From NCBI RefSeq assembly GCF_001429045.1, contig NZ_LMHY01000002.1, forward strand, positions 1 through 64,000: a stretch of 64,000 nucleotides of DNA. The letters are read 5' to 3'. Positions within the stretch are counted from its first letter, which is position 1, and each line of letters starts with the position of its first letter. A program made the position numbers and the translations under genes. Origin of the DNA: Pseudomonas sp. Root71. Its GTDB lineage: Bacteria; Pseudomonadota; Gammaproteobacteria; Pseudomonadales; Pseudomonadaceae. Below are positions 1-64,000 of the stretch, one piece after another. The notes under the pieces are model-generated. The model did not search any database. It was not told where the DNA came from and saw nothing but the letters and a program-made list of their open reading frames with translations.

Positions 1-80
1 CATCCCGAACTCAGCAGTGAAACGATGCATCGCCGATGGTAGTGTGGGGTTTCCCCATGTGAGAGTAGGTCATCGTCAAG
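1..80 (+). rRNA. rrf: 5S ribosomal RNA, 3' part (left-truncated)
   Basis: The first 80 bases match the 3' two thirds of a gammaproteobacterial 5S rRNA, including the CCGAACTCAG segment near the start and the closing GTCATCGTCAAG strand that would pair with the missing 5' end. The molecule begins before the window. It is the last gene of an rRNA operon and is followed directly by a terminator. Confidence 0.95.
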
Positions 81-91
81 ATTAAATTCCG

Positions 92-127
92 AAACCCCAA
101 TTGCGAAAGCAGTTGGGGTTTTGTTTT
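92..127 (+). terminator. Rho-independent terminator of the rRNA operon
   Basis: AAACCCCAA and TTGGGGTTT form a stem around a short loop (about 92-119), followed by a T-rich run. It lies 11 bases after the 5S end and separates the rRNA operon from recC. Confidence 0.9.
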
Positions 128-235
128 TGTCCGCAGGAAAGTTCGCACAGCAACAACGAGCAGGTTCACGCTGTCACCGTCTCCCGACAATGCTAAGGTT
201 CGCCCCTGGCGTTTGTATTTTCCAAGGAAGCCTTT

Positions 236-3200
236 ATGCCGGACGCGACGTCCCTCAGTGCTGGTTTTATGGTGGTTCACGGCAACCGCCTGGACGAATT
301 GCGCAGCCTGGTGGTCAGCTGGATGCGGCGCTACCCGCTGGCTCCCCTGGAGAATGAAATCGCGTTGGTGCAAAGCAATGGCATTGCCCAATGGCTGAAG
401 CTGGCACTGGCGGAAGATGCTGAAGACGACGACATGGGAGGCTGCGGAATCGCTGCCGCCATCGACGTGCAGTTGCCCGGCAGCTTCATGTGGCAGCTCT
501 ATCGCATGGTCCTTGGCCGCGACGAAATCCCGGTCAATTCCCTGCTCGATAAAGCCCCGCTGACCTGGCGTCTGATGCGCCTGCTGCCGCAGTTGATCAA
601 CCAGCCGCACTTCGAGCCGCTGCAACGTTTCCTGACCCACGACACCGATCTGCGCAAACGTTATCAATTGGCTGAACGTCTGGCGGATCTGTTCGACCAA
701 TACCAGGTGTACCGAGCTGACTGGCTCGAAGACTGGGCGCAAGGTCGACATCAAACACGAAACGCCAGGGGCGAAACCAAACCCCTGACCCCGGCCAATT
801 GCTGGCAGGCTGAGCTATGGCGCGCCCTCTTGCTGGACGTGGGAGAAGAAGGCATGGCGCAAAGCCGTGCCGGCGTCCATCAGCGATTTGTCGAGCGCAT
901 CAATAACCTCGAAACAGCTCCCAAGGGATTACCCTCGCGAGTGATCGTTTTCGGGATTTCTTCGCTGCCTGCCCAAGCCCTGGAAGCACTGGCGGGACTG
1001 GCGCGATTCAGTCAGGTCCTGCTGTGCGTACACAACCCCTGTCGTCACCATTGGGCGGACATCGTCGCCGATAAAGACCTGCTGCGCCATCAATACAAGC
1101 GTCAGGCCCGCAAGAGCGGCATGCCGGTAGTCATCGATCCGCAAACCCTCCACCAACATGCTCACCCGCTGTTGGCCGCTTGGGGCAAGCAGGGGCGGGA
1201 CTACATCAACCTGCTCGACAGTTATGACGATCCCAGCAGCTATCGTTCGGCATTCCGCGACGGGCGCATCGACCTGTTCAGTGATGGTCTGCCGCTGAAC
1301 GTGCTCAACCAGTTGCAGGACGACATCCTCGAGTTGCGTCCCCTCAACGAGACTCGGGAGCATTGGCCGGCCATCGATCTTGAACAGGACGAATCGATCC
1401 GTTTTCACATCGCCCATAGCGCCCAGCGAGAAGTCGAGATCCTCCACGATCAGCTGCTAGCACGTTTCAGCTCCGACCCGACATTGCGGCCCCGGGACAT
1501 CATCGTCATGGTTCCGGACATCGACACCTACGCCCCGCATATTCGTGCCGTGTTTGGTCAGCTTGACCGCCAGGATCCGCGTTTCATTCCGTTTACCCTG
1601 GCGGACCAGGGCCAGCGCGGTCGTGATCCATTGCTGATTGCTGTGGAGCACTTGCTCAAGCTGCCTGACAGCCGATTCCCCGTCAGTGAGATTCTCGATC
1701 TGCTGGACGTCCCGGCACTGCGCGCTCGTTTTGGCGTTGAGGAGCGTGACCTGCCGACGCTGCACCGCTGGATCGAAGGTGCCGGCATTCGCTGGGGCAT
1801 GAATGCCGAGCAACGTGCCGGGCTCGGGTTGCCCAATGAACTGGAGCAAAACAGCTGGCGATTCGGCTTGCGACGGATGCTGCTCGGTTATGCCGTTGGC
1901 AGCGCCGATGCTTATGAGGGGATCGAACCCTACGACGAGATCGGTGGTCTGGACGCTGCGCTCATCGGTCCGCTGGTTGCGTTGCTCGACGCGCTGGAAG
2001 TGGCTCACCACGAGCTCTCTCAGCCAGCATCGCCGGGGCAATGGGGCTTGCGCTTGCAGGCTTTGGTGCAGTTGTTCTTCCTTGCCGGTAACGAACACGA
2101 TGACTACTTGCTGGCCCAACTCGAAGAGCTGCGCGAGACCTGGCTCGAGACCTGCGAGTCAGTCGGGTTGCAGGACGAGTTGCCGCTGACCGTCGTCCGC
2201 GAAGCCTGGCTTGCAGGTCTGGATCAGGGCCGTTTGTCCCAACGTTTTCTGGCCGGTGCGGTCAACTTCTGCACCTTGATGCCCATGCGCGCCATCCCGT
2301 TCAAACTGGTGTGCCTGCTGGGCATGAATGACGGCGATTATCCGCGCGCGCAACCGCCGCTGGATTTCGACCTGATGGGCAGTGATTACCGTCCGGGTGA
2401 CCGCTCCCGGCGCGAAGACGACCGCTACCTGCTACTGGAAGCCTTGCTGTCGGCAAGGGACCAGCTCTACATCAGTTGGGTGGGCCGTAGCATCCGCGAT
2501 AACAGCGAGCGGCCTGCCTCGGTGCTGATTGGCCAACTGCGTGACCACCTGGCCAGCGGTTGGCGATTGCTGCAAGGCGACGAGGATCTGCTGGAAGCCA
2601 TGACCCGGGAACACCCATTACAACCCTTCAGTGCTCGCTACTTTCACGACGGTGATGAGTCGTTCAGCTACGCCAGCGAATGGCAGGTGCTTCATCAGGC
2701 GGCAGAGCAACAGGCAAGCGCCGAAGTGCTCGCGCCCCACGTCCAGGACGAACCTCTGAGTCTCGGTCAGGTGCAGGATTTCCTGCGCAATCCGGTACGG
2801 CACTTTTTCAGCCAGCGGCTGAAGCTCTTCTTCGAGGCGGCAGAAGTGCCATTGGCCGATGAAGAGCCCTTTGTCCTGGATGCGTTACAGCGTTACAGCC
2901 TCAGTGACCGTTTGCTCGAAGCGGCGCTGGCAGATCCTGGAAATTCCGGGCAGGCACTGCAGGATCAGGCGAAACGTTTGCAGAACAGCGGGCTGCTGCC
3001 CATGGCCGGATTCGGTGAGTGCCTGCAACGCGAATTGATCGAGCCATTGCCTGACTTGCTGCAACGCCACCAACAGCTCCTGGCGTTGTGGCCAACCCCC
3101 CTCAGCAGCGCGTTGCCCGTCAGTCTTGAACTGCAGGGCCTGCACATCGAGGGCTGGCTCAGCGGTCTGCATCAGCGTGCTGATGGTGGTTTGTTGTCTG

Positions 3201-3685
3201 TCACAACGATCCCCAACAGTATCGGCTCGATCAAGTCGCGCAAATGGCATCGCCTGACCCGCCCATGGGTCAATCATTTGATGGCTTGTGCCAGTGGCAT
3301 GGCCTTGACCACCGCATTGGTGGCGAGCGACGACAGTCTGTTGCTCGGTCCACTGGAGCAGTCCACGGCGCGGACAATTCTCGGTGACCTGTTGATGGCC
3401 TGGCAGTCGGGTATGCGCCAGCCTCTGCCGATCGCGGTCAAGACAGCCTTCGCGTGGCTGGGGCAAACCGATCCGGTCAAAGCCCAAGCCGCTGCGCGCA
3501 AGGCCTATGAAGGGGATGGGCAGACGACGGACGGAGAGCGTCGCGAAAGCCCGGCACTCGCGCGCCAATTCGCCGATTACGATGCCTTGGTCGCCGACGA
3601 GACGTTCCCCCAGTGGTGTGACGCGCTCTATCGCCCGCTTCTTGAAGCACCCTGGCGTTCACTGTCCAGCGAGGAGTCGCGCTGA
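236..3685 (+). CDS. recC: Exodeoxyribonuclease V gamma subunit RecC
   Basis: This 1149-residue protein is the RecC subunit of the RecBCD helicase-nuclease, which processes double-strand DNA ends and recognises Chi-type sites. The N terminus has the family hallmark VVHGNRLDEL (residues 13-22), then LVQSNGIAQWL (44-54), matching the E. coli RecC start. Length fits the family (E. coli 1122). An AAGGAAG ribosome site precedes the ATG at 236; Met12 is a possible alternative start. The stop shares one base with the recB start (TGATG at 3683-3687), so recC, recB and recD are translationally linked. RecC is an inactive helicase/nuclease fold, so no Walker motif is expected and I see none. Confidence 0.97.
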   Translation: MPDATSLSAGFMVVHGNRLDELRSLVVSWMRRYPLAPLENEIALVQSNGIAQWLKLALAEDAEDDDMGGCGIAAAIDVQLPGSFMWQLYRMVLGRDEIPVNSLLDKAPLTWRLMRLLPQLINQPHFEPLQRFLTHDTDLRKRYQLAERLADLFDQYQVYRADWLEDWAQGRHQTRNARGETKPLTPANCWQAELWRALLLDVGEEGMAQSRAGVHQRFVERINNLETAPKGLPSRVIVFGISSLPAQALEALAGLARFSQVLLCVHNPCRHHWADIVADKDLLRHQYKRQARKSGMPVVIDPQTLHQHAHPLLAAWGKQGRDYINLLDSYDDPSSYRSAFRDGRIDLFSDGLPLNVLNQLQDDILELRPLNETREHWPAIDLEQDESIRFHIAHSAQREVEILHDQLLARFSSDPTLRPRDIIVMVPDIDTYAPHIRAVFGQLDRQDPRFIPFTLADQGQRGRDPLLIAVEHLLKLPDSRFPVSEILDLLDVPALRARFGVEERDLPTLHRWIEGAGIRWGMNAEQRAGLGLPNELEQNSWRFGLRRMLLGYAVGSADAYEGIEPYDEIGGLDAALIGPLVALLDALEVAHHELSQPASPGQWGLRLQALVQLFFLAGNEHDDYLLAQLEELRETWLETCESVGLQDELPLTVVREAWLAGLDQGRLSQRFLAGAVNFCTLMPMRAIPFKLVCLLGMNDGDYPRAQPPLDFDLMGSDYRPGDRSRREDDRYLLLEALLSARDQLYISWVGRSIRDNSERPASVLIGQLRDHLASGWRLLQGDEDLLEAMTREHPLQPFSARYFHDGDESFSYASEWQVLHQAAEQQASAEVLAPHVQDEPLSLGQVQDFLRNPVRHFFSQRLKLFFEAAEVPLADEEPFVLDALQRYSLSDRLLEAALADPGNSGQALQDQAKRLQNSGLLPMAGFGECLQRELIEPLPDLLQRHQQLLALWPTPLSSALPVSLELQGLHIEGWLSGLHQRADGGLLSVTTIPNSIGSIKSRKWHRLTRPWVNHLMACASGMALTTALVASDDSLLLGPLEQSTARTILGDLLMAWQSGMRQPLPIAVKTAFAWLGQTDPVKAQAAARKAYEGDGQTTDGERRESPALARQFADYDALVADETFPQWCDALYRPLLEAPWRSLSSEESR

Positions 3686-6600
3686 TGAGCACGAAGACAC
3701 CGCTGGCCCTGGCATTCCCGCTGCGCGGCAGCCAACTGATCGAAGCCAGCGCCGGGACCGGCAAGACGTTCACCATTTCCGCGTTGTACCTGCGCCTGGT
3801 GCTGGGCAATGGCGGGGAGGACAGTGGTTTCGGACGAGAACTGTTGCCGCCGCAGATCCTCGTCGTGACCTTCACCGACGCCGCGACCAAAGAGCTGCGC
3901 GAACGCATCCGCACGCGGCTCGCCGAGGCCGCACGCTATTTCCGCGATGAAACCCCGGCCCCCGACAGCCTGATTGCCGAGTTGCGTGATCAGTACCTGC
4001 CCGAGCAATGGCCCGGCTGCGCAAACCGCCTGGATATCGCCGCCCAGTGGATGGACGAGGCAGCGGTGTCGACCATCCACAGTTGGTGCCAGCGTATGTT
4101 GCGCGAGCACGCATTCGACAGCGGCAGCCTGTTTACCCAGACCCTGGAAACCGACCACAGCGACTTGCTGGGGGAGGTCCTGCGCGATTACTGGCGGCTG
4201 TTCTGTTACCCGATGCAAGGTGACGCCTTGAATTGGGTGCGCGGCAATTGGGGCGGGCCGGCGGCGCTGCTGCCGCGGATTCGTGCGCTGTTCGCCAGCG
4301 AGCGGGATGCGCATGAAGGGAAAGAACCCGCCGAAGTGATTTCGCAATGCCTGCAAGAACGACGGACGGCCCTGATCGAACTCAAGAAACCCTGGCTGCA
4401 GTGGGCGGACGAGTTGCTTGTCATCTGTCACCAGGGCGTTGCCACCAAGGCTGTCGACGGTCGCAAGATGCAGGCACGCTATTTCGAGCCCTGGTTTGAA
4501 AAGATCAAAGCCTGGGCCGAAGATGAATCCCTCGAGCAACTGGATATCGGCACTGGCTTCACTCGCCTGACCCCGGACGGCATGGCTGAAGCCTGGAAGG
4601 GTGAGGCGCCTCGACATCCGGGGCTCGATGCGATGGCCGGACTCAAGGCCTGTCTCGATGGGCTGCCAACGCCTGATGCCGCCGTACTGCAACATGCGGC
4701 CCGCTGGGTCGGGGCGCGATTCGAGGAAGAGAAGCGCCGCCGCGCGGAAATGGGTTTCGACGACATGTTGCTGCGCCTTGATGCGGCCTTGCAGTCCGAT
4801 GGCGGCGAACGCCTGGCAACCCTGATTCGTGAACAGTTTCCGGTCGCCCTGATCGATGAGTTCCAGGACACCGACCCGGTGCAATACCGAATCTTCGAGA
4901 GCATCTATCGCATTGAAGAGAACAGCCCCGAGTGTGGCCTGTTCCTGATCGGCGACCCGAAACAGGCGATCTACGCTTTTCGCGGTGCGGACATCCATAC
5001 CTACCTGCGCGCCCGCCAGGCCACCACCGGCCGCCTGCACACCCTGGGCACCAACTTCCGCTCAAGCCATGGCATGGTCAACGCGGTGAACCATGTGTTC
5101 GAGCGCGCCGAGGCACGGGAGTCGGGCCGCGGCGCTTTCCTCTTCCGACAGAAGAATGGCGACAACCCGGTTCCTTTCACGCCGGTTGCCTCCCAGGGTC
5201 GCAAAGAAGTCTTGCGCATCAATGACCAGGCAATCCCGGCCTTGAACATCTGGCACTTGCCGGCCGAACAACCGTTGTCCGGTGCGGTGTACCGGCAACA
5301 CCTGGCGGCTGCCTGCGCCAGTGAAATCACGGCGTTGCTCAATGGCGGGCAGCAGGGGCATGCGGGGTTCTCCCAGGACGGCAAGGCCTTCAGGGGCCTG
5401 CTGCCGGCGGACATCGCCATCCTGGTACGCGATGGCAAGGAGGCGCAGGCGGTTCGTGCGCAATTGGCCGCCCGTGGCGTGCGCAGTGTTTACCTGTCGG
5501 ACAAGGACTCGGTGTTCGCCGCCCAGGAGGCGCATGACGTGCTGACCTGGCTCAAGGCCTGCGCCGAGCCGGATGTCGAGCGACCGCTGCGGGCCGCGTT
5601 GGCCAGCATCACGTTGAACCTTTCGCTGACTGAGCTGGAGCGACTGAATCAGGACGAGTTGGCCTGGGAATCCCGGGTCATGCAGTTCCGTGGCTATCGC
5701 GAAGTATGGCGCAAGCAGGGCGTACTGCCGATGCTGCGACGCCTGCTGCACGACTTCCGCCTGCCCCAGGCGCTGATCGCCCGCAGTGACGGCGAACGCG
5801 TGTTGACCAACCTTCTGCACCTTTTCGAACTGCTGCAACAAGCCGCCGCGGAGCTTGATGGCGAGCAAGCCCTGATCCGGCATTTGTCCGAGCATCTGGC
5901 GTTGTCCGGGCAGGCTGGCGAAGAGCAGATCCTGCGTCTGGAAAGTGATGAGCAATTGGTCAAGGTCGTGACCATTCACAAGTCCAAGGGCCTTGAATAC
6001 CCCTTGGTGTTTCTGCCGTTCATTTGCTCGGCGAAACCGGTGGATGGCAGCCGCCTGCCGTTGCACTACCACGATGAATCCGGCAATGCCCAGGTCACGT
6101 TGAAACCGACGGCAGAATTGATTGCCCTGGCTGACGATGAGCGTCTGGCCGAGGATCTTCGCTTGCTCTATGTCGCCCTGACCCGGGCGCAACACGCCTG
6201 CTGGCTGGGGGTGGCCGACCTCAAGCGCGGCAACAACAATGGCTCGGTGCTGCATCTGTCGGCATTGGGTTATCTGCTGGGCGGCGGTGCGCCTTTGGCC
6301 GATTCCCCGGCGTTGCAGCTTTGGTTGCGGGACCTGCAACAGGACTGCCCGGCGCTGGCGTATGCCGAGATGCCTGAAGCGACAGCGGAGCATTACCAGC
6401 CACCGCAAAACGACGCAGCGCTGCTGGTTCCGCTGGTTCCGAAACGCAAGGCCAGTGAAAACTGGTGGATCGCTTCCTACAGCGCCTTGCGCATTGGCGA
6501 CACCCTGAGTGTCGGCACCGACGAGGCGCCGGAGAGCCCGCAGGCGCAAAAACTGTTCGATGATGAACGCCTCGACCCGCAGGCCCCTCGGGAAGTGGTG

Positions 6601-7374
6601 GCCGGTGGTGGCGATATCCATCACTTCCCGCGCGGCCCGAACCCCGGCACTTTCCTCCATGGCTTGCTCGAATGGGCGGGGGGCGAAGGTTTTGATGCGG
6701 CACCACAGGAGGTGATCGACGCCATTGCCCGTCGCTGCAACCGTCGAGGCTGGGAGGGCTGGATCAGCACCTTGAGTGACTGGCTGCAGCATCTGCTCAA
6801 GTCGCCGTTGCAACTGGGCGGCGGACAGGCACCGGTGATATTTGGCCAGTTGACGCAGTACCAGGTCGAGATGGAGTTCTGGTTCGCCAGCCATAAGGTC
6901 GATGTGCTCAAGCTCGATGCGCTGGTGTGCCAATACACCCATAACGGCGTGGCCCGGGTGGCCGCGGAACCGGTGTTGCTCAACGGCATGTTCAAGGGCT
7001 TTATCGACCTGACGTTCGAACATGACGGCCGCTATTACGTGGCCGACTACAAATCCAACTGGCTCGGCGTCGATGATGCGGCCTACACCGCGCAGGCCAT
7101 GGAGCAATCGATTCTCGACAACCGTTATGACCTGCAATACGTGTTGTACCTGTTGGCCCTGCACCGCCAACTCAAGGCGCGGCTCGCCGATTACGACTAC
7201 GACCGGCATGTCGGCGGTGCGTTGTACCTGTTTTTGCGCGGTACGCGCGCGGCCAGCCAGGGGGTGTTTTTCGCCCGGCCGCCAAGAGAGCTGATCGAAC
7301 GCCTGGACAGGCTGTTCCAGGGCAAGCCAGAACCCAAGGCCGAGCCCGCATGGGAACAGGGAGTACTGTTATGA
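3685..7374 (+). CDS. recB: Exodeoxyribonuclease V beta subunit RecB (helicase-nuclease)
   Basis: This 1229-residue protein is the 3'-5' helicase and only nuclease subunit of RecBCD. The SF1/UvrD Walker A ASAGTGKT is at residues 21-28 and the Walker B-type LIDEFQDTDP lies in the first half. TIHKSKGLEYP and LYVALTRAQ are late helicase motifs. The C-terminal nuclease domain has D1108 (GFIDL) and D1121/K1123 (ADYKSN). Their spacing equals that of E. coli D1067, D1080 and K1082, so the nuclease looks intact. The gene overlaps recC by one base and recD by four (ATGA at 7371-7374). Confidence 0.98.
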   Translation: MSTKTPLALAFPLRGSQLIEASAGTGKTFTISALYLRLVLGNGGEDSGFGRELLPPQILVVTFTDAATKELRERIRTRLAEAARYFRDETPAPDSLIAELRDQYLPEQWPGCANRLDIAAQWMDEAAVSTIHSWCQRMLREHAFDSGSLFTQTLETDHSDLLGEVLRDYWRLFCYPMQGDALNWVRGNWGGPAALLPRIRALFASERDAHEGKEPAEVISQCLQERRTALIELKKPWLQWADELLVICHQGVATKAVDGRKMQARYFEPWFEKIKAWAEDESLEQLDIGTGFTRLTPDGMAEAWKGEAPRHPGLDAMAGLKACLDGLPTPDAAVLQHAARWVGARFEEEKRRRAEMGFDDMLLRLDAALQSDGGERLATLIREQFPVALIDEFQDTDPVQYRIFESIYRIEENSPECGLFLIGDPKQAIYAFRGADIHTYLRARQATTGRLHTLGTNFRSSHGMVNAVNHVFERAEARESGRGAFLFRQKNGDNPVPFTPVASQGRKEVLRINDQAIPALNIWHLPAEQPLSGAVYRQHLAAACASEITALLNGGQQGHAGFSQDGKAFRGLLPADIAILVRDGKEAQAVRAQLAARGVRSVYLSDKDSVFAAQEAHDVLTWLKACAEPDVERPLRAALASITLNLSLTELERLNQDELAWESRVMQFRGYREVWRKQGVLPMLRRLLHDFRLPQALIARSDGERVLTNLLHLFELLQQAAAELDGEQALIRHLSEHLALSGQAGEEQILRLESDEQLVKVVTIHKSKGLEYPLVFLPFICSAKPVDGSRLPLHYHDESGNAQVTLKPTAELIALADDERLAEDLRLLYVALTRAQHACWLGVADLKRGNNNGSVLHLSALGYLLGGGAPLADSPALQLWLRDLQQDCPALAYAEMPEATAEHYQPPQNDAALLVPLVPKRKASENWWIASYSALRIGDTLSVGTDEAPESPQAQKLFDDERLDPQAPREVVAGGGDIHHFPRGPNPGTFLHGLLEWAGGEGFDAAPQEVIDAIARRCNRRGWEGWISTLSDWLQHLLKSPLQLGGGQAPVIFGQLTQYQVEMEFWFASHKVDVLKLDALVCQYTHNGVARVAAEPVLLNGMFKGFIDLTFEHDGRYYVADYKSNWLGVDDAAYTAQAMEQSILDNRYDLQYVLYLLALHRQLKARLADYDYDRHVGGALYLFLRGTRAASQGVFFARPPRELIERLDRLFQGKPEPKAEPAWEQGVLL

Positions 7375-9479
7375 GTCGCACATTCGCCGATTTGTTGCCC
7401 ACATCGCTGGCAGCCGAAAGCCTGGCCGATCTGGTGCCGCTGAGTCGTGCCGACGACTTGCTGTTATTGCTCACGCGTTGGGTCGAGCGTGGCTGGTTGC
7501 GCGCGCTGGACAAAGCCTTTGTGGCGTTTCTGCATGAGCTGGCCCCAGAGGATGATCCGCTGGTGTTGCTGGCAGCCGCGCTGACCAGCCACCAGTTGGG
7601 CCACGGGCATGTCTGCCTCGACCTGTTCGAGACGCTGAAAGAACCGGACTTCGCCCTGTCGCTGCCACCCGAAGGTGACGTGCAAGGCGGCGCGATGCTG
7701 CTGCCCTCGCAATTGCTGGGATCGCTGGACGGCGCTCATTGGTGCAAGGTGCTGGCCGCCAGCAACCTGGTCGCGCTGGCCGCTGACAGTCGTGACAACG
7801 TGCGCGACCGGCCTTTGGTGTTATCGGGCAAACGCTTGTACCTGCGCCGCTATTGGGCCTACGAGCGGCGGATCGACGTTTCCTTGCGCGAGCGTCTGAC
7901 GGAACACGAATCCACGCCGAGCGACCTGCTCCAGCGCCTCACCGGTTTGTTTGGTCCAGCCCGGCCGGGTGAAGTGATCGACTGGCAGAAGCTGGCCTGC
8001 GCCCTGGCGACACGCAGTGCCTTCAGCATCGTCACGGGGGGGCCGGGAACCGGCAAGACCACCACCGTCGTACGCTTGCTGGCGTTGCTCCAGGCGCCGG
8101 CGGTCGAGGCCGGCATGCCCCTGCGCATTCGCCTCGCCGCGCCTACCGGCAAGGCCGCGGCGCGTCTGACCGAATCCATCAGCCAGCAGGTCCGGACCTT
8201 GAAGGTCACGGAGGACGTTCGGGAAAAGATCCCCTCCGACGTCACCACCGTTCACCGCCTGCTCGGCAGCCGGCCCGGGACTCGTCATTTCCGTCATCAC
8301 GCGGGCAATCGCCTGCCGCTGGATGTGTTGGTGGTGGACGAGGCCTCGATGATCGACCTGGAAATGATGGCCAACCTGCTCGATGCCTTGCCGCCCCATG
8401 CGCGCCTCGTGCTGTTGGGGGACAAGGACCAATTGGCGTCGGTAGAGGCCGGTGCGGTATTGGGGGATCTGTGTCGCGACGCGGAGGCTGGCTGGTACAG
8501 CCCGCAGACACGCCGGTGGCTGGAAGCCGTCAGTGGCGAAAACCTGCAGGCCAGCGGATTGCAGGAGGATGCGCAGGGCACTCATCCATTGGCTCAACAG
8601 GTCGTGATGTTGCGCCATTCCCGGCGATTCGGTGAAGGCAGTGGCATTGGCCAACTGGCTCGCTGGGTCAACCAGCAGCAACCCGATGAAGCCCGCAAGT
8701 TGTTGTCGGCGCGAAGCCATGACGATGTGCATTGCCTGTCCCTCAAGGGGGAGCAGGATCGGGCCCTGGAACGCTTGCTTCTCGACGGCCACGGTGAGGG
8801 GCCGCAGGGTTATCGACATTACCTGAGCGTGCTGCGCAATCAGCGACCGCCACTGGACAGCCCGCTGGAAGATTCACGCTGGATTGATTGGGCTCGACAA
8901 GTGTTGCAGGCCTTTGACGCATTCCAGTTGTTATGTGCCGTGCGCAAGGGGCCATGGGGTGTCGAGGGCTTGAACCAGCGGGTGACGGAGGCATTGCTCA
9001 GGGCGCGCCTGATCGACAGCGACCAGCAGTGGTACGAAGGTCGCCCTGTGCTGATGACCCGCAACGATTACGGGCTAGGGTTGATGAACGGCGATATCGG
9101 CATCGCCCTCAAGCTCCCGGAGCAGGAAGGCCAGGGGACTGGAAGGCAGGTTCTGCGTGTGGCATTCCCACGCAATGATGGCCAGGGTGGCGTGCGATTT
9201 GTCCTGCCCAGCCGCCTGAATGATGTCGAAACCGTGTACGCCATGACCGTGCATAAATCCCAGGGCTCGGAGTTCGCGCATACCGCGTTGATTCTTCCCG
9301 ATGCCTTGAATCCGGTACTCACCAAGGAATTGATCTACACCGGCATTACCCGGGCCAAGGACTGGTTCACCTTGATCGAGTCCCGTGCGGGGGTGTTTGA
9401 AGAGGCGGTGAAACGCCGGGTCAAACGCTTGAGCGGGCTGATGCTGGAGCTCAAGGACGGCAGCGAGCCGACAGGCTGA
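7371..9479 (+). CDS. recD: Exodeoxyribonuclease V alpha subunit RecD
   Basis: This 702-residue protein is the 5'-3' SF1B helicase of RecBCD. Walker A GGPGTGKTTT is at residues 223-232, a DEAS box follows (VVDEASMID), and the C-terminal UvrD-like motif VYAMTVHKSQGSEF plus YTGITRAKDW closes the motor domain. I chose the ATG at 7371 because it gives the ATGA overlap with the recB stop; an upstream ATG at 7350 in the same frame would lie inside recB without its own ribosome site. It is the last gene of recCBD. E. coli has ptrA between recC and recB; here the three genes are adjacent. Confidence 0.97.
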   Translation: MSRTFADLLPTSLAAESLADLVPLSRADDLLLLLTRWVERGWLRALDKAFVAFLHELAPEDDPLVLLAAALTSHQLGHGHVCLDLFETLKEPDFALSLPPEGDVQGGAMLLPSQLLGSLDGAHWCKVLAASNLVALAADSRDNVRDRPLVLSGKRLYLRRYWAYERRIDVSLRERLTEHESTPSDLLQRLTGLFGPARPGEVIDWQKLACALATRSAFSIVTGGPGTGKTTTVVRLLALLQAPAVEAGMPLRIRLAAPTGKAAARLTESISQQVRTLKVTEDVREKIPSDVTTVHRLLGSRPGTRHFRHHAGNRLPLDVLVVDEASMIDLEMMANLLDALPPHARLVLLGDKDQLASVEAGAVLGDLCRDAEAGWYSPQTRRWLEAVSGENLQASGLQEDAQGTHPLAQQVVMLRHSRRFGEGSGIGQLARWVNQQQPDEARKLLSARSHDDVHCLSLKGEQDRALERLLLDGHGEGPQGYRHYLSVLRNQRPPLDSPLEDSRWIDWARQVLQAFDAFQLLCAVRKGPWGVEGLNQRVTEALLRARLIDSDQQWYEGRPVLMTRNDYGLGLMNGDIGIALKLPEQEGQGTGRQVLRVAFPRNDGQGGVRFVLPSRLNDVETVYAMTVHKSQGSEFAHTALILPDALNPVLTKELIYTGITRAKDWFTLIESRAGVFEEAVKRRVKRLSGLMLELKDGSEPTG

Positions 9480-9598
9480 AAGGTCAGTAACAGGCTGTAG
9501 GAAAATGTCCGAGGCTGCGTAGTACGTGGCCTCGCTGGCATTTCCTCGCTGTGCTATCGTTGCGGCATCATTTCGCTACGGTCAAAGAGTATCCCTGC

Positions 9599-10174
9599 AT
9601 GAAGGTGGCTGTCAGGACGACAGAGTGCGTCGTTGGCTGTAGAAAAGCGCTGCTTGCCATCCTTCTTTGTCTGCTGGCCAGCGTCGTTTTCGCTCAATCG
9701 CAAGCCCCGGTGGGCATGGCGGACCAACGTGCCAAAGCGGTTACCCAGGTAGTCCTCGGAATCCTCAGCTATGCCCGCTGGCCCGTCGAGCCTTTGCTGC
9801 TGCGCTTGTGCCTGGTCGGCCCTACCGAATACACCGACGACCTGGTCAAAGGCACGACCCAGGCGACCGGTCGACCTGTCGCGGTGCAGCGTTTGTTGGC
9901 CGACAACCCTTCGATTGTCAGTGACTGCGATGCGGTTTATATCGGCAAGCTGACCGGCGTAGAACGCAGCCGATTGTTTGCCGCGTTGATCGGGCATCCG
10001 GTGTTGAGCATCAGTGAGAGCGACGAGCAATGCACCGTCGGCAGTCTGTTTTGCTTGCGGGTCAGCGACGAGCAGGTGTCGTTCGAGGTCAATCTCGACT
10101 CTGTCGCCCGCAGCGGCGTACGCATTCATCCGAGCGTGCTGCAACTGTCCCGTCGCAAACCGGCGGCGCCATGA
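9599..10174 (+). CDS. yfiR: YfiR periplasmic repressor of the diguanylate cyclase YfiN
   Basis: This 191-residue exported protein has a signal peptide (hydrophobic ALLAILLCLLASVVFA, cleavage near AQSQA). It matches the YfiR/DUF4154 family, whose members hold the inner-membrane cyclase YfiN inactive and release it on redox or envelope stress. Cysteines in the mature part (LRLCLV, DCDAV, DEQC, LFCLR) fit the disulfide-controlled YfiR of P. aeruginosa. Start ATG 9599 is preferred over an in-frame GTG at 9551 because it gives a clean signal peptide and the usual family length (about 190). The stop overlaps the yfiN start (ATGA at 10171-10174). Confidence 0.93.
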   Translation: MKVAVRTTECVVGCRKALLAILLCLLASVVFAQSQAPVGMADQRAKAVTQVVLGILSYARWPVEPLLLRLCLVGPTEYTDDLVKGTTQATGRPVAVQRLLADNPSIVSDCDAVYIGKLTGVERSRLFAALIGHPVLSISESDEQCTVGSLFCLRVSDEQVSFEVNLDSVARSGVRIHPSVLQLSRRKPAAP

Positions 10175-11439
10175 AAATACTGAAACCGGGCAATCGCCCG
10201 ACTTTGCATTCGGTCATCGGTCGCGGCAACCTGCTCGTTGCGCTGGTGGGCGTCGCCATGGCCAGTGTTTCACTGACGTTGCTCGGTGTGCTGGCCTTGC
10301 GCGTGTACGCCGACAACAACCTGCACCTGATCGCCCGCTCGATCAGCTACACCGTGGAAGCCGCGGTGGTGTTCGACGACAAAACCGCCACCACCGAAGC
10401 GCTGGCGCTGATTGCCTCCAACGAAGAGGTGGCCGACGCCCAGGTGTTCGACCAGCAGGGCCAGTTGCTGGCCCGCTGGCAACGACCGGAAACCGGTTGG
10501 GTGTCCGATCTCGAATTGCACATCGCCAAAGCGTTTCTGGAAGAACCCATGAGCATGCCGATCCTCCATCAAGGGCGGGAAGTCGGCAGCATCAGGCTCA
10601 CCGGTCATGGCGCCAGCCTGATGCGCTTTTTGCTCAGCGGTCTGGTGGGCATCATCTTGTGCACGGCCATCAGCGCCTGGGTTGCACTCTTTTTGGCGCG
10701 CCGACAACTTCGCGGGATCATCAAGCCCCTGCGCAACCTGGCCGCCGTCGCCCACGCCGCGCGCATTGACCGCGCCTTTGACAAGCGCGTGCCGCCCGCC
10801 GACATTGCCGAACTCGATAATTTCGGCAACGACTTCAATGCCCTGCTCGATGAGCTCGAAGCCTGGCAGTCGCACCTGCAAAGCGAAAACGAATCCCTGG
10901 CTCACCAGGCCAACCACGACAGCCTTACCGGATTGCCCAATCGGGCGTTTTTCGAAGGTCGCCTGATGCGCGCACTGCGCAGCGCCAACAAGCTCGGCGA
11001 GCGAGTGGCGGTGCTGTTTCTCGACAGCGATCGCTTCAAGGAGATCAACGACAGTTTCGGCCATGCGGCGGGCGATGCGGTGTTAGTGGCCGTGGCCAAT
11101 CGGGTTCGGGCGCAACTGCGCGAAGGGGACCTGGTGGCGCGCTTGGGTGGCGATGAATTTGCCGTGCTGCTGACGCCACTGCACAAGACCGAAGACGCCG
11201 AACGGATTGCCGACAAGATTCTGGCCAGCATGGACATGCCGATTCCATTGCCGGGCAGTACCCAGGTACTGACCTCCCTCAGTATCGGCGTCGCGGTGTA
11301 CCCGGATCATGGCGCAACGCCGGGTGCCCTGCTCAACGCCGCCGATGGCGCGATGTACCAGGCCAAGCGCCTGTCCCGAGGCGCACAGTACACGGCAGGG
11401 TCGGAGCACCCTGCCGCCGATGTTCAAAACAGGAGCTGA
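10171..11439 (+). CDS. yfiN: YfiN/TpbB membrane diguanylate cyclase
   Basis: This 422-residue inner-membrane cyclase makes c-di-GMP from GTP. The order is: TM1 about 22-45, periplasmic PAS-like domain about 46-148, TM2 about 152-172, HAMP about 175-230, GGDEF domain about 245-410. The active-site GGDEF is intact at 326-330. An RxxD inhibitory-site motif (R317-D320) sits exactly five residues upstream. It is translationally coupled to its inhibitor YfiR and followed six bases later by yfiB, the order known for the P. aeruginosa yfiBNR system that drives small-colony, biofilm-proficient variants. The start is fixed by the ATGA overlap. Confidence 0.95.
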   Translation: MKILKPGNRPTLHSVIGRGNLLVALVGVAMASVSLTLLGVLALRVYADNNLHLIARSISYTVEAAVVFDDKTATTEALALIASNEEVADAQVFDQQGQLLARWQRPETGWVSDLELHIAKAFLEEPMSMPILHQGREVGSIRLTGHGASLMRFLLSGLVGIILCTAISAWVALFLARRQLRGIIKPLRNLAAVAHAARIDRAFDKRVPPADIAELDNFGNDFNALLDELEAWQSHLQSENESLAHQANHDSLTGLPNRAFFEGRLMRALRSANKLGERVAVLFLDSDRFKEINDSFGHAAGDAVLVAVANRVRAQLREGDLVARLGGDEFAVLLTPLHKTEDAERIADKILASMDMPIPLPGSTQVLTSLSIGVAVYPDHGATPGALLNAADGAMYQAKRLSRGAQYTAGSEHPAADVQNRS

Positions 11440-11444
11440 TTTAC

Positions 11445-11945
11445 GTGTTCACTTTCAACCCGCGTTCCCTGCGTTTTTTCACCATGACCCTGCTCGTGGC
11501 CTTGCTGGGCCTGGCCGGTTGCCAAACCACTCCCAAAGGCCTGACCCCGGCGCAAATCGCCGTGCTGAAACAGCAGGGGTTCGAGCTGACAGACGATGGC
11601 TGGGCTTTCGGCTTGTCCGGCAAGGTCCTGTTTGGCAGTGACGACGACAGCCTGAACAAGCAGAGCACCGACATCGTCGAACGCATCGGCAAGGCGCTGT
11701 TGGGGGTGGGTATCGAGCGGGTACGGGTCGATGGCCACACCGATGCATCGGGCAAAGAGGCTTACAACGAGCAACTGTCCATGCGCCGGGCGAAAAGCGT
11801 TGCCAAGGTGCTCAACACCGTCGGCATGAAACAGGAAAACATCCAGCTGCGTGGCCTGGGCAGCAGCGTGCCGGTGGCCAGCAACAGCACATCCAGTGGC
11901 CGCACCGAAAATCGCCGGGTGGCGATTGTGGTCAGCTCCGACTAA
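11445..11945 (+). CDS. yfiB: YfiB outer-membrane lipoprotein with OmpA-like peptidoglycan-binding domain
   Basis: This 166-residue lipoprotein has the lipobox LAGC with the lipidated Cys at residue 26. An OmpA-family domain (about 50-165) contains the peptidoglycan-binding core DGHTDASGKEAYN and NRRVAIV. In P. aeruginosa YfiB sequesters YfiR at the outer membrane and thereby activates YfiN. The GTG start at 11445 has an AGGAGC ribosome site 8 bases upstream. Its last four bases overlap the 3' end of the convergent LysR gene. Confidence 0.94.
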   Translation: MFTFNPRSLRFFTMTLLVALLGLAGCQTTPKGLTPAQIAVLKQQGFELTDDGWAFGLSGKVLFGSDDDSLNKQSTDIVERIGKALLGVGIERVRVDGHTDASGKEAYNEQLSMRRAKSVAKVLNTVGMKQENIQLRGLGSSVPVASNSTSSGRTENRRVAIVVSSD

Positions 11946-12889
11946 TCGGCAAATAGCATCTCCCGGCTTTCCCCCATCAACAGCCCCTGATTCTGCTCGG
12001 TGACCTGGCGGATGTAATCCCACAACAGGGTGATCCGCTTGAGCTTGCGCAGGTCTTCGCGGCAGTACATCCAGAACTGCCGAGTGATATTGATTTCCTG
12101 TGGCAACACCGGCAGCAGCCGCGGGTCCTGGGTGGCGAGGAAGCATGGCAGGATCGCCAGTGAGCGTCCTTGCTGCGCGGCCACGAACTGTGCGATCACG
12201 CTGGTGCTGCGCAGGTTGGCGCTGGCGCCGGGCAATACGTTGGCCAGGTACAACAGCTCCGAGCTGAACGCCAGGTCGTCGACGTAACTGATAAATGAAT
12301 GCTTGGCCAAATCGGCGGGTTTGCGGATCGGCGGGTGGTTGTCCAGGTATTCCTGGGTCGCGTACAGCTGCAATCGGTAGTCGCACAGTTTGCAGCAGAC
12401 GTACGGGCCATGCTCCGGGCGCTCCAGGGCGATGACGATGTCGGCCTCGCGCTTGGACAGGCTGATGAAGTGCGGCAGCGGCAGGATGTCCACCGAGATC
12501 GCCGGGTAGGTGTCGACGAAGTGGCTCAGCTGCGGTGTGATGAAAAAACTGCCGAAGCCTTCGGTGCAGCCCATGCGCACATGACCGGACAGCGCCACGC
12601 CAGACCCGGAAACCTGCTCGCACGCCATGTGCAAGGTACTTTCGATCGACTCGGCATACCCCATCAACCGCTGGCCTTCGGCGGTCAGGACAAAGCCGTT
12701 GGTCCGGGATTTTTCGAACAGCAAGGTGCCCAGTGCGGTTTCCAGGGAGCTGATGCGTCGCGACACCGTGGTGTAGTCCACCGCCAGGCGCTTGGCCGCG
12801 GTGCTGGCCTTGCGGGTGCGGGCGACTTCGAGGAAAAACTTGAGGTCATCCCAGTTCAGCGAACCGAGGGAGGTGATGTTTTTTTGCAT
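11942..12889 (-). CDS. LysR-family regulator, probable controller of mmsAB
   Basis: This 315-residue LysR-type regulator has an N-terminal winged HTH ([21 protein letters not shown], about residues 25-45) and a C-terminal effector domain. The start MQKNITSLG at 12889 gives the usual LysR N terminus; an in-frame ATG at 12958 would add an unrelated 23-residue tail. It is divergent from mmsA, with a 163-base gap for shared promoters. I infer control of valine catabolism from position only. P. aeruginosa uses an AraC-type MmsR at the equivalent place, so this is a different regulator type. Confidence 0.88.
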
Positions 12890-13052
12890 GTTGGACCGGT
12901 TTTTATGTGCGTTCTTATCAGAAGTTTGCACATCTATACTCCAAAAACAGTCCGACAACCAATTCGCGACACATGGCTCATCTCAGGGCGACTATCTCGC
13001 CCCGGCTCCCAAGATAGCTCTCAATAAAAAAAGCAAACATCCGGAGACCCAC

Positions 13053-14579
13053 ATGAACGTATCGCTCACGCCCACCGACACCACCGTACAAAAGGTCAAA
13101 TTGTTGATCGACGGCGAGTGGGTCGAATCCAAGACTACCGAATGGCACGACATCATCAACCCGGCGACCCAGCAAGTGCTGGCCAAAGTGCCGTTTGCCA
13201 CCGCTGAAGAAGTCGACGCGGCCATCAGCGCGGCCCATCGTGCCTTCCAGACCTGGAAGCTGACCCCGATCGGCGCCCGCATGCGCATCATGCTCAAGCT
13301 CCAGGCGCTGATTCGCGAACACTCCAAGCGCATCGCCGCGGTCCTCAGCGCCGAGCAGGGCAAGACCATTGCCGATGCCGAAGGCGATATTTTCCGTGGC
13401 CTGGAAGTGGTCGAGCACGCTTGCTCCATTGGCAGTCTGCAAATGGGCGAGTTCGCTGAAAACGTCGCCGGTGGCGTCGACACCTACACCCTGCGCCAGC
13501 CAATCGGCGTGTGCGCCGGCATTACCCCGTTCAACTTCCCGGCGATGATTCCGCTGTGGATGTTCCCGATGGCCATCGCCTGCGGCAACACCTTCGTGCT
13601 CAAACCGTCCGAACAGGACCCGATGTCGACCATGCTTCTGGTGGAGCTGGCGATCGAGGCGGGCATTCCGGCCGGCGTGCTCAACGTCGTGCATGGCGGC
13701 AAGGACGTGGTGGACGGGCTCTGCACCCACAAGGACATCAAGGCGGTTTCCTTCGTCGGTTCAACTGCCGTCGGTACCCATGTGTATGACCTGGCAGGCA
13801 AACACGGCAAGCGCGTGCAGTCGATGATGGGCGCGAAGAACCACGCCGTGGTTCTGCCGGACGCCAATCGCGAACAAGCGCTGAATGCGCTGGTGGGCGC
13901 CGGTTTCGGTGCTGCGGGTCAACGCTGCATGGCCACCTCGGTGGTGGTGCTGGTGGGCGCGGCCAAGCAGTGGCTGCCGGATCTCAAGGCGCTGGCGCAG
14001 AAGCTCAAGGTCAATGCCGGCAGCGAGCCGGGCACCGATGTCGGCCCGGTGATCTCGAAAAAGGCCAAGGCGCGGATTCTCGACCTGATCGAAAGCGGCA
14101 TCAAGGAAGGCGCGAAACTGGAGCTGGACGGTCGCGAGATCACGGTTCCCGGTTACGAGAAGGGCAACTTTGTCGGCCCGACCCTGTTCTCCGGCGTGAC
14201 CACCGACATGCAGATCTACACCCAGGAAATCTTCGGCCCGGTGCTGGTGGTGCTGGAGGTCAATACGCTCGACGAGGCCATCGCCCTGGTCAACGCCAAC
14301 CCGTTCGGCAACGGCACGGGTCTGTTCACCCAGAGCGGCGCGGCGGCACGTAAATTCCAGAACGAAATCGACGTCGGCCAGGTCGGCATCAACATCCCGA
14401 TTCCGGTGCCGGTCCCGTTCTTCAGCTTCACCGGTTCGCGCGGTTCCAAGCTCGGCGACCTCGGCCCGTACGGCAAGCAAGTGGTGCAGTTCTACACTCA
14501 GACCAAGACCGTCACCAGTCGCTGGTTCGATGACGACAGCGTCAACGACGGTGTGAACACCACCATCAACCTGCGATAA
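13053..14579 (+). CDS. mmsA: Methylmalonate-semialdehyde dehydrogenase (CoA-acylating)
   Basis: This 508-residue aldehyde dehydrogenase oxidises methylmalonate semialdehyde (valine) or malonate semialdehyde to propionyl- or acetyl-CoA with NAD+. The catalytic cysteine is C292 in [10 protein letters not shown], and the family segment [16 protein letters not shown] is present. The start at 13053 follows a GGAG site (CCGGAGACCC). Length is typical (about 500). mmsB follows after 10 bases, so the two form one operon. Confidence 0.96.
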
Positions 14580-14589
14580 GGAGCCGGAC

Positions 14590-15477
14590 ATGAAAATCGC
14601 TTTTATCGGTCTGGGCAACATGGGCGCGCCAATGGCGCGCAACCTGATCAAGGCCGGCCATGCACTGCGCCTGGTGGACCTGAACAAAGCCGTGCTGGCG
14701 GAACTGGAACAACTGGGCGGCAGTATCAGCCCAACGGCCCGCGAAGCTTCAGAAGGCGCCGAACTGGTCATCACCATGCTGCCTGCCGCTGTGCATGTGC
14801 GCAGCGTGTGGCTGGGCGAAGACGGCGTGCTCGCCGGTATCGGCAAAGGTGTTCCGGCCGTGGATTGCAGCACCATCGATCCGCAGACCGCGCGGGACGT
14901 TGCCGCCGCCGCTGCCAAACAGGGCGTGGCCATGGCCGATGCGCCGGTTTCTGGCGGCACCGGTGGTGCAGCCGCCGGGACGCTGACCTTCATGGTCGGC
15001 GCCACGCCTGAACTGTTCGCCACCCTGCAACCGGTACTGGCGCAAATGGGCCGCAACATCGTCCATTGTGGTGAGGTCGGCACCGGGCAAATCGCTAAAA
15101 TCTGCAACAACCTGTTGTTGGGGATTTCCATGGTCGGCGTCAGCGAAGCCATGGCGCTTGGCGATGCATTGGGCATCGACACCAAGGTGCTGGCGGGCAT
15201 CATCAACAGTTCCACCGGGCGTTGCTGGAGTTCGGAGATGTACAACCCGTGGCCGGGCATCGTCGAAACGGCGCCGGCGTCGCGCGGCTATACCGGTGGT
15301 TTCGGTGCCGAACTGATGCTCAAGGATCTGGGGCTGGCCACTGAGGCTGCGCGTCAGGCGCACCAGCCGGTGGTTCTCGGCGCGGTGGCCCAGCAGTTGT
15401 ATCAGGCGATGAGTTTGCGTGGGGAGGGTGGACAGGACTTCTCGGCGATCATCAACGGCTATCGCAAGCCGCAATAA
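14590..15477 (+). CDS. mmsB: 3-hydroxyisobutyrate dehydrogenase
   Basis: This 295-residue NAD(P)-dependent beta-hydroxyacid dehydrogenase oxidises 3-hydroxyisobutyrate to methylmalonate semialdehyde, the step before MmsA. It has the N-terminal Rossmann motif FIGLGNMGAPMA (5-16), the substrate-binding APVSGGTGGA, and the catalytic lysine K170 in GQIAKICNN. A GGAG site lies just before the ATG. It is the second gene of the mmsAB operon and is followed by a strong terminator. Confidence 0.96.
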   Translation: MKIAFIGLGNMGAPMARNLIKAGHALRLVDLNKAVLAELEQLGGSISPTAREASEGAELVITMLPAAVHVRSVWLGEDGVLAGIGKGVPAVDCSTIDPQTARDVAAAAAKQGVAMADAPVSGGTGGAAAGTLTFMVGATPELFATLQPVLAQMGRNIVHCGEVGTGQIAKICNNLLLGISMVGVSEAMALGDALGIDTKVLAGIINSSTGRCWSSEMYNPWPGIVETAPASRGYTGGFGAELMLKDLGLATEAARQAHQPVVLGAVAQQLYQAMSLRGEGGQDFSAIINGYRKPQ

Positions 15478-15486
15478 GGGATATTT

Positions 15487-15522
15487 CCGGGAATCCGCGT
15501 CGGGTGGATTCCCGGTTTTTTA
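15487..15522 (+). terminator. Terminator of mmsAB
   Basis: A perfect 10-bp stem (CCGGGAATCC / GGATTCCCGG) with a 9-base loop is followed by six T residues. It begins 9 bases after the mmsB stop. Confidence 0.92.
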
Positions 15523-15535
15523 ATTTGGCAGAAAG

Positions 15536-15612
15536 AAAAGATCGCAGCCTTCGGCAGCTCCTACAGGGGAATGTATACACCCCGTAGGAGCTGCCGAAGG
15601 CTGCGATCTTTT
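15536..15612. repeat. REP-type inverted repeat (GTAGGAGCTGCCG family)
   Basis: Two perfect 29-base arms (15536-15564 and 15584-15612) flank a 19-base centre. The core GTAGGAGCTGCCGAAGG recurs at 33603-33686 and, with two changes, at 20015-20086. It lies between the convergent mmsB and cupin genes and could also end transcripts arriving from the right. Confidence 0.9.
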
Positions 15613-15618
15613 GCTTTG

Positions 15619-15963
15619 TCAGGCAAACACGAAATATTTGCGCACGGTTTCCACCACTTCCCAGGTGCCTTTCATCCCCGGTTCAACGACGAAAATGTCG
15701 CCGGCGCGCAGGTGGATCGGCGCCATGCCTTCCGGGGTGATGATGCAGTAGCCTTCCTGGAAGTGGCAGTACTCCCACTTCACGTATTCCACGTACCACT
15801 TGCCCGGCGTGCAGATCCAGGTGCCCATGATCTTGCTGCCGTCTTCACTGGTGTAGGCATTGAGGTTGACGGTGTGCGGGTCGCCTTCGAGTTTTTCCCA
15901 TTTGCAGGCGTCGAGTACGGGCAGCGGGTGGGTGTCGCGAAGAACGGTAATCGGTGCGGTCAT
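15619..15963 (-). CDS. Small cupin-domain protein
   Basis: This 114-residue single-domain cupin of the cupin_3/DUF861 type shows EYVKWEYCHFQEGYC and a Gly-rich AGDIFVVEPG. The probable metal ligands are the His and Glu of CHFQEG. The start at 15963 has a GGAG site (CCCGGAGTC); the longer in-frame start adds an unconserved stretch. Members of this group are often encoded near amino-acid or amine catabolic genes, but the substrate here is unknown. It appears to be transcribed alone. Confidence 0.8.
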   Translation of the reverse strand: MTAPITVLRDTHPLPVLDACKWEKLEGDPHTVNLNAYTSEDGSKIMGTWICTPGKWYVEYVKWEYCHFQEGYCIITPEGMAPIHLRAGDIFVVEPGMKGTWEVVETVRKYFVFA

Positions 15964-16069
15964 GATGACTCCGGGCAGTGGGCTCAAGAACTGAAGTCGC
16001 ACCCTATAGCGCCTGCCCAACCCTCAGTTGTCTGTGCTCGACACTGAGCTGTCCAGAAACGCACGTTCT

Positions 16070-16441
16070 TCAATTCCGGTTCAGTGGGCAGTCGAGCCTG
16101 GATTGTTCGAGGCTGTTCTCGAATTCGACCAATTGCGCGTGCTGTTGCGACAGCGCCGCTATCCGCTCGGCGATTTCCTGCTTTTTGCTGGCGAGGACCT
16201 GGTGTGCCCGCTCCCATGGCAACTGCGGGCCCTGATGGCCGGCGAAGACCGACTGCAATTCCTTGAGCCTGAAGCCCAACTGTTGTGCACATTTGATGAA
16301 CATCAGCAGATCGACGCTGTGCTGGTCATAGATGCGGTACTTGCCCAAGCGGCGAGCGGCAGGCAACAAGCCAATCGACTCGTAGTGACGGATGCTTTTG
16401 ACCGTGGTACCGGAACGTTGCGCGGCTTGGCCGATGTACAT
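16070..16441 (-). CDS. MerR-family transcriptional regulator
   Basis: This 123-residue MerR protein starts MYIGQAAQRSGTTVKSIRHYE, the typical winged-helix opening, followed by a dimerisation helix (about 75-115). It lacks a clear C-terminal ligand domain or metal-binding cysteine pair, so the signal is probably not a metal ion. An AAGGA site precedes the start at 16441. It lies 49 bases downstream of the flavodoxin-type reductase gene on the same strand. A MerR-type promoter with a 19-bp spacer lies in front of that pair, which suggests autoregulation plus control of the reductase. Confidence 0.88.
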   Translation of the reverse strand: MYIGQAAQRSGTTVKSIRHYESIGLLPAARRLGKYRIYDQHSVDLLMFIKCAQQLGFRLKELQSVFAGHQGPQLPWERAHQVLASKKQEIAERIAALSQQHAQLVEFENSLEQSRLDCPLNRN

Positions 16442-16490
16442 GGGAAGGTCCTTTTCTCCGAGGATAGAGCTCGGCGCATTATCGACCGAC

Positions 16491-17069
16491 TCAAGCGCTG
16501 GCGATAGCTTCGGCTTGCCGCAACCAGGCCGCATGCCGGTCTACGCTGGCGCCGAGAATTGGCCCGAAGGTGAGGGTTCGGGTTGGCTTGATGCCACAGA
16601 ACTCCAGCGTGGTTTTGCGGACCTGATGCAAACCGGGCATGCGGTAGATCCAGCGGTAGTACCAGGGCGGTGTGTCCATGGTCACCAGCAGGTGGGCGGT
16701 TCGGCCGCGCAGGAGTTTGTCGGGGAAAGCTTTGCCCTGGCGATACTTGAAGGCAAAACCCGGCAAGAACACCCGGTCGAAAAAGCCCTTGAGCAAGGCC
16801 GGTACGCCACCCCACCAGATCGGATAAACCAGCACCAACAGTTCGGCCCAGAGGATATCGGCCTGGGCGTTACGCAAGTCGGCTTCCAGCGGCTGGACCT
16901 GTTGATAGCCTTCGCGCAGCACCGGGTCAAAATCCATGCTGCCCAGAAACAACGGCCGCACTTCATGCCCGGCGCGCATTGCCGACTGTGTGTAACGCTC
17001 GGCAAGGGCGGCGCAGAAGGTGTTGCTGGACGGATGCCCGAGTATCACCAGTATTCGCTTACCCATCAT
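16491..17069 (-). CDS. NAD(P)H:quinone oxidoreductase, flavodoxin-like fold
   Basis: This 192-residue protein belongs to the NQO1/KefF/MdaB flavodoxin-2 group. The FMN/FAD-binding start is ILVILGHPSSNTFCAALA, and YPIWWGGVPALLKGFFDRVF is the family signature around residues 80-100. Such enzymes reduce quinones or nitro-compounds by two electrons. Two adjacent ATGs (17069 and 17066) both follow AAGGAC. It is the first gene of a two-gene operon with the MerR regulator. Confidence 0.88.
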   Translation of the reverse strand: MMGKRILVILGHPSSNTFCAALAERYTQSAMRAGHEVRPLFLGSMDFDPVLREGYQQVQPLEADLRNAQADILWAELLVLVYPIWWGGVPALLKGFFDRVFLPGFAFKYRQGKAFPDKLLRGRTAHLLVTMDTPPWYYRWIYRMPGLHQVRKTTLEFCGIKPTRTLTFGPILGASVDRHAAWLRQAEAIASA

Positions 17070-17075
17070 CGCTGT

Positions 17076-17097
17076 CCTTGAGGATCAAACCTCAAGG
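17076..17097 (-). promoter_or_regulatory. Inverted repeat covering the ribosome site of the reductase gene
   Basis: CCTTGAGG (17090-17097, read on the minus strand) and CCTCAAGG (17076-17083) form a perfect 8-bp inverted repeat with a 6-base spacer. The second arm contains the AAGG ribosome site of the gene starting at 17069. In RNA the hairpin would hide that site; in DNA it could be an operator. Confidence 0.5.
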
Positions 17098-17126
17098 ATA
17101 AAGTCTGCCCCTCAGGGGAGAGTCAA
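17096..17126 (-). promoter_or_regulatory. MerR-type promoter, 19-bp spacer
   Basis: On the minus strand, -35 TTGACT (17121-17126) is separated by 19 bases from a -10-like TTATCC (17096-17101). The spacer has the inverted arms CCCC/GGGG expected of a MerR-family operator. The -35 box lies inside the last codons of the upstream LysR gene. Confidence 0.6.
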
Positions 17127-17996
17127 GGCGTGCAGCAGGGCCTTGGCATAGCCGGGTAATACGGCGAAGTCCCGGGCACAGAGCAACAGTTTGCGTTGGC
17201 CCCAGGGTTCTTGCAGGGCGAGGCTTTTGAAGGACAGTCCACCTGACCTGCGTTCGACCGCGGCCAGCGGTACGATTGCCAGCCCAGCCCCTCGGGCGAC
17301 CATGCGCATCACGCCATCGAAGCCGTCGGCGCGGATGCGAATCTGCATGCGCAGGCCGGCGTGCAGCGCCTGTTCCTCCAGGTACACCGCCAGGGCGCTA
17401 TTGGCATTCAGGCTGACGTAGTCGTGATGCAGCGTGTCGGTGAAGCTCACTGAGGTCGCCTGGGCCAGGGGATGTTCCCGGGGCATGATCAGCACCAACG
17501 GATCATCGCGGAACGCTCGCGTCTGCAGGTCCTCGGTGTCCACCGCGTCGGACACGATGCCGAGGTCCGCCGCCCCTTGGCGCAAGGCATGGGTGATGCG
17601 GGTGCTGGGCAGTTCCTGCAGGTCGATGTCGAGGTTGGGATGGCTGTGCAGGAAGTCCGCGAGCAACTCTGGCAGGTACTCGGTGATCGCCGTGGTGTTG
17701 CACAGCAGTCGCACCTGGCCTTTGACGCCCTGGGCGTATTCGGCCAGTTCCTGTTGCAGGCGTTCGGCCTGTTGCAGCAGGACCCGGGCGTGTCGGGCCA
17801 GGGCATTGCCGGCCGGCGTCGGGCTGACTCCACGACGATTGCGCTGCAGAAACTCGACGCCCAGCGACGCCTCCATGGCGCGAATTCGTGCGCTGGCCGC
17901 TGCCAGGGACAAATGACTGCGTGCGGCGCCGGCGGTGATGTTGCCGGTATCGAGGATGTTCAGATACAGGCGCAGGTCGGTCAGGTCAAAGTGCAT
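17112..17996 (-). CDS. LysR-family regulator divergent from a TauE/SafE exporter
   Basis: This 294-residue LysR protein has an N-terminal HTH (AGAARSHLSLAAASARIRAME, about 22-42) and a periplasmic-binding-like effector domain (LLCNTTAITEYLPELLADF onward). The start MHFDLTDLRLYLN is typical. It is divergent from the TauE/SafE gene and is its probable regulator. Its last 15 bases carry the -35 element of the downstream MerR-type promoter. Confidence 0.9.
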   Translation of the reverse strand: MHFDLTDLRLYLNILDTGNITAGAARSHLSLAAASARIRAMEASLGVEFLQRNRRGVSPTPAGNALARHARVLLQQAERLQQELAEYAQGVKGQVRLLCNTTAITEYLPELLADFLHSHPNLDIDLQELPSTRITHALRQGAADLGIVSDAVDTEDLQTRAFRDDPLVLIMPREHPLAQATSVSFTDTLHHDYVSLNANSALAVYLEEQALHAGLRMQIRIRADGFDGVMRMVARGAGLAIVPLAAVERRSGGLSFKSLALQEPWGQRKLLLCARDFAVLPGYAKALLHALTLP

Positions 17997-18033
17997 TACA
18001 ACAATCCCGAGTTGAATGTTGTCTGGAAGGGCG

Positions 18034-18060
18034 CCTTCGCGAGCAAGCCCGCGAAGAGGC
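18034..18060. repeat. Single REP-like hairpin
   Basis: CTTCGCGAGCAAGCCCGCGAAG forms a short stem and carries the GCGAGCAAGCCCGC core seen in the TGTGGGAGCGGGC family of repeats in this window. It lies in the LysR/TauE intergenic region. Confidence 0.7.
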
Positions 18061-18158
18061 CAGTCGCTTCAGCGAAATTTTCAGCCTCTGTCAAGGCAAG
18101 AGGCAGCCTCAGTATATGGCAGATTTTCAATCAACCCCCGCGGGCCCACCATGGCCCC

Positions 18159-18923
18159 ATGAATACACTTTCGGCGTTTTATCAGAATCTCGGATTGGCC
18201 CTTTCATTGTTGGTTATCGGCACCTTTGTGCTGGCCGGCATGATCAAGGGCGTGATCGGTCTCGGCCTGCCGACCGTCGCCATGGGTCTGCTCGGTCTGG
18301 CTATGGCGCCGACGCAGGCTGCGGCGTTGCTGATCATTCCGGCGACCCTGACCAACGTCTGGCAACTGGCATTCGGCGGGCATCTGTCGGGTCTGGTCAA
18401 ACGGTTGTGGCCGATGGTGCTGGCGATTTTCATCGGCACCGGGGCGGGCACGCTATGGATCGGCATGAGCGGTGGCCATTGGGTGGTGCGAGGGTTGGGG
18501 GCGGCATTATTGCTGTATGCGCTGAGCGGTTTGTTCCTGCCGACTGTGCGCGTAGGGCAGAGCAGCGAACGCTGGCTCGGTCCTCTGTGTGGCGTGCTGA
18601 CCGGCGTCATCACTTCGGCCACTGGCGTGTTCGTGATTCCGGCGGTGCCTTATCTGCAAGCGCTGGGTTTGAGCAAGGACGAACTTGTGCAGGCGCTGGG
18701 CCTGTCGTTCACCGTCTCGACCCTGGCCCTGGCCGGTGGCTTGTTATGGCGTGGCGCGCTCGGTGGAGGCGAGTTGAGCGCGTCGTTGCTGGCGCTGATC
18801 CCGGCCATGCTCGGCATGTGGCTGGGGCAATCGCTGCGCCAGCGGATCAGCGCCCTGTGGTTCAAACGCGTGTTTTTCATTGGCCTGGGTGTGCTCGGCG
18901 GCCATTTGCTGATCAGCGGCTAG
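18159..18923 (+). CDS. TauE/SafE-family membrane transporter
   Basis: This 254-residue membrane protein has about eight hydrophobic segments and the family repeat seen as GMIKGVIGLGLPTVAMG (N half) and GVLTGVITSATGVFVIPAVPYLQALG (C half). TauE/SafE proteins export small anions such as sulfite or sulfoacetate; substrate unknown here. The start MNTLSAFYQN at 18159 is preferred because the open frame upstream is non-coding in character. The three-codon frame ATG-GCC-CCA-TGA (18151-18162) overlaps the start as ATGA. The 3' end overlaps the convergent monooxygenase gene by 11 bases. Confidence 0.88.
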   Translation: MNTLSAFYQNLGLALSLLVIGTFVLAGMIKGVIGLGLPTVAMGLLGLAMAPTQAAALLIIPATLTNVWQLAFGGHLSGLVKRLWPMVLAIFIGTGAGTLWIGMSGGHWVVRGLGAALLLYALSGLFLPTVRVGQSSERWLGPLCGVLTGVITSATGVFVIPAVPYLQALGLSKDELVQALGLSFTVSTLALAGGLLWRGALGGGELSASLLALIPAMLGMWLGQSLRQRISALWFKRVFFIGLGVLGGHLLISG

Positions 18924-19227
18924 CGGACGACGGGCTGATCATCTCGATGGCGCGGATCTCGAAGTCCCGTTCCAGGTATTCATCGCGTTGCGCGAGAAAC
19001 TGCTTCATGTGCGGCAGGTTCGAGTGCACGTCGAGGTGGGCCTGGGATTGCCAGATCTCGTAGAAGATGAACAGGGTCGGGTCCTGTTTGTCACGCAACA
19101 TGTGGTATTCGATGCAACCCGGTTCGGCTCGGCTCGCTTGCACATAGCCGCTGAAAAACGCTTCGAAGGCGTCGGATTTTTCCGGGCGGGTCTTGGCGTG
19201 CAGGATAAAGCCCTGGATTTCACTCAT
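18913..19227 (-). CDS. YgiN-like antibiotic-biosynthesis-type monooxygenase
   Basis: This 104-residue ABM-domain protein (ferredoxin-like dimer) shows GCIEYHMLRDKQDPTLFIFYEIW and LPHMKQFL, the usual pattern for YgiN-type quinol monooxygenases. A GGAGAG site precedes the start. It is divergent from mdaB. In E. coli, mdaB and ygiN are neighbours and act on quinone/quinol, so a linked role is plausible here. Confidence 0.85.
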   Translation of the reverse strand: MSEIQGFILHAKTRPEKSDAFEAFFSGYVQASRAEPGCIEYHMLRDKQDPTLFIFYEIWQSQAHLDVHSNLPHMKQFLAQRDEYLERDFEIRAIEMISPSSASR

Positions 19228-19392
19228 CTACATCTCTCCTCAAGTCAGAACTGGCGCCAGTTTAAGGCAACAATCGCTTATCGATTCGTGCTTGTAGGTC
19301 AAATGTATTTTGCCAAATCGACGCTTACTCCGCGCAAGGTCGATCGGTACTCTGCCGCCATCCGATTCCCGACCTTCCCGAGACCACCTCCC

Positions 19393-19983
19393 ATGAAAAA
19401 AGTCCTGTTGCTCAATGGCGGCAAAAAATTTGCACACTCCGACGGCCGCTACAACGCCACCCTGCATGAAGCCGCATTGAGCGTGCTGGATCGCGGTGGC
19501 ATGGATGTGAAAACCACTTTCATCGACGAGGGCTATGACATCGCCGAAGAAGTGGCCAAGTTCCTCTGGGCCGACGTGATCATTTACCAGATGCCAGGCT
19601 GGTGGATGGGCGCGCCGTGGACCGTGAAAAAGTACATCGATGAAGTCTTCACCGAGGGCCATGGCAGCCTCTATGCCAGCGACGGTCGCACCCGTTCGGA
19701 CGCGTCGCAGAAGTACGGCAGCGGCGGCCTGATTCACGGCAAGCAATACATGTTGTCGCTGACCTGGAACGCTCCGCAGCAAGCCTTCGACGACCCGAGC
19801 GATTTCTTCGAAGCCAAAGGCGTGGACGCGGTGTACTTCCCGTTCCACAAGGCCAACGAGTTCCTGGGCATGACCGGTTTGCCAACTTTCCTCTGCGTGG
19901 ACGTGATGAAGCGCCCGAACATCGAAGGCGACGTGGCGCGTTATGAGCAGCATTTGGCTGAGGTGTTTGGCCTGAAGGCATGA
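19393..19983 (+). CDS. mdaB: NADPH:quinone reductase MdaB
   Basis: This 196-residue flavodoxin-fold quinone reductase matches MdaB closely: MKKVLLLNGGKKFAHSDGR at the start, then YQMPGWWMGAPWTVKKYID and GGLIHGKQYMLSLTWNAP. MdaB reduces quinones by two electrons and protects against redox cycling. The start at 19393 has only a weak ribosome site. It is transcribed in the same direction as the following LysR gene but separated from it by a REP element. Confidence 0.92.
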   Translation: MKKVLLLNGGKKFAHSDGRYNATLHEAALSVLDRGGMDVKTTFIDEGYDIAEEVAKFLWADVIIYQMPGWWMGAPWTVKKYIDEVFTEGHGSLYASDGRTRSDASQKYGSGGLIHGKQYMLSLTWNAPQQAFDDPSDFFEAKGVDAVYFPFHKANEFLGMTGLPTFLCVDVMKRPNIEGDVARYEQHLAEVFGLKA

Positions 19984-20014
19984 CGCTCGGCTACTATCCG
20001 ATGCAACGGCCAGG

Positions 20015-20086
20015 AAGATCGCAGCCTGCGGCAGCTCCTACGGGTGTACACAAAACCCTGTAGGAGCTGCCGCAGGCTGCGATCTT
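20015..20086. repeat. REP-type inverted repeat (GTAGGAGCTGCCG family)
   Basis: Perfect 27-base arms (20015-20041 and 20060-20086) flank 18 bases. The arms carry CCGCAGG where the copies at 15.5 and 33.6 kb carry CCGAAGG; both arms share the change. Confidence 0.9.
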
Positions 20087-20124
20087 GGCGATTCTTGCCG
20101 CGCCGATTCCAAACGAGGACACAC

Positions 20125-21036
20125 GTGAAAGCCAGATCCGATGAATTGCAGGTTTTCGTCTGCGTGATTGAATGCGGGTCGATTTCCGCGGCGGCCGAGC
20201 AGGTCGGGCAAACGCCTTCGGCGGTCAGTCGTACGCTGTCGCGGCTGGAGGCCAAGCTCGACACCACTTTGATCAATCGCACCACGCGGCGCATGGACCT
20301 GACCGAAGAGGGCAAGTACTTCTTCGAGCACGCCAAGCGCATTCTCGATCAGATGGATGAGCTCGAAGAGCGCCTGTCCTCACGCCAGCAAACGCCGTCC
20401 GGGCGGCTGCGGATCAACGCAGCATCGCCGTTCATGCTGCACGCCATCGTGCCCTACATCGATGAATTTCGCAGGCTTTACCCCGACATCCAGCTCGAAC
20501 TCAACAGCAACGATTTGATCATCGACCTGCTGGAGCAAAGCACCGACATCGCCATCCGCATCGGCACCCTGACCGATTCGACGCTGCATGCCCGCTCCCT
20601 GGGTTGCAGCCCGCTGCACATCGTCGCCAGCCCGGCCTACCTGGAAAAGCACGGCGCACCGCAAGCCGTGGCTGACCTGGCCAACCATACGCTGCTGGGG
20701 TTCACCCAGAACGAAGGCCTCAACCAATGGCCGCTGCGTTATGTGCATGGCGATCGTTGGCCGATCCATGCATCGATCAGCGCCTCCAGCGGCGAGACCA
20801 TCCGCCATCTCGCACTGGACGGCCAGGGCATCGCCAGCCTGTCGCACTTCATGACCATCGAGGACATTCGTGCCGGACGCTTGAAAGTGTTGCTGGCCGA
20901 GTTCAACAGCGGCTATCGCCAGCCGATCAACGCGGTGTACTACCGCAACTCGCAACTGGCCCTGCGGATTCAATGCTTCCTGGACTTTATCCAGGGCAAG
21001 TTGGCCGAATATGCGAGTGCAGATTTCAAGGGCTGA
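20125..21036 (+). CDS. LysR-family regulator
   Basis: This 303-residue LysR protein of the DsdC/YafC-like group has its HTH at about residues 17-40 (ISAAAEQVGQTPSAVSRTLSRLE) and RTTRRMDLTEEG just after. The effector domain has IAIRIGTLTDSTLHARSLG. The GTG start at 20125 (MKARSDELQVF) gives the canonical N terminus. Its target is not evident; the SDR gene 103 bases downstream on the same strand is one candidate and mdaB upstream another. Confidence 0.88.
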   Translation: MKARSDELQVFVCVIECGSISAAAEQVGQTPSAVSRTLSRLEAKLDTTLINRTTRRMDLTEEGKYFFEHAKRILDQMDELEERLSSRQQTPSGRLRINAASPFMLHAIVPYIDEFRRLYPDIQLELNSNDLIIDLLEQSTDIAIRIGTLTDSTLHARSLGCSPLHIVASPAYLEKHGAPQAVADLANHTLLGFTQNEGLNQWPLRYVHGDRWPIHASISASSGETIRHLALDGQGIASLSHFMTIEDIRAGRLKVLLAEFNSGYRQPINAVYYRNSQLALRIQCFLDFIQGKLAEYASADFKG

Positions 21037-21139
21037 TTCGTGATTCCTGCGCAAAAGTGAATTGGGGCGGCAGGGATTTTTCCTCCGGGATCGCTGCCGG
21101 ATACTCCTTGCATCACTTATCCACGCAGGGAGTTTCTCC

Positions 21140-22033
21140 ATGAACGTATTCGTTACCGGTGCCGCCGGTTTTATCGGCGGTTCCATCGCCACGGGCCTGG
21201 TCCAGGCCGGCCACAACGTCACCGGTCTGGTGCGCAGCGCCGAACAAGCCGATGAGCTGCGCGCACTGGGCATCACCCCGGTGATCGGCACCCTCGACGA
21301 CTCCGCCCTGTTGGCCGATCAGGCGCTTGCTGCCGACGCGGTGATCAACGCGGCCAGCAGCGATCATCGTGGCGCGGTGGAGGCCTTGCTCGATGCCTTG
21401 CGCGGTTCCGGCAAAGTGTTTTTGCACACCAGCGGTTCGAGCATCGTCGGTGATGCCTCGGGCGGCAAGTCCAGCGACATCCTCTATTACGAAGACAACC
21501 TGCCGGAACCGACAGTCGACAAGGCGGCGCGCGTGGCCATCGACAATCTGATCCTGGCGGCGGCCATGGACGGGGTGAACTCGGCGGTGATCTGCAACAC
21601 GCTGATCTACGGCCACAGCCTGGGCGTGCATCGCGACAGCGTGCAGCTGCCGCGCCTGCTCAAGCAGGCACGCAAAAGCGGGGTGGTGCGCCATGTCGGC
21701 ACTGGCCGGAACATCTGGTCCAACGTGCACATCGAGGACGTGGTGGCGCTGTACCTGCTGGCGCTGACTGAAAACGTACCGGGCACGTTCTACTTCGTCG
21801 AAAGCGGTGAAGCGTCATTCATCGACATGACCACCGCCATGGCCCAGGCGCTGAACCTGGGCGAACCGCAAGACTGGGCGCTCAAGGACGCGGAAGCCGA
21901 GTGGGGCTATGAAATGGCCAACTATGGCCTGGGTTCCAACAGTCGGGTGCGCGGCAAGCAGGCTCGGGAACTGTTGGGCTGGGTGCCGAAGCGCACGTCG
22001 GTCGTGGAGTGGATTCGCGACGAGATGGTGTGA
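21140..22033 (+). CDS. Extended-SDR / NAD-dependent epimerase-type protein
   Basis: This 297-residue protein has the nucleotide-binding start VTGAAGFIGGSIA (residues 5-17), a glycine pattern typical of extended SDRs. The segment after the SGSSIVGD strand shows no clear YxxxK pair: the expected place reads TVDKAARVAIDN. It may therefore bind NADP without classic SDR chemistry or use other residues. A GGGAG site precedes the ATG. Function is not identifiable beyond the fold. Confidence 0.82.
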   Translation: MNVFVTGAAGFIGGSIATGLVQAGHNVTGLVRSAEQADELRALGITPVIGTLDDSALLADQALAADAVINAASSDHRGAVEALLDALRGSGKVFLHTSGSSIVGDASGGKSSDILYYEDNLPEPTVDKAARVAIDNLILAAAMDGVNSAVICNTLIYGHSLGVHRDSVQLPRLLKQARKSGVVRHVGTGRNIWSNVHIEDVVALYLLALTENVPGTFYFVESGEASFIDMTTAMAQALNLGEPQDWALKDAEAEWGYEMANYGLGSNSRVRGKQARELLGWVPKRTSVVEWIRDEMV

Positions 22034-22058
22034 GTTCGCTTTAGACCGAGTTGCGGCT

Positions 22059-22151
22059 ATCGCGAGCAAGCTCGCTCCCACATTTGATCTGCATAGGGCA
22101 CGGATTTTGTGTTCGACACAGATCCCTTGTGGGAGCGAGCTTGCTCGCGAT
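22059..22151. repeat. REP-type inverted repeat (TGTGGGAGCGAGC family)
   Basis: Perfect 24-base arms (22059-22082 and 22128-22151) with the core TGTGGGAGCGAGCTTGCTCG are separated by 45 bases. It lies between the SDR gene and the SulP transporter. Confidence 0.9.
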
Positions 22152-22243
22152 GGCGTTTGCGCAGGCACAACGACTGGTCGGTCTGACTGCATTTCCGTAA
22201 CATCCGCACACTCTTTTTCGTCTCTCCCTGTGTGCGGTTCCCC

Positions 22244-23689
22244 ATGAAAGCAAAACGTCTACGCGCCGATGTCCTGGCCGGGCTTACCACTTCCTTCGCC
22301 CTGTTGCCCGAGTGCATCGCTTTCGCGCTGGTGGCCCATCTCAATCCGCTGATGGGGCTCTATGGCGCGTTCATCATCTGCACCCTGACCGCGCTGTTCG
22401 GCGGGCGACCGGGCATGGTGTCCGGCGCGGCCGGCTCGATGGCCGTGGTGATCGTCGCGCTGGTGGTGCAACACGGCGTGCAGTACCTGCTGGCCACAGT
22501 GTTGCTGGGCGGGTTGATCATGATGGCGTTCGGACTGCTCAAGCTCGGCAAACTGGTGCGCATGGTGCCGCACCCGGTGATGCTTGGCTTCGTCAACGGC
22601 CTGGCGATCATCATTGCCCTGGCACAACTGGAGCACTTCAAGAGCGGTGAGACCTGGTTGAGCGGTACGCCGCTGTACATGATGCTCGGGCTGGTCGCGG
22701 TGACGATGACGGTTGTCTATGTGCTGCCGCGCCTGACCCGTACGATACCGCCGGCACTGGTGGCGATTCTCGGCGTGGGCCTGGCGGTGTATCTGCTCGG
22801 CCTGCCGACCCGCACCCTGGGCGACATGGCGCACATTGCCGGTGGCTTGCCGACGCTGGCGCTGCCGGACATTGCGTGGAACCTCGACACCCTGCGCATC
22901 ATCGCGCCCTACGCGATCCTGATGGCGCTGGTGGGGTTGCTGGAAACCCTGTTGACCCTGAACCTCACCGACGAAATCACCGAGAGCCGCGGCTATCCGG
23001 ATCGCGAGTGCGTGGCGCTGGGGGCGGCGAACATCGTGTCCGGTGCGTTCGGCGGCATGGGCGGTTGCGCGATGATTGGCCAGACTATGATCAACCTCAG
23101 TTCCGGCGGGCGCGGGCGCTTGTCCGGGATGGTGGCCGGGGTGTCGATCCTGTTGTTCATCCTGTTTCTGTCGCCGCTGATCGAGCGCATTCCATTGGCC
23201 GCGTTGGTCGGGGTGATGTTCGTGGTGGCGCAACAGACCTTCGCCTGGGCTTCGCTGCGGGTGATGAACAAGGTCCCGCTGAACGATGCGCTGGTGATCA
23301 TCGCGGTGACGGTGATTACCGTTTTCACCGATCTGGCCATCGCGGTGCTCTGCGGCATCATCATTGCGGCGCTGAACTTTGCCTGGCAGCAGGCGCGTCA
23401 GCTGTATGCCGACAGTCATCTGGAAACCGACGGCAGTAAGCTGTACCGGGTGCATGGCACGCTGTTCTTCGCCTCGACCACACCCTTTCTCAATCAGTTC
23501 GATCCGGCCAATGACCCGGCGCAGGTGACACTTGATTGCCAGCACCTGAGTTTTGTCGACTACTCGGCCATCGCCGCGCTGGGCACCTTGCGCGAGCGTT
23601 ATAACAAGGCCGGCAAGCACTTGCGGGTGCTGCATTTGTCCGAACGCTGCAAGAAATTGCTCAAGCGCGCCCGGATGCAACACGACTGA
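22244..23689 (+). CDS. SulP-family anion transporter with STAS domain
   Basis: This 481-residue transporter has 10-12 hydrophobic segments, the SulP signature near the start (ADVLAGLTTSFALLPECIAFAL) and a C-terminal STAS domain (about 390-480: VTLDCQHLSFVDYSAIAALGTL). SulP proteins carry sulfate, bicarbonate or other anions; the substrate cannot be told from sequence. The start at 22244 follows an in-frame GTG at 22232 and has no strong ribosome site. It is followed by a terminator, so it seems to be a single-gene unit. Confidence 0.9.
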   Translation: MKAKRLRADVLAGLTTSFALLPECIAFALVAHLNPLMGLYGAFIICTLTALFGGRPGMVSGAAGSMAVVIVALVVQHGVQYLLATVLLGGLIMMAFGLLKLGKLVRMVPHPVMLGFVNGLAIIIALAQLEHFKSGETWLSGTPLYMMLGLVAVTMTVVYVLPRLTRTIPPALVAILGVGLAVYLLGLPTRTLGDMAHIAGGLPTLALPDIAWNLDTLRIIAPYAILMALVGLLETLLTLNLTDEITESRGYPDRECVALGAANIVSGAFGGMGGCAMIGQTMINLSSGGRGRLSGMVAGVSILLFILFLSPLIERIPLAALVGVMFVVAQQTFAWASLRVMNKVPLNDALVIIAVTVITVFTDLAIAVLCGIIIAALNFAWQQARQLYADSHLETDGSKLYRVHGTLFFASTTPFLNQFDPANDPAQVTLDCQHLSFVDYSAIAALGTLRERYNKAGKHLRVLHLSERCKKLLKRARMQHD

Positions 23690-23698
23690 AATCAAACA

Positions 23699-23730
23699 GG
23701 CAGGCGCGATGAAAATCCGCCTGCCCGATT
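23699..23730 (+). terminator. Probable terminator after the SulP gene
   Basis: GGCAGGCG (23699-23706) and CGCCTGCC (23718-23725) form an 8-bp stem with an 11-base loop, followed by CGATTTT. It lies 10 bases after the stop codon. Confidence 0.75.
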
Positions 23731-23782
23731 TTCATTATTTGCGACAACTCATACCTCTTTGCGACACGCCTTACCTCTGTAC

Positions 23783-23795
23783 GAAAATTACTTTC
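23783..23795. promoter_or_regulatory. Candidate RpiR-type operator
   Basis: GAAAATTACTTTC is an imperfect inverted repeat (GAAA/TTTC arms) 79 bases before the GntP start codon. RpiR/MurR operators are often of this A/T-centred form. The link to the RpiR gene downstream is inference only. Confidence 0.3.
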
Positions 23796-23874
23796 ACCTC
23801 GTTTGAAAATCGCCTGCCGAAATGTTTTAAGAGTTTCACAAATATTTCGACGTGACCCTCTCGAGGAGTACCGC

Positions 23875-25224
23875 ATGACCCTGTCCTTCGGCTATTGGCT
23901 GCTGGTGTATGCCGCCATCGCCATCATCGCTCTGATCGTTCTGATCGCTCGCTACCGGCTCAACCCGTTCATTGTCATCACCCTGATTTCCATCGGCCTG
24001 GCGCTGGTGGCGGGCATGCCGCCGTCCGGTGTGGTGGGGGCGTACGAGGCCGGGGTCGGCAAGACCCTGGGGCACATCGCGCTGGTGGTGGCGCTGGGCA
24101 CCATGCTCGGCAAAATGATGGCCGAGTCCGGCGGCGCCGAGCAGGTGGCGCGGACCATGATCGACCGTTTCGGCGAGAAGAACGCGCACTGGGCGATGGT
24201 GTGCATCGCGTTTCTGGTGGGGCTGCCGCTGTTCTTCGAAGTCGGTTTCGTCTTGCTGGTGCCGATTGCCTTTACCGTGGCGCGGCGCGTGGGCGTCTCG
24301 ATCCTGATGGTCGGCTTGCCGATGGTTGCCGGGCTGTCGGTGGTGCATGCGCTGGTACCGCCGCACCCGGCGGCGATGCTGGCGGTGCAGGTGTATCAGG
24401 CATCGGTGGGGCAGACCTTGATGTACGCGATCCTGATCGGCATTCCGACCGCGATCATCGCCGGTCCCCTGTACGCCAAGTTCATCGTGCCGCGCATTCA
24501 GTTGCCGGCGGAAAACCCGCTGGAACGCCAGTTTCTTGAGCGTGAACCGCGCGACAGCCTGCCGGGCTTCGGCATCACCATGGCGACCATCCTGTTGCCG
24601 GTGGTGCTGATGCTGATCGGCGGCTGGGCCAACCTGATTTCCACGCCGGGCACCGGTTTCAACCAGTTCCTGCTGTTCATCGGCAACTCGGTGATCGCGC
24701 TGTTGCTGGCCACATTGCTGAGTTTCTGGACCCTCGGCCTGGCCCAGGGCTTCAACCGCGAGTCGATCCTCAAGTTCACCAACGAATGCCTGGCGCCGAC
24801 CGCCAGCATCACGTTGCTGGTGGGCGCCGGCGGTGGCTTGAACCGGATTCTGGTGGACGCCGGCGTCACCGACCAGATCGTCGGCCTGGCCCACGAGTTT
24901 CATTTGTCGCCGCTGTTGATGGGCTGGCTGTTTGCCGCGCTGATGCGCATCGCCACCGGTTCTGCCACTGTGGCCATGACCACCGCTTCAGGTGTGGTCG
25001 CGCCAGTGGCCATTGGTCTGGGTTATCCCCATCCAGAGCTGCTGGTGCTGGCGACTGGCGCCGGGTCGGTTATCTTTTCCCACGTCAATGACGGCGGTTT
25101 CTGGTTGATCAAGGAATACTTCAACATGACCGTTACCCAAACCTTCAAGACCTGGACCGTGCTCGAGACGTTGATCTCGGTCGTTGCCTTCGGCCTGACC
25201 GTTGGCCTTTCTTATCTGATTTAG
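23875..25224 (+). CDS. GntP-family permease
   Basis: This 449-residue membrane protein of the gluconate:H+ symporter family has about 12-14 hydrophobic segments. Family segments include LGKMMAESGGAEQVARTMIDRFG, VPPHPAAM and the late LPLFFEVGFVLL region. A GAGGAG site precedes the start at 23875. It heads an operon with an RpiR regulator and an N-acyl-D-amino-acid deacylase, so the natural substrate is more likely an N-acyl-D-amino acid or a related carboxylate than gluconate (inference from context). Confidence 0.9.
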   Translation: MTLSFGYWLLVYAAIAIIALIVLIARYRLNPFIVITLISIGLALVAGMPPSGVVGAYEAGVGKTLGHIALVVALGTMLGKMMAESGGAEQVARTMIDRFGEKNAHWAMVCIAFLVGLPLFFEVGFVLLVPIAFTVARRVGVSILMVGLPMVAGLSVVHALVPPHPAAMLAVQVYQASVGQTLMYAILIGIPTAIIAGPLYAKFIVPRIQLPAENPLERQFLEREPRDSLPGFGITMATILLPVVLMLIGGWANLISTPGTGFNQFLLFIGNSVIALLLATLLSFWTLGLAQGFNRESILKFTNECLAPTASITLLVGAGGGLNRILVDAGVTDQIVGLAHEFHLSPLLMGWLFAALMRIATGSATVAMTTASGVVAPVAIGLGYPHPELLVLATGAGSVIFSHVNDGGFWLIKEYFNMTVTQTFKTWTVLETLISVVAFGLTVGLSYLI

Positions 25225-25238
25225 CCGGAGCCACTTGC

Positions 25239-26099
25239 ATGGACATCCTCTACCAGATCCGCGCCCGTCAGGACTCCTTCAGCGCCGGTGAAGGACGTAT
25301 CGCTCGCCTGATGCTCGACGACGTAGGATTTGCCGCCTCCGCCAGCCTCGATGAGCTGGCGCTGCGGGCGGAGGTCAGCAGCGCCACGCTGTCGCGCTTC
25401 GCTCGCACGGTCGGCTGTAAGGACCTGCGTGACCTGCGCTTGCAACTGGCCCAGGCCAGCGGCGTCGGCAGCCGCTTTCTCGACCCGGCGGGCACGCCCG
25501 AGCAGTCGGCGTTCTACGGGCAGATCGTGGGCGACATCGAGTCGACTTTGCGCCAGCACCTGGCCGCGTTCGATGAGTCGCGTTTCGCCGATGCGGTGAA
25601 GCTGCTGGGCAAGGCGCGGATGATTCACGCTTTCGGCATGGGCGGTTGCTCGACCCTGTGCAGCGATGAACTGCAAGTGCGCCTGGTACGCCTCGGCTAT
25701 CCGATTGCGGTGTGCCACGATGCGGTGATGATGCGCGTCACCGCCGCCAGCCTCAGCGCTGAACACGTGGTGATTGTCTGCTCGCTGACCGGGATCACCC
25801 CGGAGCTGATTGAAACGGTGGAGCTGGCGCGCAACTACGGCGCACGCATTCTGGCCATCACCCGGGCCGATTCGCCGCTGGCGCAGTTGGCCGACATCGT
25901 CCTGCCCCTGCAAAGCGCCGAAACCTCGTTCATCTACAAACCCACGGCGGCGCGCTACGGCATGCTGCTGGCCATCGACGTGCTCGCCACCGAGCTGGCG
26001 CTGGCCAATCCTGAAGACAATCAAGAACGTCTGCGGCGGATCAAACTCGCCCTCGACGAATACCGCGGCGGCGACGATCACTTGCCGCTGGGAGACTGA
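25239..26099 (+). CDS. RpiR/MurR-family regulator (HTH plus SIS domain)
   Basis: This 286-residue regulator has an N-terminal HTH_6 domain (LDELALRAEVSSATLSRFARTVG, about 37-60) and a C-terminal SIS domain (about 120-250: MIHAFGMGGCSTLCSDELQVRL). SIS domains bind phosphosugars in most relatives. It is the middle gene of the permease-regulator-deacylase operon, 14 bases after the permease and one base before the deacylase. A GGAG site precedes the start. Confidence 0.92.
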   Translation: MDILYQIRARQDSFSAGEGRIARLMLDDVGFAASASLDELALRAEVSSATLSRFARTVGCKDLRDLRLQLAQASGVGSRFLDPAGTPEQSAFYGQIVGDIESTLRQHLAAFDESRFADAVKLLGKARMIHAFGMGGCSTLCSDELQVRLVRLGYPIAVCHDAVMMRVTAASLSAEHVVIVCSLTGITPELIETVELARNYGARILAITRADSPLAQLADIVLPLQSAETSFIYKPTAARYGMLLAIDVLATELALANPEDNQERLRRIKLALDEYRGGDDHLPLGD

Positions 26100-26100
26100 C

Positions 26101-27558
26101 ATGCAGTACGACACGCTGATTCGCAACGCCCTGATCATCGACGGCAGCAACAGCCCCGGATACCCCGCCGACGTGGCCATTCTCAACGGGCGCATCGAGC
26201 GTATCGGCGACTTGCGCGATGCCCGTGCCAGCGAGGAAATCGACGCGCAGGGCCATGTGCTGGCGCCGGGTTTCATCGACGTGCACACCCATGACGACAC
26301 CGTGGTGATCCGTCAGCCGCAGATGCTGCCCAAGCTCAGCCAGGGCGTGACCACGGTCATTGTCGGCAACTGCGGGATCAGCGCGTCACCGGTGATTTTG
26401 CGCGGCGATCCGCCGGACCCGATGAACCTGCTGGGCACGGCCGCTGCGTTCGTTTACCCGACCTTCGGCGACTACCGCGCGGCCGTCGAAGCGGCGAACA
26501 CCACGCTGAACGTTGCCGCACTGGTCGGCCATACGGCGTTGCGCAGCAATCATCTGGACGACCTGTTCCGCACCGCCACGGCGGATGAAATCAGCGCGAT
26601 GCGCGAGCAATTGCGCGAAAGCCTGGAGGCCGGCGCCTTGGGCCTGTCCACTGGCCTTGCCTATGCCAGCGCCTACTCGGCATCCACCGATGAAGTGATG
26701 CAACTGACCGAAGAATTGACCGCCTTCGGGGCGGTCTACACTACCCATTTGCGCAGCGAATTCGAACCGGTGCTGGAGGCCATGGACGAGGCGTTCAAGA
26801 TCGGCCGCCATGCGCAAAGCCCGGTGATCATTTCCCACCTCAAATGCGCCGGCGCCGGTAACTGGGGGCGCAGTCCGCAGCTGCTGGCGTCCCTCGAACA
26901 GGCGGCGAAAACCCACCCGGTGGGTTGCGATTGTTATCCGTATGCGGCGAGCTCTTCGACCCTGGACCTCAAGCAGGTGACCGATGCCCATCGCATCACC
27001 ATCACCTGGTCGACGCCGCACCCGGAAATGGGCGGCCGCGACCTGATGGACATCGCCGCCGAATGGAATGTGCCGTTGCTGGAGGCCGCTCGCCAACTGC
27101 AACCGGCCGGTGCGGTGTACTACGGCATGGATGAGGCGGATGTCCGCAGAATCCTCGCGCATCCGCTGTCGATGGTCGGCTCCGACGGCTTGCCGGAAGA
27201 TCCGTTTCCGCACCCACGGTTGTGGGGCGCATTCCCTCGGGTGCTCGGACATTTCAGCCGTGACGTAGGACTGTTCCCGCTGCACACCGCCGTGCACAAA
27301 ATGACCGGGTTGTCGGCGGCACGCTTCGGTTTGAAGGGGCGCGGTGAAATACGCGAAGGCCATTGGGCTGACCTGGTGTTGTTCGATCCGGCGACCATCC
27401 GTGATGTCGCCGATTTCAACGATCCGCAGCGGGCGGCGCAAGGCATCGAAGGGGTATGGGTCAACGGTGTGTTGAGCTACCGCGATGGCCAGGCCAACGG
27501 GCGCAGGGAAGGGCGGTTCCTGGCCCGGGAAGGGGATTTGCGCACGGGTTTTCAGTGA
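26101..27558 (+). CDS. N-acyl-D-amino-acid deacylase
   Basis: This 485-residue metal-dependent amidohydrolase has the same length as characterised D-aminoacylases. It shows the metal motif HTH at residues 62-64 (GFIDVHTHDD), the metal-binding Cys C90 in VGNCGIS that marks this family, the HLKCAG segment and the late SDGLPEDPFPHPR loop. It hydrolyses N-acyl-D-amino acids to D-amino acids. Its ribosome site lies inside the end of the RpiR gene. It is the last gene of the operon and convergent with the AraC gene. Confidence 0.92.
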   Translation: MQYDTLIRNALIIDGSNSPGYPADVAILNGRIERIGDLRDARASEEIDAQGHVLAPGFIDVHTHDDTVVIRQPQMLPKLSQGVTTVIVGNCGISASPVILRGDPPDPMNLLGTAAAFVYPTFGDYRAAVEAANTTLNVAALVGHTALRSNHLDDLFRTATADEISAMREQLRESLEAGALGLSTGLAYASAYSASTDEVMQLTEELTAFGAVYTTHLRSEFEPVLEAMDEAFKIGRHAQSPVIISHLKCAGAGNWGRSPQLLASLEQAAKTHPVGCDCYPYAASSSTLDLKQVTDAHRITITWSTPHPEMGGRDLMDIAAEWNVPLLEAARQLQPAGAVYYGMDEADVRRILAHPLSMVGSDGLPEDPFPHPRLWGAFPRVLGHFSRDVGLFPLHTAVHKMTGLSAARFGLKGRGEIREGHWADLVLFDPATIRDVADFNDPQRAAQGIEGVWVNGVLSYRDGQANGRREGRFLAREGDLRTGFQ

Positions 27559-27573
27559 GTTTCGAGGACTGCG

Positions 27574-28590
27574 TCAAACCCGGTGGGTTTGGCGAAACTC
27601 ACCCGGCGGCATCCCGCGCCGGCTTTTGAAAGTGCGGTGAAACGAGCGGGGTTCGGTGAAACCCAGGTACTGGGCGATGTCCTGGATCGGCAGGGTGCTG
27701 TTGAGCAGGTAATGCTCGGCCAGCTCCTGGCGCAGGTCATCGAGGATCTGCTGGTACGACGTACCGGCCAGATGCAGTTGGCGTTGCAGCGTGCGCACTG
27801 ACACGGCGAGATGCTCGGCCACCTGCTCTTTGCGGGGCAGGCCTTCCTTGAGCAACTTTCGCAGGATGCTTTTGACCCGCTGTTCCAGCGACGCGTCCTC
27901 CAGAGTGGCCATCAATCCCTGGGCATGTTCTTCCAGCGTGCGCAGCAATTGCGCATCGGCCTGGCGCAATGGCAACTGCAAATACGGCAACGGGACAATC
28001 AGCGCCGAATAAGGCTGGTCGAACAGTACCGGGCAGTCGAAGAACTGCTCGTACTCGGCCAGCGTCGTGTCGGCGGGGCAGGCATGTTCCAGCCAGACGG
28101 CGGCCGGCGACATCTGCGTGTCGGCGATCCAGCGCGCGTATTGCAGCCAGGAACCGAGCACGTTTTCCACCAGGTGCCGGCGAATTCGCGGGCGCTGATG
28201 GCGGCATGTCCAGATCAGGTGCACCTCGCTGCCTTGCACCTCGGCGCGGCTGACGCCCATGTCTCCCACCAGTTTCTCGAACGGCATGATGCGGCTCATG
28301 GCGTCGCCCAGTGTCGCGCAGTTCATGGTGATGTAGCCCAGCACGCTCCAGGAGTTGGGCAACACGAACCGCGCGGCGTTGAGACCGAACAACGCATCGC
28401 CCGAGTGTTCGCAGAAGTAATCGAGCAGCCGTTCGTGGGCCTCACCCGGCAACCGCAGGCTGTTGTCACTCAACTGCTGTGCCTGCAACCCGGCAGCCGC
28501 CAACGCAGGCTCGATGGCCATGCCCAGTTGTTCGGCATGACGCAGGTATTTGAGCAGCGGCGGAACTGAAGTGAAGCCCAGGGATTGCAT
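27574..28590 (-). CDS. AraC-family regulator (OruR/Arabinose_bd type)
   Basis: This 338-residue AraC regulator has a long N-terminal domain of the OruR/ArgR-like group (PLLKYLRHAEQLGMAIEPALAAAG opening) and a C-terminal double HTH (LAVSVRTLQRQLHLAG; IQDIAQYLGFTEPRSFHRTFK). The start MQSLGFTSV at 28590 has an AAAGGAA site; the longer in-frame start adds 61 unrelated residues. It is divergent from the AGPS-like gene with a 210-base gap, so it probably controls the lipid/glycerol operon to its right. Confidence 0.9.
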   Translation of the reverse strand: MQSLGFTSVPPLLKYLRHAEQLGMAIEPALAAAGLQAQQLSDNSLRLPGEAHERLLDYFCEHSGDALFGLNAARFVLPNSWSVLGYITMNCATLGDAMSRIMPFEKLVGDMGVSRAEVQGSEVHLIWTCRHQRPRIRRHLVENVLGSWLQYARWIADTQMSPAAVWLEHACPADTTLAEYEQFFDCPVLFDQPYSALIVPLPYLQLPLRQADAQLLRTLEEHAQGLMATLEDASLEQRVKSILRKLLKEGLPRKEQVAEHLAVSVRTLQRQLHLAGTSYQQILDDLRQELAEHYLLNSTLPIQDIAQYLGFTEPRSFHRTFKSRRGMPPGEFRQTHRV

Positions 28591-28800
28591 GATCGTATTC
28601 CTTTGATCAAGGCCCGCGTGCGCGGATGAATGCCCTGAAAGGTAATTTGAAACCACGGCTAAAGTAAATGGCTGACGCCTGCGCGACGTTTGACTCAATT
28701 GGCTACTCGAACTGGCCCGATGCGACCGTGACACTTTCGGGCGGCTGACTAGTATGGGGGCCTGAAATATCACTGATCAGAACCGCAAAAGGACACACGC

Positions 28801-30396
28801 ATGCGACGCTGGAACGGCTGGGGAGATGCAACCACGGTGGTCGAGCTGCCGGCCCAGGGCGCGAGTTTTCTCGCCCGGCGGGTGGGTGACGGTCGAGCGC
28901 TGCCCGATGCGACGCTTGAGGCGGCATTGGCCCGCGTGCCCCCGTCGCGGTTGCAGCAACACTTCTTGTACAGCGTGGATGCCCATGATCGTTTGCTGCA
29001 TGCGCGGGGCCAGAGCCTGCCGGACTGGCTGGCGTTGCGTGAGGGCGCGCTGGGAAATTATCCCGACGCCGTGGCCTATCCCACGAGTGCTGAACAGATT
29101 CGCCGGTTACTGCTGCTCGCCCATGAACAGGACCTGTGCCTGATTCCTTATGGCGGCGGCACCTCGGTGGCCGGTCACATCAACCCGCCGAGTTCCGCGC
29201 GGCCGGTGGTGACGGTTTCCCTGGCCCGCATGAATCGCCTGCTGGACCTCGACGAAGAGAGCCTGCTGGCCACCTTCGGCCCCGGCACCAGTGGACCGCA
29301 GGTGGAAAGTCAGCTGCGTGCCCGTGGTTACACCCTGGGGCATTTCCCGCAGTCGTGGGAGCTGTCGACCCTGGGTGGTTGGGTCGCCAGCCGCTCCAGT
29401 GGCCAGCAGTCGCTGCGCTATGGGCGGATCGAGCAACTGTTCGCCGGCGGCACCCTGGAAACCTTTGCCGGCCCTTTGGACATTCCCTCCTTTCCGGCCT
29501 CGGCGGCCGGGCCCGATCTGCGCGAGGTGGTGTTGGGCTGTGAGGGCCGTTTCGGGATCATTTCCGAGGTGAAGGTGCGGGTCAGCGCACTGCCCGCCGA
29601 TGAGCGTTTCTATGGTGTGTTTCTGCCCGATTGGCCCAAGGCGCTGCAAGCTATCCGCCAGTTGGCCCAGGCGCGCGTGCCGCTGTCGATGTTGCGCCTG
29701 TCCAACGCGGTGGAAACCGAAACCCAGTTGGCGCTGGCCGGTCACCCGCAGCAGATCGCCTGGCTGGAAAAGTACCTGGCCCTGCGTGGCGCCGGCGCGG
29801 GCAAATGCCTGCTGACGTTCGGCGTGACCGGCAATCGTCGGCAAAATGCGCTGTCCCTGCGTCAGGCCCGGCAGCACCTCAAGGCGTTCGGCGGGGTGTT
29901 TACCGGCACCTTGCTCGGCAAGAAGTGGGCGCAGAACCGTTTTCGTTTTCCCTACCTGCGCGAGAACCTGTGGAACGCCGGTTACGTGGTGGACACCCTG
30001 GAAACGGCCACTGACTGGAGCAACGTCGACAACCTGCTCACGCTGATCGAAAACAGCCTGCGCGACGCCTTGGCTGCCGAAGGCGAGCGGGTGCATGTCT
30101 TCACCCACCTTTCCCATGTCTACGGCGAAGGGTCGAGCATCTACACCACCTACGTGTTTCGCCCGGCGGCGGACTATCCCGCCACCCTGGCGCGCTGGCA
30201 GGCCCTCAAGCACGCGGCCAGTCAGACCATCGTCGACAACCATGGCACCATCAGTCACCAGCATGGCGTGGGCAAGGATCACGCACCGTACCTGCGGCGG
30301 GAGAAGGGCGCGCTGGCGATGGACACCCTGCAGGCACTGAGTCGACATTTTGATCCGGCCGGGCGACTGAACCCTGGCACGCTGTTGCAGGAGTGA
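28801..30396 (+). CDS. AGPS-like FAD-binding oxidoreductase
   Basis: This 531-residue VAO-fold flavoprotein resembles alkyldihydroxyacetonephosphate synthase. It has the FAD loop PYGGGTSVAGH (116-126), then SSGQQSLRYGRIEQL and a C-terminal SHQHGVGKDHAPYL (485-498). AGPS enzymes carry a His tract in this last segment; here the middle His is Gln487. AGPS swaps an acyl for an alkyl group on DHAP, making or breaking an ether bond. The next gene is GlpD-like (7-base gap), then an FGGY kinase, so a role in glycerol-ether or glycerophospholipid breakdown is plausible, but the reaction is unproven. Confidence 0.85.
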   Translation: MRRWNGWGDATTVVELPAQGASFLARRVGDGRALPDATLEAALARVPPSRLQQHFLYSVDAHDRLLHARGQSLPDWLALREGALGNYPDAVAYPTSAEQIRRLLLLAHEQDLCLIPYGGGTSVAGHINPPSSARPVVTVSLARMNRLLDLDEESLLATFGPGTSGPQVESQLRARGYTLGHFPQSWELSTLGGWVASRSSGQQSLRYGRIEQLFAGGTLETFAGPLDIPSFPASAAGPDLREVVLGCEGRFGIISEVKVRVSALPADERFYGVFLPDWPKALQAIRQLAQARVPLSMLRLSNAVETETQLALAGHPQQIAWLEKYLALRGAGAGKCLLTFGVTGNRRQNALSLRQARQHLKAFGGVFTGTLLGKKWAQNRFRFPYLRENLWNAGYVVDTLETATDWSNVDNLLTLIENSLRDALAAEGERVHVFTHLSHVYGEGSSIYTTYVFRPAADYPATLARWQALKHAASQTIVDNHGTISHQHGVGKDHAPYLRREKGALAMDTLQALSRHFDPAGRLNPGTLLQE

Positions 30397-30403
30397 CGGC
30401 GCC

Positions 30404-31993
30404 ATGAGCCTGGACTGGAACGCGGCGTGGCGACAGCGGGTGCTGCCGACGCTGGCGGATGAAACCTGGGACCTGATCGTCATCGGCGGCGGCATCAGCG
30501 GCGCCGGCATCCTGCGCGAAGCTGCGCGCCGTGGCTGGCGTTGCCTGCTGCTGGAACAGCGCGATTTCGCCTGGGGCACCTCCAGTCGCTCCTCGAAAAT
30601 GGTCCATGGCGGCTTGCGTTACATCGCCAAGGGGCAGTGGCGCCTGACCCGCGACTCGGTCCGTGAACGCCAGCGCCTGCTCGACGAAGCGCCGGGGCTG
30701 GTGGAACCGATGAGTTTCATGATGCCGCACTACCGTGGCGGCTTTCCCGGACCTCGGGTGCTGGGTGGTTTGTTGTCCGTTTATGACGCCTTGGCCGGGC
30801 GGCGCAGCCATCACTTCCATGACGCGCAACAACTGCGTTATCTGGCGCCCGGGGTGAAGGAACATGACCTGCTGGGCGGCACCTGTTTTATCGATGCGCT
30901 GACCGATGATGCCCGTCTGGTGATGCGCGTATTGGGCGAGGCCCGGGCCGACGGTGGCGTGGTGCTCAACGGCTTGCGCGTGCAGCAATTGCTGCGTGAA
31001 GAGGGGCGCGTTTGCGGGGTTCAGGTCGAAGACTGCGAGGGCGGCGGATTACTGACATTGCGTTGCGGTGTGCTGGCCGTGGCCACCGGCGCGTGGGCCG
31101 AGCGCTTGCGCCTGCCCGATGCCCCTCGCCAGTTGCGCCCGTTGCGTGGCAGTCATCTGTTGTTGCCGGGCTGGCGCCTGCCAGTGGCGCAAGCCTTCAC
31201 CTTCCTCCACGAGCGCGACCGTCGACCAGTGTTCGTTTTCCCTTGGGAGGGTGCCACGGTGGTCGGCACCACGGACCTCGATCATCGCGAGGATCTGGAT
31301 GAGAGCGCGAGCATCAGCCTGGATGAACTCGACTATCTGCTGGCGGCCTGCAGCCAGCAGTTCCCCCAGGCCGAAGTGGTCGCTGCCGATGTGCTGTCGA
31401 CCTGGTCGGGTGTGCGCCCGGTGGTGGGCAGTGCGGCGGGTGAGCTCAAACCGTCGAATGAAACCCGCGAGCATGTACTGTGGCAGGAGCCGGGTTGCGT
31501 GACCCTGGCCGGCGGCAAGCTGACCACCTTTCGCCCTCAGTCCATCGAAGTGCTCAAGGCCTGCGCGGCCATGCTCGATCGTCCATTCGTTGATGACGCC
31601 GCGCCGGTGTTCGCCGCTGTGCCACCGTTGGCGATACCGGGGCTCAGCGCCCATCGGTGGCGGCGCCTGGCCGGGCGGCATGGCCGTGACCTGCCGAGGC
31701 TGGCGAAGCTGATCACCGAACTGGGCCACGACACCATCGGCGGCACTGACACCTTGTGGGTGGAACTGGCCGTTGCCTGCGATGCAGAAATGGTCCTGCA
31801 CCTGGATGACCTGCTGCTGCGCCGAACCCGCCTTGGCTTGTTGTTGCCGCGCGGTGGCGAGGATTATTTCGCTGCCATTGGCCAACTCTGCCAACCGCGA
31901 CTGGGCTGGGACGATGAGCATTGGCAGCAGGAATTACAGCGTTATCGGGCGTTGTGGCAACGCCATCATGGTTTACCGGATGCCGCGCATTGA
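30404..31993 (+). CDS. GlpD-like glycerol-3-phosphate dehydrogenase/oxidase
   Basis: This 529-residue FAD enzyme of the GlpD family has the dinucleotide-binding GGGISGAG (28-35), the family block [16 protein letters not shown] (about 58-73) and the C-terminal DUF/GlpD cap. GlpD oxidises glycerol-3-phosphate to DHAP and passes electrons to quinone at the inner membrane. It sits inside the AGPS-kinase operon rather than next to glpF/glpK, so it is probably an additional, pathway-specific copy. A GGAG site spans the end of the previous gene. The stop overlaps a possible upstream start of the kinase. Confidence 0.9.
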
Positions 31994-32013
31994 TGCCCCT
32001 TGAAGAGAGCTCC

Positions 32014-33582
32014 ATGGATAACCACCCGAACAAGCGTTACCTGTTGGCCATCGACAATGGCACCCAGAGCGTGCGCGCGCTGCTCTTCGACCTGCAGGGC
32101 AATCTGCTGGGCAAAGGCAAGGTCGAGTTGCAGGCCTATTACTCGACTCAACCCGGCTGGGCCGAGCAGGACCCTGAGTATTACTGGGCAAAACTGGGTG
32201 AAGCTTGCCAGCAGTTGTGGACGCAGACCGGCATCGATCGTTCGCAGATTGCCGGAGTCTCCCTGACCACCCAACGCGGCACCGTGATCAACGTCGATGC
32301 CCAGGGCAAGGCGCTGCGTCCGGCGATCCTGTGGCTCGATCAACGCCAGGCCGAAGTCAAGGGCGGCATCAAGGGGCCGTGGGGCTGGCTGTTCAAATTG
32401 GTCGGCGCGCAAGCCACGGTGGACTACTTTCGCGCCCAGGCCGAGGCCAACTGGATCGCCCGCAATCAGCCTGGAGTCTGGGCGGCGACCGACAAGTTTC
32501 TGCTGCTTTCGGGGTTTCTCACCCACCGCCTTTGTGGGCGCTTTGTCGATTCGGTGGGTTGTTGCGTCGGTTACTTGCCGTTCGACTTCAAGCGCCTGAA
32601 ATGGGCCGCCCCCACCGACTGGAAATGGCAGGCGCTGGCGGTGCGTCCCGAGCAACTGCCGAGCCTGTACAAGCCAGGTGAAACCCTCGGCCATATCAGC
32701 GCCGAGGCCAGCCGCCACACCGGCATTCCCGAGGGGCTGCCGCTGATCGCCGCAGGTGCCGACAAGGCCTGCGAAGTGGTGGGTTCCGGTGTCGTCGACC
32801 CAGGCACCGTGTGCCTTTCCTACGGCACCACGGCGACGATCACCAGCACCCGCTCGCGCTACCTGGAAATCGTCCCGTTGATTCCGCCTTACCCGTCCGC
32901 AGTGCCGGATCAATACAACTGTGAGGTGATGATTTATCGCGGTTACTGGATGGTCAGCTGGTTCAAGAACGAGTTCGGCCTGCGGGAAATGCAGCAGGCC
33001 AAAGCCCAGGGCGTGGAGCCGGAGCAACTCTTCGATGCGCTGGTCGACGCCGTGCCGCCGGGTTCCATGGGGTTGATGCTGCAACCCTACTGGTCGCCTG
33101 GCATCCGCGAGCCGGGTGTGGAGGCCAAGGGCGCGATGATCGGCTTCGGCGACGTGCATACCCGCGCCCACATTTACCGGGCGATCCTCGAAGGCCTGGC
33201 GTATGCCTTGCGTCAGGGCATGGAGAAAATCGAGAAGCGCTCGAGGGTCTCCATTACGCGCTTGCGTGTTGCCGGAGGCGGTTCGCAGAGTGATGCCGCG
33301 ATGCAACTCACGGCGAATATTTTCGGCCTGCCGGCCGAGCGTCCGCATGTCTACGAAGCGTCCGGCCTGGGCGCGGCCATTTGCTGCGCGGTGGGCCTGG
33401 GGCTGCACGCGGATTTCCCCACGGCGATGGCCGCCATGACACGGGTCGGTGCGGTATTCATGCCGCAACCCGAGGCGCAGCAGATCTACGAGCGACTGTA
33501 CAAAGAGGTCTACCTGCGCATGTATCGACAGCTCAAGCCGTTGTACCAGAGCATCCGCAAAATCACTGGTTACCCGGCCTGA
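32014..33582 (+). CDS. FGGY-family carbohydrate/polyol kinase
   Basis: This 522-residue kinase of the glycerokinase/xylulokinase family has the phosphate-1 motif [15 protein letters not shown] (12-26), a hinge segment [14 protein letters not shown] and the C-terminal [15 protein letters not shown]. The family phosphorylates sugars or glycerol-like polyols; the exact substrate cannot be read. I chose ATG 32014; an in-frame ATG at 31993 overlaps the previous stop (TGATG) and is an alternative. It is the third gene of the AGPS-GlpD-kinase operon. Confidence 0.9.
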
Positions 33583-33602
33583 AAGAACACCGCAGATCTC
33601 CC

Positions 33603-33686
33603 CTGTAGGAGCTGCCGAAGGCTGCGATCCTTTGATCTTCGAGTCCGCCAAAATCAAAAAATCGCAGCCTTCGGCAGCTCCTACAG
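33603..33686. repeat. REP-type inverted repeat (GTAGGAGCTGCCG family)
   Basis: Perfect 26-base arms (33603-33628 and 33661-33686) are separated by 32 bases. It has the same CCGAAGG core as the 15.5-kb copy and lies after the kinase stop. Confidence 0.9.
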
Positions 33687-33809
33687 AGAACCATAGGCAA
33701 CTTTGCACGTGGCGCTATCGGAGAACTTTTCTGGTGAGATTGGACAGTGTCAGGGGCAGGGTCGGTTGTTAGGCTCAACCCCCACGGCACATCCAATAAG
33801 AACCAGGCA

Positions 33810-35114
33810 ATGAAGCTGACATTCCTCCTGTTGCTGCTTTGTGCAACGGCCCCTACTGCCTGGGGCTGGTCGAACCATACAGTGGGCAGCTACCTGGCGT
33901 TGCAGGATCTGCCGACGTTGCGTGATGCGCCACAGGTCGAAGTCGAGCCGCTGGAGCAGTTTCTTTCGCAGCAATACCAGGCCGTGAGTGCGCTGCTCGA
34001 TGAGCAGGAAAACTTCGCCCGAGAGCACTTCACCCAATACCCGCCGCGCCCCGACAACCTGCGATTGCCGGCCATGCCCGGGGACAATCTGCGCCACGAC
34101 TTCCTCACCGCACTGCGCATCAATCCCGGGGTTCATCTGGCGATGGTCATCCAGCCGCTGCCGGGCAAGGATCTGCCCGAGCGTGAGCACCTCAAGGCCG
34201 AACAAGTCATGGTGGAGCAGACGCTTTCGCCGTGGACTCGCCAGCGCTTCATCGTTGTGGCTGACCACGAACAAGTCGCGCCCCTTGCCGTGTTGGCCAG
34301 CGCCGCCGATGAGCCGGATTACGGCCACGACATCAACCTGTTCAGCGACAACCCCGGCGACGTCGGCGCGTTGTACGGCTTCGGCCCGCAGCCCTTCGGT
34401 GACGCGCGGTTTCAGTACAGTTCCCAGGCGCCTTTCCATATGGGCTTCTTCCATGAAAATCCGGTGGTATACGCCGCCGCCGGATTTCTTCAGCGCAGCT
34501 GGCCGGACTGGCGCGCCTACCAGTACATGGGCTTGGCGCGACTGGCGTTTGCCACTGGCCATCCCTATTGGGGTTATCGATTCCTAGGTTGGGGCCTGCA
34601 CCACGTTCAGGACCTGACCCAGCCTTATCACGCCAAGCCGCTGCCCGGTGTCGAACTGGCGAGCCTGCTGGTGCTGGAAGGCAAGGCCCTGGCCGGCTTC
34701 GATGCGGACAAGCATGCGGCCATCGAACGGGTCGCCACCCGGCACATGGAAGTGGAGAAGTATCAGTCGGCCTGGCTTCGTCGCCTGCTGCGCGCCGGCC
34801 AGGCACACCCGATGCTCGACGTTTATGCCGACTCTGCACAGGACGCCCGTTATCCGCCGTACTCGGTGGACTACCTGCGCGAAGTAGTGAGTGCCGAGTC
34901 CGTCGACGAGTCGGCGGTATTTGATGAAGCCATCGGCCAGTGGCTGGACACGGCACCGATCACCAGTGATTTCAGCGGCGGCAATCAGCTGCAGCGCGAA
35001 GACTTCGACCATCCGGCACTTAACCAGCAGCTGTTCAAACTGCTGGGGCATTTCGGCGCCCACAGCCGGATTTACGCCCGTGCGGGAATGGCGCCACAGC
35101 CATCGCAGCAATAG
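33810..35114 (+). CDS. Secreted zinc-dependent phospholipase C-like protein
   Basis: This 434-residue exported protein has a signal peptide ending at AWG and a mature start at W20 (WSNHTVG), like the tryptophan that opens Bacillus phospholipase C. The metal signature HHVQDLTQPYH gives H264-x3-D268-x5-H274, the same spacing as H118/D122/H128 in B. cereus PLC. It therefore belongs to the zinc PLC / S1-P1 nuclease fold and probably cleaves phospholipids in the periplasm or outside the cell. It is nearly twice as long as Bacillus PLC. It lies between the glycerol-type operon and the DUF1302/DUF1329 genes. The ribosome site is weak. Confidence 0.78.
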   Translation: MKLTFLLLLLCATAPTAWGWSNHTVGSYLALQDLPTLRDAPQVEVEPLEQFLSQQYQAVSALLDEQENFAREHFTQYPPRPDNLRLPAMPGDNLRHDFLTALRINPGVHLAMVIQPLPGKDLPEREHLKAEQVMVEQTLSPWTRQRFIVVADHEQVAPLAVLASAADEPDYGHDINLFSDNPGDVGALYGFGPQPFGDARFQYSSQAPFHMGFFHENPVVYAAAGFLQRSWPDWRAYQYMGLARLAFATGHPYWGYRFLGWGLHHVQDLTQPYHAKPLPGVELASLLVLEGKALAGFDADKHAAIERVATRHMEVEKYQSAWLRRLLRAGQAHPMLDVYADSAQDARYPPYSVDYLREVVSAESVDESAVFDEAIGQWLDTAPITSDFSGGNQLQREDFDHPALNQQLFKLLGHFGAHSRIYARAGMAPQPSQQ

Positions 35115-35159
35115 CTTCAGAACACAAAAACAATAAAACCAGGGAAAGAGGAAAGGATC

Positions 35160-37115
35160 ATGAGCACTCGATTTCGCCTGTCTGGCGCGGCGCTTCCCGG
35201 CGTGGGCCTGGCAGGGCTGCTGCAACTGTGCGCGGTCGACGGCGTGCAGGCCAAGGAGTTCAGCGTGCTGGACAACCAGATCACCGGTTCATTCGACAGT
35301 ACCCTGTCTTATGGCCGTTTGTGGCGGGTCCAGGGCCGGGACAAGAACAACGATGACGTCAACACCAACGACGGCAATCGCAACTTCGATACCGGGCTGG
35401 TTTCCGAGGTGTACAAGATCACCTCGGAGCTCGAGGCCAACTATCAGAACTACGGGATGTTCGTGCGCGGCACCGCGTTCTATGACACCCAACTGATGGA
35501 CAAGCGCAACGATTACTACCGCAACAACAACCCGTCGCAACCCAGCCAGAGTTTCCCGCAGGACGACCACTTCACGGACCAGACCCGCGATATCGCCGGC
35601 AGCCGGGTGGAGATGCTCGACGCCTACCTCTACGGCAACTGGGACGTCGCGCAGATGCCGCTCACGGCACGCATAGGGCGCCAGGTGTTCAACTGGGGCG
35701 AGGGGATTTTCTACCGTGGCGGGATCAACACCACCAACCCGGTGGATGCGGCCAAGTACCGTCTGCCCGGGGCTGAAGTCAAGGAAGTGCTGGTACCGGT
35801 GGAAGCGCTGAGCTTCAACATTGGCCTGACCGACAGCCTGACCATGGAAAGCTTCTACCAGACGAACTGGAAGGAAACCCGCATCGACCCGGTCGGTACG
35901 TTCTACTCGCAGACGGACCTGTTCGCCGACGGCGGCAACACCGCCTACAACAACTTCAGCGGTACCGCGCTGGACACCCCGGTGCCTGGCTTCGGCAACG
36001 TGATCGATCTGTACAGCGCGCTGGGCAACAACCCGTTGCTCAATCAGGCCCTGAGTACCACCGGCCTGTACGCCAACGGGGTCACCCCGGCCTTTGGCAA
36101 CACCGTCAAAGTGGCCACGGTCGGCAAGGATTTCAACGCGCGCAACGACGGCCAGTTCGGTTTCGCTTTTCGCTACATCGCAGAAGAACTCAACAGCACC
36201 GAGTTCGGGTTGTACATGGTCAACTACCACGCCAAGGAGCCGACCATTTCCGCCGATCTGGGCGGGTACCAGGGCATCGACATGAATGCCCTGACCAACC
36301 TGTTGGCCGGTGTCGCCGGCAGCCAGGCGGGGCAATTGGCCAATGGCCTGGCGACCATGGATGTGCTGGGCAATATCCAGGCGCATCGGCGCTACGCCGA
36401 AGACATCCGCATGTACGGCTTCAGTTTCAACACCACCCTGGGCCAGGCGTCGGTGTTCGGTGAAGTGGCCTATCGGCCGAACCTGCCCATCGGGATCGCC
36501 GCCACCAACGACCTGATCGGCGACCTGGCCAACGGCGCCGCCGCAGCGGCAGGCGGCCAGACCATCAACATCGGCGGGCAGCAGGTCACGCTCGACAGCC
36601 AGATCAATAACGCCGAGCGGGTGGAAGCGTTCAACACGTCCCTGGGCACCATTTACAACTTTGGCCCGAGCCTGTCATTCGACTCGCTGTTCGGCGTATT
36701 CGAGCTGGCGTCCGAGCACCTGCGCGGCAGCAGCCTGCAATACACCGCGTATGACGGCAGTACCCGTTACTACGCTGGCACCGGTAACTTTTCCTATGTG
36801 TCCGGCGGCGAGCGCAGCGACCAGGTCAACCGCAACTCCTACAGCTACACCGCGATGCTCAACGGCACCTGGAACGACGTGTATGCCGGGGTCAACGTCT
36901 CGCCTTATGTCGTCTACAAGGATGACTTCGAGGGCAACAGCTACCAGGCGGGCAACATCATCGAGGGCCGCAAGGCCTACACCCTGGGGATCAAGGCCAA
37001 CTACCAGAACAAGCTGGAGGCCGAGTTGCAATACACCGAATTCTACGGCGGCGGGCAGGACAACGGCCTGCGTGATCGCGACAACGTCGGCTTCAACCTC
37101 AAGTACTTCTTGTGA
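35160..37115 (+). CDS. DUF1302 outer-membrane protein
   Basis: This 651-residue exported protein has a signal peptide (to about VQAKEF) and a body rich in aromatic, alternating beta-strand sequence that ends in NLKYFL, an outer-membrane beta-barrel type C terminus. It shows the family opening GSFDSTLSYGRLWRVQGRD and IGRQVFNWGEG. DUF1302 proteins nearly always occur beside a DUF1329 gene, as here, and are linked to uptake or handling of lipids, steroids or esters. A good AGGAAAGG site precedes the ATG. Confidence 0.88.
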   Translation: MSTRFRLSGAALPGVGLAGLLQLCAVDGVQAKEFSVLDNQITGSFDSTLSYGRLWRVQGRDKNNDDVNTNDGNRNFDTGLVSEVYKITSELEANYQNYGMFVRGTAFYDTQLMDKRNDYYRNNNPSQPSQSFPQDDHFTDQTRDIAGSRVEMLDAYLYGNWDVAQMPLTARIGRQVFNWGEGIFYRGGINTTNPVDAAKYRLPGAEVKEVLVPVEALSFNIGLTDSLTMESFYQTNWKETRIDPVGTFYSQTDLFADGGNTAYNNFSGTALDTPVPGFGNVIDLYSALGNNPLLNQALSTTGLYANGVTPAFGNTVKVATVGKDFNARNDGQFGFAFRYIAEELNSTEFGLYMVNYHAKEPTISADLGGYQGIDMNALTNLLAGVAGSQAGQLANGLATMDVLGNIQAHRRYAEDIRMYGFSFNTTLGQASVFGEVAYRPNLPIGIAATNDLIGDLANGAAAAAGGQTINIGGQQVTLDSQINNAERVEAFNTSLGTIYNFGPSLSFDSLFGVFELASEHLRGSSLQYTAYDGSTRYYAGTGNFSYVSGGERSDQVNRNSYSYTAMLNGTWNDVYAGVNVSPYVVYKDDFEGNSYQAGNIIEGRKAYTLGIKANYQNKLEAELQYTEFYGGGQDNGLRDRDNVGFNLKYFL

Positions 37116-37149
37116 ATTCCAAGCGCAGTTCTTGTATCAACTCATCCCC

Positions 37150-37242
37150 CTGTGGGAGCGGGCTTGCCCGCGATGACGGCAGCACATTCGACACAAATGT
37201 TGACTGACACACCGCTATCGCTGGCAAGCCAGCTCCCACAGG
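37150..37242. repeat. REP-type inverted repeat (TGTGGGAGCGGGC family), imperfect
   Basis: CTGTGGGAGCGGGCTTGCCC (37150 onward) faces an imperfect arm GGCAAGCCAGCTCCCACAG (ending 37241). It lies between the DUF1302 and DUF1329 genes, so if they share a transcript it runs through this hairpin. Confidence 0.8.
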
Positions 37243-37264
37243 TTTTTGTATTTTGGAGAAGATC

Positions 37265-38638
37265 ATGTTTCACACTTCAAGACTGACCAAGGCCTCGCTG
37301 GCGTTCGCCCTCGTTCTGGCCGCCGGCAACACGCTGGCCGCAGTCACGCCCCAGCAAGCCGAGCAATTGAAAACCACGCTGACGCCGCTGGGGGCCGAGC
37401 GTGCCGGCAACGCGGCCGGGACCATTCCGGCCTGGAACGGCGGTATCACCCAGGCGCCGGCAGGCTACAAGCCGGGCCAGCATCACCTGGACCCCTATGC
37501 GGCGGACAAGCCGCTGTTCACCATCACCAAAGCCAACCTTGAACAGTACAAGGCCCACCTCAGCCCGGGTCAGATCGCACTGTTCAACAGCTACCCCGAC
37601 ACCTTCCAGATGCCGGTCTATCCCTCTCGCCGGTCGGGCTCGGCACCGCAGTGGCTGTACGACAACACCTTGAAAAACGCGACCTCGGCCAAGCTGCTCG
37701 ATGGCGGGACCGGTTTTGCCGAAGGCTACGGCGGTGTGCCGTTCCCGGTGCCCAAGGATGGCATCGAGGTGCTGTGGAACCACATCACCCGTTATCGCGG
37801 CATCTATGTGGTCCGTCGTGCTTCCGAAGCGCCGGTACAACGCAACGGCAGCTTCGCGCTTGTAACCTCGCAGCAAGAGGGGCTCTTCAACTATTACCGC
37901 CCGGGTGGCCAGTTTGCCGACCTGAAAAACATCCTGTTCTACTACCTGGCATTCGTGAAGAGCCCGGCCCGGCTGGCGGGCGGTGCGGCATTGGTTCACG
38001 AGACCCTGGACCAGCTCAAGGACCCGCGCCAGGCCTGGGTCTACGACGCGGGCCAACGCCGTGTACGCCGGGCGCCGAACCTCGCGTATGACACCCCGAT
38101 CGCCTCATCCGACGGCCTGCGCACGGCGGACGATACGGACATGTTCAACGGCTCGCCAGACCGCTACGACTGGAAGCTCAAGGGCAAGCAAGAGGTCTAC
38201 ATTCCCTATAACAATTACAAAGTCGGCAGTCCTGAGGTGAAGTACGAGCAGTTGCTCACACCGGGCCACCTCAACCCGCAATTCACCCGCTATGAACTGC
38301 ATCGGGTCTGGGTGGTAGAAGGCACGCTCAAGCCGGGTGCGCGGCATATCTATTCCAAGCGCGTGCTGTTTCTGGACGAGGACAGTTGGGGCGCCGCCCT
38401 GGTGGACCAATACGACGGGCGAGGGGAGTTGTGGCGGGTGTCGATGGCCTACCTGAAAAACTTCTACGACCTGCCCACCACCTGGAGCGCACTGGACGTA
38501 TTCCATGACTTGCAGGCGCGTCGTTACTACGTGCAGAACCTGGACAACGAAGAGCCGGCCACAGTGGACTTCGCCCAACCGGTGCCGGAAGACGCGTACT
38601 TCATGCCGTCGGCATTGCGCCAGCGCGGGACGCGGTAA
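37265..38638 (+). CDS. DUF1329 periplasmic/outer-membrane protein
   Basis: This 457-residue exported protein has a signal peptide (ASLAFALVLAAGNTLA, cleavage near AVTPQ). It shows GTIPAWNGGI and the C-terminal YYVQNLDNEEP/PVPEDAYFMPSALRQRGTR typical of DUF1329. The family has a LolA/LolB-like fold and is thought to bind lipids; partner DUF1302 is the preceding gene. A GGAG site lies 7 bases before ATG 37265. Confidence 0.88.
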   Translation: MFHTSRLTKASLAFALVLAAGNTLAAVTPQQAEQLKTTLTPLGAERAGNAAGTIPAWNGGITQAPAGYKPGQHHLDPYAADKPLFTITKANLEQYKAHLSPGQIALFNSYPDTFQMPVYPSRRSGSAPQWLYDNTLKNATSAKLLDGGTGFAEGYGGVPFPVPKDGIEVLWNHITRYRGIYVVRRASEAPVQRNGSFALVTSQQEGLFNYYRPGGQFADLKNILFYYLAFVKSPARLAGGAALVHETLDQLKDPRQAWVYDAGQRRVRRAPNLAYDTPIASSDGLRTADDTDMFNGSPDRYDWKLKGKQEVYIPYNNYKVGSPEVKYEQLLTPGHLNPQFTRYELHRVWVVEGTLKPGARHIYSKRVLFLDEDSWGAALVDQYDGRGELWRVSMAYLKNFYDLPTTWSALDVFHDLQARRYYVQNLDNEEPATVDFAQPVPEDAYFMPSALRQRGTR

Positions 38639-38682
38639 GCGGCGCAGCACACCCTTTCAGATGCAGTCTGTGAGAACGCAAT

Positions 38683-38771
38683 CACGAGCGGGCTCGCTTC
38701 CACAGGGTTTTCAGAGCCGTTCACAGATTCTATGTTCGACTCTTTACCTGTGGGAGCGGGCTTGCCCGCGA
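38683..38771. repeat. REP-type pair (TGTGGGAGCGGGC family), diverged
   Basis: A diverged arm GAGCGGGCTCGCTTCCACAGG (about 38685-38705) faces a standard copy CCTGTGGGAGCGGGCTTGCC (from 38747). It lies between convergent DUF1329 and chemoreceptor genes. Confidence 0.75.
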
Positions 38772-38801
38772 ATGGGTCTTCCAATCACCGTGGGTATACG
38801 G

Positions 38802-40721
38802 TCAGACGCGGAAGTGGCTCACCATCTGCTGCAATTGACCACCCAGCCGCGCCAGTTCAATGCTGGACTTGGCGGTCTCATCGCTCGCCGCTGCGGTCTG
38901 TTCGGACACATCGCGCACGTTGATGATGCTGCGGCTGATCTCTTCGGCCACGGCGCTTTGCTGTTCGGCAGCGGCGGCGATCTGCTGGTTCATCGACTGG
39001 ATGTTGGACACCGTGCGGGTGATGTTCTCCAGTGAGTCGCCGGCCTTGCGGGTCAGGGCCACGCTGCTGTCGGTGAGGACGCGGCTGTTGTTCATCACCG
39101 CCGACACTTGTTGCGTGCCGTTCTGCAGGCCGGCTACCAGGCCTTCGATTTCCTCGGTGGATTTCTGCGTGCGCTGGGCCAGGCCTCGGACCTCGTCGGC
39201 CACCACCGCAAAACCTCGACCGGCTTCACCGGCACGTGCCGCTTCGATGGCGGCATTGAGTGCCAGCAGGTTGGTCTGTTCGGCGACGGCCTTGATCACG
39301 TCCATGACGCTGCCGATCTTGTCGCTTTCCTTTTGCAGCACGCTCATGGCCTCGGTGGAGCGCACCACTTCGTTGGCCAGGCGCTCGATCTGGGCAATGG
39401 CTTCGTTGACCACTTTGTCACCCTCACGGGCTTCGCCGTCCGCCGCCGCAGCGGCTTGCGAGGCTTCTTCGGCGTTGCGCGCGACTTCCTGCACGGTGGC
39501 GGTCATCTCGTGCATGGCGGTGGCCACCTGATCGGTCTCGACTTTCTGGCTGTTGACCCCGGCACTGGTCTGCTCGGTCACGGCCGACAGCTCTTCGGCG
39601 GCGCTGGCGATCTGGGTCACGCCGTCGCGGATGCCGCTGATCAAGTCGCGCAGGGTCACACCCATGCGCGCGATGCCTTGCTGCAACACGCCGAGTTCGT
39701 CGCGACGGGTGACCAGCACGTTGTGGGACAGGTCACCGCTGGCGATGCGATCGACCACCGCCAGGGTTTCGCGCAATGGCCGGGTGATCTGGCGAGTGAT
39801 GACCACGGCGGCAATGGTGCCCACCAGCAGTGCAAGCAACGTGCTGATCAGTTGCAGGGTCCGGGCCTGGGCGCTTTCGGCATCACGTCGGTCGAGCTGG
39901 ATTTGATACAGCTGATCGCTCTGGGACACGATGGCCGCGCCCTGGTCGGTCATTTCCTTGCGCGCTTGCACCGCGTCATTGCTGGCGGCTTTATAGGCCT
40001 GCAAGGCGCTGCGGTAGTTGCCCAACGCGGTTTCCAGCTGACGCAGGGCGTCTTGCTGGGAGTCGGCGAAATGCGTGTTCAGCGGTTTCAGGCTGGCGAT
40101 GGCGGCGTCCAGTTGGCCGACGGCTTTTTGCTCGGTCTCGGCATTGGTACTGGCGGTGTAGCCGCGCACTTCGTAGCGCGCCAGCAGGAACGCTTCCTTG
40201 GCCGCGGTGATGGCCTGGAACTGTTCGAAGCGCTGGTCGCTCAACGGCATTTGCTGCACGCGGGCATTGATGTCATTGATCAGCGTGTTGGCGGTTTCGG
40301 CGTTGGCACTCATGGCGTCGCGGGCGCTGTTGCCGGCGCGATAGGCGCTGCGCATCTTGCCCAGGGACGTCCTGTAGGCGTCGATGACGGCGCCTTGCTC
40401 GCGCAGCAGCTTGAGGTTTTCCGGGCTCTTGAACTTCGCCAGCAGGGCTTGCTGCTGGGCCGAGAAGGCGTCAAGGGTAGTCTGTACGTTCTGCGCGGCG
40501 GTTTCGTCGCCGTTGGTCAGCATGTATTGCAGGCGAACCACGCGCAGCTTGGTCAGGCCGGCGTTGAGCTGGGTGATGTCACTCATCCAGTTGCTGCGGT
40601 CGATCAACCCGCCCAGGCTGGTCCAGCCGGTCAGGGCCAGGACGCAGGTCAGTGCCAGGACCAGGCCAAACCCCAGGCCCAGTTTCAGGTTCACGCTGAT
40701 GTTGCCGAACCAGCTATTCAT
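38802..40721 (-). CDS. Methyl-accepting chemotaxis protein, McpS/HBM type
   Basis: This 639-residue chemoreceptor starts [19 protein letters not shown], with TM1 about 12-32, a long helical periplasmic sensor (about 35-285), TM2 about 290-310, HAMP ([21 protein letters not shown]) and a signalling domain with the invariant tip [19 protein letters not shown]. The sensor length and N terminus resemble the helical bimodular (HBM) domain of P. putida McpS, which senses organic acids; the ligand here is inferred. There is no C-terminal CheR-binding pentapeptide. The start at 40721 has a GGAG site; the longer frame adds 34 unrelated residues. Confidence 0.92.
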
Positions 40722-40948
40722 CTCATTGCTCCAGGAACTTGGTACTTCTTTATCGTCGGTTGGCTGGAAGATTGTTTTTTTTGGAAGCCGCCAAGCTGTG
40801 TAAGCAGGATGTATCGGCAGCAATCCCGGGAGCTGAAAGGATTTTTCCGAACGGATTCTGTAACAAAATTTTTACAGCGCTTTTAAGCTTTTTTTCACAA
40901 ACGTTTCACCAGTCACCGACGCACGTTTCCTTAACCTGCCGGGATCTA

Positions 40949-41653
40949 ATGAGGCAGTGTTTGCTGGCGAGGCAGCGTGATGTGGAATTAAGACTGAGTC
41001 TTTTCGGGATAAAGCGCTCGATCGATCTGAGCCGCTTCGCCCGTTATCGCAACGCTGCGGTAGTGTTGGCCTCGGCGCTGCTGGTGATCCCGTTGACGGT
41101 GTTCTTGCTGCGACCTGCCGCCGTTCCGGACCTGGCTCACGGCAATGTGAGCGGTGCACAGGCGTTGATGACCGGATGGGCCAAGGGCGACCTGATCGTT
41201 CTGGTGCGCCACGTCGAGCGCTGCGATCACTCCTCGGCGCCTTGCCTGGTTGGCAACGATGGCATTACCGAGCGTTCTCGTCGTGTTGCCGAGAACCTCG
41301 GGGCACAGTTCAAACACCTTGGCCTGGGCAAGGTCGATATCTACAACAGCCCGATCCAGCGCACTGCGCAGACTGCCAACTTCATGTTCAACAAGGTTGG
41401 CGCGGGGGAAGACTGGCTGATCAGTTGCAAGGGCACCATGCTGCGCGACGCGCTGGCGCACAAGGTGGCCGGGCGCAACATGATTCTGGTGACCCACAGC
41501 GAATGCATGGACCAACTGGAAAAAGAGCTCCATTTGCCGACTTCGACCCTGGGTTACGGGGCCTCTCTGTTTATCTCCGCCGAATCGCCACAGGCTCCGC
41601 GCATGCTTGGCTTTATCGAAGCATCGGATTGGCCGACGGTGACGCCCCGTTGA
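40949..41653 (+). CDS. Ais-like histidine phosphatase (LPS heptose-phosphate type)
   Basis: This 234-residue protein has one N-terminal TM segment (AAVVLASALLVIPLTVFLL) and a histidine-phosphatase core. The motif LVRHVERCDHSSAPC carries the catalytic His and RCD/C pattern typical of Ais/PmrG, which removes phosphate from LPS core heptose(II). The second active-site region is VTHSECMD. The start at 40949 is tentative; the ribosome site is weak and a much longer frame is open upstream. A PAP2 phosphatase follows 31 bases later. Confidence 0.78.
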   Translation: MRQCLLARQRDVELRLSLFGIKRSIDLSRFARYRNAAVVLASALLVIPLTVFLLRPAAVPDLAHGNVSGAQALMTGWAKGDLIVLVRHVERCDHSSAPCLVGNDGITERSRRVAENLGAQFKHLGLGKVDIYNSPIQRTAQTANFMFNKVGAGEDWLISCKGTMLRDALAHKVAGRNMILVTHSECMDQLEKELHLPTSTLGYGASLFISAESPQAPRMLGFIEASDWPTVTPR

Positions 41654-41684
41654 ATTTCACCATCCCTTTGAATCAGGACTGAGC

Positions 41685-42518
41685 ATGCTGACCGCTTCCC
41701 GCTACCGCTTTTACTGGATGAATTTTGGTATTCCGCTGGCCTGCGCGGTCGCGGTATTCCTGATGTTCGACATGACCAGCATCGACATCGCTTTCAACAA
41801 TTACTTTTTTGATCCGGTGACGCAGACGTACCCGTTGGACCAGGTCCATCTGTTCGAAAAAATCACCCACAAATGGGCGCGAATCATTCCGAACTGGACC
41901 GGCGAAATTGCGATTATCGGTGCCTTGCTGTCGTTTCTCTGGCCACGCCTGAAGGCTGAAAAACACGCGAAAATCATCGCCTTCCTGGAAAAAATCAAAG
42001 TCGCACCGATACTGCGCTTTGCCAACCGCCATCGACGCGACTTTCTCTACGTGGTGTTCGCGTTCTCCATCAGCACCGGGGTGATTCACTACCTCAAGGG
42101 CCACACCAGCGTGTATTGCCCGATCGAGACGACCCTGTACGGCGGCAAAATGGAGCACGTCGAGTGGTACGAGAATTTCGACCTGCTGAAAGTCGCTGGA
42201 GAGGGGCGCTGCTGGCCGGGCGGACATGCGTCGGGCGGCTTCACCATGCTGGCGTTGTACTTCGTGGCTCGCCGTTATCGCTGGCGCTATTCGAAAGCGA
42301 TCATGTACGGCTCGCTGGCACTCGGTTTCATCTATGGCACCACGCGAGTATTGCAAGGGTGGCACTACATGTCCCACACCTTCTGGGCCGGGATCTTCGT
42401 GTGGCTGGCGTGTTTGCTGACGGCGCTGGCGTTTTACGGGCGAGCGAGGCTGGAACAGCCGGTGCTCACCAGAGCGGAACAACCGGTGTTGGCGACTCAG
42501 ACTCAACCTGTGAATTGA
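41685..42518 (+). CDS. PAP2-family membrane phosphatase (lipid A/undecaprenyl type)
   Basis: This 277-residue protein has about six TM segments and the three PAP2 motifs: KGHTSVYCP (about 144-152), PGGHASGGF, and RVLQGWHYMSH with the catalytic His. The first motif normally reads K-x6-R-P; here the arginine is replaced by cysteine. Relatives dephosphorylate lipid A, phosphatidylglycerophosphate or undecaprenyl pyrophosphate. Pairing with an Ais-like phosphatase suggests an envelope phosphate function. A terminator follows. Confidence 0.85.
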   Translation: MLTASRYRFYWMNFGIPLACAVAVFLMFDMTSIDIAFNNYFFDPVTQTYPLDQVHLFEKITHKWARIIPNWTGEIAIIGALLSFLWPRLKAEKHAKIIAFLEKIKVAPILRFANRHRRDFLYVVFAFSISTGVIHYLKGHTSVYCPIETTLYGGKMEHVEWYENFDLLKVAGEGRCWPGGHASGGFTMLALYFVARRYRWRYSKAIMYGSLALGFIYGTTRVLQGWHYMSHTFWAGIFVWLACLLTALAFYGRARLEQPVLTRAEQPVLATQTQPVN

Positions 42519-42534
42519 GTCGTTGTTGAAGCGC

Positions 42535-42566
42535 AAAACCCGCATCTCGAAAGGGGCGGGTTTTTT
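42535..42566 (+). terminator. Terminator after the PAP2 phosphatase
   Basis: AAAACCCGC (42535-42543) and GCGGGTTTT (42556-42564) form a perfect 9-bp stem followed by further T residues. Confidence 0.92.
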
Positions 42567-42614
42567 GTTGCCCGAGGAAACCTTCAGTGAGTCTCGGATT
42601 GCGAATTCGCAGAC

Positions 42615-42640
42615 AAAAAAAAGCCCGCGGGAGGGCGGGC
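42615..42640 (-). terminator. Orphan terminator on the minus strand
   Basis: Read on the minus strand, GCCCGCC and GGCGGGC-type arms (GCCCGC at 42623-42628, GGCGGGC at 42634-42640) end in a run of eight T. No minus-strand gene ends here now; the nearest minus-strand gene to the right stops at 44434, beyond hipBA and its own terminator. Confidence 0.65.
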
Positions 42641-42885
42641 AAACCGTAGTTTCTTGAATGAGCGAGGGCAATGTACAGGCTGGCGTGAGGGGGTGGGGTG
42701 AAGAAAAATTCATCTGGATCAAAGCCCTGTACCAGAGCTTGCGACACCGCTACGGCAAATGATCCGCGGCAAGGTCGACCTCCGACCGGACACGCAAGCG
42801 GCCCTTGCGGCAGCGTTGGTGTCGATTGTGTTGGGGATATTGGTGGGGGGAGACGGGGGTGTAAGGCAAATTCGCAATAATGTTC
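42641..42885. other. Gene-free stretch with possible coding debris
   Basis: No intact gene is evident. One frame reads KFIWIKALYQSLRHRYGK then stop (up to about 42761), which looks like the C-terminal end of a protein with no beginning. A 67-codon frame from 42759 starts plausibly but runs into the hipBA operator and lacks a ribosome site. I regard this as leftovers from a rearrangement around hipBA. Confidence 0.35.
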
Positions 42886-42913
42886 TGTATACGATACATT
42901 TAAATATAAATGT
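42886..42913. promoter_or_regulatory. Candidate HipB operator: two overlapping palindromes
   Basis: TGTAT-ACG-ATACA (42886-42898) and ACATTTA-AATA-TAAATGT (42896-42913) are both perfect inverted repeats sharing three bases. They end 14 bases before the hipB start codon, where an autoregulatory HipB site is expected. Confidence 0.6.
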
Positions 42914-42927
42914 CACGGTAACTGAAC

Positions 42928-43179
42928 ATGGAATACGTCCTGCTGATATCCCGACTCGGTAGCCAAATACGTGAAACGCGTATCAGGCGCGGTCTGACAC
43001 AAGCTCGACTTGCTGAGCTCGCCGGTTTGACGCGGCAGAAAGTCATTGCTGTCGAGCAGGGTGTCGATACTGTTGCCATGAACGCTTACGCAAGAGTCTT
43101 GAGCGCTTTGGACTGCCAGCTCACCGTTATACCGGCGGCCATGCCGACCCTTGAAGAGCTTGGGGAGTTGTTCGAATGA
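42928..43179 (+). CDS. hipB: HipB-like antitoxin / XRE-type regulator
   Basis: This 83-residue protein has an HTH_3 domain (IRRGLTQARLAELAGLTRQKVIAVEQG, about 19-45). It overlaps the hipA start by four bases (ATGA), the standard antitoxin-toxin arrangement. HipB binds its operator and inhibits HipA. The base composition is more AT-rich than the neighbours, which together with the debris upstream suggests acquisition by transfer. Confidence 0.88.
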   Translation: MEYVLLISRLGSQIRETRIRRGLTQARLAELAGLTRQKVIAVEQGVDTVAMNAYARVLSALDCQLTVIPAAMPTLEELGELFE

Positions 43180-44375
43180 AAATGACCTCCCTCAAAGTCA
43201 GTACCCCAGAGGGCCATAGCGGCCGAATCCTCACCAGCGGCGATAATTATATTTTTCGCTATCTAGAAGACGCTTTACCCAACACCTCCATCAGTCTGTC
43301 GATGCCCGTGCGGGCTGACGAGTTTCGTCGGCGGGATCTGCATCCCGTATTCCAGATGAACCTTCCTGAAGGCTATATGTTGGAGCAGTTGCGCAATCGC
43401 CTGGCGAAAACCGTAAATGTCGATCCAATGTTGTTGCTTGCTCTTTCTGGCAGCAGTTCGCCAATTGGCAGGATTCAGGTGCATTCCGAAACCGTTGATG
43501 CCCTGCTTGGCGAACAGCAGTTCCCTGGAGAAAAACTCGAAGAAATTCTCACCTGGGATGGAGCGGAAGATATCTTCGCCGACCTTCTTGACCGCTATAT
43601 TTTACGGGCAGGTATATCGGGTGTTCAGCCGAAGGTTTTGGTGCCTGAGCAGCAAGATTTCGAATTGCGACGAGCCACCTCGAAAACCTCTGACTTGATA
43701 ATCAAGAGTGGCCGGGATGAGTTTCCAGGACTGGCCATCAATGAGTTCCTTTGCATGTCCATTGCCAAGGAGGCGGGCATTCCAGTCCCGCAGTTTTACC
43801 TGTCCGACAATGCAAGGCTGTTTGTCATGCGTCGCTTTGATCGGGACGACCAGCTTAACCCGATTGGATTCGAGGACATGGCCGCACTGATGGGGCTCTC
43901 GGCCGATCAGAAATACAGCAAAAGCTATGCTGCCATAGCCAAAGCGATTCGGCTGTTTTGCCCGGCAAACAATCAACGAACCTCGCTTGATCAACTTTTC
44001 GATTACATAGCGCTGAGCTGCATCGTTGGGAACGGCGATGCTCATTTAAAGAACTTCGGCTTGCTCTATTCGGAGCCGACCCAACGTGACGCGCGCCTCG
44101 CGCCGGCATACGACATCGTTAATACGACGGCCTATATCCCTGAAGATGTTTTGGCGCTAGACCTTATGGGTAACAAGTCGTTGTTTGCTTCCCGTCAGGG
44201 GTTGTTGGAGTTTGCACAGACGTGTGAGGTGGAACATCCTGAGTTGCGGATTCAGCGATTGCTTGCGGCAGTTGAGTTGGTGCTGAAGCGCTACCCTGAG
44301 TTTCGGGAGCAGGCGCCTCATGTGGTGAAGGCAATACAGCACGCGGCAGCCCCTTTCGCCCTGACGTTTGGGTAG
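43176..44375 (+). CDS. hipA: HipA-like serine/threonine kinase toxin
   Basis: This 399-residue HipA-family kinase has an N-terminal HipA_N region and a kinase core. GISGVQPKVLV is the ATP-binding loop, NGDAHLKN (286-293) carries the presumed catalytic D288, and PAYDIVNT carries the metal ligand D313. SSSPIGRI near residue 95 resembles the conserved N-terminal block. In E. coli HipA phosphorylates GltX and causes persistence. All core residues seem intact, so it is probably active. Confidence 0.9.
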   Translation: MKMTSLKVSTPEGHSGRILTSGDNYIFRYLEDALPNTSISLSMPVRADEFRRRDLHPVFQMNLPEGYMLEQLRNRLAKTVNVDPMLLLALSGSSSPIGRIQVHSETVDALLGEQQFPGEKLEEILTWDGAEDIFADLLDRYILRAGISGVQPKVLVPEQQDFELRRATSKTSDLIIKSGRDEFPGLAINEFLCMSIAKEAGIPVPQFYLSDNARLFVMRRFDRDDQLNPIGFEDMAALMGLSADQKYSKSYAAIAKAIRLFCPANNQRTSLDQLFDYIALSCIVGNGDAHLKNFGLLYSEPTQRDARLAPAYDIVNTTAYIPEDVLALDLMGNKSLFASRQGLLEFAQTCEVEHPELRIQRLLAAVELVLKRYPEFREQAPHVVKAIQHAAAPFALTFG

Positions 44376-44389
44376 TTTCAACATCAATT

Positions 44390-44428
44390 AAAATGGGCGA
44401 TTTCAGGAAAGTCGCCCATTTTGTTTTC
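44390..44428 (+). terminator. Terminator between hipA and the convergent small genes
   Basis: AAAATGGGCGA (44390-44400) and TCGCCCATTTT (44412-44422) form a perfect 11-bp stem with A- and T-rich flanks, so it can work in both directions. Confidence 0.92.
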
Positions 44429-44433
44429 CGAGA

Positions 44434-44682
44434 TCAAACCTGCATCCGCAACCGCCGCCCAACCACATCCAGCAAATCGCATCCATCGCGCAGGGACGTG
44501 ACCAGCACCCGCGCCAGTTCGCTGTAAACACCCTCATCAGCCGCGAAACTCTCTAGCAATTGCGTCGCGGTTCGAATGCGGTAGGCAGCTGTTTCATGCA
44601 GTACATCCAGCGGTGCTTCGGTGTCGATCAGCAGCGACGCGATGGTGCAGTCGATGCCGGTCATCGGCATGTATCGATCCAT
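44434..44682 (-). CDS. Small conserved Pseudomonas protein of unknown function
   Basis: This 82-residue soluble protein shows ETAAYRIRTATQLLESFA and a helical C terminus (LARVLVTSLRDGCDLLDVVGRRL). I do not recognise a domain. It starts two bases after the stop of the DUF6124-type gene, so the two are one operon; such pairs are common in Pseudomonas. No membrane segment or signal peptide. Confidence 0.65.
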   Translation of the reverse strand: MDRYMPMTGIDCTIASLLIDTEAPLDVLHETAAYRIRTATQLLESFAADEGVYSELARVLVTSLRDGCDLLDVVGRRLRMQV

Positions 44683-44683
44683 C

Positions 44684-45037
44684 TCAAGCCTCCACTTCGT
44701 CGAGTGGCGCGATGTTGTCCAGTGCCCGGTTCACCAGCAATTGCGCCAGCACGGCCAACTGCTGGATCGCCAGGGCGATGTTGCGAGGCGAACTCTCAAG
44801 CTCGCAGGCAAGGTCGGTGCTCATGACGTTGAGCGAGGCCAGGGTTTCGCTGGCGTGGGTGAGCAGGGACGGTGTGTCGATGTTGGGGCGCAGGGTGAAG
44901 ACGTGGCTGATGGGGTCGAGTTGATTGGGGTTGCGGAGGCGGGCGCTGATGGCGGGTTCGGTGGTTTTCGATAAGTCGATTTTGTCTTCAGCTAAATTGG
45001 CTGGGGTTTCCGGGGGATTGGGGCTGTTCTTTTTCAA
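44684..45037 (-). CDS. DUF6124-family small protein
   Basis: This 117-residue protein has the DUF6124 pattern: an N terminus MLKKNSPNPPET-like and a core ASETLASLNVMSTDLACELE plus LAIQQLAVLAQLLVNRAL. I chose the TTG start at 45037 because GAGGAA lies at the right distance and it yields the family N terminus. The alternative ATG at 45073 has no properly spaced ribosome site. Function unknown; this family occurs in many copies in pseudomonads. A structured leader lies upstream. Confidence 0.7.
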   Translation of the reverse strand: MKKNSPNPPETPANLAEDKIDLSKTTEPAISARLRNPNQLDPISHVFTLRPNIDTPSLLTHASETLASLNVMSTDLACELESSPRNIALAIQQLAVLAQLLVNRALDNIAPLDEVEA

Positions 45038-45079
45038 GATGGCATTCCTCACACTGTTTAGAGAAGCTGCCATCCCCTG

Positions 45080-45160
45080 CTGTCAAACAGGATTGGGTGG
45101 CAGCTATACGCGGGTTGACAGACCGGAAGTGTGAGAACCCGGTGCACCCGAAGGTGCCCC
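45080..45160 (-). promoter_or_regulatory. Candidate structured leader of the DUF6124-type gene
   Basis: On the minus strand a GCACC-TTCG-GGTGC tetraloop hairpin (45144-45157) is followed by CTGTCAA (45115-45121) pairing with TTGACAG (45080-45086), which closes a larger stem about 43 bases before the TTG start. This looks like a structured 5' leader. Confidence 0.45.
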
Positions 45161-45643
45161 GCGCACAGCCGCCATAATCGTGACTACATGCGCGAATGCA
45201 TGCTGTCTGATTTGGGAGGTGTGAAGATTACACTTTCAGCCTGTCAAAGCCGATCGCTGATTTGCAGCGACCCCTGAAGGCTATCGTCGAGAAGTTGCGT
45301 CCGCCAGTTCATGAAAGGCGATGCGTCTTGCGGGAAATGTCCTAGGACGCGGTGAAGTCGTTGCATCGATCACAGGTCACTCGATCTCACCGTGTGCTTG
45401 AAATGATGCCCCCAAAGCCTGACCCCCAACCCGCTCGTCCGGTCCAGTGACGACCCTGCAGTGCCCATATTGCAACCATGCACATAGCGGCATTGCGCGA
45501 CTGTCCATGTGACCCTATCGTCAGCTTTTACCTGCCACAAAGTGCTTTTGTGAGTTGTGGGCGTACGATGTAACTCACGTTTTCGCTGAATTCCTGGGGG
45601 GAGCGAACGAAGCGATCGAGCGATGTTGAATTGGAGAAAAATC
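45161..45643. other. Intergenic region, 480 bases, no gene seen
   Basis: I see no protein with plausible codon use. The inverted repeat GTGTAATCTTCACAC lies near 45220-45235 (minus strand) beside a TTGACA, which could be the promoter of the DUF6124-type gene. The right end holds the promoter and GGAG ribosome site of the small secreted protein gene. Confidence 0.4.
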
Positions 45644-45907
45644 ATGATTCGCAAGCACTACTTGAAAGCCCTGGCAACGCTGCTCATCGCCGCCGGCGTG
45701 CAGTGGGTGACGCTACCCGTCTACGCGACCGAGCAGGGTGAGCAGCGGCGTGAAGCTCGCGATACCCGGCAGGATGGGCGCTCTACTGCCCGGCAAACCA
45801 AGGATGAATGCAGAAAGGGCAGCGACAAGAGCAACGTGGAATGTCGCCAGGACAAGCGCAGCACCAAGCAGGATACCCGTCGCACGGCCCGGGATATCAA
45901 GTACTGA
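45644..45907 (+). CDS. Small secreted basic protein
   Basis: This 87-residue protein has a signal peptide (KALATLLIAAGVQWVTLPVYA) and a mature part that is almost only charged and polar residues. It has two similar blocks, RQDGRSTARQTKDECRKG and CRQDKRSTKQDTRRTARD, each with one Cys. A GGAG site precedes ATG 45644. No known family recognised; the mature part is probably unstructured or helical and periplasmic. Confidence 0.7.
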   Translation: MIRKHYLKALATLLIAAGVQWVTLPVYATEQGEQRREARDTRQDGRSTARQTKDECRKGSDKSNVECRQDKRSTKQDTRRTARDIKY

Positions 45908-46088
45908 TCGTTAGTGTGGGGCCTGTTTGCGCTTGCCGGCAGGCCGGTCAAGCGCTTCGGGATATCGAGAGATGGTGGATGTCCGCTTCGATCCAGGGTG
46001 GACATCATCGAAATGCGCTGTAGTCATGGTGGTCGTTTGCGCAAGAACGATGATGCAACCGTAAAGCCACCATGTTCTGGCTTGAGAC

Positions 46089-47108
46089 TCATCCGAACGT
46101 TACCAACACCTTGGCCGATTCATCTGCACGCGCGGCGGTAGCGAAGGCTTGCTCGAAGTCTTCGAAGGCGTAGCGATGACTGATCAGCGCGGTGGTGTCG
46201 ATCCGGCCGGCGGCGAGGATCTCCAGCACCTCGCCAAACTCGGTGGGATAGGCCATGGCGGTGGTCACTTCCATCTCCTTGCCCAGCGCCATCGCCAGAT
46301 CCATGGCGACCGGTGCGTGATGCACCGCCACCACCGTCAGATGCGCCCCGAAACGTGCGCGCGCAATGATTTGGGGAATGACCGGCGCTGCGCCCGACAC
46401 CTCGATGAATTCGTCGGTATCCACCACTGGCATCCCGTAGAGCGTGCTTGCGCCATGGCGCTGGCCGATTTCAGCCCAGAGATCGCAGTTGTCGGGATTG
46501 AAGGTGGCGTTTGCACCGAGCGCGCGCGCACGTTCTAGACGTGAGTCCACGCGATCGACGGCAATGATGTCCGCGACGCCGCGCAGACGGAGCATTGCCA
46601 CGACGCCGAGCCCGATGGGGCCCGCGCCGAAAACAACCACCTTGCTACCAGCGCCGGCACGCGACCGGTTGACGCCGTGCAGCGCGACGGCGAGCGGCTC
46701 GACCAGCGCAGCGGTTTCGAAGTCCAGGGTGTCGGGAATGGGGTAGACCGACGACTCGGCCATGACATTGCGCACGAGAATGTGCGAGGCGAAGGCCCCA
46801 GGGCCGCCGGAGCCGATCATGTTCGCAGGCGTCGTCGGGTTGACCACCACGCGCTGGCCTTTATGCAACGCCGTCACTCGCGCGCCCACCTCCTCGATCA
46901 CGCCCGAGAACTCATGCCCGAGCGACAGAGGACCATCGCCCCCCATCGGCAGGCCACCGGCGCGCGCATAACCGAGGTCAGAGCCGCAGATACCGCAGAC
47001 CACGACCTTGACCACAATATCGTCCGGCCCGGCACTGGGGCGTTGTACCTGTTCGACACGAATATCGTCAGGACCGTGAACCGTTGCATGAAGCATCAAT
47101 TTCGTCAT
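46089..47108 (-). CDS. Zinc-type alcohol dehydrogenase (MDR family)
   Basis: This 339-residue medium-chain dehydrogenase has the catalytic-zinc ligands C41 (CGICGSD), H65-E66 (GHEFSG) and the later ALVEPLAVALHG. The Rossmann motif is VVFGAGPIGLG. The four cysteines of the structural zinc lobe are absent; that region reads NPTTPANMIGSGGPGAFAS. The AAGGA site supports the start at 47108. It is the last gene of the five-gene minus-strand arm of the sulfation cassette and could oxidise a hydroxyl on the pathway intermediate. Confidence 0.9.
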   Translation of the reverse strand: MTKLMLHATVHGPDDIRVEQVQRPSAGPDDIVVKVVVCGICGSDLGYARAGGLPMGGDGPLSLGHEFSGVIEEVGARVTALHKGQRVVVNPTTPANMIGSGGPGAFASHILVRNVMAESSVYPIPDTLDFETAALVEPLAVALHGVNRSRAGAGSKVVVFGAGPIGLGVVAMLRLRGVADIIAVDRVDSRLERARALGANATFNPDNCDLWAEIGQRHGASTLYGMPVVDTDEFIEVSGAAPVIPQIIARARFGAHLTVVAVHHAPVAMDLAMALGKEMEVTTAMAYPTEFGEVLEILAAGRIDTTALISHRYAFEDFEQAFATAARADESAKVLVTFG

Positions 47109-47124
47109 AGTGGATTCCTTCATT

Positions 47125-48234
47125 TCAGATTGTGATCCAGGCGCGCTTGCGCGCCGACAGGCGAATGGCGTCGAGCACTTGTTGGCCACGCGCAGCGTCG
47201 TTGAATGTGGCGGCGCGCTCGGGGATCGCGGGTGCGCGATTCTCGATCCGCGTGCGCATCTCGGCGAACAGGCGCGCATAAGGCGCAACATCGAAGCCCA
47301 TGGTGTGCCAGCGGTCCTGCTCGGTCTGGATCAGCTCTGCGACGGGAAAAGCTGTCGGCATTGCGTTGACCAGATCCGCGGGCATCTCGATGCGCCGCAC
47401 GCCATCGGCGTCGCTCACCCAGACTTCTTCGGGGTCACCAAACGTCGCGCCGCTCTGAATCCACGCGCCGCCTGCGCTGCCCACCACTTTGGTGGCCATC
47501 ACCAGCGGCCCCGGCGCGGCCAGCGCGGCGATGATTGACCCGGCAACACCGCTGTCCGTTTCGAACTGCACGGTGTAGCAATCGTCGGCGGTCATGGTGG
47601 GGCGCCCGGGCGCCAGCGTCTGCAACATGCCGCAGACACAAGTGATGGGGCCGAACATGTATTCGACCTGATCGATCATGTGCGAGCCGAATGCGCCAAG
47701 GAAACCGCCGCCCTGGTCGGCGTCCTCCCACCAGTCGCTGAGTTTGCTTGTCGAGTCCTGCAGGCCCGGTTGATGGTAGATGCGCAGGAAATGGCGCGGC
47801 GTGCCGATCAGTCCCGACTGAACAACGCGCCGCAGCAGCGCCTGCGCGCTGTCGAAGCGGAATTCGGCGCCGAGCAGGTGATGAACACCGGCCTTTGTCG
47901 CGGCTTCGCGCATCTGCGCTGCTTCGGCGGCGTCGCGGGCAAAGGGTTTTTCGCACACGACATGCCGCCCGGCGGCGATCGCGGCCATCACCGGTGCATA
48001 GTGTGCATGCGGGGGCGTTGCCACCGTAACGAGCTGGATCGCCGGATCAGCCAGCACCTGGGCCAGGCTATCGGTCGCCAGTGGGATACCCAGCGGCGCG
48101 GCACGGGCGATGGTGCGGGCACGGTCTCGGCCGACGATGGCGCGCACCTCGAACCCGGCCTCGCGCAGCGCGCGGACATGGGTGAACAGGCCGAAGCCAG
48201 TGCCGACCACTGCGGCACCTATGGGATGGGTCAT
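47125..48234 (-). CDS. Gfo/Idh/MocA-family oxidoreductase
   Basis: This 369-residue NAD(P)-dependent oxidoreductase has an N-terminal Rossmann motif VVGTGFGLFTH (residues 9-19), the family EKP motif (VVCEKPFARD, about 95) and the C-terminal GSHMIDQVEYMFG. Substrates are usually sugars or cyclitols. It starts 74 bases after the DUF1214-type gene and ends 16 bases before the alcohol dehydrogenase. A GGAGG site precedes the start. Its substrate is unknown. Confidence 0.9.
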   Translation of the reverse strand: MTHPIGAAVVGTGFGLFTHVRALREAGFEVRAIVGRDRARTIARAAPLGIPLATDSLAQVLADPAIQLVTVATPPHAHYAPVMAAIAAGRHVVCEKPFARDAAEAAQMREAATKAGVHHLLGAEFRFDSAQALLRRVVQSGLIGTPRHFLRIYHQPGLQDSTSKLSDWWEDADQGGGFLGAFGSHMIDQVEYMFGPITCVCGMLQTLAPGRPTMTADDCYTVQFETDSGVAGSIIAALAAPGPLVMATKVVGSAGGAWIQSGATFGDPEEVWVSDADGVRRIEMPADLVNAMPTAFPVAELIQTEQDRWHTMGFDVAPYARLFAEMRTRIENRAPAIPERAATFNDAARGQQVLDAIRLSARKRAWITI

Positions 48235-48307
48235 CAGAGGTCGCCTCCATGCAGGACGGGATTGAGCGCCACGATGCGGCACCGCGTCATTTCGCTGGAC
48301 AGCACGC

Positions 48308-49531
48308 TCATTGCGCCACCTCGCCACTGATGATCGGCACGATGTCTTGCAGCGCCTCTTCACCACGTTCTTGCAGCACGGTCAGCGCAATACGGCGCAG
48401 CGTTACCTGCGGCGGCTCGCCCTGTGTGCCAATCAGGCGCAAACTCATGCCGCCATGGACATGTCCGAAGGACTGGACCCAATTGCCGGCGATGCCGGGC
48501 TGGCCTTGCGCAACGATGACGCGCACCGAGCCGTCCTGGCGATAGCTGGCCTTGTATTTCTGCACGCAACCGCCGCCGTCCTCGTAGTTGTCGAGGTTCT
48601 CTTGCCAGATCGAACAGAGCTGGAATATCCAGTAATCACAAGCTGAGGGCAGGAAATCGATAACCAGCGCCTCGTCGCCAGCACACTCCCAGGTACCGAA
48701 GCCGTGGTGTCGGTCCGGCACGCCGCCATTGGACAGGTACACCGCGCGGTCGAAGCGGATGCGGTTTGGCCGCTGGCTGAGATTGTCCTGCCACCAGCTG
48801 CGCACCAGTTCGCAATAGCCAAGTACCATCTGGCCCGCCTTGGCGAGCGCATCACTTATTTCGGCGGCGGTGACGGGACGAGGTTGCGGGCTATCGATCC
48901 GTTCGATGGTGAAGTGAGGCGGCGCGGTATTCGCGCGATCATGATAGAGCGTGCGCACCAGGAGACCGACGCAGTCCGGTGAGATCGACAGCCAGTCGCG
49001 CCCGTCAGCGGGTTTGTTCTGGCTGACAACGATCTCGAAGTTGCCCTGCGTATCGAACTTCACCTGGCGTGAGGAGATGAAGCCGGTGGTCTGCAGCGCA
49101 GCGGGATCGAATTCTCCAAGACTGGCCACGCCGCGCGAGGCCCAGTCCTGAGCGCCCGGATGGCGCGGTTGTGGTGCGCGCCATGAGGCGATGACGAAGT
49201 ACGGCAGCCCGCCGCGATGACCACGAATGAGATAGTCATGACTACCGTCGACGAACTCGGCAAGCAGATGATCCTGATCGGGAGACTGGAAGTTGATGGA
49301 CTGGCGCCAGGGCGCATCGCGCAGGCGCGGCCGTTCTGGCTCGCAGTTTTCCAGGTAGCGTTCGAAACCGTTGCGCATGAGCCGGGTCATGAATCGATAC
49401 CATTCGGCGCGGTCGAGGGTATCGGCCTCGGCGCCGAAAGCATCGACCCTGTGGCCGGCCTGGCGAACGGTTTCGCAGAAGTCGTCCCATGCACGGCCGG
49501 ACAATAGGCGTTGCGTAGCTTGATCGGTCAT
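48308..49531 (-). CDS. DUF1214-like protein coupled to the sulfotransferase
   Basis: This 407-residue soluble protein has a C-terminal half with VYLSNGGVPDRHHGFGTWEC and SACDYWIFQLCSIWQENLD, which resembles DUF1214. The N-terminal half is not recognised. The start codon overlaps the sulfotransferase stop (ATGA at 49528-49531) and has its own AAGGAG site, so the two are translated together in a fixed ratio. I infer that it assists the sulfotransferase or handles the same substrate; no activity is known to me. Confidence 0.75.
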   Translation of the reverse strand: MTDQATQRLLSGRAWDDFCETVRQAGHRVDAFGAEADTLDRAEWYRFMTRLMRNGFERYLENCEPERPRLRDAPWRQSINFQSPDQDHLLAEFVDGSHDYLIRGHRGGLPYFVIASWRAPQPRHPGAQDWASRGVASLGEFDPAALQTTGFISSRQVKFDTQGNFEIVVSQNKPADGRDWLSISPDCVGLLVRTLYHDRANTAPPHFTIERIDSPQPRPVTAAEISDALAKAGQMVLGYCELVRSWWQDNLSQRPNRIRFDRAVYLSNGGVPDRHHGFGTWECAGDEALVIDFLPSACDYWIFQLCSIWQENLDNYEDGGGCVQKYKASYRQDGSVRVIVAQGQPGIAGNWVQSFGHVHGGMSLRLIGTQGEPPQVTLRRIALTVLQERGEEALQDIVPIISGEVAQ

Positions 49532-50790
49532 GACCGCTCTCCTTCGATGCGCTCTGGCTTGACCGAGAAGCGCTCATAGTAAAAGCCGAATCGCTCGCGC
49601 AAAGCGGCTATATCCACACCGAAATCGCCTTTCAGGTCATAGATGACGCGACCATGCTTGCCCCGTGGATTGGCGTTCAGATAGGCCTGGATCCGTGCCT
49701 TGGCATCGGCGGTCAGTGGCAGGCCGGCCATGGCATAGATGCGTTCGATCACCGTCTGTTGGTCGGCCATGTAGTCGTCGAAGAGCACATCGAGCGATTG
49801 GCCGACGGGAACACTGTCCCGGTCCCGAACACAGGCACGCAGAAGATGTTCCACTCGATCTGTCCAATAGCGCGCCAACGCCTTTACGTCGACGGTATGG
49901 CGGCGGATGCGGTCGCCATAGGCGATCATGGTGATGGCGGACTGGAGCACGGCAACGGGGTCGCGATGGGTAATGACGAGCGTGGCGTCGGGATAGGTCG
50001 TCATCAGCGGCCGCAGGTTCTCCATGTGCGGCGGCGATTTCATCACCCATCGGTTCGGGCCCTGGAGCCAAGTGAGCGCCTGCAGGACTCGGCGACCATA
50101 ACGGTAGTGCGGCGTTTGATCGTGGCTGTAGTAGTAGTCGCGCCAGCGACACGGGCGAGACTGCCATTCCGGCAGATAGGAGGAGAAGTCCAGGCCTTGC
50201 AGTTCGATGTCTTCATGCACGTGGGTGGGGGACATTTCGTGCATCGCCGGCATGAACGGCAATATGGCTTCGAATTCGCCCCAGGCCTGACGGGTACGAA
50301 CGATGCGCGGATCTTCCCCGCCTGGCGTTTGGTCTTGTGGCGCAGGAATCGGCTCCATCGCTTCCCATAGCGGCATCGAGCGCAGTCGCGGATCGGCTGC
50401 CAGGATGTTGACCAAGTGGGTCGTGCCTGAGCGGGGAAGGCCGGCGACGATGATCGGCCGATCAATCGTGACGTCGTTGATTTCCGGGTTTCGCTTCGCC
50501 AGATCTTCGAAGCGCAGGCGCGAAGATGCGTAGCGCACGGCATCGCCGAACATCCCCGCGCGCCCCAGGGGGCCGAGCTCCGTATCCTCGTCAAAACTCT
50601 TCAGCCAGATTCGCAGCCGTTCGCGGAAGTCCTCCGAACCGAAGTCGGAAAGCCCCGTGCGCTGGCATGCGGCTGCAAGGACGGCCTCCTCGCGCATTTC
50701 CACGGGGGGGACGCCCGCGATCGCTCGACGCTGCCGCTCGGTCAGCTCGGGGGCGCCCAGGTCTGTGATACGGATGATGTCAGGTTTCAT
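49528..50790 (-). CDS. PAPS-dependent sulfotransferase
   Basis: This 420-residue sulfotransferase (Sulfotransfer_3 type) has the 5'-phosphosulfate-binding loop GLPRSGTTH at residues 117-125 and the 3'-phosphate segment ITHRDPVAVLQS near 275. It transfers sulfuryl from PAPS to a hydroxyl or amine acceptor, giving pAp. The acceptor is unknown. ATG 50790 follows GGAG; another ATG four codons upstream lacks a site. PAPS is supplied by cysD and cysNC encoded divergently 1.2 kb away. Confidence 0.92.
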   Translation of the reverse strand: MKPDIIRITDLGAPELTERQRRAIAGVPPVEMREEAVLAAACQRTGLSDFGSEDFRERLRIWLKSFDEDTELGPLGRAGMFGDAVRYASSRLRFEDLAKRNPEINDVTIDRPIIVAGLPRSGTTHLVNILAADPRLRSMPLWEAMEPIPAPQDQTPGGEDPRIVRTRQAWGEFEAILPFMPAMHEMSPTHVHEDIELQGLDFSSYLPEWQSRPCRWRDYYYSHDQTPHYRYGRRVLQALTWLQGPNRWVMKSPPHMENLRPLMTTYPDATLVITHRDPVAVLQSAITMIAYGDRIRRHTVDVKALARYWTDRVEHLLRACVRDRDSVPVGQSLDVLFDDYMADQQTVIERIYAMAGLPLTADAKARIQAYLNANPRGKHGRVIYDLKGDFGVDIAALRERFGFYYERFSVKPERIEGERS

Positions 50791-50856
50791 GCGCTGCTCC
50801 ATAAATGTGAGGAGAGGTGTTGGCGACAGGCAGTACAGGAAGGGCCGACGCCGGAC

Positions 50857-51627
50857 TCAGCCGGCGACCGTGAAACCGCCGTCGACAGGCAGTGTCTGTC
50901 CAGTGATCCAGCCGGCGGCGGCGCTCGTCAGGAAAAGGACTGGACCGGCGATGTCCAGCGGCACCCCAAGGCGTGCTGCCGGCGTACGCGCAAGCGTGGG
51001 CGCGGACCACTGCGGATTGGCAACAGTCGTCGCCGTCATGCGGCTTGCGGTAAGCCCCGCCGCGACCGCGTTGACGCGAATGCGTCCGCCCCAATGGACC
51101 GCCAGTACCCGGGTCAGCCCGACGACGCCAGTCTTTGCCGCGCCATAGCCAGGCACCACATCGATCCCGAAGAACGAGCTCATTGATGCAATGCCGATGA
51201 TCGAAGGGCCGCCTGGCAGCGTGCTCTTCAGGAGTTTGTCGGCGCAGCCATGCGCCATGCGATAGCCACCGACCAGGTGCATGCGCACCGCGCGTTCGAA
51301 AACGTCCGGTTCGTACTCGTCCAGGCCACTGCTTGGCAGCGCAAAGCCGGCGTTGTTGATGAGGATGTCCAGGCGCGGCAGCGCTGCTGCGACGGCAGAA
51401 ATGTTGTCTGCGTTCTCGATGTCGAGCTGCAAGTAGCGGTAGCCGTCGAGGTCAATGTCGTAATCGGCGGCGCAGGGCCGGGTGCCGGTGATCGTCACTT
51501 GCGCACCTGCTGCTCGGTACGCTGCGGCGATGCCGGCCCCGATGCCACTGGTGCCACCGGTCACCAGGACATGGCAATTGTCGTAGTCAAACTGAAGGTT
51601 CGGCCAGTCGGCCTGTTGAGTGTTCAT
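50857..51627 (-). CDS. Short-chain dehydrogenase/reductase
   Basis: This 256-residue classical SDR has the cofactor motif TGGTSGIG (23-30), NNAG, the catalytic serine in IASMSSFFG and the YGAAKTG Tyr/Lys pair, and the late PVDGGFTVAG. It reduces or oxidises an alcohol/ketone with NAD(P)(H). It is the first gene of the minus-strand arm, 66 bases before the sulfotransferase. The start MNTQQADW has a GGAGG site; the longer frame is unrelated. Confidence 0.92.
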   Translation of the reverse strand: MNTQQADWPNLQFDYDNCHVLVTGGTSGIGAGIAAAYRAAGAQVTITGTRPCAADYDIDLDGYRYLQLDIENADNISAVAAALPRLDILINNAGFALPSSGLDEYEPDVFERAVRMHLVGGYRMAHGCADKLLKSTLPGGPSIIGIASMSSFFGIDVVPGYGAAKTGVVGLTRVLAVHWGGRIRVNAVAAGLTASRMTATTVANPQWSAPTLARTPAARLGVPLDIAGPVLFLTSAAAGWITGQTLPVDGGFTVAG

Positions 51628-51940
51628 GGGGCGTTGCCTCCAATAGGTACACCTGATTGCTGCGGCGCAATGGGCCAGTCGATCAGGAGCAGCAGCTATC
51701 GCCCCGGCCGACTGGCGGTTCAAGATAAGGCGATAGTATTAAAAGCATTCGAGCTGCGAATAGTCTTAACGGACGATGATCCATGCAATTGCGAGATCTA
51801 CCTTTAAAGCCAGTTTAAGTAACAAGGCTTAAAAAAGAGGTGGGCGATAAACGTCCACACGCAATCGCACCTCGAGTGACAGGGCCGGTCATCGGATTCT
51901 CGGTGGCATCACGACCCAGCGCAGAGGAAGGAGGAAATAC
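51628..51940. promoter_or_regulatory. Divergent promoter region of the sulfation cassette
   Basis: This 313-base gap separates the two divergent arms (SDR and cysD). It is more AT-rich than the genes and holds the imperfect inverted repeat TTTAAAGCC (51803-51811) / GGCTTAAAA (51826-51834), a possible operator. GGAGG lies 8-12 bases before cysD. I see no gene inside. Confidence 0.55.
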
Positions 51941-52837
51941 ATGCTGACGCACTTGCAGCGTCTTGAGGCCGAGAGCATTCACATCATGCGAGAAGTGGTC
52001 GCTGAGTGTGAGAACCCGGTAATGCTCTACTCCGTCGGTAAGGACAGTGCAGTGATGCTGCACCTGGCCCTGAAGGCGTTCCACCCAGGAAAACTGCCGT
52101 TCCCATTGCTGCACGTCGACACGACCTGGAAGTTCCGCGAGATGATTCAGTTCCGCGACGCCATGGCGAAAAAGCACGACTTCGACTTGCTCGTCCATAT
52201 CAATCCCGAGGGGCTGGAAAAGGGCATCAGCCCTTTTTCCCATGGTTCGGCCATACACACCGACATCTGGAAAACCGAGGGATTGAAGCAAGCGCTGGAC
52301 AAGCACGGCTTCGATGCGGCCTTCGGCGGCGCACGGCGGGACGAAGAAAAATCGCGAGCCAAGGAACGGATATTCTCGATCCGCTCCGAGCAGCACCGCT
52401 GGGATCCCAAGCTGCAACGCCCCGAGCTGTGGCGGATGTATAACGCCCGCAAGCACAAGGGCGAAAGCGTCCGGGTGTTTCCCCTGTCCAACTGGACCGA
52501 ACTCGACATCTGGCAATACATCTATCTGAACGACATTCCGATCGTGCCGCTCTACCTGGCGAAAGAGCGACCGGTGGTGGAGCGCGACGGCACGCTCATC
52601 ATGGTCGATGACGAGCGCATGCCACTGAATGACGGCGAGGTTCCCGAGATCAGGAAAGTGCGTTTCCGCACGTTGGGTTGCTACCCGCTGACCGGCGCAA
52701 TCGAGAGCGAGGCCGACTCCTTGACGGCCATCATTCAGGAAATGCTTCTGGCCAGGACGTCCGAGCGCCAGGGTCGCCTGATTGATCACGACTCCGCGGG
52801 CTCGATGGAGAAAAAGAAACAGGAGGGGTATTTCTAA
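51941..52837 (+). CDS. cysD: Sulfate adenylyltransferase small subunit CysD
   Basis: This 298-residue ATP sulfurylase subunit makes APS from sulfate and ATP, driven by the CysN GTPase. It has the PP-loop [10 protein letters not shown] (about 31-40), the conserved [15 protein letters not shown] and the [14 protein letters not shown] segment. GGAGG precedes the start. The stop overlaps the cysNC start (TAATG). Pseudomonads carry core sulfate-assimilation cysD/cysNC elsewhere, so this is probably a second, cassette-bound copy. Confidence 0.96.
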
Positions 52838-54738
52838 TGGCACACGTATCCGATTTGATTGCCGAAGACATCGAGCAATATTTGAAATCCCACGAGAACA
52901 AGAGCCTGCTGCGTTTCATCACCTGCGGCAGCGTCGACGATGGAAAAAGCACGCTCATCGGGCGCCTGCTCTACGAATCGAAGATGCTCTTCGAAGACCA
53001 GTTGAGCCAGCTGGAAGCGGATTCAAAGAAGGTAGGAACGCAAGGTGGCGACCTGGATTTCGCACTACTGGTCGACGGACTTTCCGCCGAGCGTGAACAA
53101 GGCATCACCATCGATGTTGCCTATCGCTTCTTCTCGACCGACAAGCGCAAGTTCATCGTGGCCGATACACCGGGCCACGAGCAATATACGCGCAACATGG
53201 TCACCGGAGCCTCGACAGCGGATGTCGCCATCATTCTGATCGACGGGCGCAAAGGGGTGCTGACCCAGACGCGCCGACACAGCTATCTGGTGTCGCTGAT
53301 TGGCATTCGCCATGTCGTGCTGGCGATCAACAAACTGGACATGGTGGGCTACTCGAAAGAGATCTACGACAAGATAGACGCGGACTATCGCGCTTTCGCC
53401 AGCCAGATTGGCTTGCAGAATATCGTCACCATCCCGATGTCAGCCCTGAAGGGCGACAATATCACCGAGCCGAGCGCGAACACCCCCTGGTACCAGGGGC
53501 CGACACTGATGGGGTACCTTGAGACGGTGCAGGTAGAGGATGCTGCGGATCAGTCCGGGCCGTTTCGCATGCCGGTGCAGTGGGTCAACCGACCGAACCT
53601 CGACTTCCGCGGCTATGCCGGGATCGTTGTCGGCGGCAGCGTCAAGCGCGGCAATCGCCTCCGTGTCCTGCCGTCGGGGAAGGAAAGCCGGGTCGCACGT
53701 ATCGTGACGCGCGAGGGTGACCTTGAGGAAGCCGTCTCTGGCCAGTCGATCACGATTACGCTCGAGGACGAGATCGATATCAGCCGGGGCGACATTCTCG
53801 CGACGATCGATGCACCGGCCAGGGTGGCAGACCAGTTCGAGTCGACGATCATCTGGATGAGCGATGAACCGATGCTGCCGGGCCGCCCCTATCTGTTGAA
53901 GATCGGCACCAAGACCGTGACGGCCACCAGCGCGACACCGAAATACAAGGTCAACGTCAATACGCTCGAGCATCTCGCCGCCAAGACACTGGAACTGAAT
54001 GAAATCGGCGTTTGTAACCTGAGCTTTGACCAGCCAATCGCATTTGACCCCTACAAGGAAAATCGCGATACCGGCGGTTTCATCATGATTGACCGCCTGA
54101 CCAACAATACGGTCGGCGCCGGACTCCTGCACTTTGCCTTGCGTCGCTCGCAGAACATCCACTGGCAGGCGATTGACGTAAACAAGCAGGCGCACGCCAC
54201 ACTCAAGGGGCAGAAGCCTTGCGTACTCTGGTTTACAGGTCTGTCGGGTGCCGGCAAGTCCACGATCGCGAACCTCGTCGAGAAGAAACTGCATGCGTTG
54301 GGCAAACATACCTATCTGCTTGACGGTGACAACGTGCGCCACGGTCTCAATAAAGATCTCGGATTCTCCGAAGCCGACCGGGTCGAGAACATCAGACGCG
54401 TAGGTGAAGTCGCCAAGCTGATGGTCGATGCGGGGCAGATCGTCCTGGTGTCCTTCATCTCTCCATTCCGATCTGAACGCAGAATGTCGCGCGAGCTGGT
54501 GGAGCAGGACGAGTTCTTCGAGGTGTTCGTCGACACGCCGATCAGCGTGGCAGAACAGAGGGATCCAAAAGGTCTCTACAAGAAAGCTCGCCGTGGCGAA
54601 CTGACGAATTTCACCGGCATCGATTCCCCCTACGAGCCGCCGGAAAACCCGGAAATTCGCATCGACACCACCGCTTGCTCTCCCGAGGAAGCAGCCGAAC
54701 TGATCGTCAGCCATCTTGTCGCTCGCGAGGCCCTATGA
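52837..54738 (+). CDS. cysNC: CysNC: sulfate adenylyltransferase large subunit fused to APS kinase
   Basis: This 633-residue bifunctional protein has an N-terminal CysN GTPase (G1 loop GSVDDGKST 31-39, [12 protein letters not shown]) and a C-terminal APS kinase (Walker [10 protein letters not shown] 468-476, [10 protein letters not shown] with the family Ser, [15 protein letters not shown]). With CysD it turns sulfate into PAPS. It overlaps cysD and the DHH gene by one and four bases. Within this cassette the product PAPS is most simply the donor for the sulfotransferase on the opposite arm. Confidence 0.97.
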
Positions 54739-55703
54739 ATCGCTACGTTGCATTCAATGGGGATGCCGATGGACTCTGTGCGTTGCAACAACTGCGGCTT
54801 GCCGCGCCTGACGAGTTCGCCGGCGCAAGGCTGCTGACCGGTGTCAAACGCGACATTCAGTTACTGCGGCGTATCGAAGCGTGCGAGGGGGATGCCATCA
54901 CCGTACTCGACATCTCCCTCGATCAGAATCGTACCGATCTGCTTCGCCTGCTTGGGGCAGGCGCAACGGTGCGCTACTTCGATCATCATCACGCAGGGGA
55001 GATGCCTCGGCATGGGCGCTTCGAGCCTTATATCGACGAGGCTGCCGACGTCTGCACCAGCATCCTGGTCGACCGCTATCTTGGCGGTCGCCATCGTGCA
55101 TGGGCGATTGCCGCGGCATACGGCGACAGCCTGCCTGAGGTGGGCTGCACCATGGCCAAGGCGCAAGGCATAGATGCTGGAGCGGCCAGGGTCCTGGAGC
55201 GGCTCGGCCTCTATCTCAACTACAACGCTTATGGCGAGACCGTTGCCGATCTGCATTTCGATCCGGCCGAGCTGTCGACCCTGATGCAGCCCTTTGTCGA
55301 TCCGCTGGAGTTCGTCGCAGGCTCGGACGCCTACGCGCGGCTGGCGGTTGGCTATGAGGAGGACATGGATCTGGCACGCCGGCTTACACCGACACGCCAG
55401 GTGCCCGGCGCGATGCTGCTGATGTTGCCAGACGCGCCATGGGCACGGCGGGTCATCGGAACCCTGGCCAATGAGCTGATGCAGGCACAGCCAGATCGCG
55501 CGCTCGGTATCCTGTCGCCCAAAAGGCAAGGTGGATTCACGGTAAGCGTGCGCACTCCCGGACATAGTCCGGTGGCTGCGGCTGACTTCTGCCGCACCTT
55601 TGACAGCGGCGGTGGCAGGAAACTGGCGGGAGGTATCAATCATCTGCCCGAATCGGAAGTCGACCGCTTTACGTGCGAGTTCGAAAGGAGCCTCTCCAGG
55701 TAG
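54735..55703 (+). CDS. DHH-family phosphoesterase, possible pAp phosphatase
   Basis: This 322-residue DHH/DHHA1-type protein has [11 protein letters not shown] (D10, D12), D59 in [13 protein letters not shown] (D83-H86) and a C-terminal [11 protein letters not shown]. NrnA-type DHH enzymes hydrolyse nano-RNA and also 3'-phosphoadenosine 5'-phosphate. The start overlaps the cysNC stop (ATGA at 54735-54738). Since the sulfotransferase yields pAp, which blocks PAPS enzymes, removal of pAp is the most likely role here; this is inferred from context. Confidence 0.85.
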
Positions 55704-55735
55704 CAGTCATTACCCCAGTAATGTTTACAGCTGCC

Positions 55736-56476
55736 TCATGAGGGCAAGCTGTAAACGTGGGCTGGAGCCTGTTCGGGTACGTCAAGGCGGGAAAGAAGGG
55801 AGACAGTTTCGGGCGACATGGGGCTCGCCAGCAGTGCCACCAGGCAGTCTTCGATGTTCTTGATGAACAACTCGGTGTCCATCACCAAGGTCTTCTTATC
55901 ACTCGCATCAAGCATGCGAGAGTGATCGGCAAGCCCATGGAGGAGCAATACTGCCGCCAAGTGCAGGCGCTGCTGGGCCACAGACTCCGGTAGGTCCTGG
56001 AGGACCCCGAGCAGCGCCCGCCTCAACCGATCCACCTGACCCAGATTGAGCGTGGAAGCGCGCAGGTTCTGTACGGAGAGCGTATGCACCGCCACCAGTT
56101 GGGCATCCAGTCGGATAAAGTCCTTCCCTCCGTTGGGATCGAACATCTTGTCGGCCACCGGATACATCAGCGCGCGGACCACGTCTCGCACCGAGGGGCT
56201 ACCTCGCTTCTCCAGTTCATCGAGCAATGCGTTGCGCCGAGCGGCAATACCAGGTTCATGCTTGTCGAGGATGGCCTGCAGCAAGCCGTCCTTGCTGCCG
56301 AAGTGGTAATTCGTGGCGTTCTTGTTTCGCTGCCCGGCGGCTTTGTTGATGTCGCTTAACGACACCCCTTCGATACCGCGCTCGGCGAACAGCCGTTCGG
56401 CAATTGACACGAGCTTTGCTCGAGTGACGACGCTTTTCAGTGTCAAACGTTCGATTTTCCTGACTTGCTGGGTCAT
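55736..56476 (-). CDS. TetR-family regulator at the cassette edge
   Basis: This 246-residue TetR protein has an HTH (EGVSLSDINKAAGQRNKNATNYHFGSKDGLLQAIL, about 32-66) and an all-helical ligand domain. The start at 56476 is the ATG closest to the HTH; the ribosome site is weak and an ATG at 56536 is an alternative. It converges on the DHH gene with a 32-base gap and diverges from the LuxR gene. It probably regulates the cassette, but position is the only evidence. Confidence 0.85.
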   Translation of the reverse strand: MTQQVRKIERLTLKSVVTRAKLVSIAERLFAERGIEGVSLSDINKAAGQRNKNATNYHFGSKDGLLQAILDKHEPGIAARRNALLDELEKRGSPSVRDVVRALMYPVADKMFDPNGGKDFIRLDAQLVAVHTLSVQNLRASTLNLGQVDRLRRALLGVLQDLPESVAQQRLHLAAVLLLHGLADHSRMLDASDKKTLVMDTELFIKNIEDCLVALLASPMSPETVSLLSRLDVPEQAPAHVYSLPS

Positions 56477-56559
56477 CACACCAATCTTTTGAGTCGACCA
56501 ATGGTACGAAACGAATCGCAGTTTAACATCGGCCATAGGGTGGATCGTACAAGTAAACT

Positions 56560-56575
56560 CACCGACCGGCCGGTG
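56560..56575. promoter_or_regulatory. GC-rich palindrome between tetR and luxR
   Basis: ACCGGCCGGT (56565-56574) is a perfect 10-bp palindrome within the near-palindrome CACCGACCGGCCGGTG. It lies 84 bases before the TetR start, a place where an autoregulatory site would be expected. Confidence 0.4.
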
Positions 56576-56715
56576 CGCTTCGCAGGACGCAAAGTTACAC
56601 GATCTGGCAGGTAGGCCCACCTCCTTTCAGACTATGGATCCGGGTGTTGCGCTCAATCGACGACGGCACTTATTCTCGACCATCTCCAACACTAATAAAT
56701 ATAAAAGGATTGTCC

Positions 56716-57843
56716 ATGCAGAGCCTCAGCCTCGAGACGTTCAGCGAGTTCGTCGGCAATCTCTATCAAGGACCGCTGGAGAACATCCCCTGGACGACCT
56801 TCCTCAACCGGCTCAATGTGCATCTGCAAAGCAAGTTCGTCACCTTCATCCTGCGCCCGCCGAGTCAACACGACACTGGCCTGATGATCCACACCACGGG
56901 TTCCTCAGCCGAAATCACTGCCTCCTATAACCAACACTTTTTCGCCCTCGACCCCTTTGTCGACCTGCCCAACCGCCAGGTCGTTACCCTGGCCGAATTC
57001 GTCTCCCACGACGATTGGCAAAACTCCGAGTTCTGCAAGAATTTCCTCGAACCGCAGGACGTGTTCCATGTCCTCGGCGCCGACATCAACACTGCCGACG
57101 GCGCTCAGTGCCGCATCCGCATCAGCCGCGGTCGAGACGACAGTGCCTTCAATAATGATGAAAAGGCCCTGTTGGCGCAGTTCATTCCGCACCTGGAACG
57201 CTCGATCGAGATCCATATGCGCTTGAACCGCATCGAAACCGAGCGCAACCTCTATGCCGGCGCGGTAGATCAGATGGCGGTTGGCACGATCATTCTCGAC
57301 GAAGCCGGCAAAGTGCTGCGGACCAACCAGGTGGCCGACCGCCTGATCCAGGAAAAAGACGGTATCAAGCTGGTCAACGATGGCCTGCAGATCGGCACCG
57401 CGCGGGACACCCAAGAGTTCCGGCGTCTGGTGAAACAGTCGCTGCTCTCACAAAAAAGCGGTAACCCCTCGGTGGTCGAGGCCTTGCGCGTGCAACGGCC
57501 TTCGGGCCGCGCTGACCTGGGCATCATCGTGCGCTCGGTACCGTTGTCAGACTGGAGCGAAGGCAAGCAGTGCCCGGCAGTGGTGATCTTTATCAGCGAC
57601 CCGGAACAGCAATCCAGTGCACCGCAAGAAATTGTCCGCGCCCTGTTCGACTTCACCCCAGCCGAAACCCAACTGGCCATGCTGCTGGCCAACGGCCTGA
57701 CCCTGGACGAGGCCTCCGAAGAACTGGGCATCAGCCGCAACACCTCACGGGCACACCTGCGTTCGACTTTCTCCAAGACCGGGGTGACCCGCCAGACCAT
57801 GTTGGTGCGGTTGATCCTGCGCAGTGTAGCGACCCTCGGTTAG
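56716..57843 (+). CDS. LuxR-type HTH regulator
   Basis: This 375-residue protein has a C-terminal LuxR HTH (FTPAETQLAMLLANGLTLDEA...SRNTSRAHLRSTFSKTGV, about 315-365). The N-terminal two thirds lack a receiver or acyl-homoserine-lactone domain; a middle PAS-like part is possible (VGTIILDEAGKVLRTNQVADRL). AAGGA precedes ATG 56716. Base composition and codon use look native. The target is unknown. Confidence 0.85.
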   Translation: MQSLSLETFSEFVGNLYQGPLENIPWTTFLNRLNVHLQSKFVTFILRPPSQHDTGLMIHTTGSSAEITASYNQHFFALDPFVDLPNRQVVTLAEFVSHDDWQNSEFCKNFLEPQDVFHVLGADINTADGAQCRIRISRGRDDSAFNNDEKALLAQFIPHLERSIEIHMRLNRIETERNLYAGAVDQMAVGTIILDEAGKVLRTNQVADRLIQEKDGIKLVNDGLQIGTARDTQEFRRLVKQSLLSQKSGNPSVVEALRVQRPSGRADLGIIVRSVPLSDWSEGKQCPAVVIFISDPEQQSSAPQEIVRALFDFTPAETQLAMLLANGLTLDEASEELGISRNTSRAHLRSTFSKTGVTRQTMLVRLILRSVATLG

Positions 57844-57894
57844 GGTAAGCAGTAGCCGTGTTGGATGCAGTGTATTTCACTGAACTTCAGGCAC

Positions 57895-57920
57895 AAAAAA
57901 AGACGTCCGTGGACGTCTTT
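57895..57920 (-). terminator. Terminator of ssrA
   Basis: AAAGACGTCC and GGACGTCTTT (57898-57920) form a perfect stem of ten pairs with a 2-base loop region, with a long A run at the left that becomes the T run on the minus strand. It starts 11 bases after the ssrA 3' end. Confidence 0.9.
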
Positions 57921-57931
57921 AGATGATGAAG

Positions 57932-58328
57932 TGGTGGAGCCGGGGGGATTTGAACCCCCGTCCGCCAGTACTCCGCTGTCGGTACTACATGCGTAGCCGT
58001 GTCTATTAAGTTAACCCTCAGCGACCCGACGGGCAGGGTGCTTTGGGCGAGTTGTGTAAGTTTTAGCCGCTTCGTCCACAACGTACTGCACGGCGATTCT
58101 GTTCTATATGACAATCACTTTGGGTTTACAGACATCCCCTGGTGATTGCTGGACCCGAAGGTACCAGAAGCTCAGGGCTAAGGCTGCTTACGCAGCGAGA
58201 GCGAATTCCTGGCCGTAGTTATCGTCATTGGCAACTATAAGTAGTTGCAACAGTGGATTTACGAGTTCTGTTACCAACTCGGCATGCACCTAAAGTTTCG
58301 CAACCGGCGTCGAATCCTAAACGGCCCC
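57932..58328 (-). ncRNA. ssrA: Transfer-messenger RNA (tmRNA)
   Basis: The minus strand starts GGGGCCG and ends CGGCTCCACCA, so the tRNA-like acceptor ends pair and CCA is encoded. The tag frame runs from the resume codon at 58232 to the stop at 58188 and reads ANDDNYGQEFALAA. The T-arm carries GGGGGTTCAAATCCCCC. Length is 397 bases, typical for proteobacteria. tmRNA rescues stalled ribosomes with SmpB. Confidence 0.97.
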
Positions 58329-58422
58329 GAGCCTGATGCTCTGTGAATCAAGTGAGCAGCAGGCCTGTACAGTGTACGTCATCACGCCCCGGAAGGCCAA
58401 CCCGAAGGTTGACCACCACAGA

Positions 58423-58701
58423 TCATGGGTTTGGTTGGTTGCCCTGACTGTCAGCAAGTGCCAATGCCTGGGTGGCCTCGGTGACGCATTTTTTGTCGTC
58501 CCCGGAGGCTTGTGAGGCTTCGGCGCTGGACATCAGCCTTTTGATCTCCATTGAGGTGTTTGTGGCGGTCGCCGGCAGCGCATTCACTTTGCCTTTGAGC
58601 TCTTGCAACTTGCTCGTACAAAGGTTGTTGTCCGCAGCAAATACAGGAGAGGCCAGCATGGCGGCAGCAATGAACAGGCCAGCGAGTGTGGTGCGTTTCA
58701 T
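58423..58701 (-). CDS. Small secreted protein with two cysteines (paralogue 1)
   Basis: This 92-residue protein has a signal peptide (LAGLFIAAAMLASPVFA, cleavage before ADNN) and a helical mature part with two Cys (NLCTSK and KKCVTE), probably a disulfide. AAGGAG precedes the start. Its paralogue lies at 59031-59306 with the same layout and the same upstream AAGGAGA context. Function unknown. Confidence 0.75.
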   Translation of the reverse strand: MKRTTLAGLFIAAAMLASPVFAADNNLCTSKLQELKGKVNALPATATNTSMEIKRLMSSAEASQASGDDKKCVTEATQALALADSQGNQPNP

Positions 58702-58892
58702 GGGTATCTCCTTGAGCTGATGGTCTCGGTGCTGGTGTATGAGCGGACAGCCAGGCCAAGCCCGAAAAATCAGCCACGATCTGATGGGGCTTACCTCAAA
58801 GACTGCGATTCAACGCAAGAATTCGGTTTTTTAAGAAAGTGTGTCGAGCTTTTCCAGCGATCGTAGGCACATTTCCAGACCCCAGATGCAAC

Positions 58893-58915
58893 AAAACCCG
58901 CAACTGGCGGGTTTT
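58893..58915. terminator. Perfect hairpin terminator
   Basis: AAAACCCGC (58893-58901) and GCGGGTTTT (58907-58915) pair perfectly over 9 bases with a 5-base loop. It lies just downstream (minus strand) of the ssrA-like remnant, the same relative place as the ssrA terminator. Confidence 0.85.
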
Positions 58916-58930
58916 GGTTTGCTTCGTAGC

Positions 58931-58983
58931 GGGTGCAGCCGGGCTTTGAACTCCCGGCTGCCTGTACTCCGTTGTTGATGTAC
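58931..58983 (-). pseudogene. Degenerate ssrA 3'-end remnant
   Basis: Compared with the ssrA 3' end (57932-57978), this stretch matches at about 36 of 44 aligned positions with one 3-base gap, in the same orientation. The shared blocks are AGCCGGG, TTTGAAC and GTACTCCG (plus-strand reading). The T-arm-like stem GCCGGG/CCCGGC around TTCAAAG is still self-complementary. No tag frame or 5' half is present. It is a relic of a lost ssrA copy, not a working gene. Confidence 0.6.
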
Positions 58984-59030
58984 GCCAGCGTGGCGCGGAA
59001 GGTCAACCCGGAGGTTGGCCGTGGACCGGG

Positions 59031-59306
59031 TTACTTCCCGCCTTTTTTCGAGTCGGTGACGGCCTTGATGATGTCGTTGGTCTCGGCGATGCAATCATCA
59101 GTGCCTTCCTTGGTGCCTTTTGCCTGGTCGGCTTTGGCTTGCTCGACAGAGGCTTTTACCTGGTCAGTCATTTCCGGAGGAATCTGTGCCTTGCCGTTTT
59201 CGATGGTTTGCAGGTTGACCGCGCATAGGTCTTTTTCGGCCGCAAACGAAGTGGAAGCCATCATGGAAGCAGCAACGAACAAACCTAACAGCACAGAACG
59301 ATTCAT
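59031..59306 (-). CDS. Small secreted protein with two cysteines (paralogue 2)
   Basis: This 91-residue protein has a signal peptide (LLGLFVAASMMASTSFA, cleavage before AEKD) and two Cys (DLCAVN and DDCIAE) in the same positions as paralogue 1. AAGGAGAAACAC precedes ATG 59306. The pair shares length, layout and flanking hairpins, so they arose by tandem duplication. Function unknown. Confidence 0.75.
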   Translation of the reverse strand: MNRSVLLGLFVAASMMASTSFAAEKDLCAVNLQTIENGKAQIPPEMTDQVKASVEQAKADQAKGTKEGTDDCIAETNDIIKAVTDSKKGGK

Positions 59307-59369
59307 GTGTTTCTCCTTGAACTGAAGGTCCAGCATTGCTGGCCATCAAATCGGTTTACCGAGTTTTGG

Positions 59370-59392
59370 GAAAATCCCGCATTTGCGGGGCT
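59370..59392 (-). terminator. Probable terminator of the lactate operon
   Basis: On the minus strand, CCCGC and GCGGG form a 5-bp stem with a 4-base loop followed by ATTTT. It lies 114 bases after the dld stop. Confidence 0.55.
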
Positions 59393-59505
59393 TGATCAGT
59401 GGACTGCGGTGGCACATCAGGGTTCTTTTTTTCTGTAGAGCTGTCGATTCCGACAAGAAGCGTTAACGAAGGGCACCTTTATGCACCCTCCTTTAGATCC
59501 TGCTA

Positions 59506-62316
59506 TCAGGGCACCCTAGCCTGGGTAACGCGGTCCACCAGATAGACTAGTCCGTGGTAGTCAATGCCGCCATGTTGCGTCAGACCGATCTCACAGGTGC
59601 GGCTGGTGGAAATCCCCTCGCTGCACTGTTTCACCGCGTCCTTGAGCGTGCGCAGCGAATGGGCGTTCAGTTCCGGGGTGGTGAAACCCTTGTCGCCGGC
59701 GAAGCCGCAGCAGTGGATACCCTCGGGAATAATCACGTTTTTGCTGCACTTGCGCGCCAGGTCGATCAACGCCTGGCTTTCTCCGAGGTGCTGGGTGCTG
59801 CAGGTTACGTGCACGGCGATCGGCGCCTCCTGAGGCTTGAAATCCAGGCGGTCCATCAGGTGTGTACGGATGAAGCGTACCGGGTCGTACAGGTCCAGAC
59901 GGACTTCACCGAGGTCTTGAACCAGGCGCAAGGTGCAGGGGCTGGTGTCGCAGTAGATCGGGTCGAGCCCGCCACGGCTGGCGTGGAGCAGGGCGCCGAT
60001 CAGTTCCTGTCGTTTGTGCTCGGCTTGCTCGGCGTAGCCTTTGGAGGCGAATGGCTGACCGCAGCACAGATTGTCCAGGTTGTCCGGGAACACCACCTGG
60101 TAACCGGCCTTTTCCAGCAGGCCACGGGTCTTGTCGTGCAGCGACATTTGCTCCGTATCGCCGGCTGCCGGACCCATGGCGCGGGACACACAGGCCGCCA
60201 GATAGACCACGCGCGGGCGCGCGTCCATCACCGTCGGGCTGAAGCGAATGGCTTTTTCCGGTTGCGGCATCGCGTTGGTCCATTGCGGGACCTGACCCTT
60301 GGACAGGCGCGTCAACGTCGCCGACAACTTCGCCAATCTCGGCGCCCCCAGCAACATCCGCGCGCCATTGGCCACGTGCAGGGTGAAGCGTGCACCTTGA
60401 AGTGCCGTGGCGAAATTTCCTTCGAGCCAGTTGGCGGTTTTCGTATGCGTCGCCTTCCGGCTACGCAGCTTTTTCACCAGCTCGCCGGTATTGATGCCTA
60501 CAGGGCAACGCTGTGCGCACAGGCCGGTGGCGGCGCAGGTGTCGATGCCTTGATAGTCGTAGGCGGCTTCGAGTTCGGACGTATCGATGCCCGCGCGTTT
60601 CTTCGCCTGGATGTCGCGCCAGATCACGATGCGCTGGCGCGGGCTCAGGGTCAGTCCTTTCGACGGGCAAACCGGTTCGCAGAAGCCGCATTCGATGCAC
60701 TTGTCCACAATCTCGTCAGCGGCGGGCAAGGGCTTGAGGTGCTTGAGGTGGATCTGTGGATCTTCGCTGAGCACCACGTCCGGATTGAGAATGCCGTTGG
60801 GGTCGAGCAGTCGTTTGAGTTGCCACATCAACTGGTAGGCATCGCTGCCCCATTCCAGTTCGACGAACGGCGCCATGTTGCGCCCGGTGCCGTGTTCGGC
60901 TTTCAGCGAACCGCCGAACTCCACCGCCACCAGTTGCGCCACGTCGTCCATGAACGCCTGATAGCGCGCGACTTCTTCCGGGCTGTTGAAACCTTGGGTG
61001 AAGACGAAGTGCAGATTGCCTTCCAGGGCGTGTCCGAAAAGGATCGCTTCGTCGTAGTGATGTTTGTCGAACAGTTCGATCAGGCGGTTGACGCCGATAG
61101 CCAGTTGTTCGACCGGAAAGGTGACGTCTTCGATGATCACCGTGGTGCCGGTCTTGCGCACGGCGCCGACGGCCGGGAAGGTGTCCTTGCGGATGGCCCA
61201 GAGACGGGCGTTTTCCTGCGGGTCTTCGGTGAAGTCGACCTGCTTTTCCACCGGGAACGCCTTCAGCGACGCCATGATCTGCGCCAGTTGCTCGTGCAGT
61301 AAGGTGGACGACGCAGCGCGGGATTCGATCAGCAAGGTGCAGGCATTGTTCGACAGATGCTGTACGAAAGCGGGCATGCCGGGTTTGTTCTGCACCGAGC
61401 GCAGGCTGCGACGGTCCAGCAGTTCCACGGCCGATACCGGTTGGCTTTTCAACACGGTGACCGCGTTGCAGCAGGTTTCGACATCCGGGAACACGATCAG
61501 CGCCGAGGCCTTGTTCGGGTGGTCGATCACGGTGTCGTAGGTCACGGCACTGATGAACCCGAGCGTGCCCTCGGAGCCCACCAGCAAGTGGCTCAAGATA
61601 TCCACAGGCTCGTCGAAATCCACCAGGGCATTGAGCGACAGGCCGGTGGTATTTTTCAGACGGTATTTGTGGCGAATTTTCGCAGCCAGCTCGGCGTTGG
61701 CCCGGGTCTCGCGGCCCAGAGACGCCAAGCGCTCCAGCAGGGCGGCGTGGCTTTGGCGAAACGCCGCGACACTGGCGGTATCTTCAGTGTCGAGACGACT
61801 GCCGTCGGCCAGCACCAGACGAATGCCGGCCAGGGTGTGATAGGTGTTTTGCGCCGTGCCGCAGCACATGCCGCTGGCATTGTTGGCGACGATGCCGCCG
61901 ATCTTGCAGGCATTGATCGAGGCCGGGTCCGGGCCGATCTTGCGCCCGAACGGTGCCAGCCAGGCATTGGCCTGGGCGCCGATCACCCCCGGTTGCAGGC
62001 GGATTTGCGTGCCTTGGCCGCGGATCTCGCGAGCGTTCCAGTTATCCCCCAGCACGATCAATACCGAGTCGCTGATGGCTTGGCCGGAGAGGCTGGTGCC
62101 GGCGGCGCGGAAAGTCACCGGCACCTGATCCCGTTGCGCCAGTTGCAGCAGTGCGACCACTTCGTCTTCGGACTCGACGCGGATCACCAGTTGCGGAATC
62201 AAGCGATAGAAGCTGGCGTCGGTGCCGAAGGCCAGGGTCGACAACGGGTCGTCGAAACGTCGCTCTAGGGGGATCAGTTGCTGTGCATCACGCAGGAAAG
62301 CAGCCGGTAGACTCAT
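59506..62316 (-). CDS. dld: FAD/iron-sulfur D-lactate dehydrogenase (Dld-II type)
   Basis: This 936-residue protein oxidises D-lactate to pyruvate and feeds the quinone pool. The order is FAD-binding_4 (about 40-265: FRAAGTSLSGQA, GSEGTLGFIS), FAD-oxidase C domain, two 4Fe-4S clusters (CIECGFCEPVCP at 540; CAATGLCAQRCP at 594) and two CCG domains at the end (HVTCSTQHLG, GIHCCGFAGDKG). The start MSLPAAFLRD at 62316 has GGAGG and overlaps the lutC stop (ATGA). It is the last gene of the operon. Confidence 0.95.
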   Translation of the reverse strand: MSLPAAFLRDAQQLIPLERRFDDPLSTLAFGTDASFYRLIPQLVIRVESEDEVVALLQLAQRDQVPVTFRAAGTSLSGQAISDSVLIVLGDNWNAREIRGQGTQIRLQPGVIGAQANAWLAPFGRKIGPDPASINACKIGGIVANNASGMCCGTAQNTYHTLAGIRLVLADGSRLDTEDTASVAAFRQSHAALLERLASLGRETRANAELAAKIRHKYRLKNTTGLSLNALVDFDEPVDILSHLLVGSEGTLGFISAVTYDTVIDHPNKASALIVFPDVETCCNAVTVLKSQPVSAVELLDRRSLRSVQNKPGMPAFVQHLSNNACTLLIESRAASSTLLHEQLAQIMASLKAFPVEKQVDFTEDPQENARLWAIRKDTFPAVGAVRKTGTTVIIEDVTFPVEQLAIGVNRLIELFDKHHYDEAILFGHALEGNLHFVFTQGFNSPEEVARYQAFMDDVAQLVAVEFGGSLKAEHGTGRNMAPFVELEWGSDAYQLMWQLKRLLDPNGILNPDVVLSEDPQIHLKHLKPLPAADEIVDKCIECGFCEPVCPSKGLTLSPRQRIVIWRDIQAKKRAGIDTSELEAAYDYQGIDTCAATGLCAQRCPVGINTGELVKKLRSRKATHTKTANWLEGNFATALQGARFTLHVANGARMLLGAPRLAKLSATLTRLSKGQVPQWTNAMPQPEKAIRFSPTVMDARPRVVYLAACVSRAMGPAAGDTEQMSLHDKTRGLLEKAGYQVVFPDNLDNLCCGQPFASKGYAEQAEHKRQELIGALLHASRGGLDPIYCDTSPCTLRLVQDLGEVRLDLYDPVRFIRTHLMDRLDFKPQEAPIAVHVTCSTQHLGESQALIDLARKCSKNVIIPEGIHCCGFAGDKGFTTPELNAHSLRTLKDAVKQCSEGISTSRTCEIGLTQHGGIDYHGLVYLVDRVTQARVP

Positions 62317-62984
62317 TGGTCCTCCAGGATCAGTACCACCAGGTCCTTCGGACCGTGGGCGCCGTACGCCAGCACTTGTTCGATGTCGGCGGTTTTCGAC
62401 GGGCCGGATACCAGCAACGCGTTGGTCGGCATGCCCTGGGCCCATTCGAATTCCTGCTGCATTTGATAGAAGTTGTCGCGGATTTCACTGGCCTTGAGCA
62501 GGGCGAAATGCATCGGTGGCACCAGGCTCATCAGGCGTGGTTCTTCCCGGGTCGGCCAGAGAATAAGGCTGCCCGTGGCTGCGATGGCGCCGAGGGTTCC
62601 AGTGATGCTCGCCGGGGTGTCGTTGAACAGCTCGGCTTTCCATTCTTCAACCGGACGGTCGTAGGCCTTGAGCATTGGCAGGCCGGGATTATTCGCCCAG
62701 TGCTGCGTGATCCGTTGACCGTGGGGCGTTGTCGGTGCGATCAGCAGGCTTGGCAACTGGCGGTCCTGCAGCAACTGCGCGAGTAGCGTCGGCCACTCTT
62801 GGCCGGACGTCAGATGTGTTTCCGTGTGCACCGCTTCCATCAACTTGCGCAGTTGCGCAATGCGCTGCTCAGGGGCGTAGGTGTAAGGCTGGGTCACCAG
62901 ATCGACATCGAAGTTGTCGGCCACTGGCGTGGTGCCTGTCAGGCTTTTGCGCAGTTTCGCGAGGATATTTTGCTTGGCGCTCAT
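62313..62984 (-). CDS. lutC: L-lactate utilisation protein LutC
   Basis: This 223-residue LUD-domain protein is part of the LutABC L-lactate oxidase complex. Family segments include GTLGAIAATGSLILWPTREEPRL and LPTNALLVSGPSKTADIEQVLAYGAHGPK. It overlaps lutB by one base and dld by four. A GGGAG site precedes the start. Confidence 0.94.
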   Translation of the reverse strand: MSAKQNILAKLRKSLTGTTPVADNFDVDLVTQPYTYAPEQRIAQLRKLMEAVHTETHLTSGQEWPTLLAQLLQDRQLPSLLIAPTTPHGQRITQHWANNPGLPMLKAYDRPVEEWKAELFNDTPASITGTLGAIAATGSLILWPTREEPRLMSLVPPMHFALLKASEIRDNFYQMQQEFEWAQGMPTNALLVSGPSKTADIEQVLAYGAHGPKDLVVLILEDQ

Positions 62985-64000
62985 CAGCGGTCTCCCTGTT
63001 TGGCCAGATGTTCGCGGGCCATGTCATGCAGCGAGCGGGCAGCGGGTTTTGGTGCGCTGTGGTTTTGCGTCCATGGGCCGACGTTGCTCGGCGTGAGGGC
63101 GCGCAACCGGGTGGCGAAGAAACCGAACAGGCGATACAGCGTCGGCGAGCTGTTGAGCTTGGCCCAGGCGTTCCAGATGAACCGCTCCTTGCGCGAATAC
63201 TTGCTGCCTTGACCGCGCATCACTTGATGGGGGCTGTCCGGGGCCTTGACGTTCTCTTCCCGCAGGCGTCGCAGCAAAGCAGGGATCGGGATTTTCACCG
63301 GGCAGACTTCACCGCAGGCACCGCACAGCGAAGACGCGCTCGGGTGATCCGGGACTTTCGCCAGGCCGACCATGTGCGGGGTGATGATTTTTCCGATAGG
63401 GCCGGGGTAAACCTCCCCATAGGCATGGCCGCCGATTCGGGTGTAGACCGGGCAATGATTCATACAGGCGCCGCAGCGAATGCAGTTCAGGGTCTGGCGC
63501 AGTTCGCTGTCGGCAAAGGCCTGGCTGCGGCCGTTGTCGAGCAGTACCAGGTGTACTTCTTGAGGGCCGTCGAGTTCATGCTCCTTGCGCGGACCGGAGA
63601 TCATGTTGACGTAGGTGGTGATCGGAATGCCCAGGGCCGAGCGGGTCAGCAATGACAGCAACGGCACCACGTCGCGCAGGTTTTCCACGACTTTTTCGAT
63701 ACCTGTGACGGCGATGTGTACCGGAGGCACCGTGGTGGTCATGCGACCGTTGCCTTCGTTTTCCACCAGCAGCAGGGTGCCGGTTTCGGCCACGGCGAAG
63801 TTGACGCCGGAGACGCCGATGTCCGCTTCGAAGAATTTCTGCCGCAGGACTCTGCGGCCGATCTGAATGAGTTGGTCTACGTCCTTGGTGTATTCCACGC
63901 CAAGTTTGTCGTGGAACAAGGACGCGACCTGACCGGCGTTCTTGTGGATTGCCGGCATGATTATGTGTGAAGGCTTCTCGTGGTCGAGCTGGACGATGTA
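62984..64000 (-). CDS. lutB: L-lactate utilisation iron-sulfur protein LutB (N terminus outside window)
   Basis: The open frame continues without a stop to the right edge (reading YIVQLDHEKPSHIIMPAIHKNAGQ), so the gene starts beyond 64000. At least 338 residues are visible of about 480. It carries a LUD domain and two 4Fe-4S motifs, CIRCGACMNHCPVY and CGACGEVCPVKIP. LutB passes electrons in L-lactate oxidation. A lutA gene is expected upstream, outside the window. Confidence 0.95.
   Translation of the reverse strand, partial: YIVQLDHEKPSHIIMPAIHKNAGQVASLFHDKLGVEYTKDVDQLIQIGRRVLRQKFFEADIGVSGVNFAVAETGTLLLVENEGNGRMTTTVPPVHIAVTGIEKVVENLRDVVPLLSLLTRSALGIPITTYVNMISGPRKEHELDGPQEVHLVLLDNGRSQAFADSELRQTLNCIRCGACMNHCPVYTRIGGHAYGEVYPGPIGKIITPHMVGLAKVPDHPSASSLCGACGEVCPVKIPIPALLRRLREENVKAPDSPHQVMRGQGSKYSRKERFIWNAWAKLNSSPTLYRLFGFFATRLRALTPSNVGPWTQNHSAPKPAARSLHDMAREHLAKQGDR

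Follow-up and report, generated by a model that had tools for sequence, protein, structure and literature searches.

The window, a stretch of 64,000 nucleotides from Pseudomonas sp. Root71, carries beside ssrA a variable segment whose genes we read, with a probability of about 0.7, as a dedicated cassette for the PAPS-dependent sulfation of a small molecule. CysD and CysNC would convert sulfate and ATP to PAPS, separately from the core-type cysDNC copy of the genome, and a Sulfotransfer_3 enzyme would pass the sulfuryl group to a hydroxyl group, either on an imported molecule or on a catabolic intermediate. The DHH protein would cleave the by-product pAp, whereas a short-chain-type dehydrogenase (SDR), a zinc-dependent dehydrogenase (ADH) and a Gfo/Idh/MocA oxidoreductase (GFO) would oxidise hydroxyls on the same molecule. 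The DUF1214-like protein may act together with the sulfotransferase or right after it, and the TetR and LuxR proteins would control the cassette genes. We infer all of these enzymatic steps, the regulation and the class of the acceptor, for which our best guess is a steroid- or terpenoid-like alcohol or its sugar or polyol part; no acceptor or transporter gene in the cassette singles out one compound.

The cassette and its variable site

The variable segment spans positions 45,924-57,873, as defined by the flanking match to the close relative G021, whose sequence matches at 94-95% as far as 45,923 and again from 57,874, with different content between these points. The 12-kb segment adjoins the 3' end of the tmRNA gene ssrA (57,932-58,328, minus strand; found by ARAGORN), at a site where an integrase-bearing element sits in a close relative. 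The Pfam scan of ten CDS of the locus gave no integrase profile, and comparison of the segment ends gave no clear repeat, the best local match being 11 bases. A sequence-only reading of this DNA had stated that the block carries no transposase or integrase; this holds for the ten CDS profiled, but the ssrA-side site itself carries an integrase gene in the close relative. What the segment has in common with the integrase-bearing element is the site alone; no integrase of its own among the ten CDS and no clear att repeats were found.

The genes and strands named in that reading were borne out by Pfam, NCBIfam and motifs. The SDR, sulfotransferase, DUF1214, GFO and ADH genes lie on the minus strand, cysD, cysNC and the DHH gene lie on the plus strand, and a TetR gene lies at the edge. 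The LuxR gene and ssrA, both just beyond the edge of the earlier gene list, are additions to it. Likely starts given here for ADH, GFO, SDR, DHH and TetR are later ATGs chosen by eye, and genes outside annotated records are ORF picks, some with wrong starts.

Proposed PAPS supply and pAp clearance

cysD (51,941-52,837, plus strand), encoding sulfate adenylyltransferase subunit 2, scores 564.8 bits in NCBIfam (cut-off 413), and cysNC (52,837-54,738, plus strand), encoding subunit 1 fused to APS kinase, scores 1083.4 bits (cut-off 715). Both subunits and the fused kinase are present at full length in Pfam and NCBIfam. The genome holds a core-type cysNC elsewhere, which is 54% identical to the cassette copy, and core-type cysNC copies were present in 27/27 genomes looked up. 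The sequence-only reading had named a sole cysD/cysNC as a point against the link to sulfation; the core-type cysD/cysNC elsewhere rules this out. An extra CysNC at 56-58% occurs in seven genomes, including G021, in which the locus was viewed.

The DHH-type phosphoesterase gene (54,735-55,703, plus strand) starts at 54,735 in an ATGA overlap with cysNC, and its product is presumed to be a pAp phosphatase on the basis of its motifs. NGDADG, the VLD aspartate, DHH and GGGR are invariant across ten aligned relatives, the window protein counted. The protein passes no Pfam cut-off (DHHA1 14.5 versus 25.9 bits, E 0.049), and its first PDB match, weak at E 0.31, is NrnA (5j21). A single-sequence structure model was set aside because of its pLDDT of 42.3.

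The sulfotransferase and the recurrence of the module

The sulfotransferase gene (49,528-50,802, minus strand) scores 126.9 bits for Sulfotransfer_3 (cut-off 27), and its product has the motif GLPRSGTTH, the P-loop (5'-phosphosulfate) motif. Its PDB relatives are the mycobacterial sulfotransferases 2z6v (E 4.4e-41) and 2zq5, which share the family almost end to end and align at the P-loop; GLPRSGTTH itself aligns with 2z6v. We take these structures to be STF9 and STF1, with a PAP complex, and their PDB records read 'putative uncharacterized protein'. From the gene context, the window enzyme would transfer sulfate from PAPS, and the recurrence described below gives comparative support to PAPS as the donor for the Sulfotransfer_3 family.

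A sulfotransferase of the window type was found in none of the other genomes of the genus (0/397, with the best candidates per genome scored). The same genome carries a second sulfotransferase cassette, which is built differently and whose neighbours resemble, by eye, ABC-transporter and polysaccharide genes. Sulfotransferases of this second type were found in 18/397 other genomes of the genus, and DUF1214, CysD, CysNC and SRPBCC genes lie near them in all 18. A candidate pAp phosphatase is also beside each, DHH in 8/18 and CysQ in 10/18, with both in none. Sulfotransferase, DUF1214, CysD, CysNC and a pAp phosphatase thus form a recurrent module. Pseudomonas has this sulfation module in two subtypes, distinguished by the pAp-phosphatase candidate, and with relatives in other Proteobacteria: a comparable gene set is on a Paraburkholderia plasmid and another, in which DUF1214 was not detected, is on a Sphingomonas plasmid.

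Cassette-type CysNC (at least 70% identity) was found in 26/398 genomes of the genus, including all 19 sulfotransferase-positive ones. The other seven had no match to the searched sulfotransferase and might seem to break the linkage; this was rejected, as a different sulfotransferase adjoins CysNC in 7/7 by tblastn, one of which (L116) is confirmed by Pfam. The 398 genomes sample the genus rather than cover it, and at most four sulfotransferase or three CysNC candidates were scored per genome, so that the genome counts are lower bounds; the Fisher value calculated on these counts carries no correction for relatedness. Gene presence was scored in stretches of 8-25 kb, some of them truncated where a contig stops (L036, L049 and L050, for example).

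DUF1214 and the fate of the proposed sulfate ester

The DUF1214 gene (48,308-49,531, minus strand) overlaps the sulfotransferase gene by 4 bp and only just clears the Pfam threshold, over a short stretch (28.3 versus 25 bits). Its predicted fold resembles those of 6ans (Z 32.2) and VPA0735 (Z 11.4), and the good matches are uncharacterised proteins only. Matches below Z 8 (RetS, galectin and adhesin domains) were discounted as common beta-sandwich likeness.

Within 7 kb of 50 sulfotransferases, a set that includes near-copies and two loci with two sulfotransferases each, there was DUF1214 in 36 cases, an alkyl-sulfatase-like metallohydrolase in 9, neither in 5 and both in none. As DUF1214 and the metallohydrolase never occurred together, the sulfate may be attached only transiently, for activation. 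This would be a special form of the sulfation reading, not separate from it: the ester would serve solely as a leaving group, taken off by DUF1214 through elimination or inverting hydrolysis, which would dehydrate or epimerise a hydroxyl in a degradation pathway. DUF1214 would then be a novel sulfate-ester lyase or inverting hydrolase that replaces the metallohydrolase of the sister loci, and the sulfate would be disposable in catabolism. We regard this as tentative and rather unlikely. It is consistent with the identity of the metallohydrolases, because all six that were compared with Pfam, out of nine, exceed the cut-offs for Lactamase_B and Alkyl_sulf_dimr and the best PDB matches are the sec-alkylsulfatase 4av7 (E 6e-21) and SdsA1 2cfu (E 2.2e-14), although none receives an NCBIfam name above cut-offs. 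It is also consistent with the seven Pseudomonas loci in which the other sulfotransferase adjoins cysDNC, as a sulfatase-like gene adjoins both there. However, the metallohydrolase loci show no cysDNC, and the neighbour labels track the sulfotransferase tree (three changes for the metallohydrolase), which argues for few independent exchanges. The removal step itself is putative, the fold match being limited to uncharacterised proteins. If true, this would be the first biochemical role for DUF1214; the link to sulfotransfer opens the function of the DUF to testing. A search of the open-licence literature found nothing that links DUF1214 with a sulfotransferase; the DUF came up there in connection with a genome-quality tool.

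Two arms of different ancestry

The SDR gene (50,857-51,723, likely start 51,627, minus strand; adh_short_C2 146.5 bits), the GFO gene (47,125-48,366, likely start 48,234, minus strand; GFO_IDH_MocA 80.9 bits) and the ADH gene (46,089-47,291, likely start 47,108, minus strand; ADH_N 61.3 and ADH_zinc_N 51.1 bits) complete the sulfotransferase arm. The sulfotransferase and CysNC occupy different tree positions. The window sulfotransferase arm groups with arms from sphingomonads and P. alkylphenolica that lack cys genes, whereas CysNC groups with Pseudomonas cassettes of the DHH type, and the arms also differ in GC (62-64% versus 59%). In P. alkylphenolica, a TetR homologue with 84% identity precedes SDR-sulfotransferase-DUF1214, with no cysD-cysNC-DHH block between TetR and SDR; tblastn (E<=1e-8, 21 kb) found no GFO or ADH homologues near this sulfotransferase, these being two of the three dehydrogenases that, in the sequence-only reading, would build or modify the acceptor. 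The window GFO is 76% identical to a sphingomonad homologue that adjoins a sulfotransferase. In the N. aromaticivorans pNL2 cluster, ADH-sulfotransferase-DUF1214-isomerase-GFO-SDR, five of the window genes have homologues (40-68% identity). Unlike the window, this cluster has an extra sugar-phosphate-isomerase-like gene and, in 25 kb, no annotated cysDNC or pAp phosphatase. Judged from these comparisons, the window cassette is a chimera of a TetR-SDR-sulfotransferase-DUF1214(-GFO-ADH) arm and a cysD-cysNC-DHH arm, a PAPS supply joined to a differently descended sulfotransferase arm at the ssrA-side variable site. The direction of change was probably insertion in Root71 rather than loss in P. 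alkylphenolica.

The sequence-only reading had held that the link would be weak if the minus-strand arm occurred without the cys genes, and this is partly the case. Occurrence of the arm without them in pNL2, other sphingomonad loci and P. alkylphenolica indicates that the union of the two arms is modular and that core PAPS can suffice. The proposal of one block that makes PAPS, sulfates and clears pAp is partly supported; it gains comparative support from the core-type cysNC elsewhere, the 18/18 co-location and the plasmid sets. One might take the arms as mere neighbours at an insertion hotspot, with cysD-cysNC-DHH as spare sulfate assimilation and the sulfotransferase arm independent of it. 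The free-standing sulfotransferase arm and the differences in ancestry and GC speak for this, but cassette-type CysNC lies near a sulfotransferase in 26/26 genomes of the genus in which it was found, and ATP sulfurylase itself needs no pAp phosphatase; we consider this reading quite improbable.

Relation to known systems

Dedicated PAPS supply to a sulfotransferase is a known principle, and the window cassette is a variant of it. In rhizobia, PAPS for the dedicated sulfotransferase NodH comes from NodPQ, an additional CysD/CysNC-like pair. We know of no DUF1214 or pAp phosphatase partner in the Nod or Rax systems. In the available passages on Xanthomonas, RaxP/RaxQ likewise is an extra pair that feeds PAPS to the dedicated RaxST (PMC4216712). 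The available passages on Bacteroides describe a small-molecule enzyme, the cholesterol sulfotransferase BT_0416, beside putative PAPS-biosynthesis genes BT_0411-BT_0415, an arrangement like that in the window; the cluster differs in phylum and in having a known acceptor, and these passages do not mention DUF1214, SDR, GFO or ADH (PMC9417993). The window, like these systems, has extra PAPS-synthesis genes beside a sulfotransferase, plus a core copy.

The acceptors of Rax and Nod are a peptide and a lipo-oligosaccharide, unlike the small molecule proposed here. A cassette that works like NodPQ/NodH or RaxPQ/RaxST, with a surface polysaccharide, lipid or peptide signal as acceptor in place of a catabolic small molecule, is the least probable reading: it fits the PAPS-supply logic of Rax in the passages available (PMC4216712) and the apparent ABC-transporter and polysaccharide genes beside the second cassette, but sulfotransferase neighbourhoods elsewhere appear catabolic, and the ten window CDS scanned include no glycosyltransferase or exporter.

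The claim that no such Pseudomonas system has been described agrees with our literature search, which covered open-licence papers and gave, for Pseudomonas sulfotransferases with cysNC and PAPS, a paper on Xanthomonas sulfur transport and, for Rv3529c as a sulfotransferase, one on PPE36; the same literature gave no account of a Sphingobium tomatine or Novosphingobium steroid-degradation sulfotransferase. Glycosidase genes lie near one sulfotransferase cluster elsewhere; as the available part of the tomatine paper PMC10653915 contains no word beginning 'sulfo', they are only a hint.

Regulators

The two arms diverge from a common intergenic region (51,628-51,940), in which a perfect 15-bp palindrome at 51,747-51,761 was singled out after being seen. 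The palindrome is not intact in P. alkylphenolica and is a candidate operator only. The TetR-family gene (55,736-56,620, likely start 56,476, minus strand) scores 38.4 bits for TetR_N. The LuxR-type gene (56,644-57,843, plus strand) scores 24.2 bits for GerE (cut-off 23.5), and LuxR homologues also occur near other sulfotransferase cassettes.

Gene content and location

The sequence-only reading listed its genes correctly, each on the strand given. In reading order the minus strand carries an SDR gene (50857-51627), the sulfotransferase gene (ST; 49528-50802), a DUF1214-like gene (48308-49531) overlapping ST by 4 bp, a Gfo/Idh/MocA gene (GFO; 47125-48234) and a Zn-dehydrogenase gene (ADH; 46089-47108). 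The plus strand carries cysD (51941-52837), cysNC (52837-54738) and DHH (54735-55703), the last two with an ATGA overlap, and a tetR gene (55736-56476) lies on the minus strand. Gene starts downstream of the longest-ORF starts are our own reading. We add a LuxR-type gene (56644-57843) and ssrA (57932-58328, minus strand). DHH is the least secure label: the protein is under every Pfam cut-off and its top PDB profile match, NrnA, is non-significant (E 0.31). Its motifs are retained in an alignment of ten relatives.

The cassette sits in a variable site adjoining the 3' end of ssrA. G021, a close same-genus relative, matches the window at 94-95% on both flanks, and the content differs between window positions 45,923 and 57,874. 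The first gene of G021's content at this site (L104:7027-17600) encodes a tyrosine integrase (Pfam 102.9 bits against a cut-off of 27.1). The cassette had been described as free of transposase and integrase genes; we found no integrase among its ten profiled CDS, and no clear repeat at the segment ends. By eye, an ORF of G021 (L104:13108-14976) resembles a DNA methyltransferase, and window 42928-44375 holds a HipB/HipA-like gene pair in a stretch (42.8-44.7 kb) unaligned to G021.

Other putative sulfation loci of the genome

Within the 6.25-Mb genome (30 contigs), the window spans C2:1-64000. Its CysNC found three full-length copies in the genome: itself, C3:79,434 (72%) and C2:192,941 (54%). 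The sequence-only reading had left open whether a core cysD/cysNC exists elsewhere. The copy at C2:192,941 is a core-type cysNC, as found at 51-54% in each of 27 genomes looked up, and no ST was seen in the surrounding 14 kb. Because this separate copy exists, the cassette cysNC is an addition to it.

The C3 copy belongs to a second cassette, DHH-SDR-ST-DUF1214 on the minus strand and SRPBCC-CysD-CysNC-LuxR on the plus strand (SRPBCC assigned by Pfam). Identities to the window are 32% (ST), 34% (DUF1214), 51% (DHH), 84% (CysD), 72% (CysNC) and 36% (LuxR). The C3 SDR did not match the window SDR at E<=1e-6; the two are not close relatives. A further Sulfotransfer_1 gene lies at C5:41739-42347, 12 kb from an APS-kinase-like gene (C5:54660-55175) whose product is 41% identical to the C-terminus of CysNC; the two may form a third sulfation locus in this genome.

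Ancestry of the two arms

The sequence-only reading tied the ST arm to the cys genes, a link it held to be weak if the minus-strand arm occurs without them. Such arms occur. Plasmid pNL2 of N. aromaticivorans has the order ADH-ST-DUF1214-isomerase-GFO-SDR, with no cys gene annotated across 25 kb. Among ten sphingomonad-order loci, CysNC was found in L110 and not in L032, L036, L052-L056, L109 or L112. In P. alkylphenolica xwS2 (L031), TetR-SDR-ST-DUF1214 matches the window at 85-86% DNA identity (ST 90%), and window positions 51,870 and 55,743 land 163 bp apart, so that the cysD-cysNC-DHH block is missing. A tblastn search at E<=1e-8 of the 21 kb around this ST brought up neither a GFO nor an ADH homologue. 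These cys-free arms argue against a fixed link. P. alkylphenolica has another cassette elsewhere, of CysQ type with cysDNC; a phage-integrase-family recombinase gene (L031:14205-15347, 61.4 bits) lies 1.7 kb past the ST arm of L031.

In a tree of 50 STs, the nearest neighbour of the window ST is L031 (100/100), with L032 and L043 joining next (99/97), and the 20 C3-type STs stand elsewhere. The window CysNC instead has nine DHH-type Pseudomonas cassettes as its sister group (99/97; outgroup one core copy). GC is 62-64% across 46-52 kb and about 59% across 51-57 kb. Our reading of these data is that an acquired ST arm took up the PAPS arm, which came to separate tetR from the SDR gene. Loss of the block in P. 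alkylphenolica, rather than insertion in the window, is the alternative.

Two further plasmids carry relatives. That of Paraburkholderia sprentiae has ADH-DUF1214-ST-VOC-CysQ-CysD-CysN, and that of Sphingomonas paeninsulae has ST-SDR opposite CysQ-CysN-CysD, with no DUF1214 detected at the locus.

Recurrence and chemistry

ST matches at E<=1e-20 occur in at least 19 of 398 same-genus genomes, the own genome included. The 18 others are 31-34% identical to the window ST and 62-95% to the C3 ST. Stretches of 15-20 kb around all 18 contain DUF1214, CysD, CysNC and SRPBCC, and 16 contain a C3-type SDR (missing in L082 and L083). As pAp-phosphatase candidate, eight have DHH (L076-L083) and ten CysQ (L084-L093), never both; the one CysQ run on NCBIfam (L093) scored 291.4 bits (cut-off 228.8). 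LuxR homologues accompany 7/8 DHH-type and 3/10 CysQ-type stretches. Since two unrelated phosphatase types occupy the same gene setting, this is the best sign that the chemistry would be PAPS-dependent transfer.

CysNC at 70% identity or more occurs in at least 26 of the 398 genomes, including all 19 with ST (Fisher p 5e-27, counting genomes as independent without correction for relatedness). The other seven (L113-L119) all have a different ST plus a sulfatase-like gene by tblastn; in L116 (within 8160-14295) Pfam gives Sulfotransfer_3 (95.6 bits) and Sulfatase (48.3 bits). At least seven further genomes have an extra CysNC at 56-58%; that of G021, the one examined, lies 191 bp from a Sulfotransfer_3 gene.

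The window cassette shares the principle of a dedicated PAPS supply for an ST with NodPQ/NodH, which reportedly works so. The same principle is described for RaxPQ/RaxST (PMC4216712) and for the Bacteroides BT_0416 cluster (PMC9417993). The DUF1214 partner, alternative pAp phosphatases and modular arms set the cassette apart as a variant of this kind. The claim that no such Pseudomonas system has been described agrees with our search of the open-licence literature, which returned no published description of such a module.

DUF1214 and the acceptor

The DUF1214 model (5 sequences, pLDDT 71.0) has two beta-sandwich-like parts. Its sole close structure is 6ans, an uncharacterised protein of Burkholderia cenocepacia (Z 32.2, rmsd 3.0, 353 aligned; E 3e-49 by sequence), followed by VPA0735 (Z 11.4, rmsd 7.1) and VPA0106 (Z 10.2, rmsd 4.6). 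Within 7 kb of the 50 STs, DUF1214 occurs at 36, a metallohydrolase with an alkyl-sulfatase dimerisation domain at nine (domains verified in six), neither at five and both at none. The top PDB matches of two metallohydrolases are 4av7 (E 6e-21), a sec-alkylsulfatase that we take to be inverting, and SdsA1 (2cfu, E 2.2e-14). This pattern suggests that DUF1214 may handle the sulfate ester. However, the metallohydrolase loci lack cysDNC, the partner labels cluster on the ST tree, and NCBIfam named none of four metallohydrolases tested above cut-off.

Genes beside the relatives encode a KstD-like FAD dehydrogenase (583 bits, short of the cut-off of 789), a FadD3-family CoA ligase (732 bits against 657), an acyl-CoA dehydrogenase, DUF1302 and DUF1329; Rieske proteins, acyl-CoA dehydrogenases and TonB receptors are annotated there. 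The likeliest setting would be the breakdown of hydrophobic compounds, perhaps steroid- or terpenoid-like. The top models of the window ADH and GFO are scyllo-inosose and levoglucosan dehydrogenase, far under cut-off; an acceptor with a polyol or sugar portion would be in keeping with this. On a plasmid of Sphingobium sp. TomMM15 (L052), an ADH-ST-SDR-DUF1214 cluster lies amid annotated beta-xylosidase, beta-galactosidase and beta-glucosidase genes.
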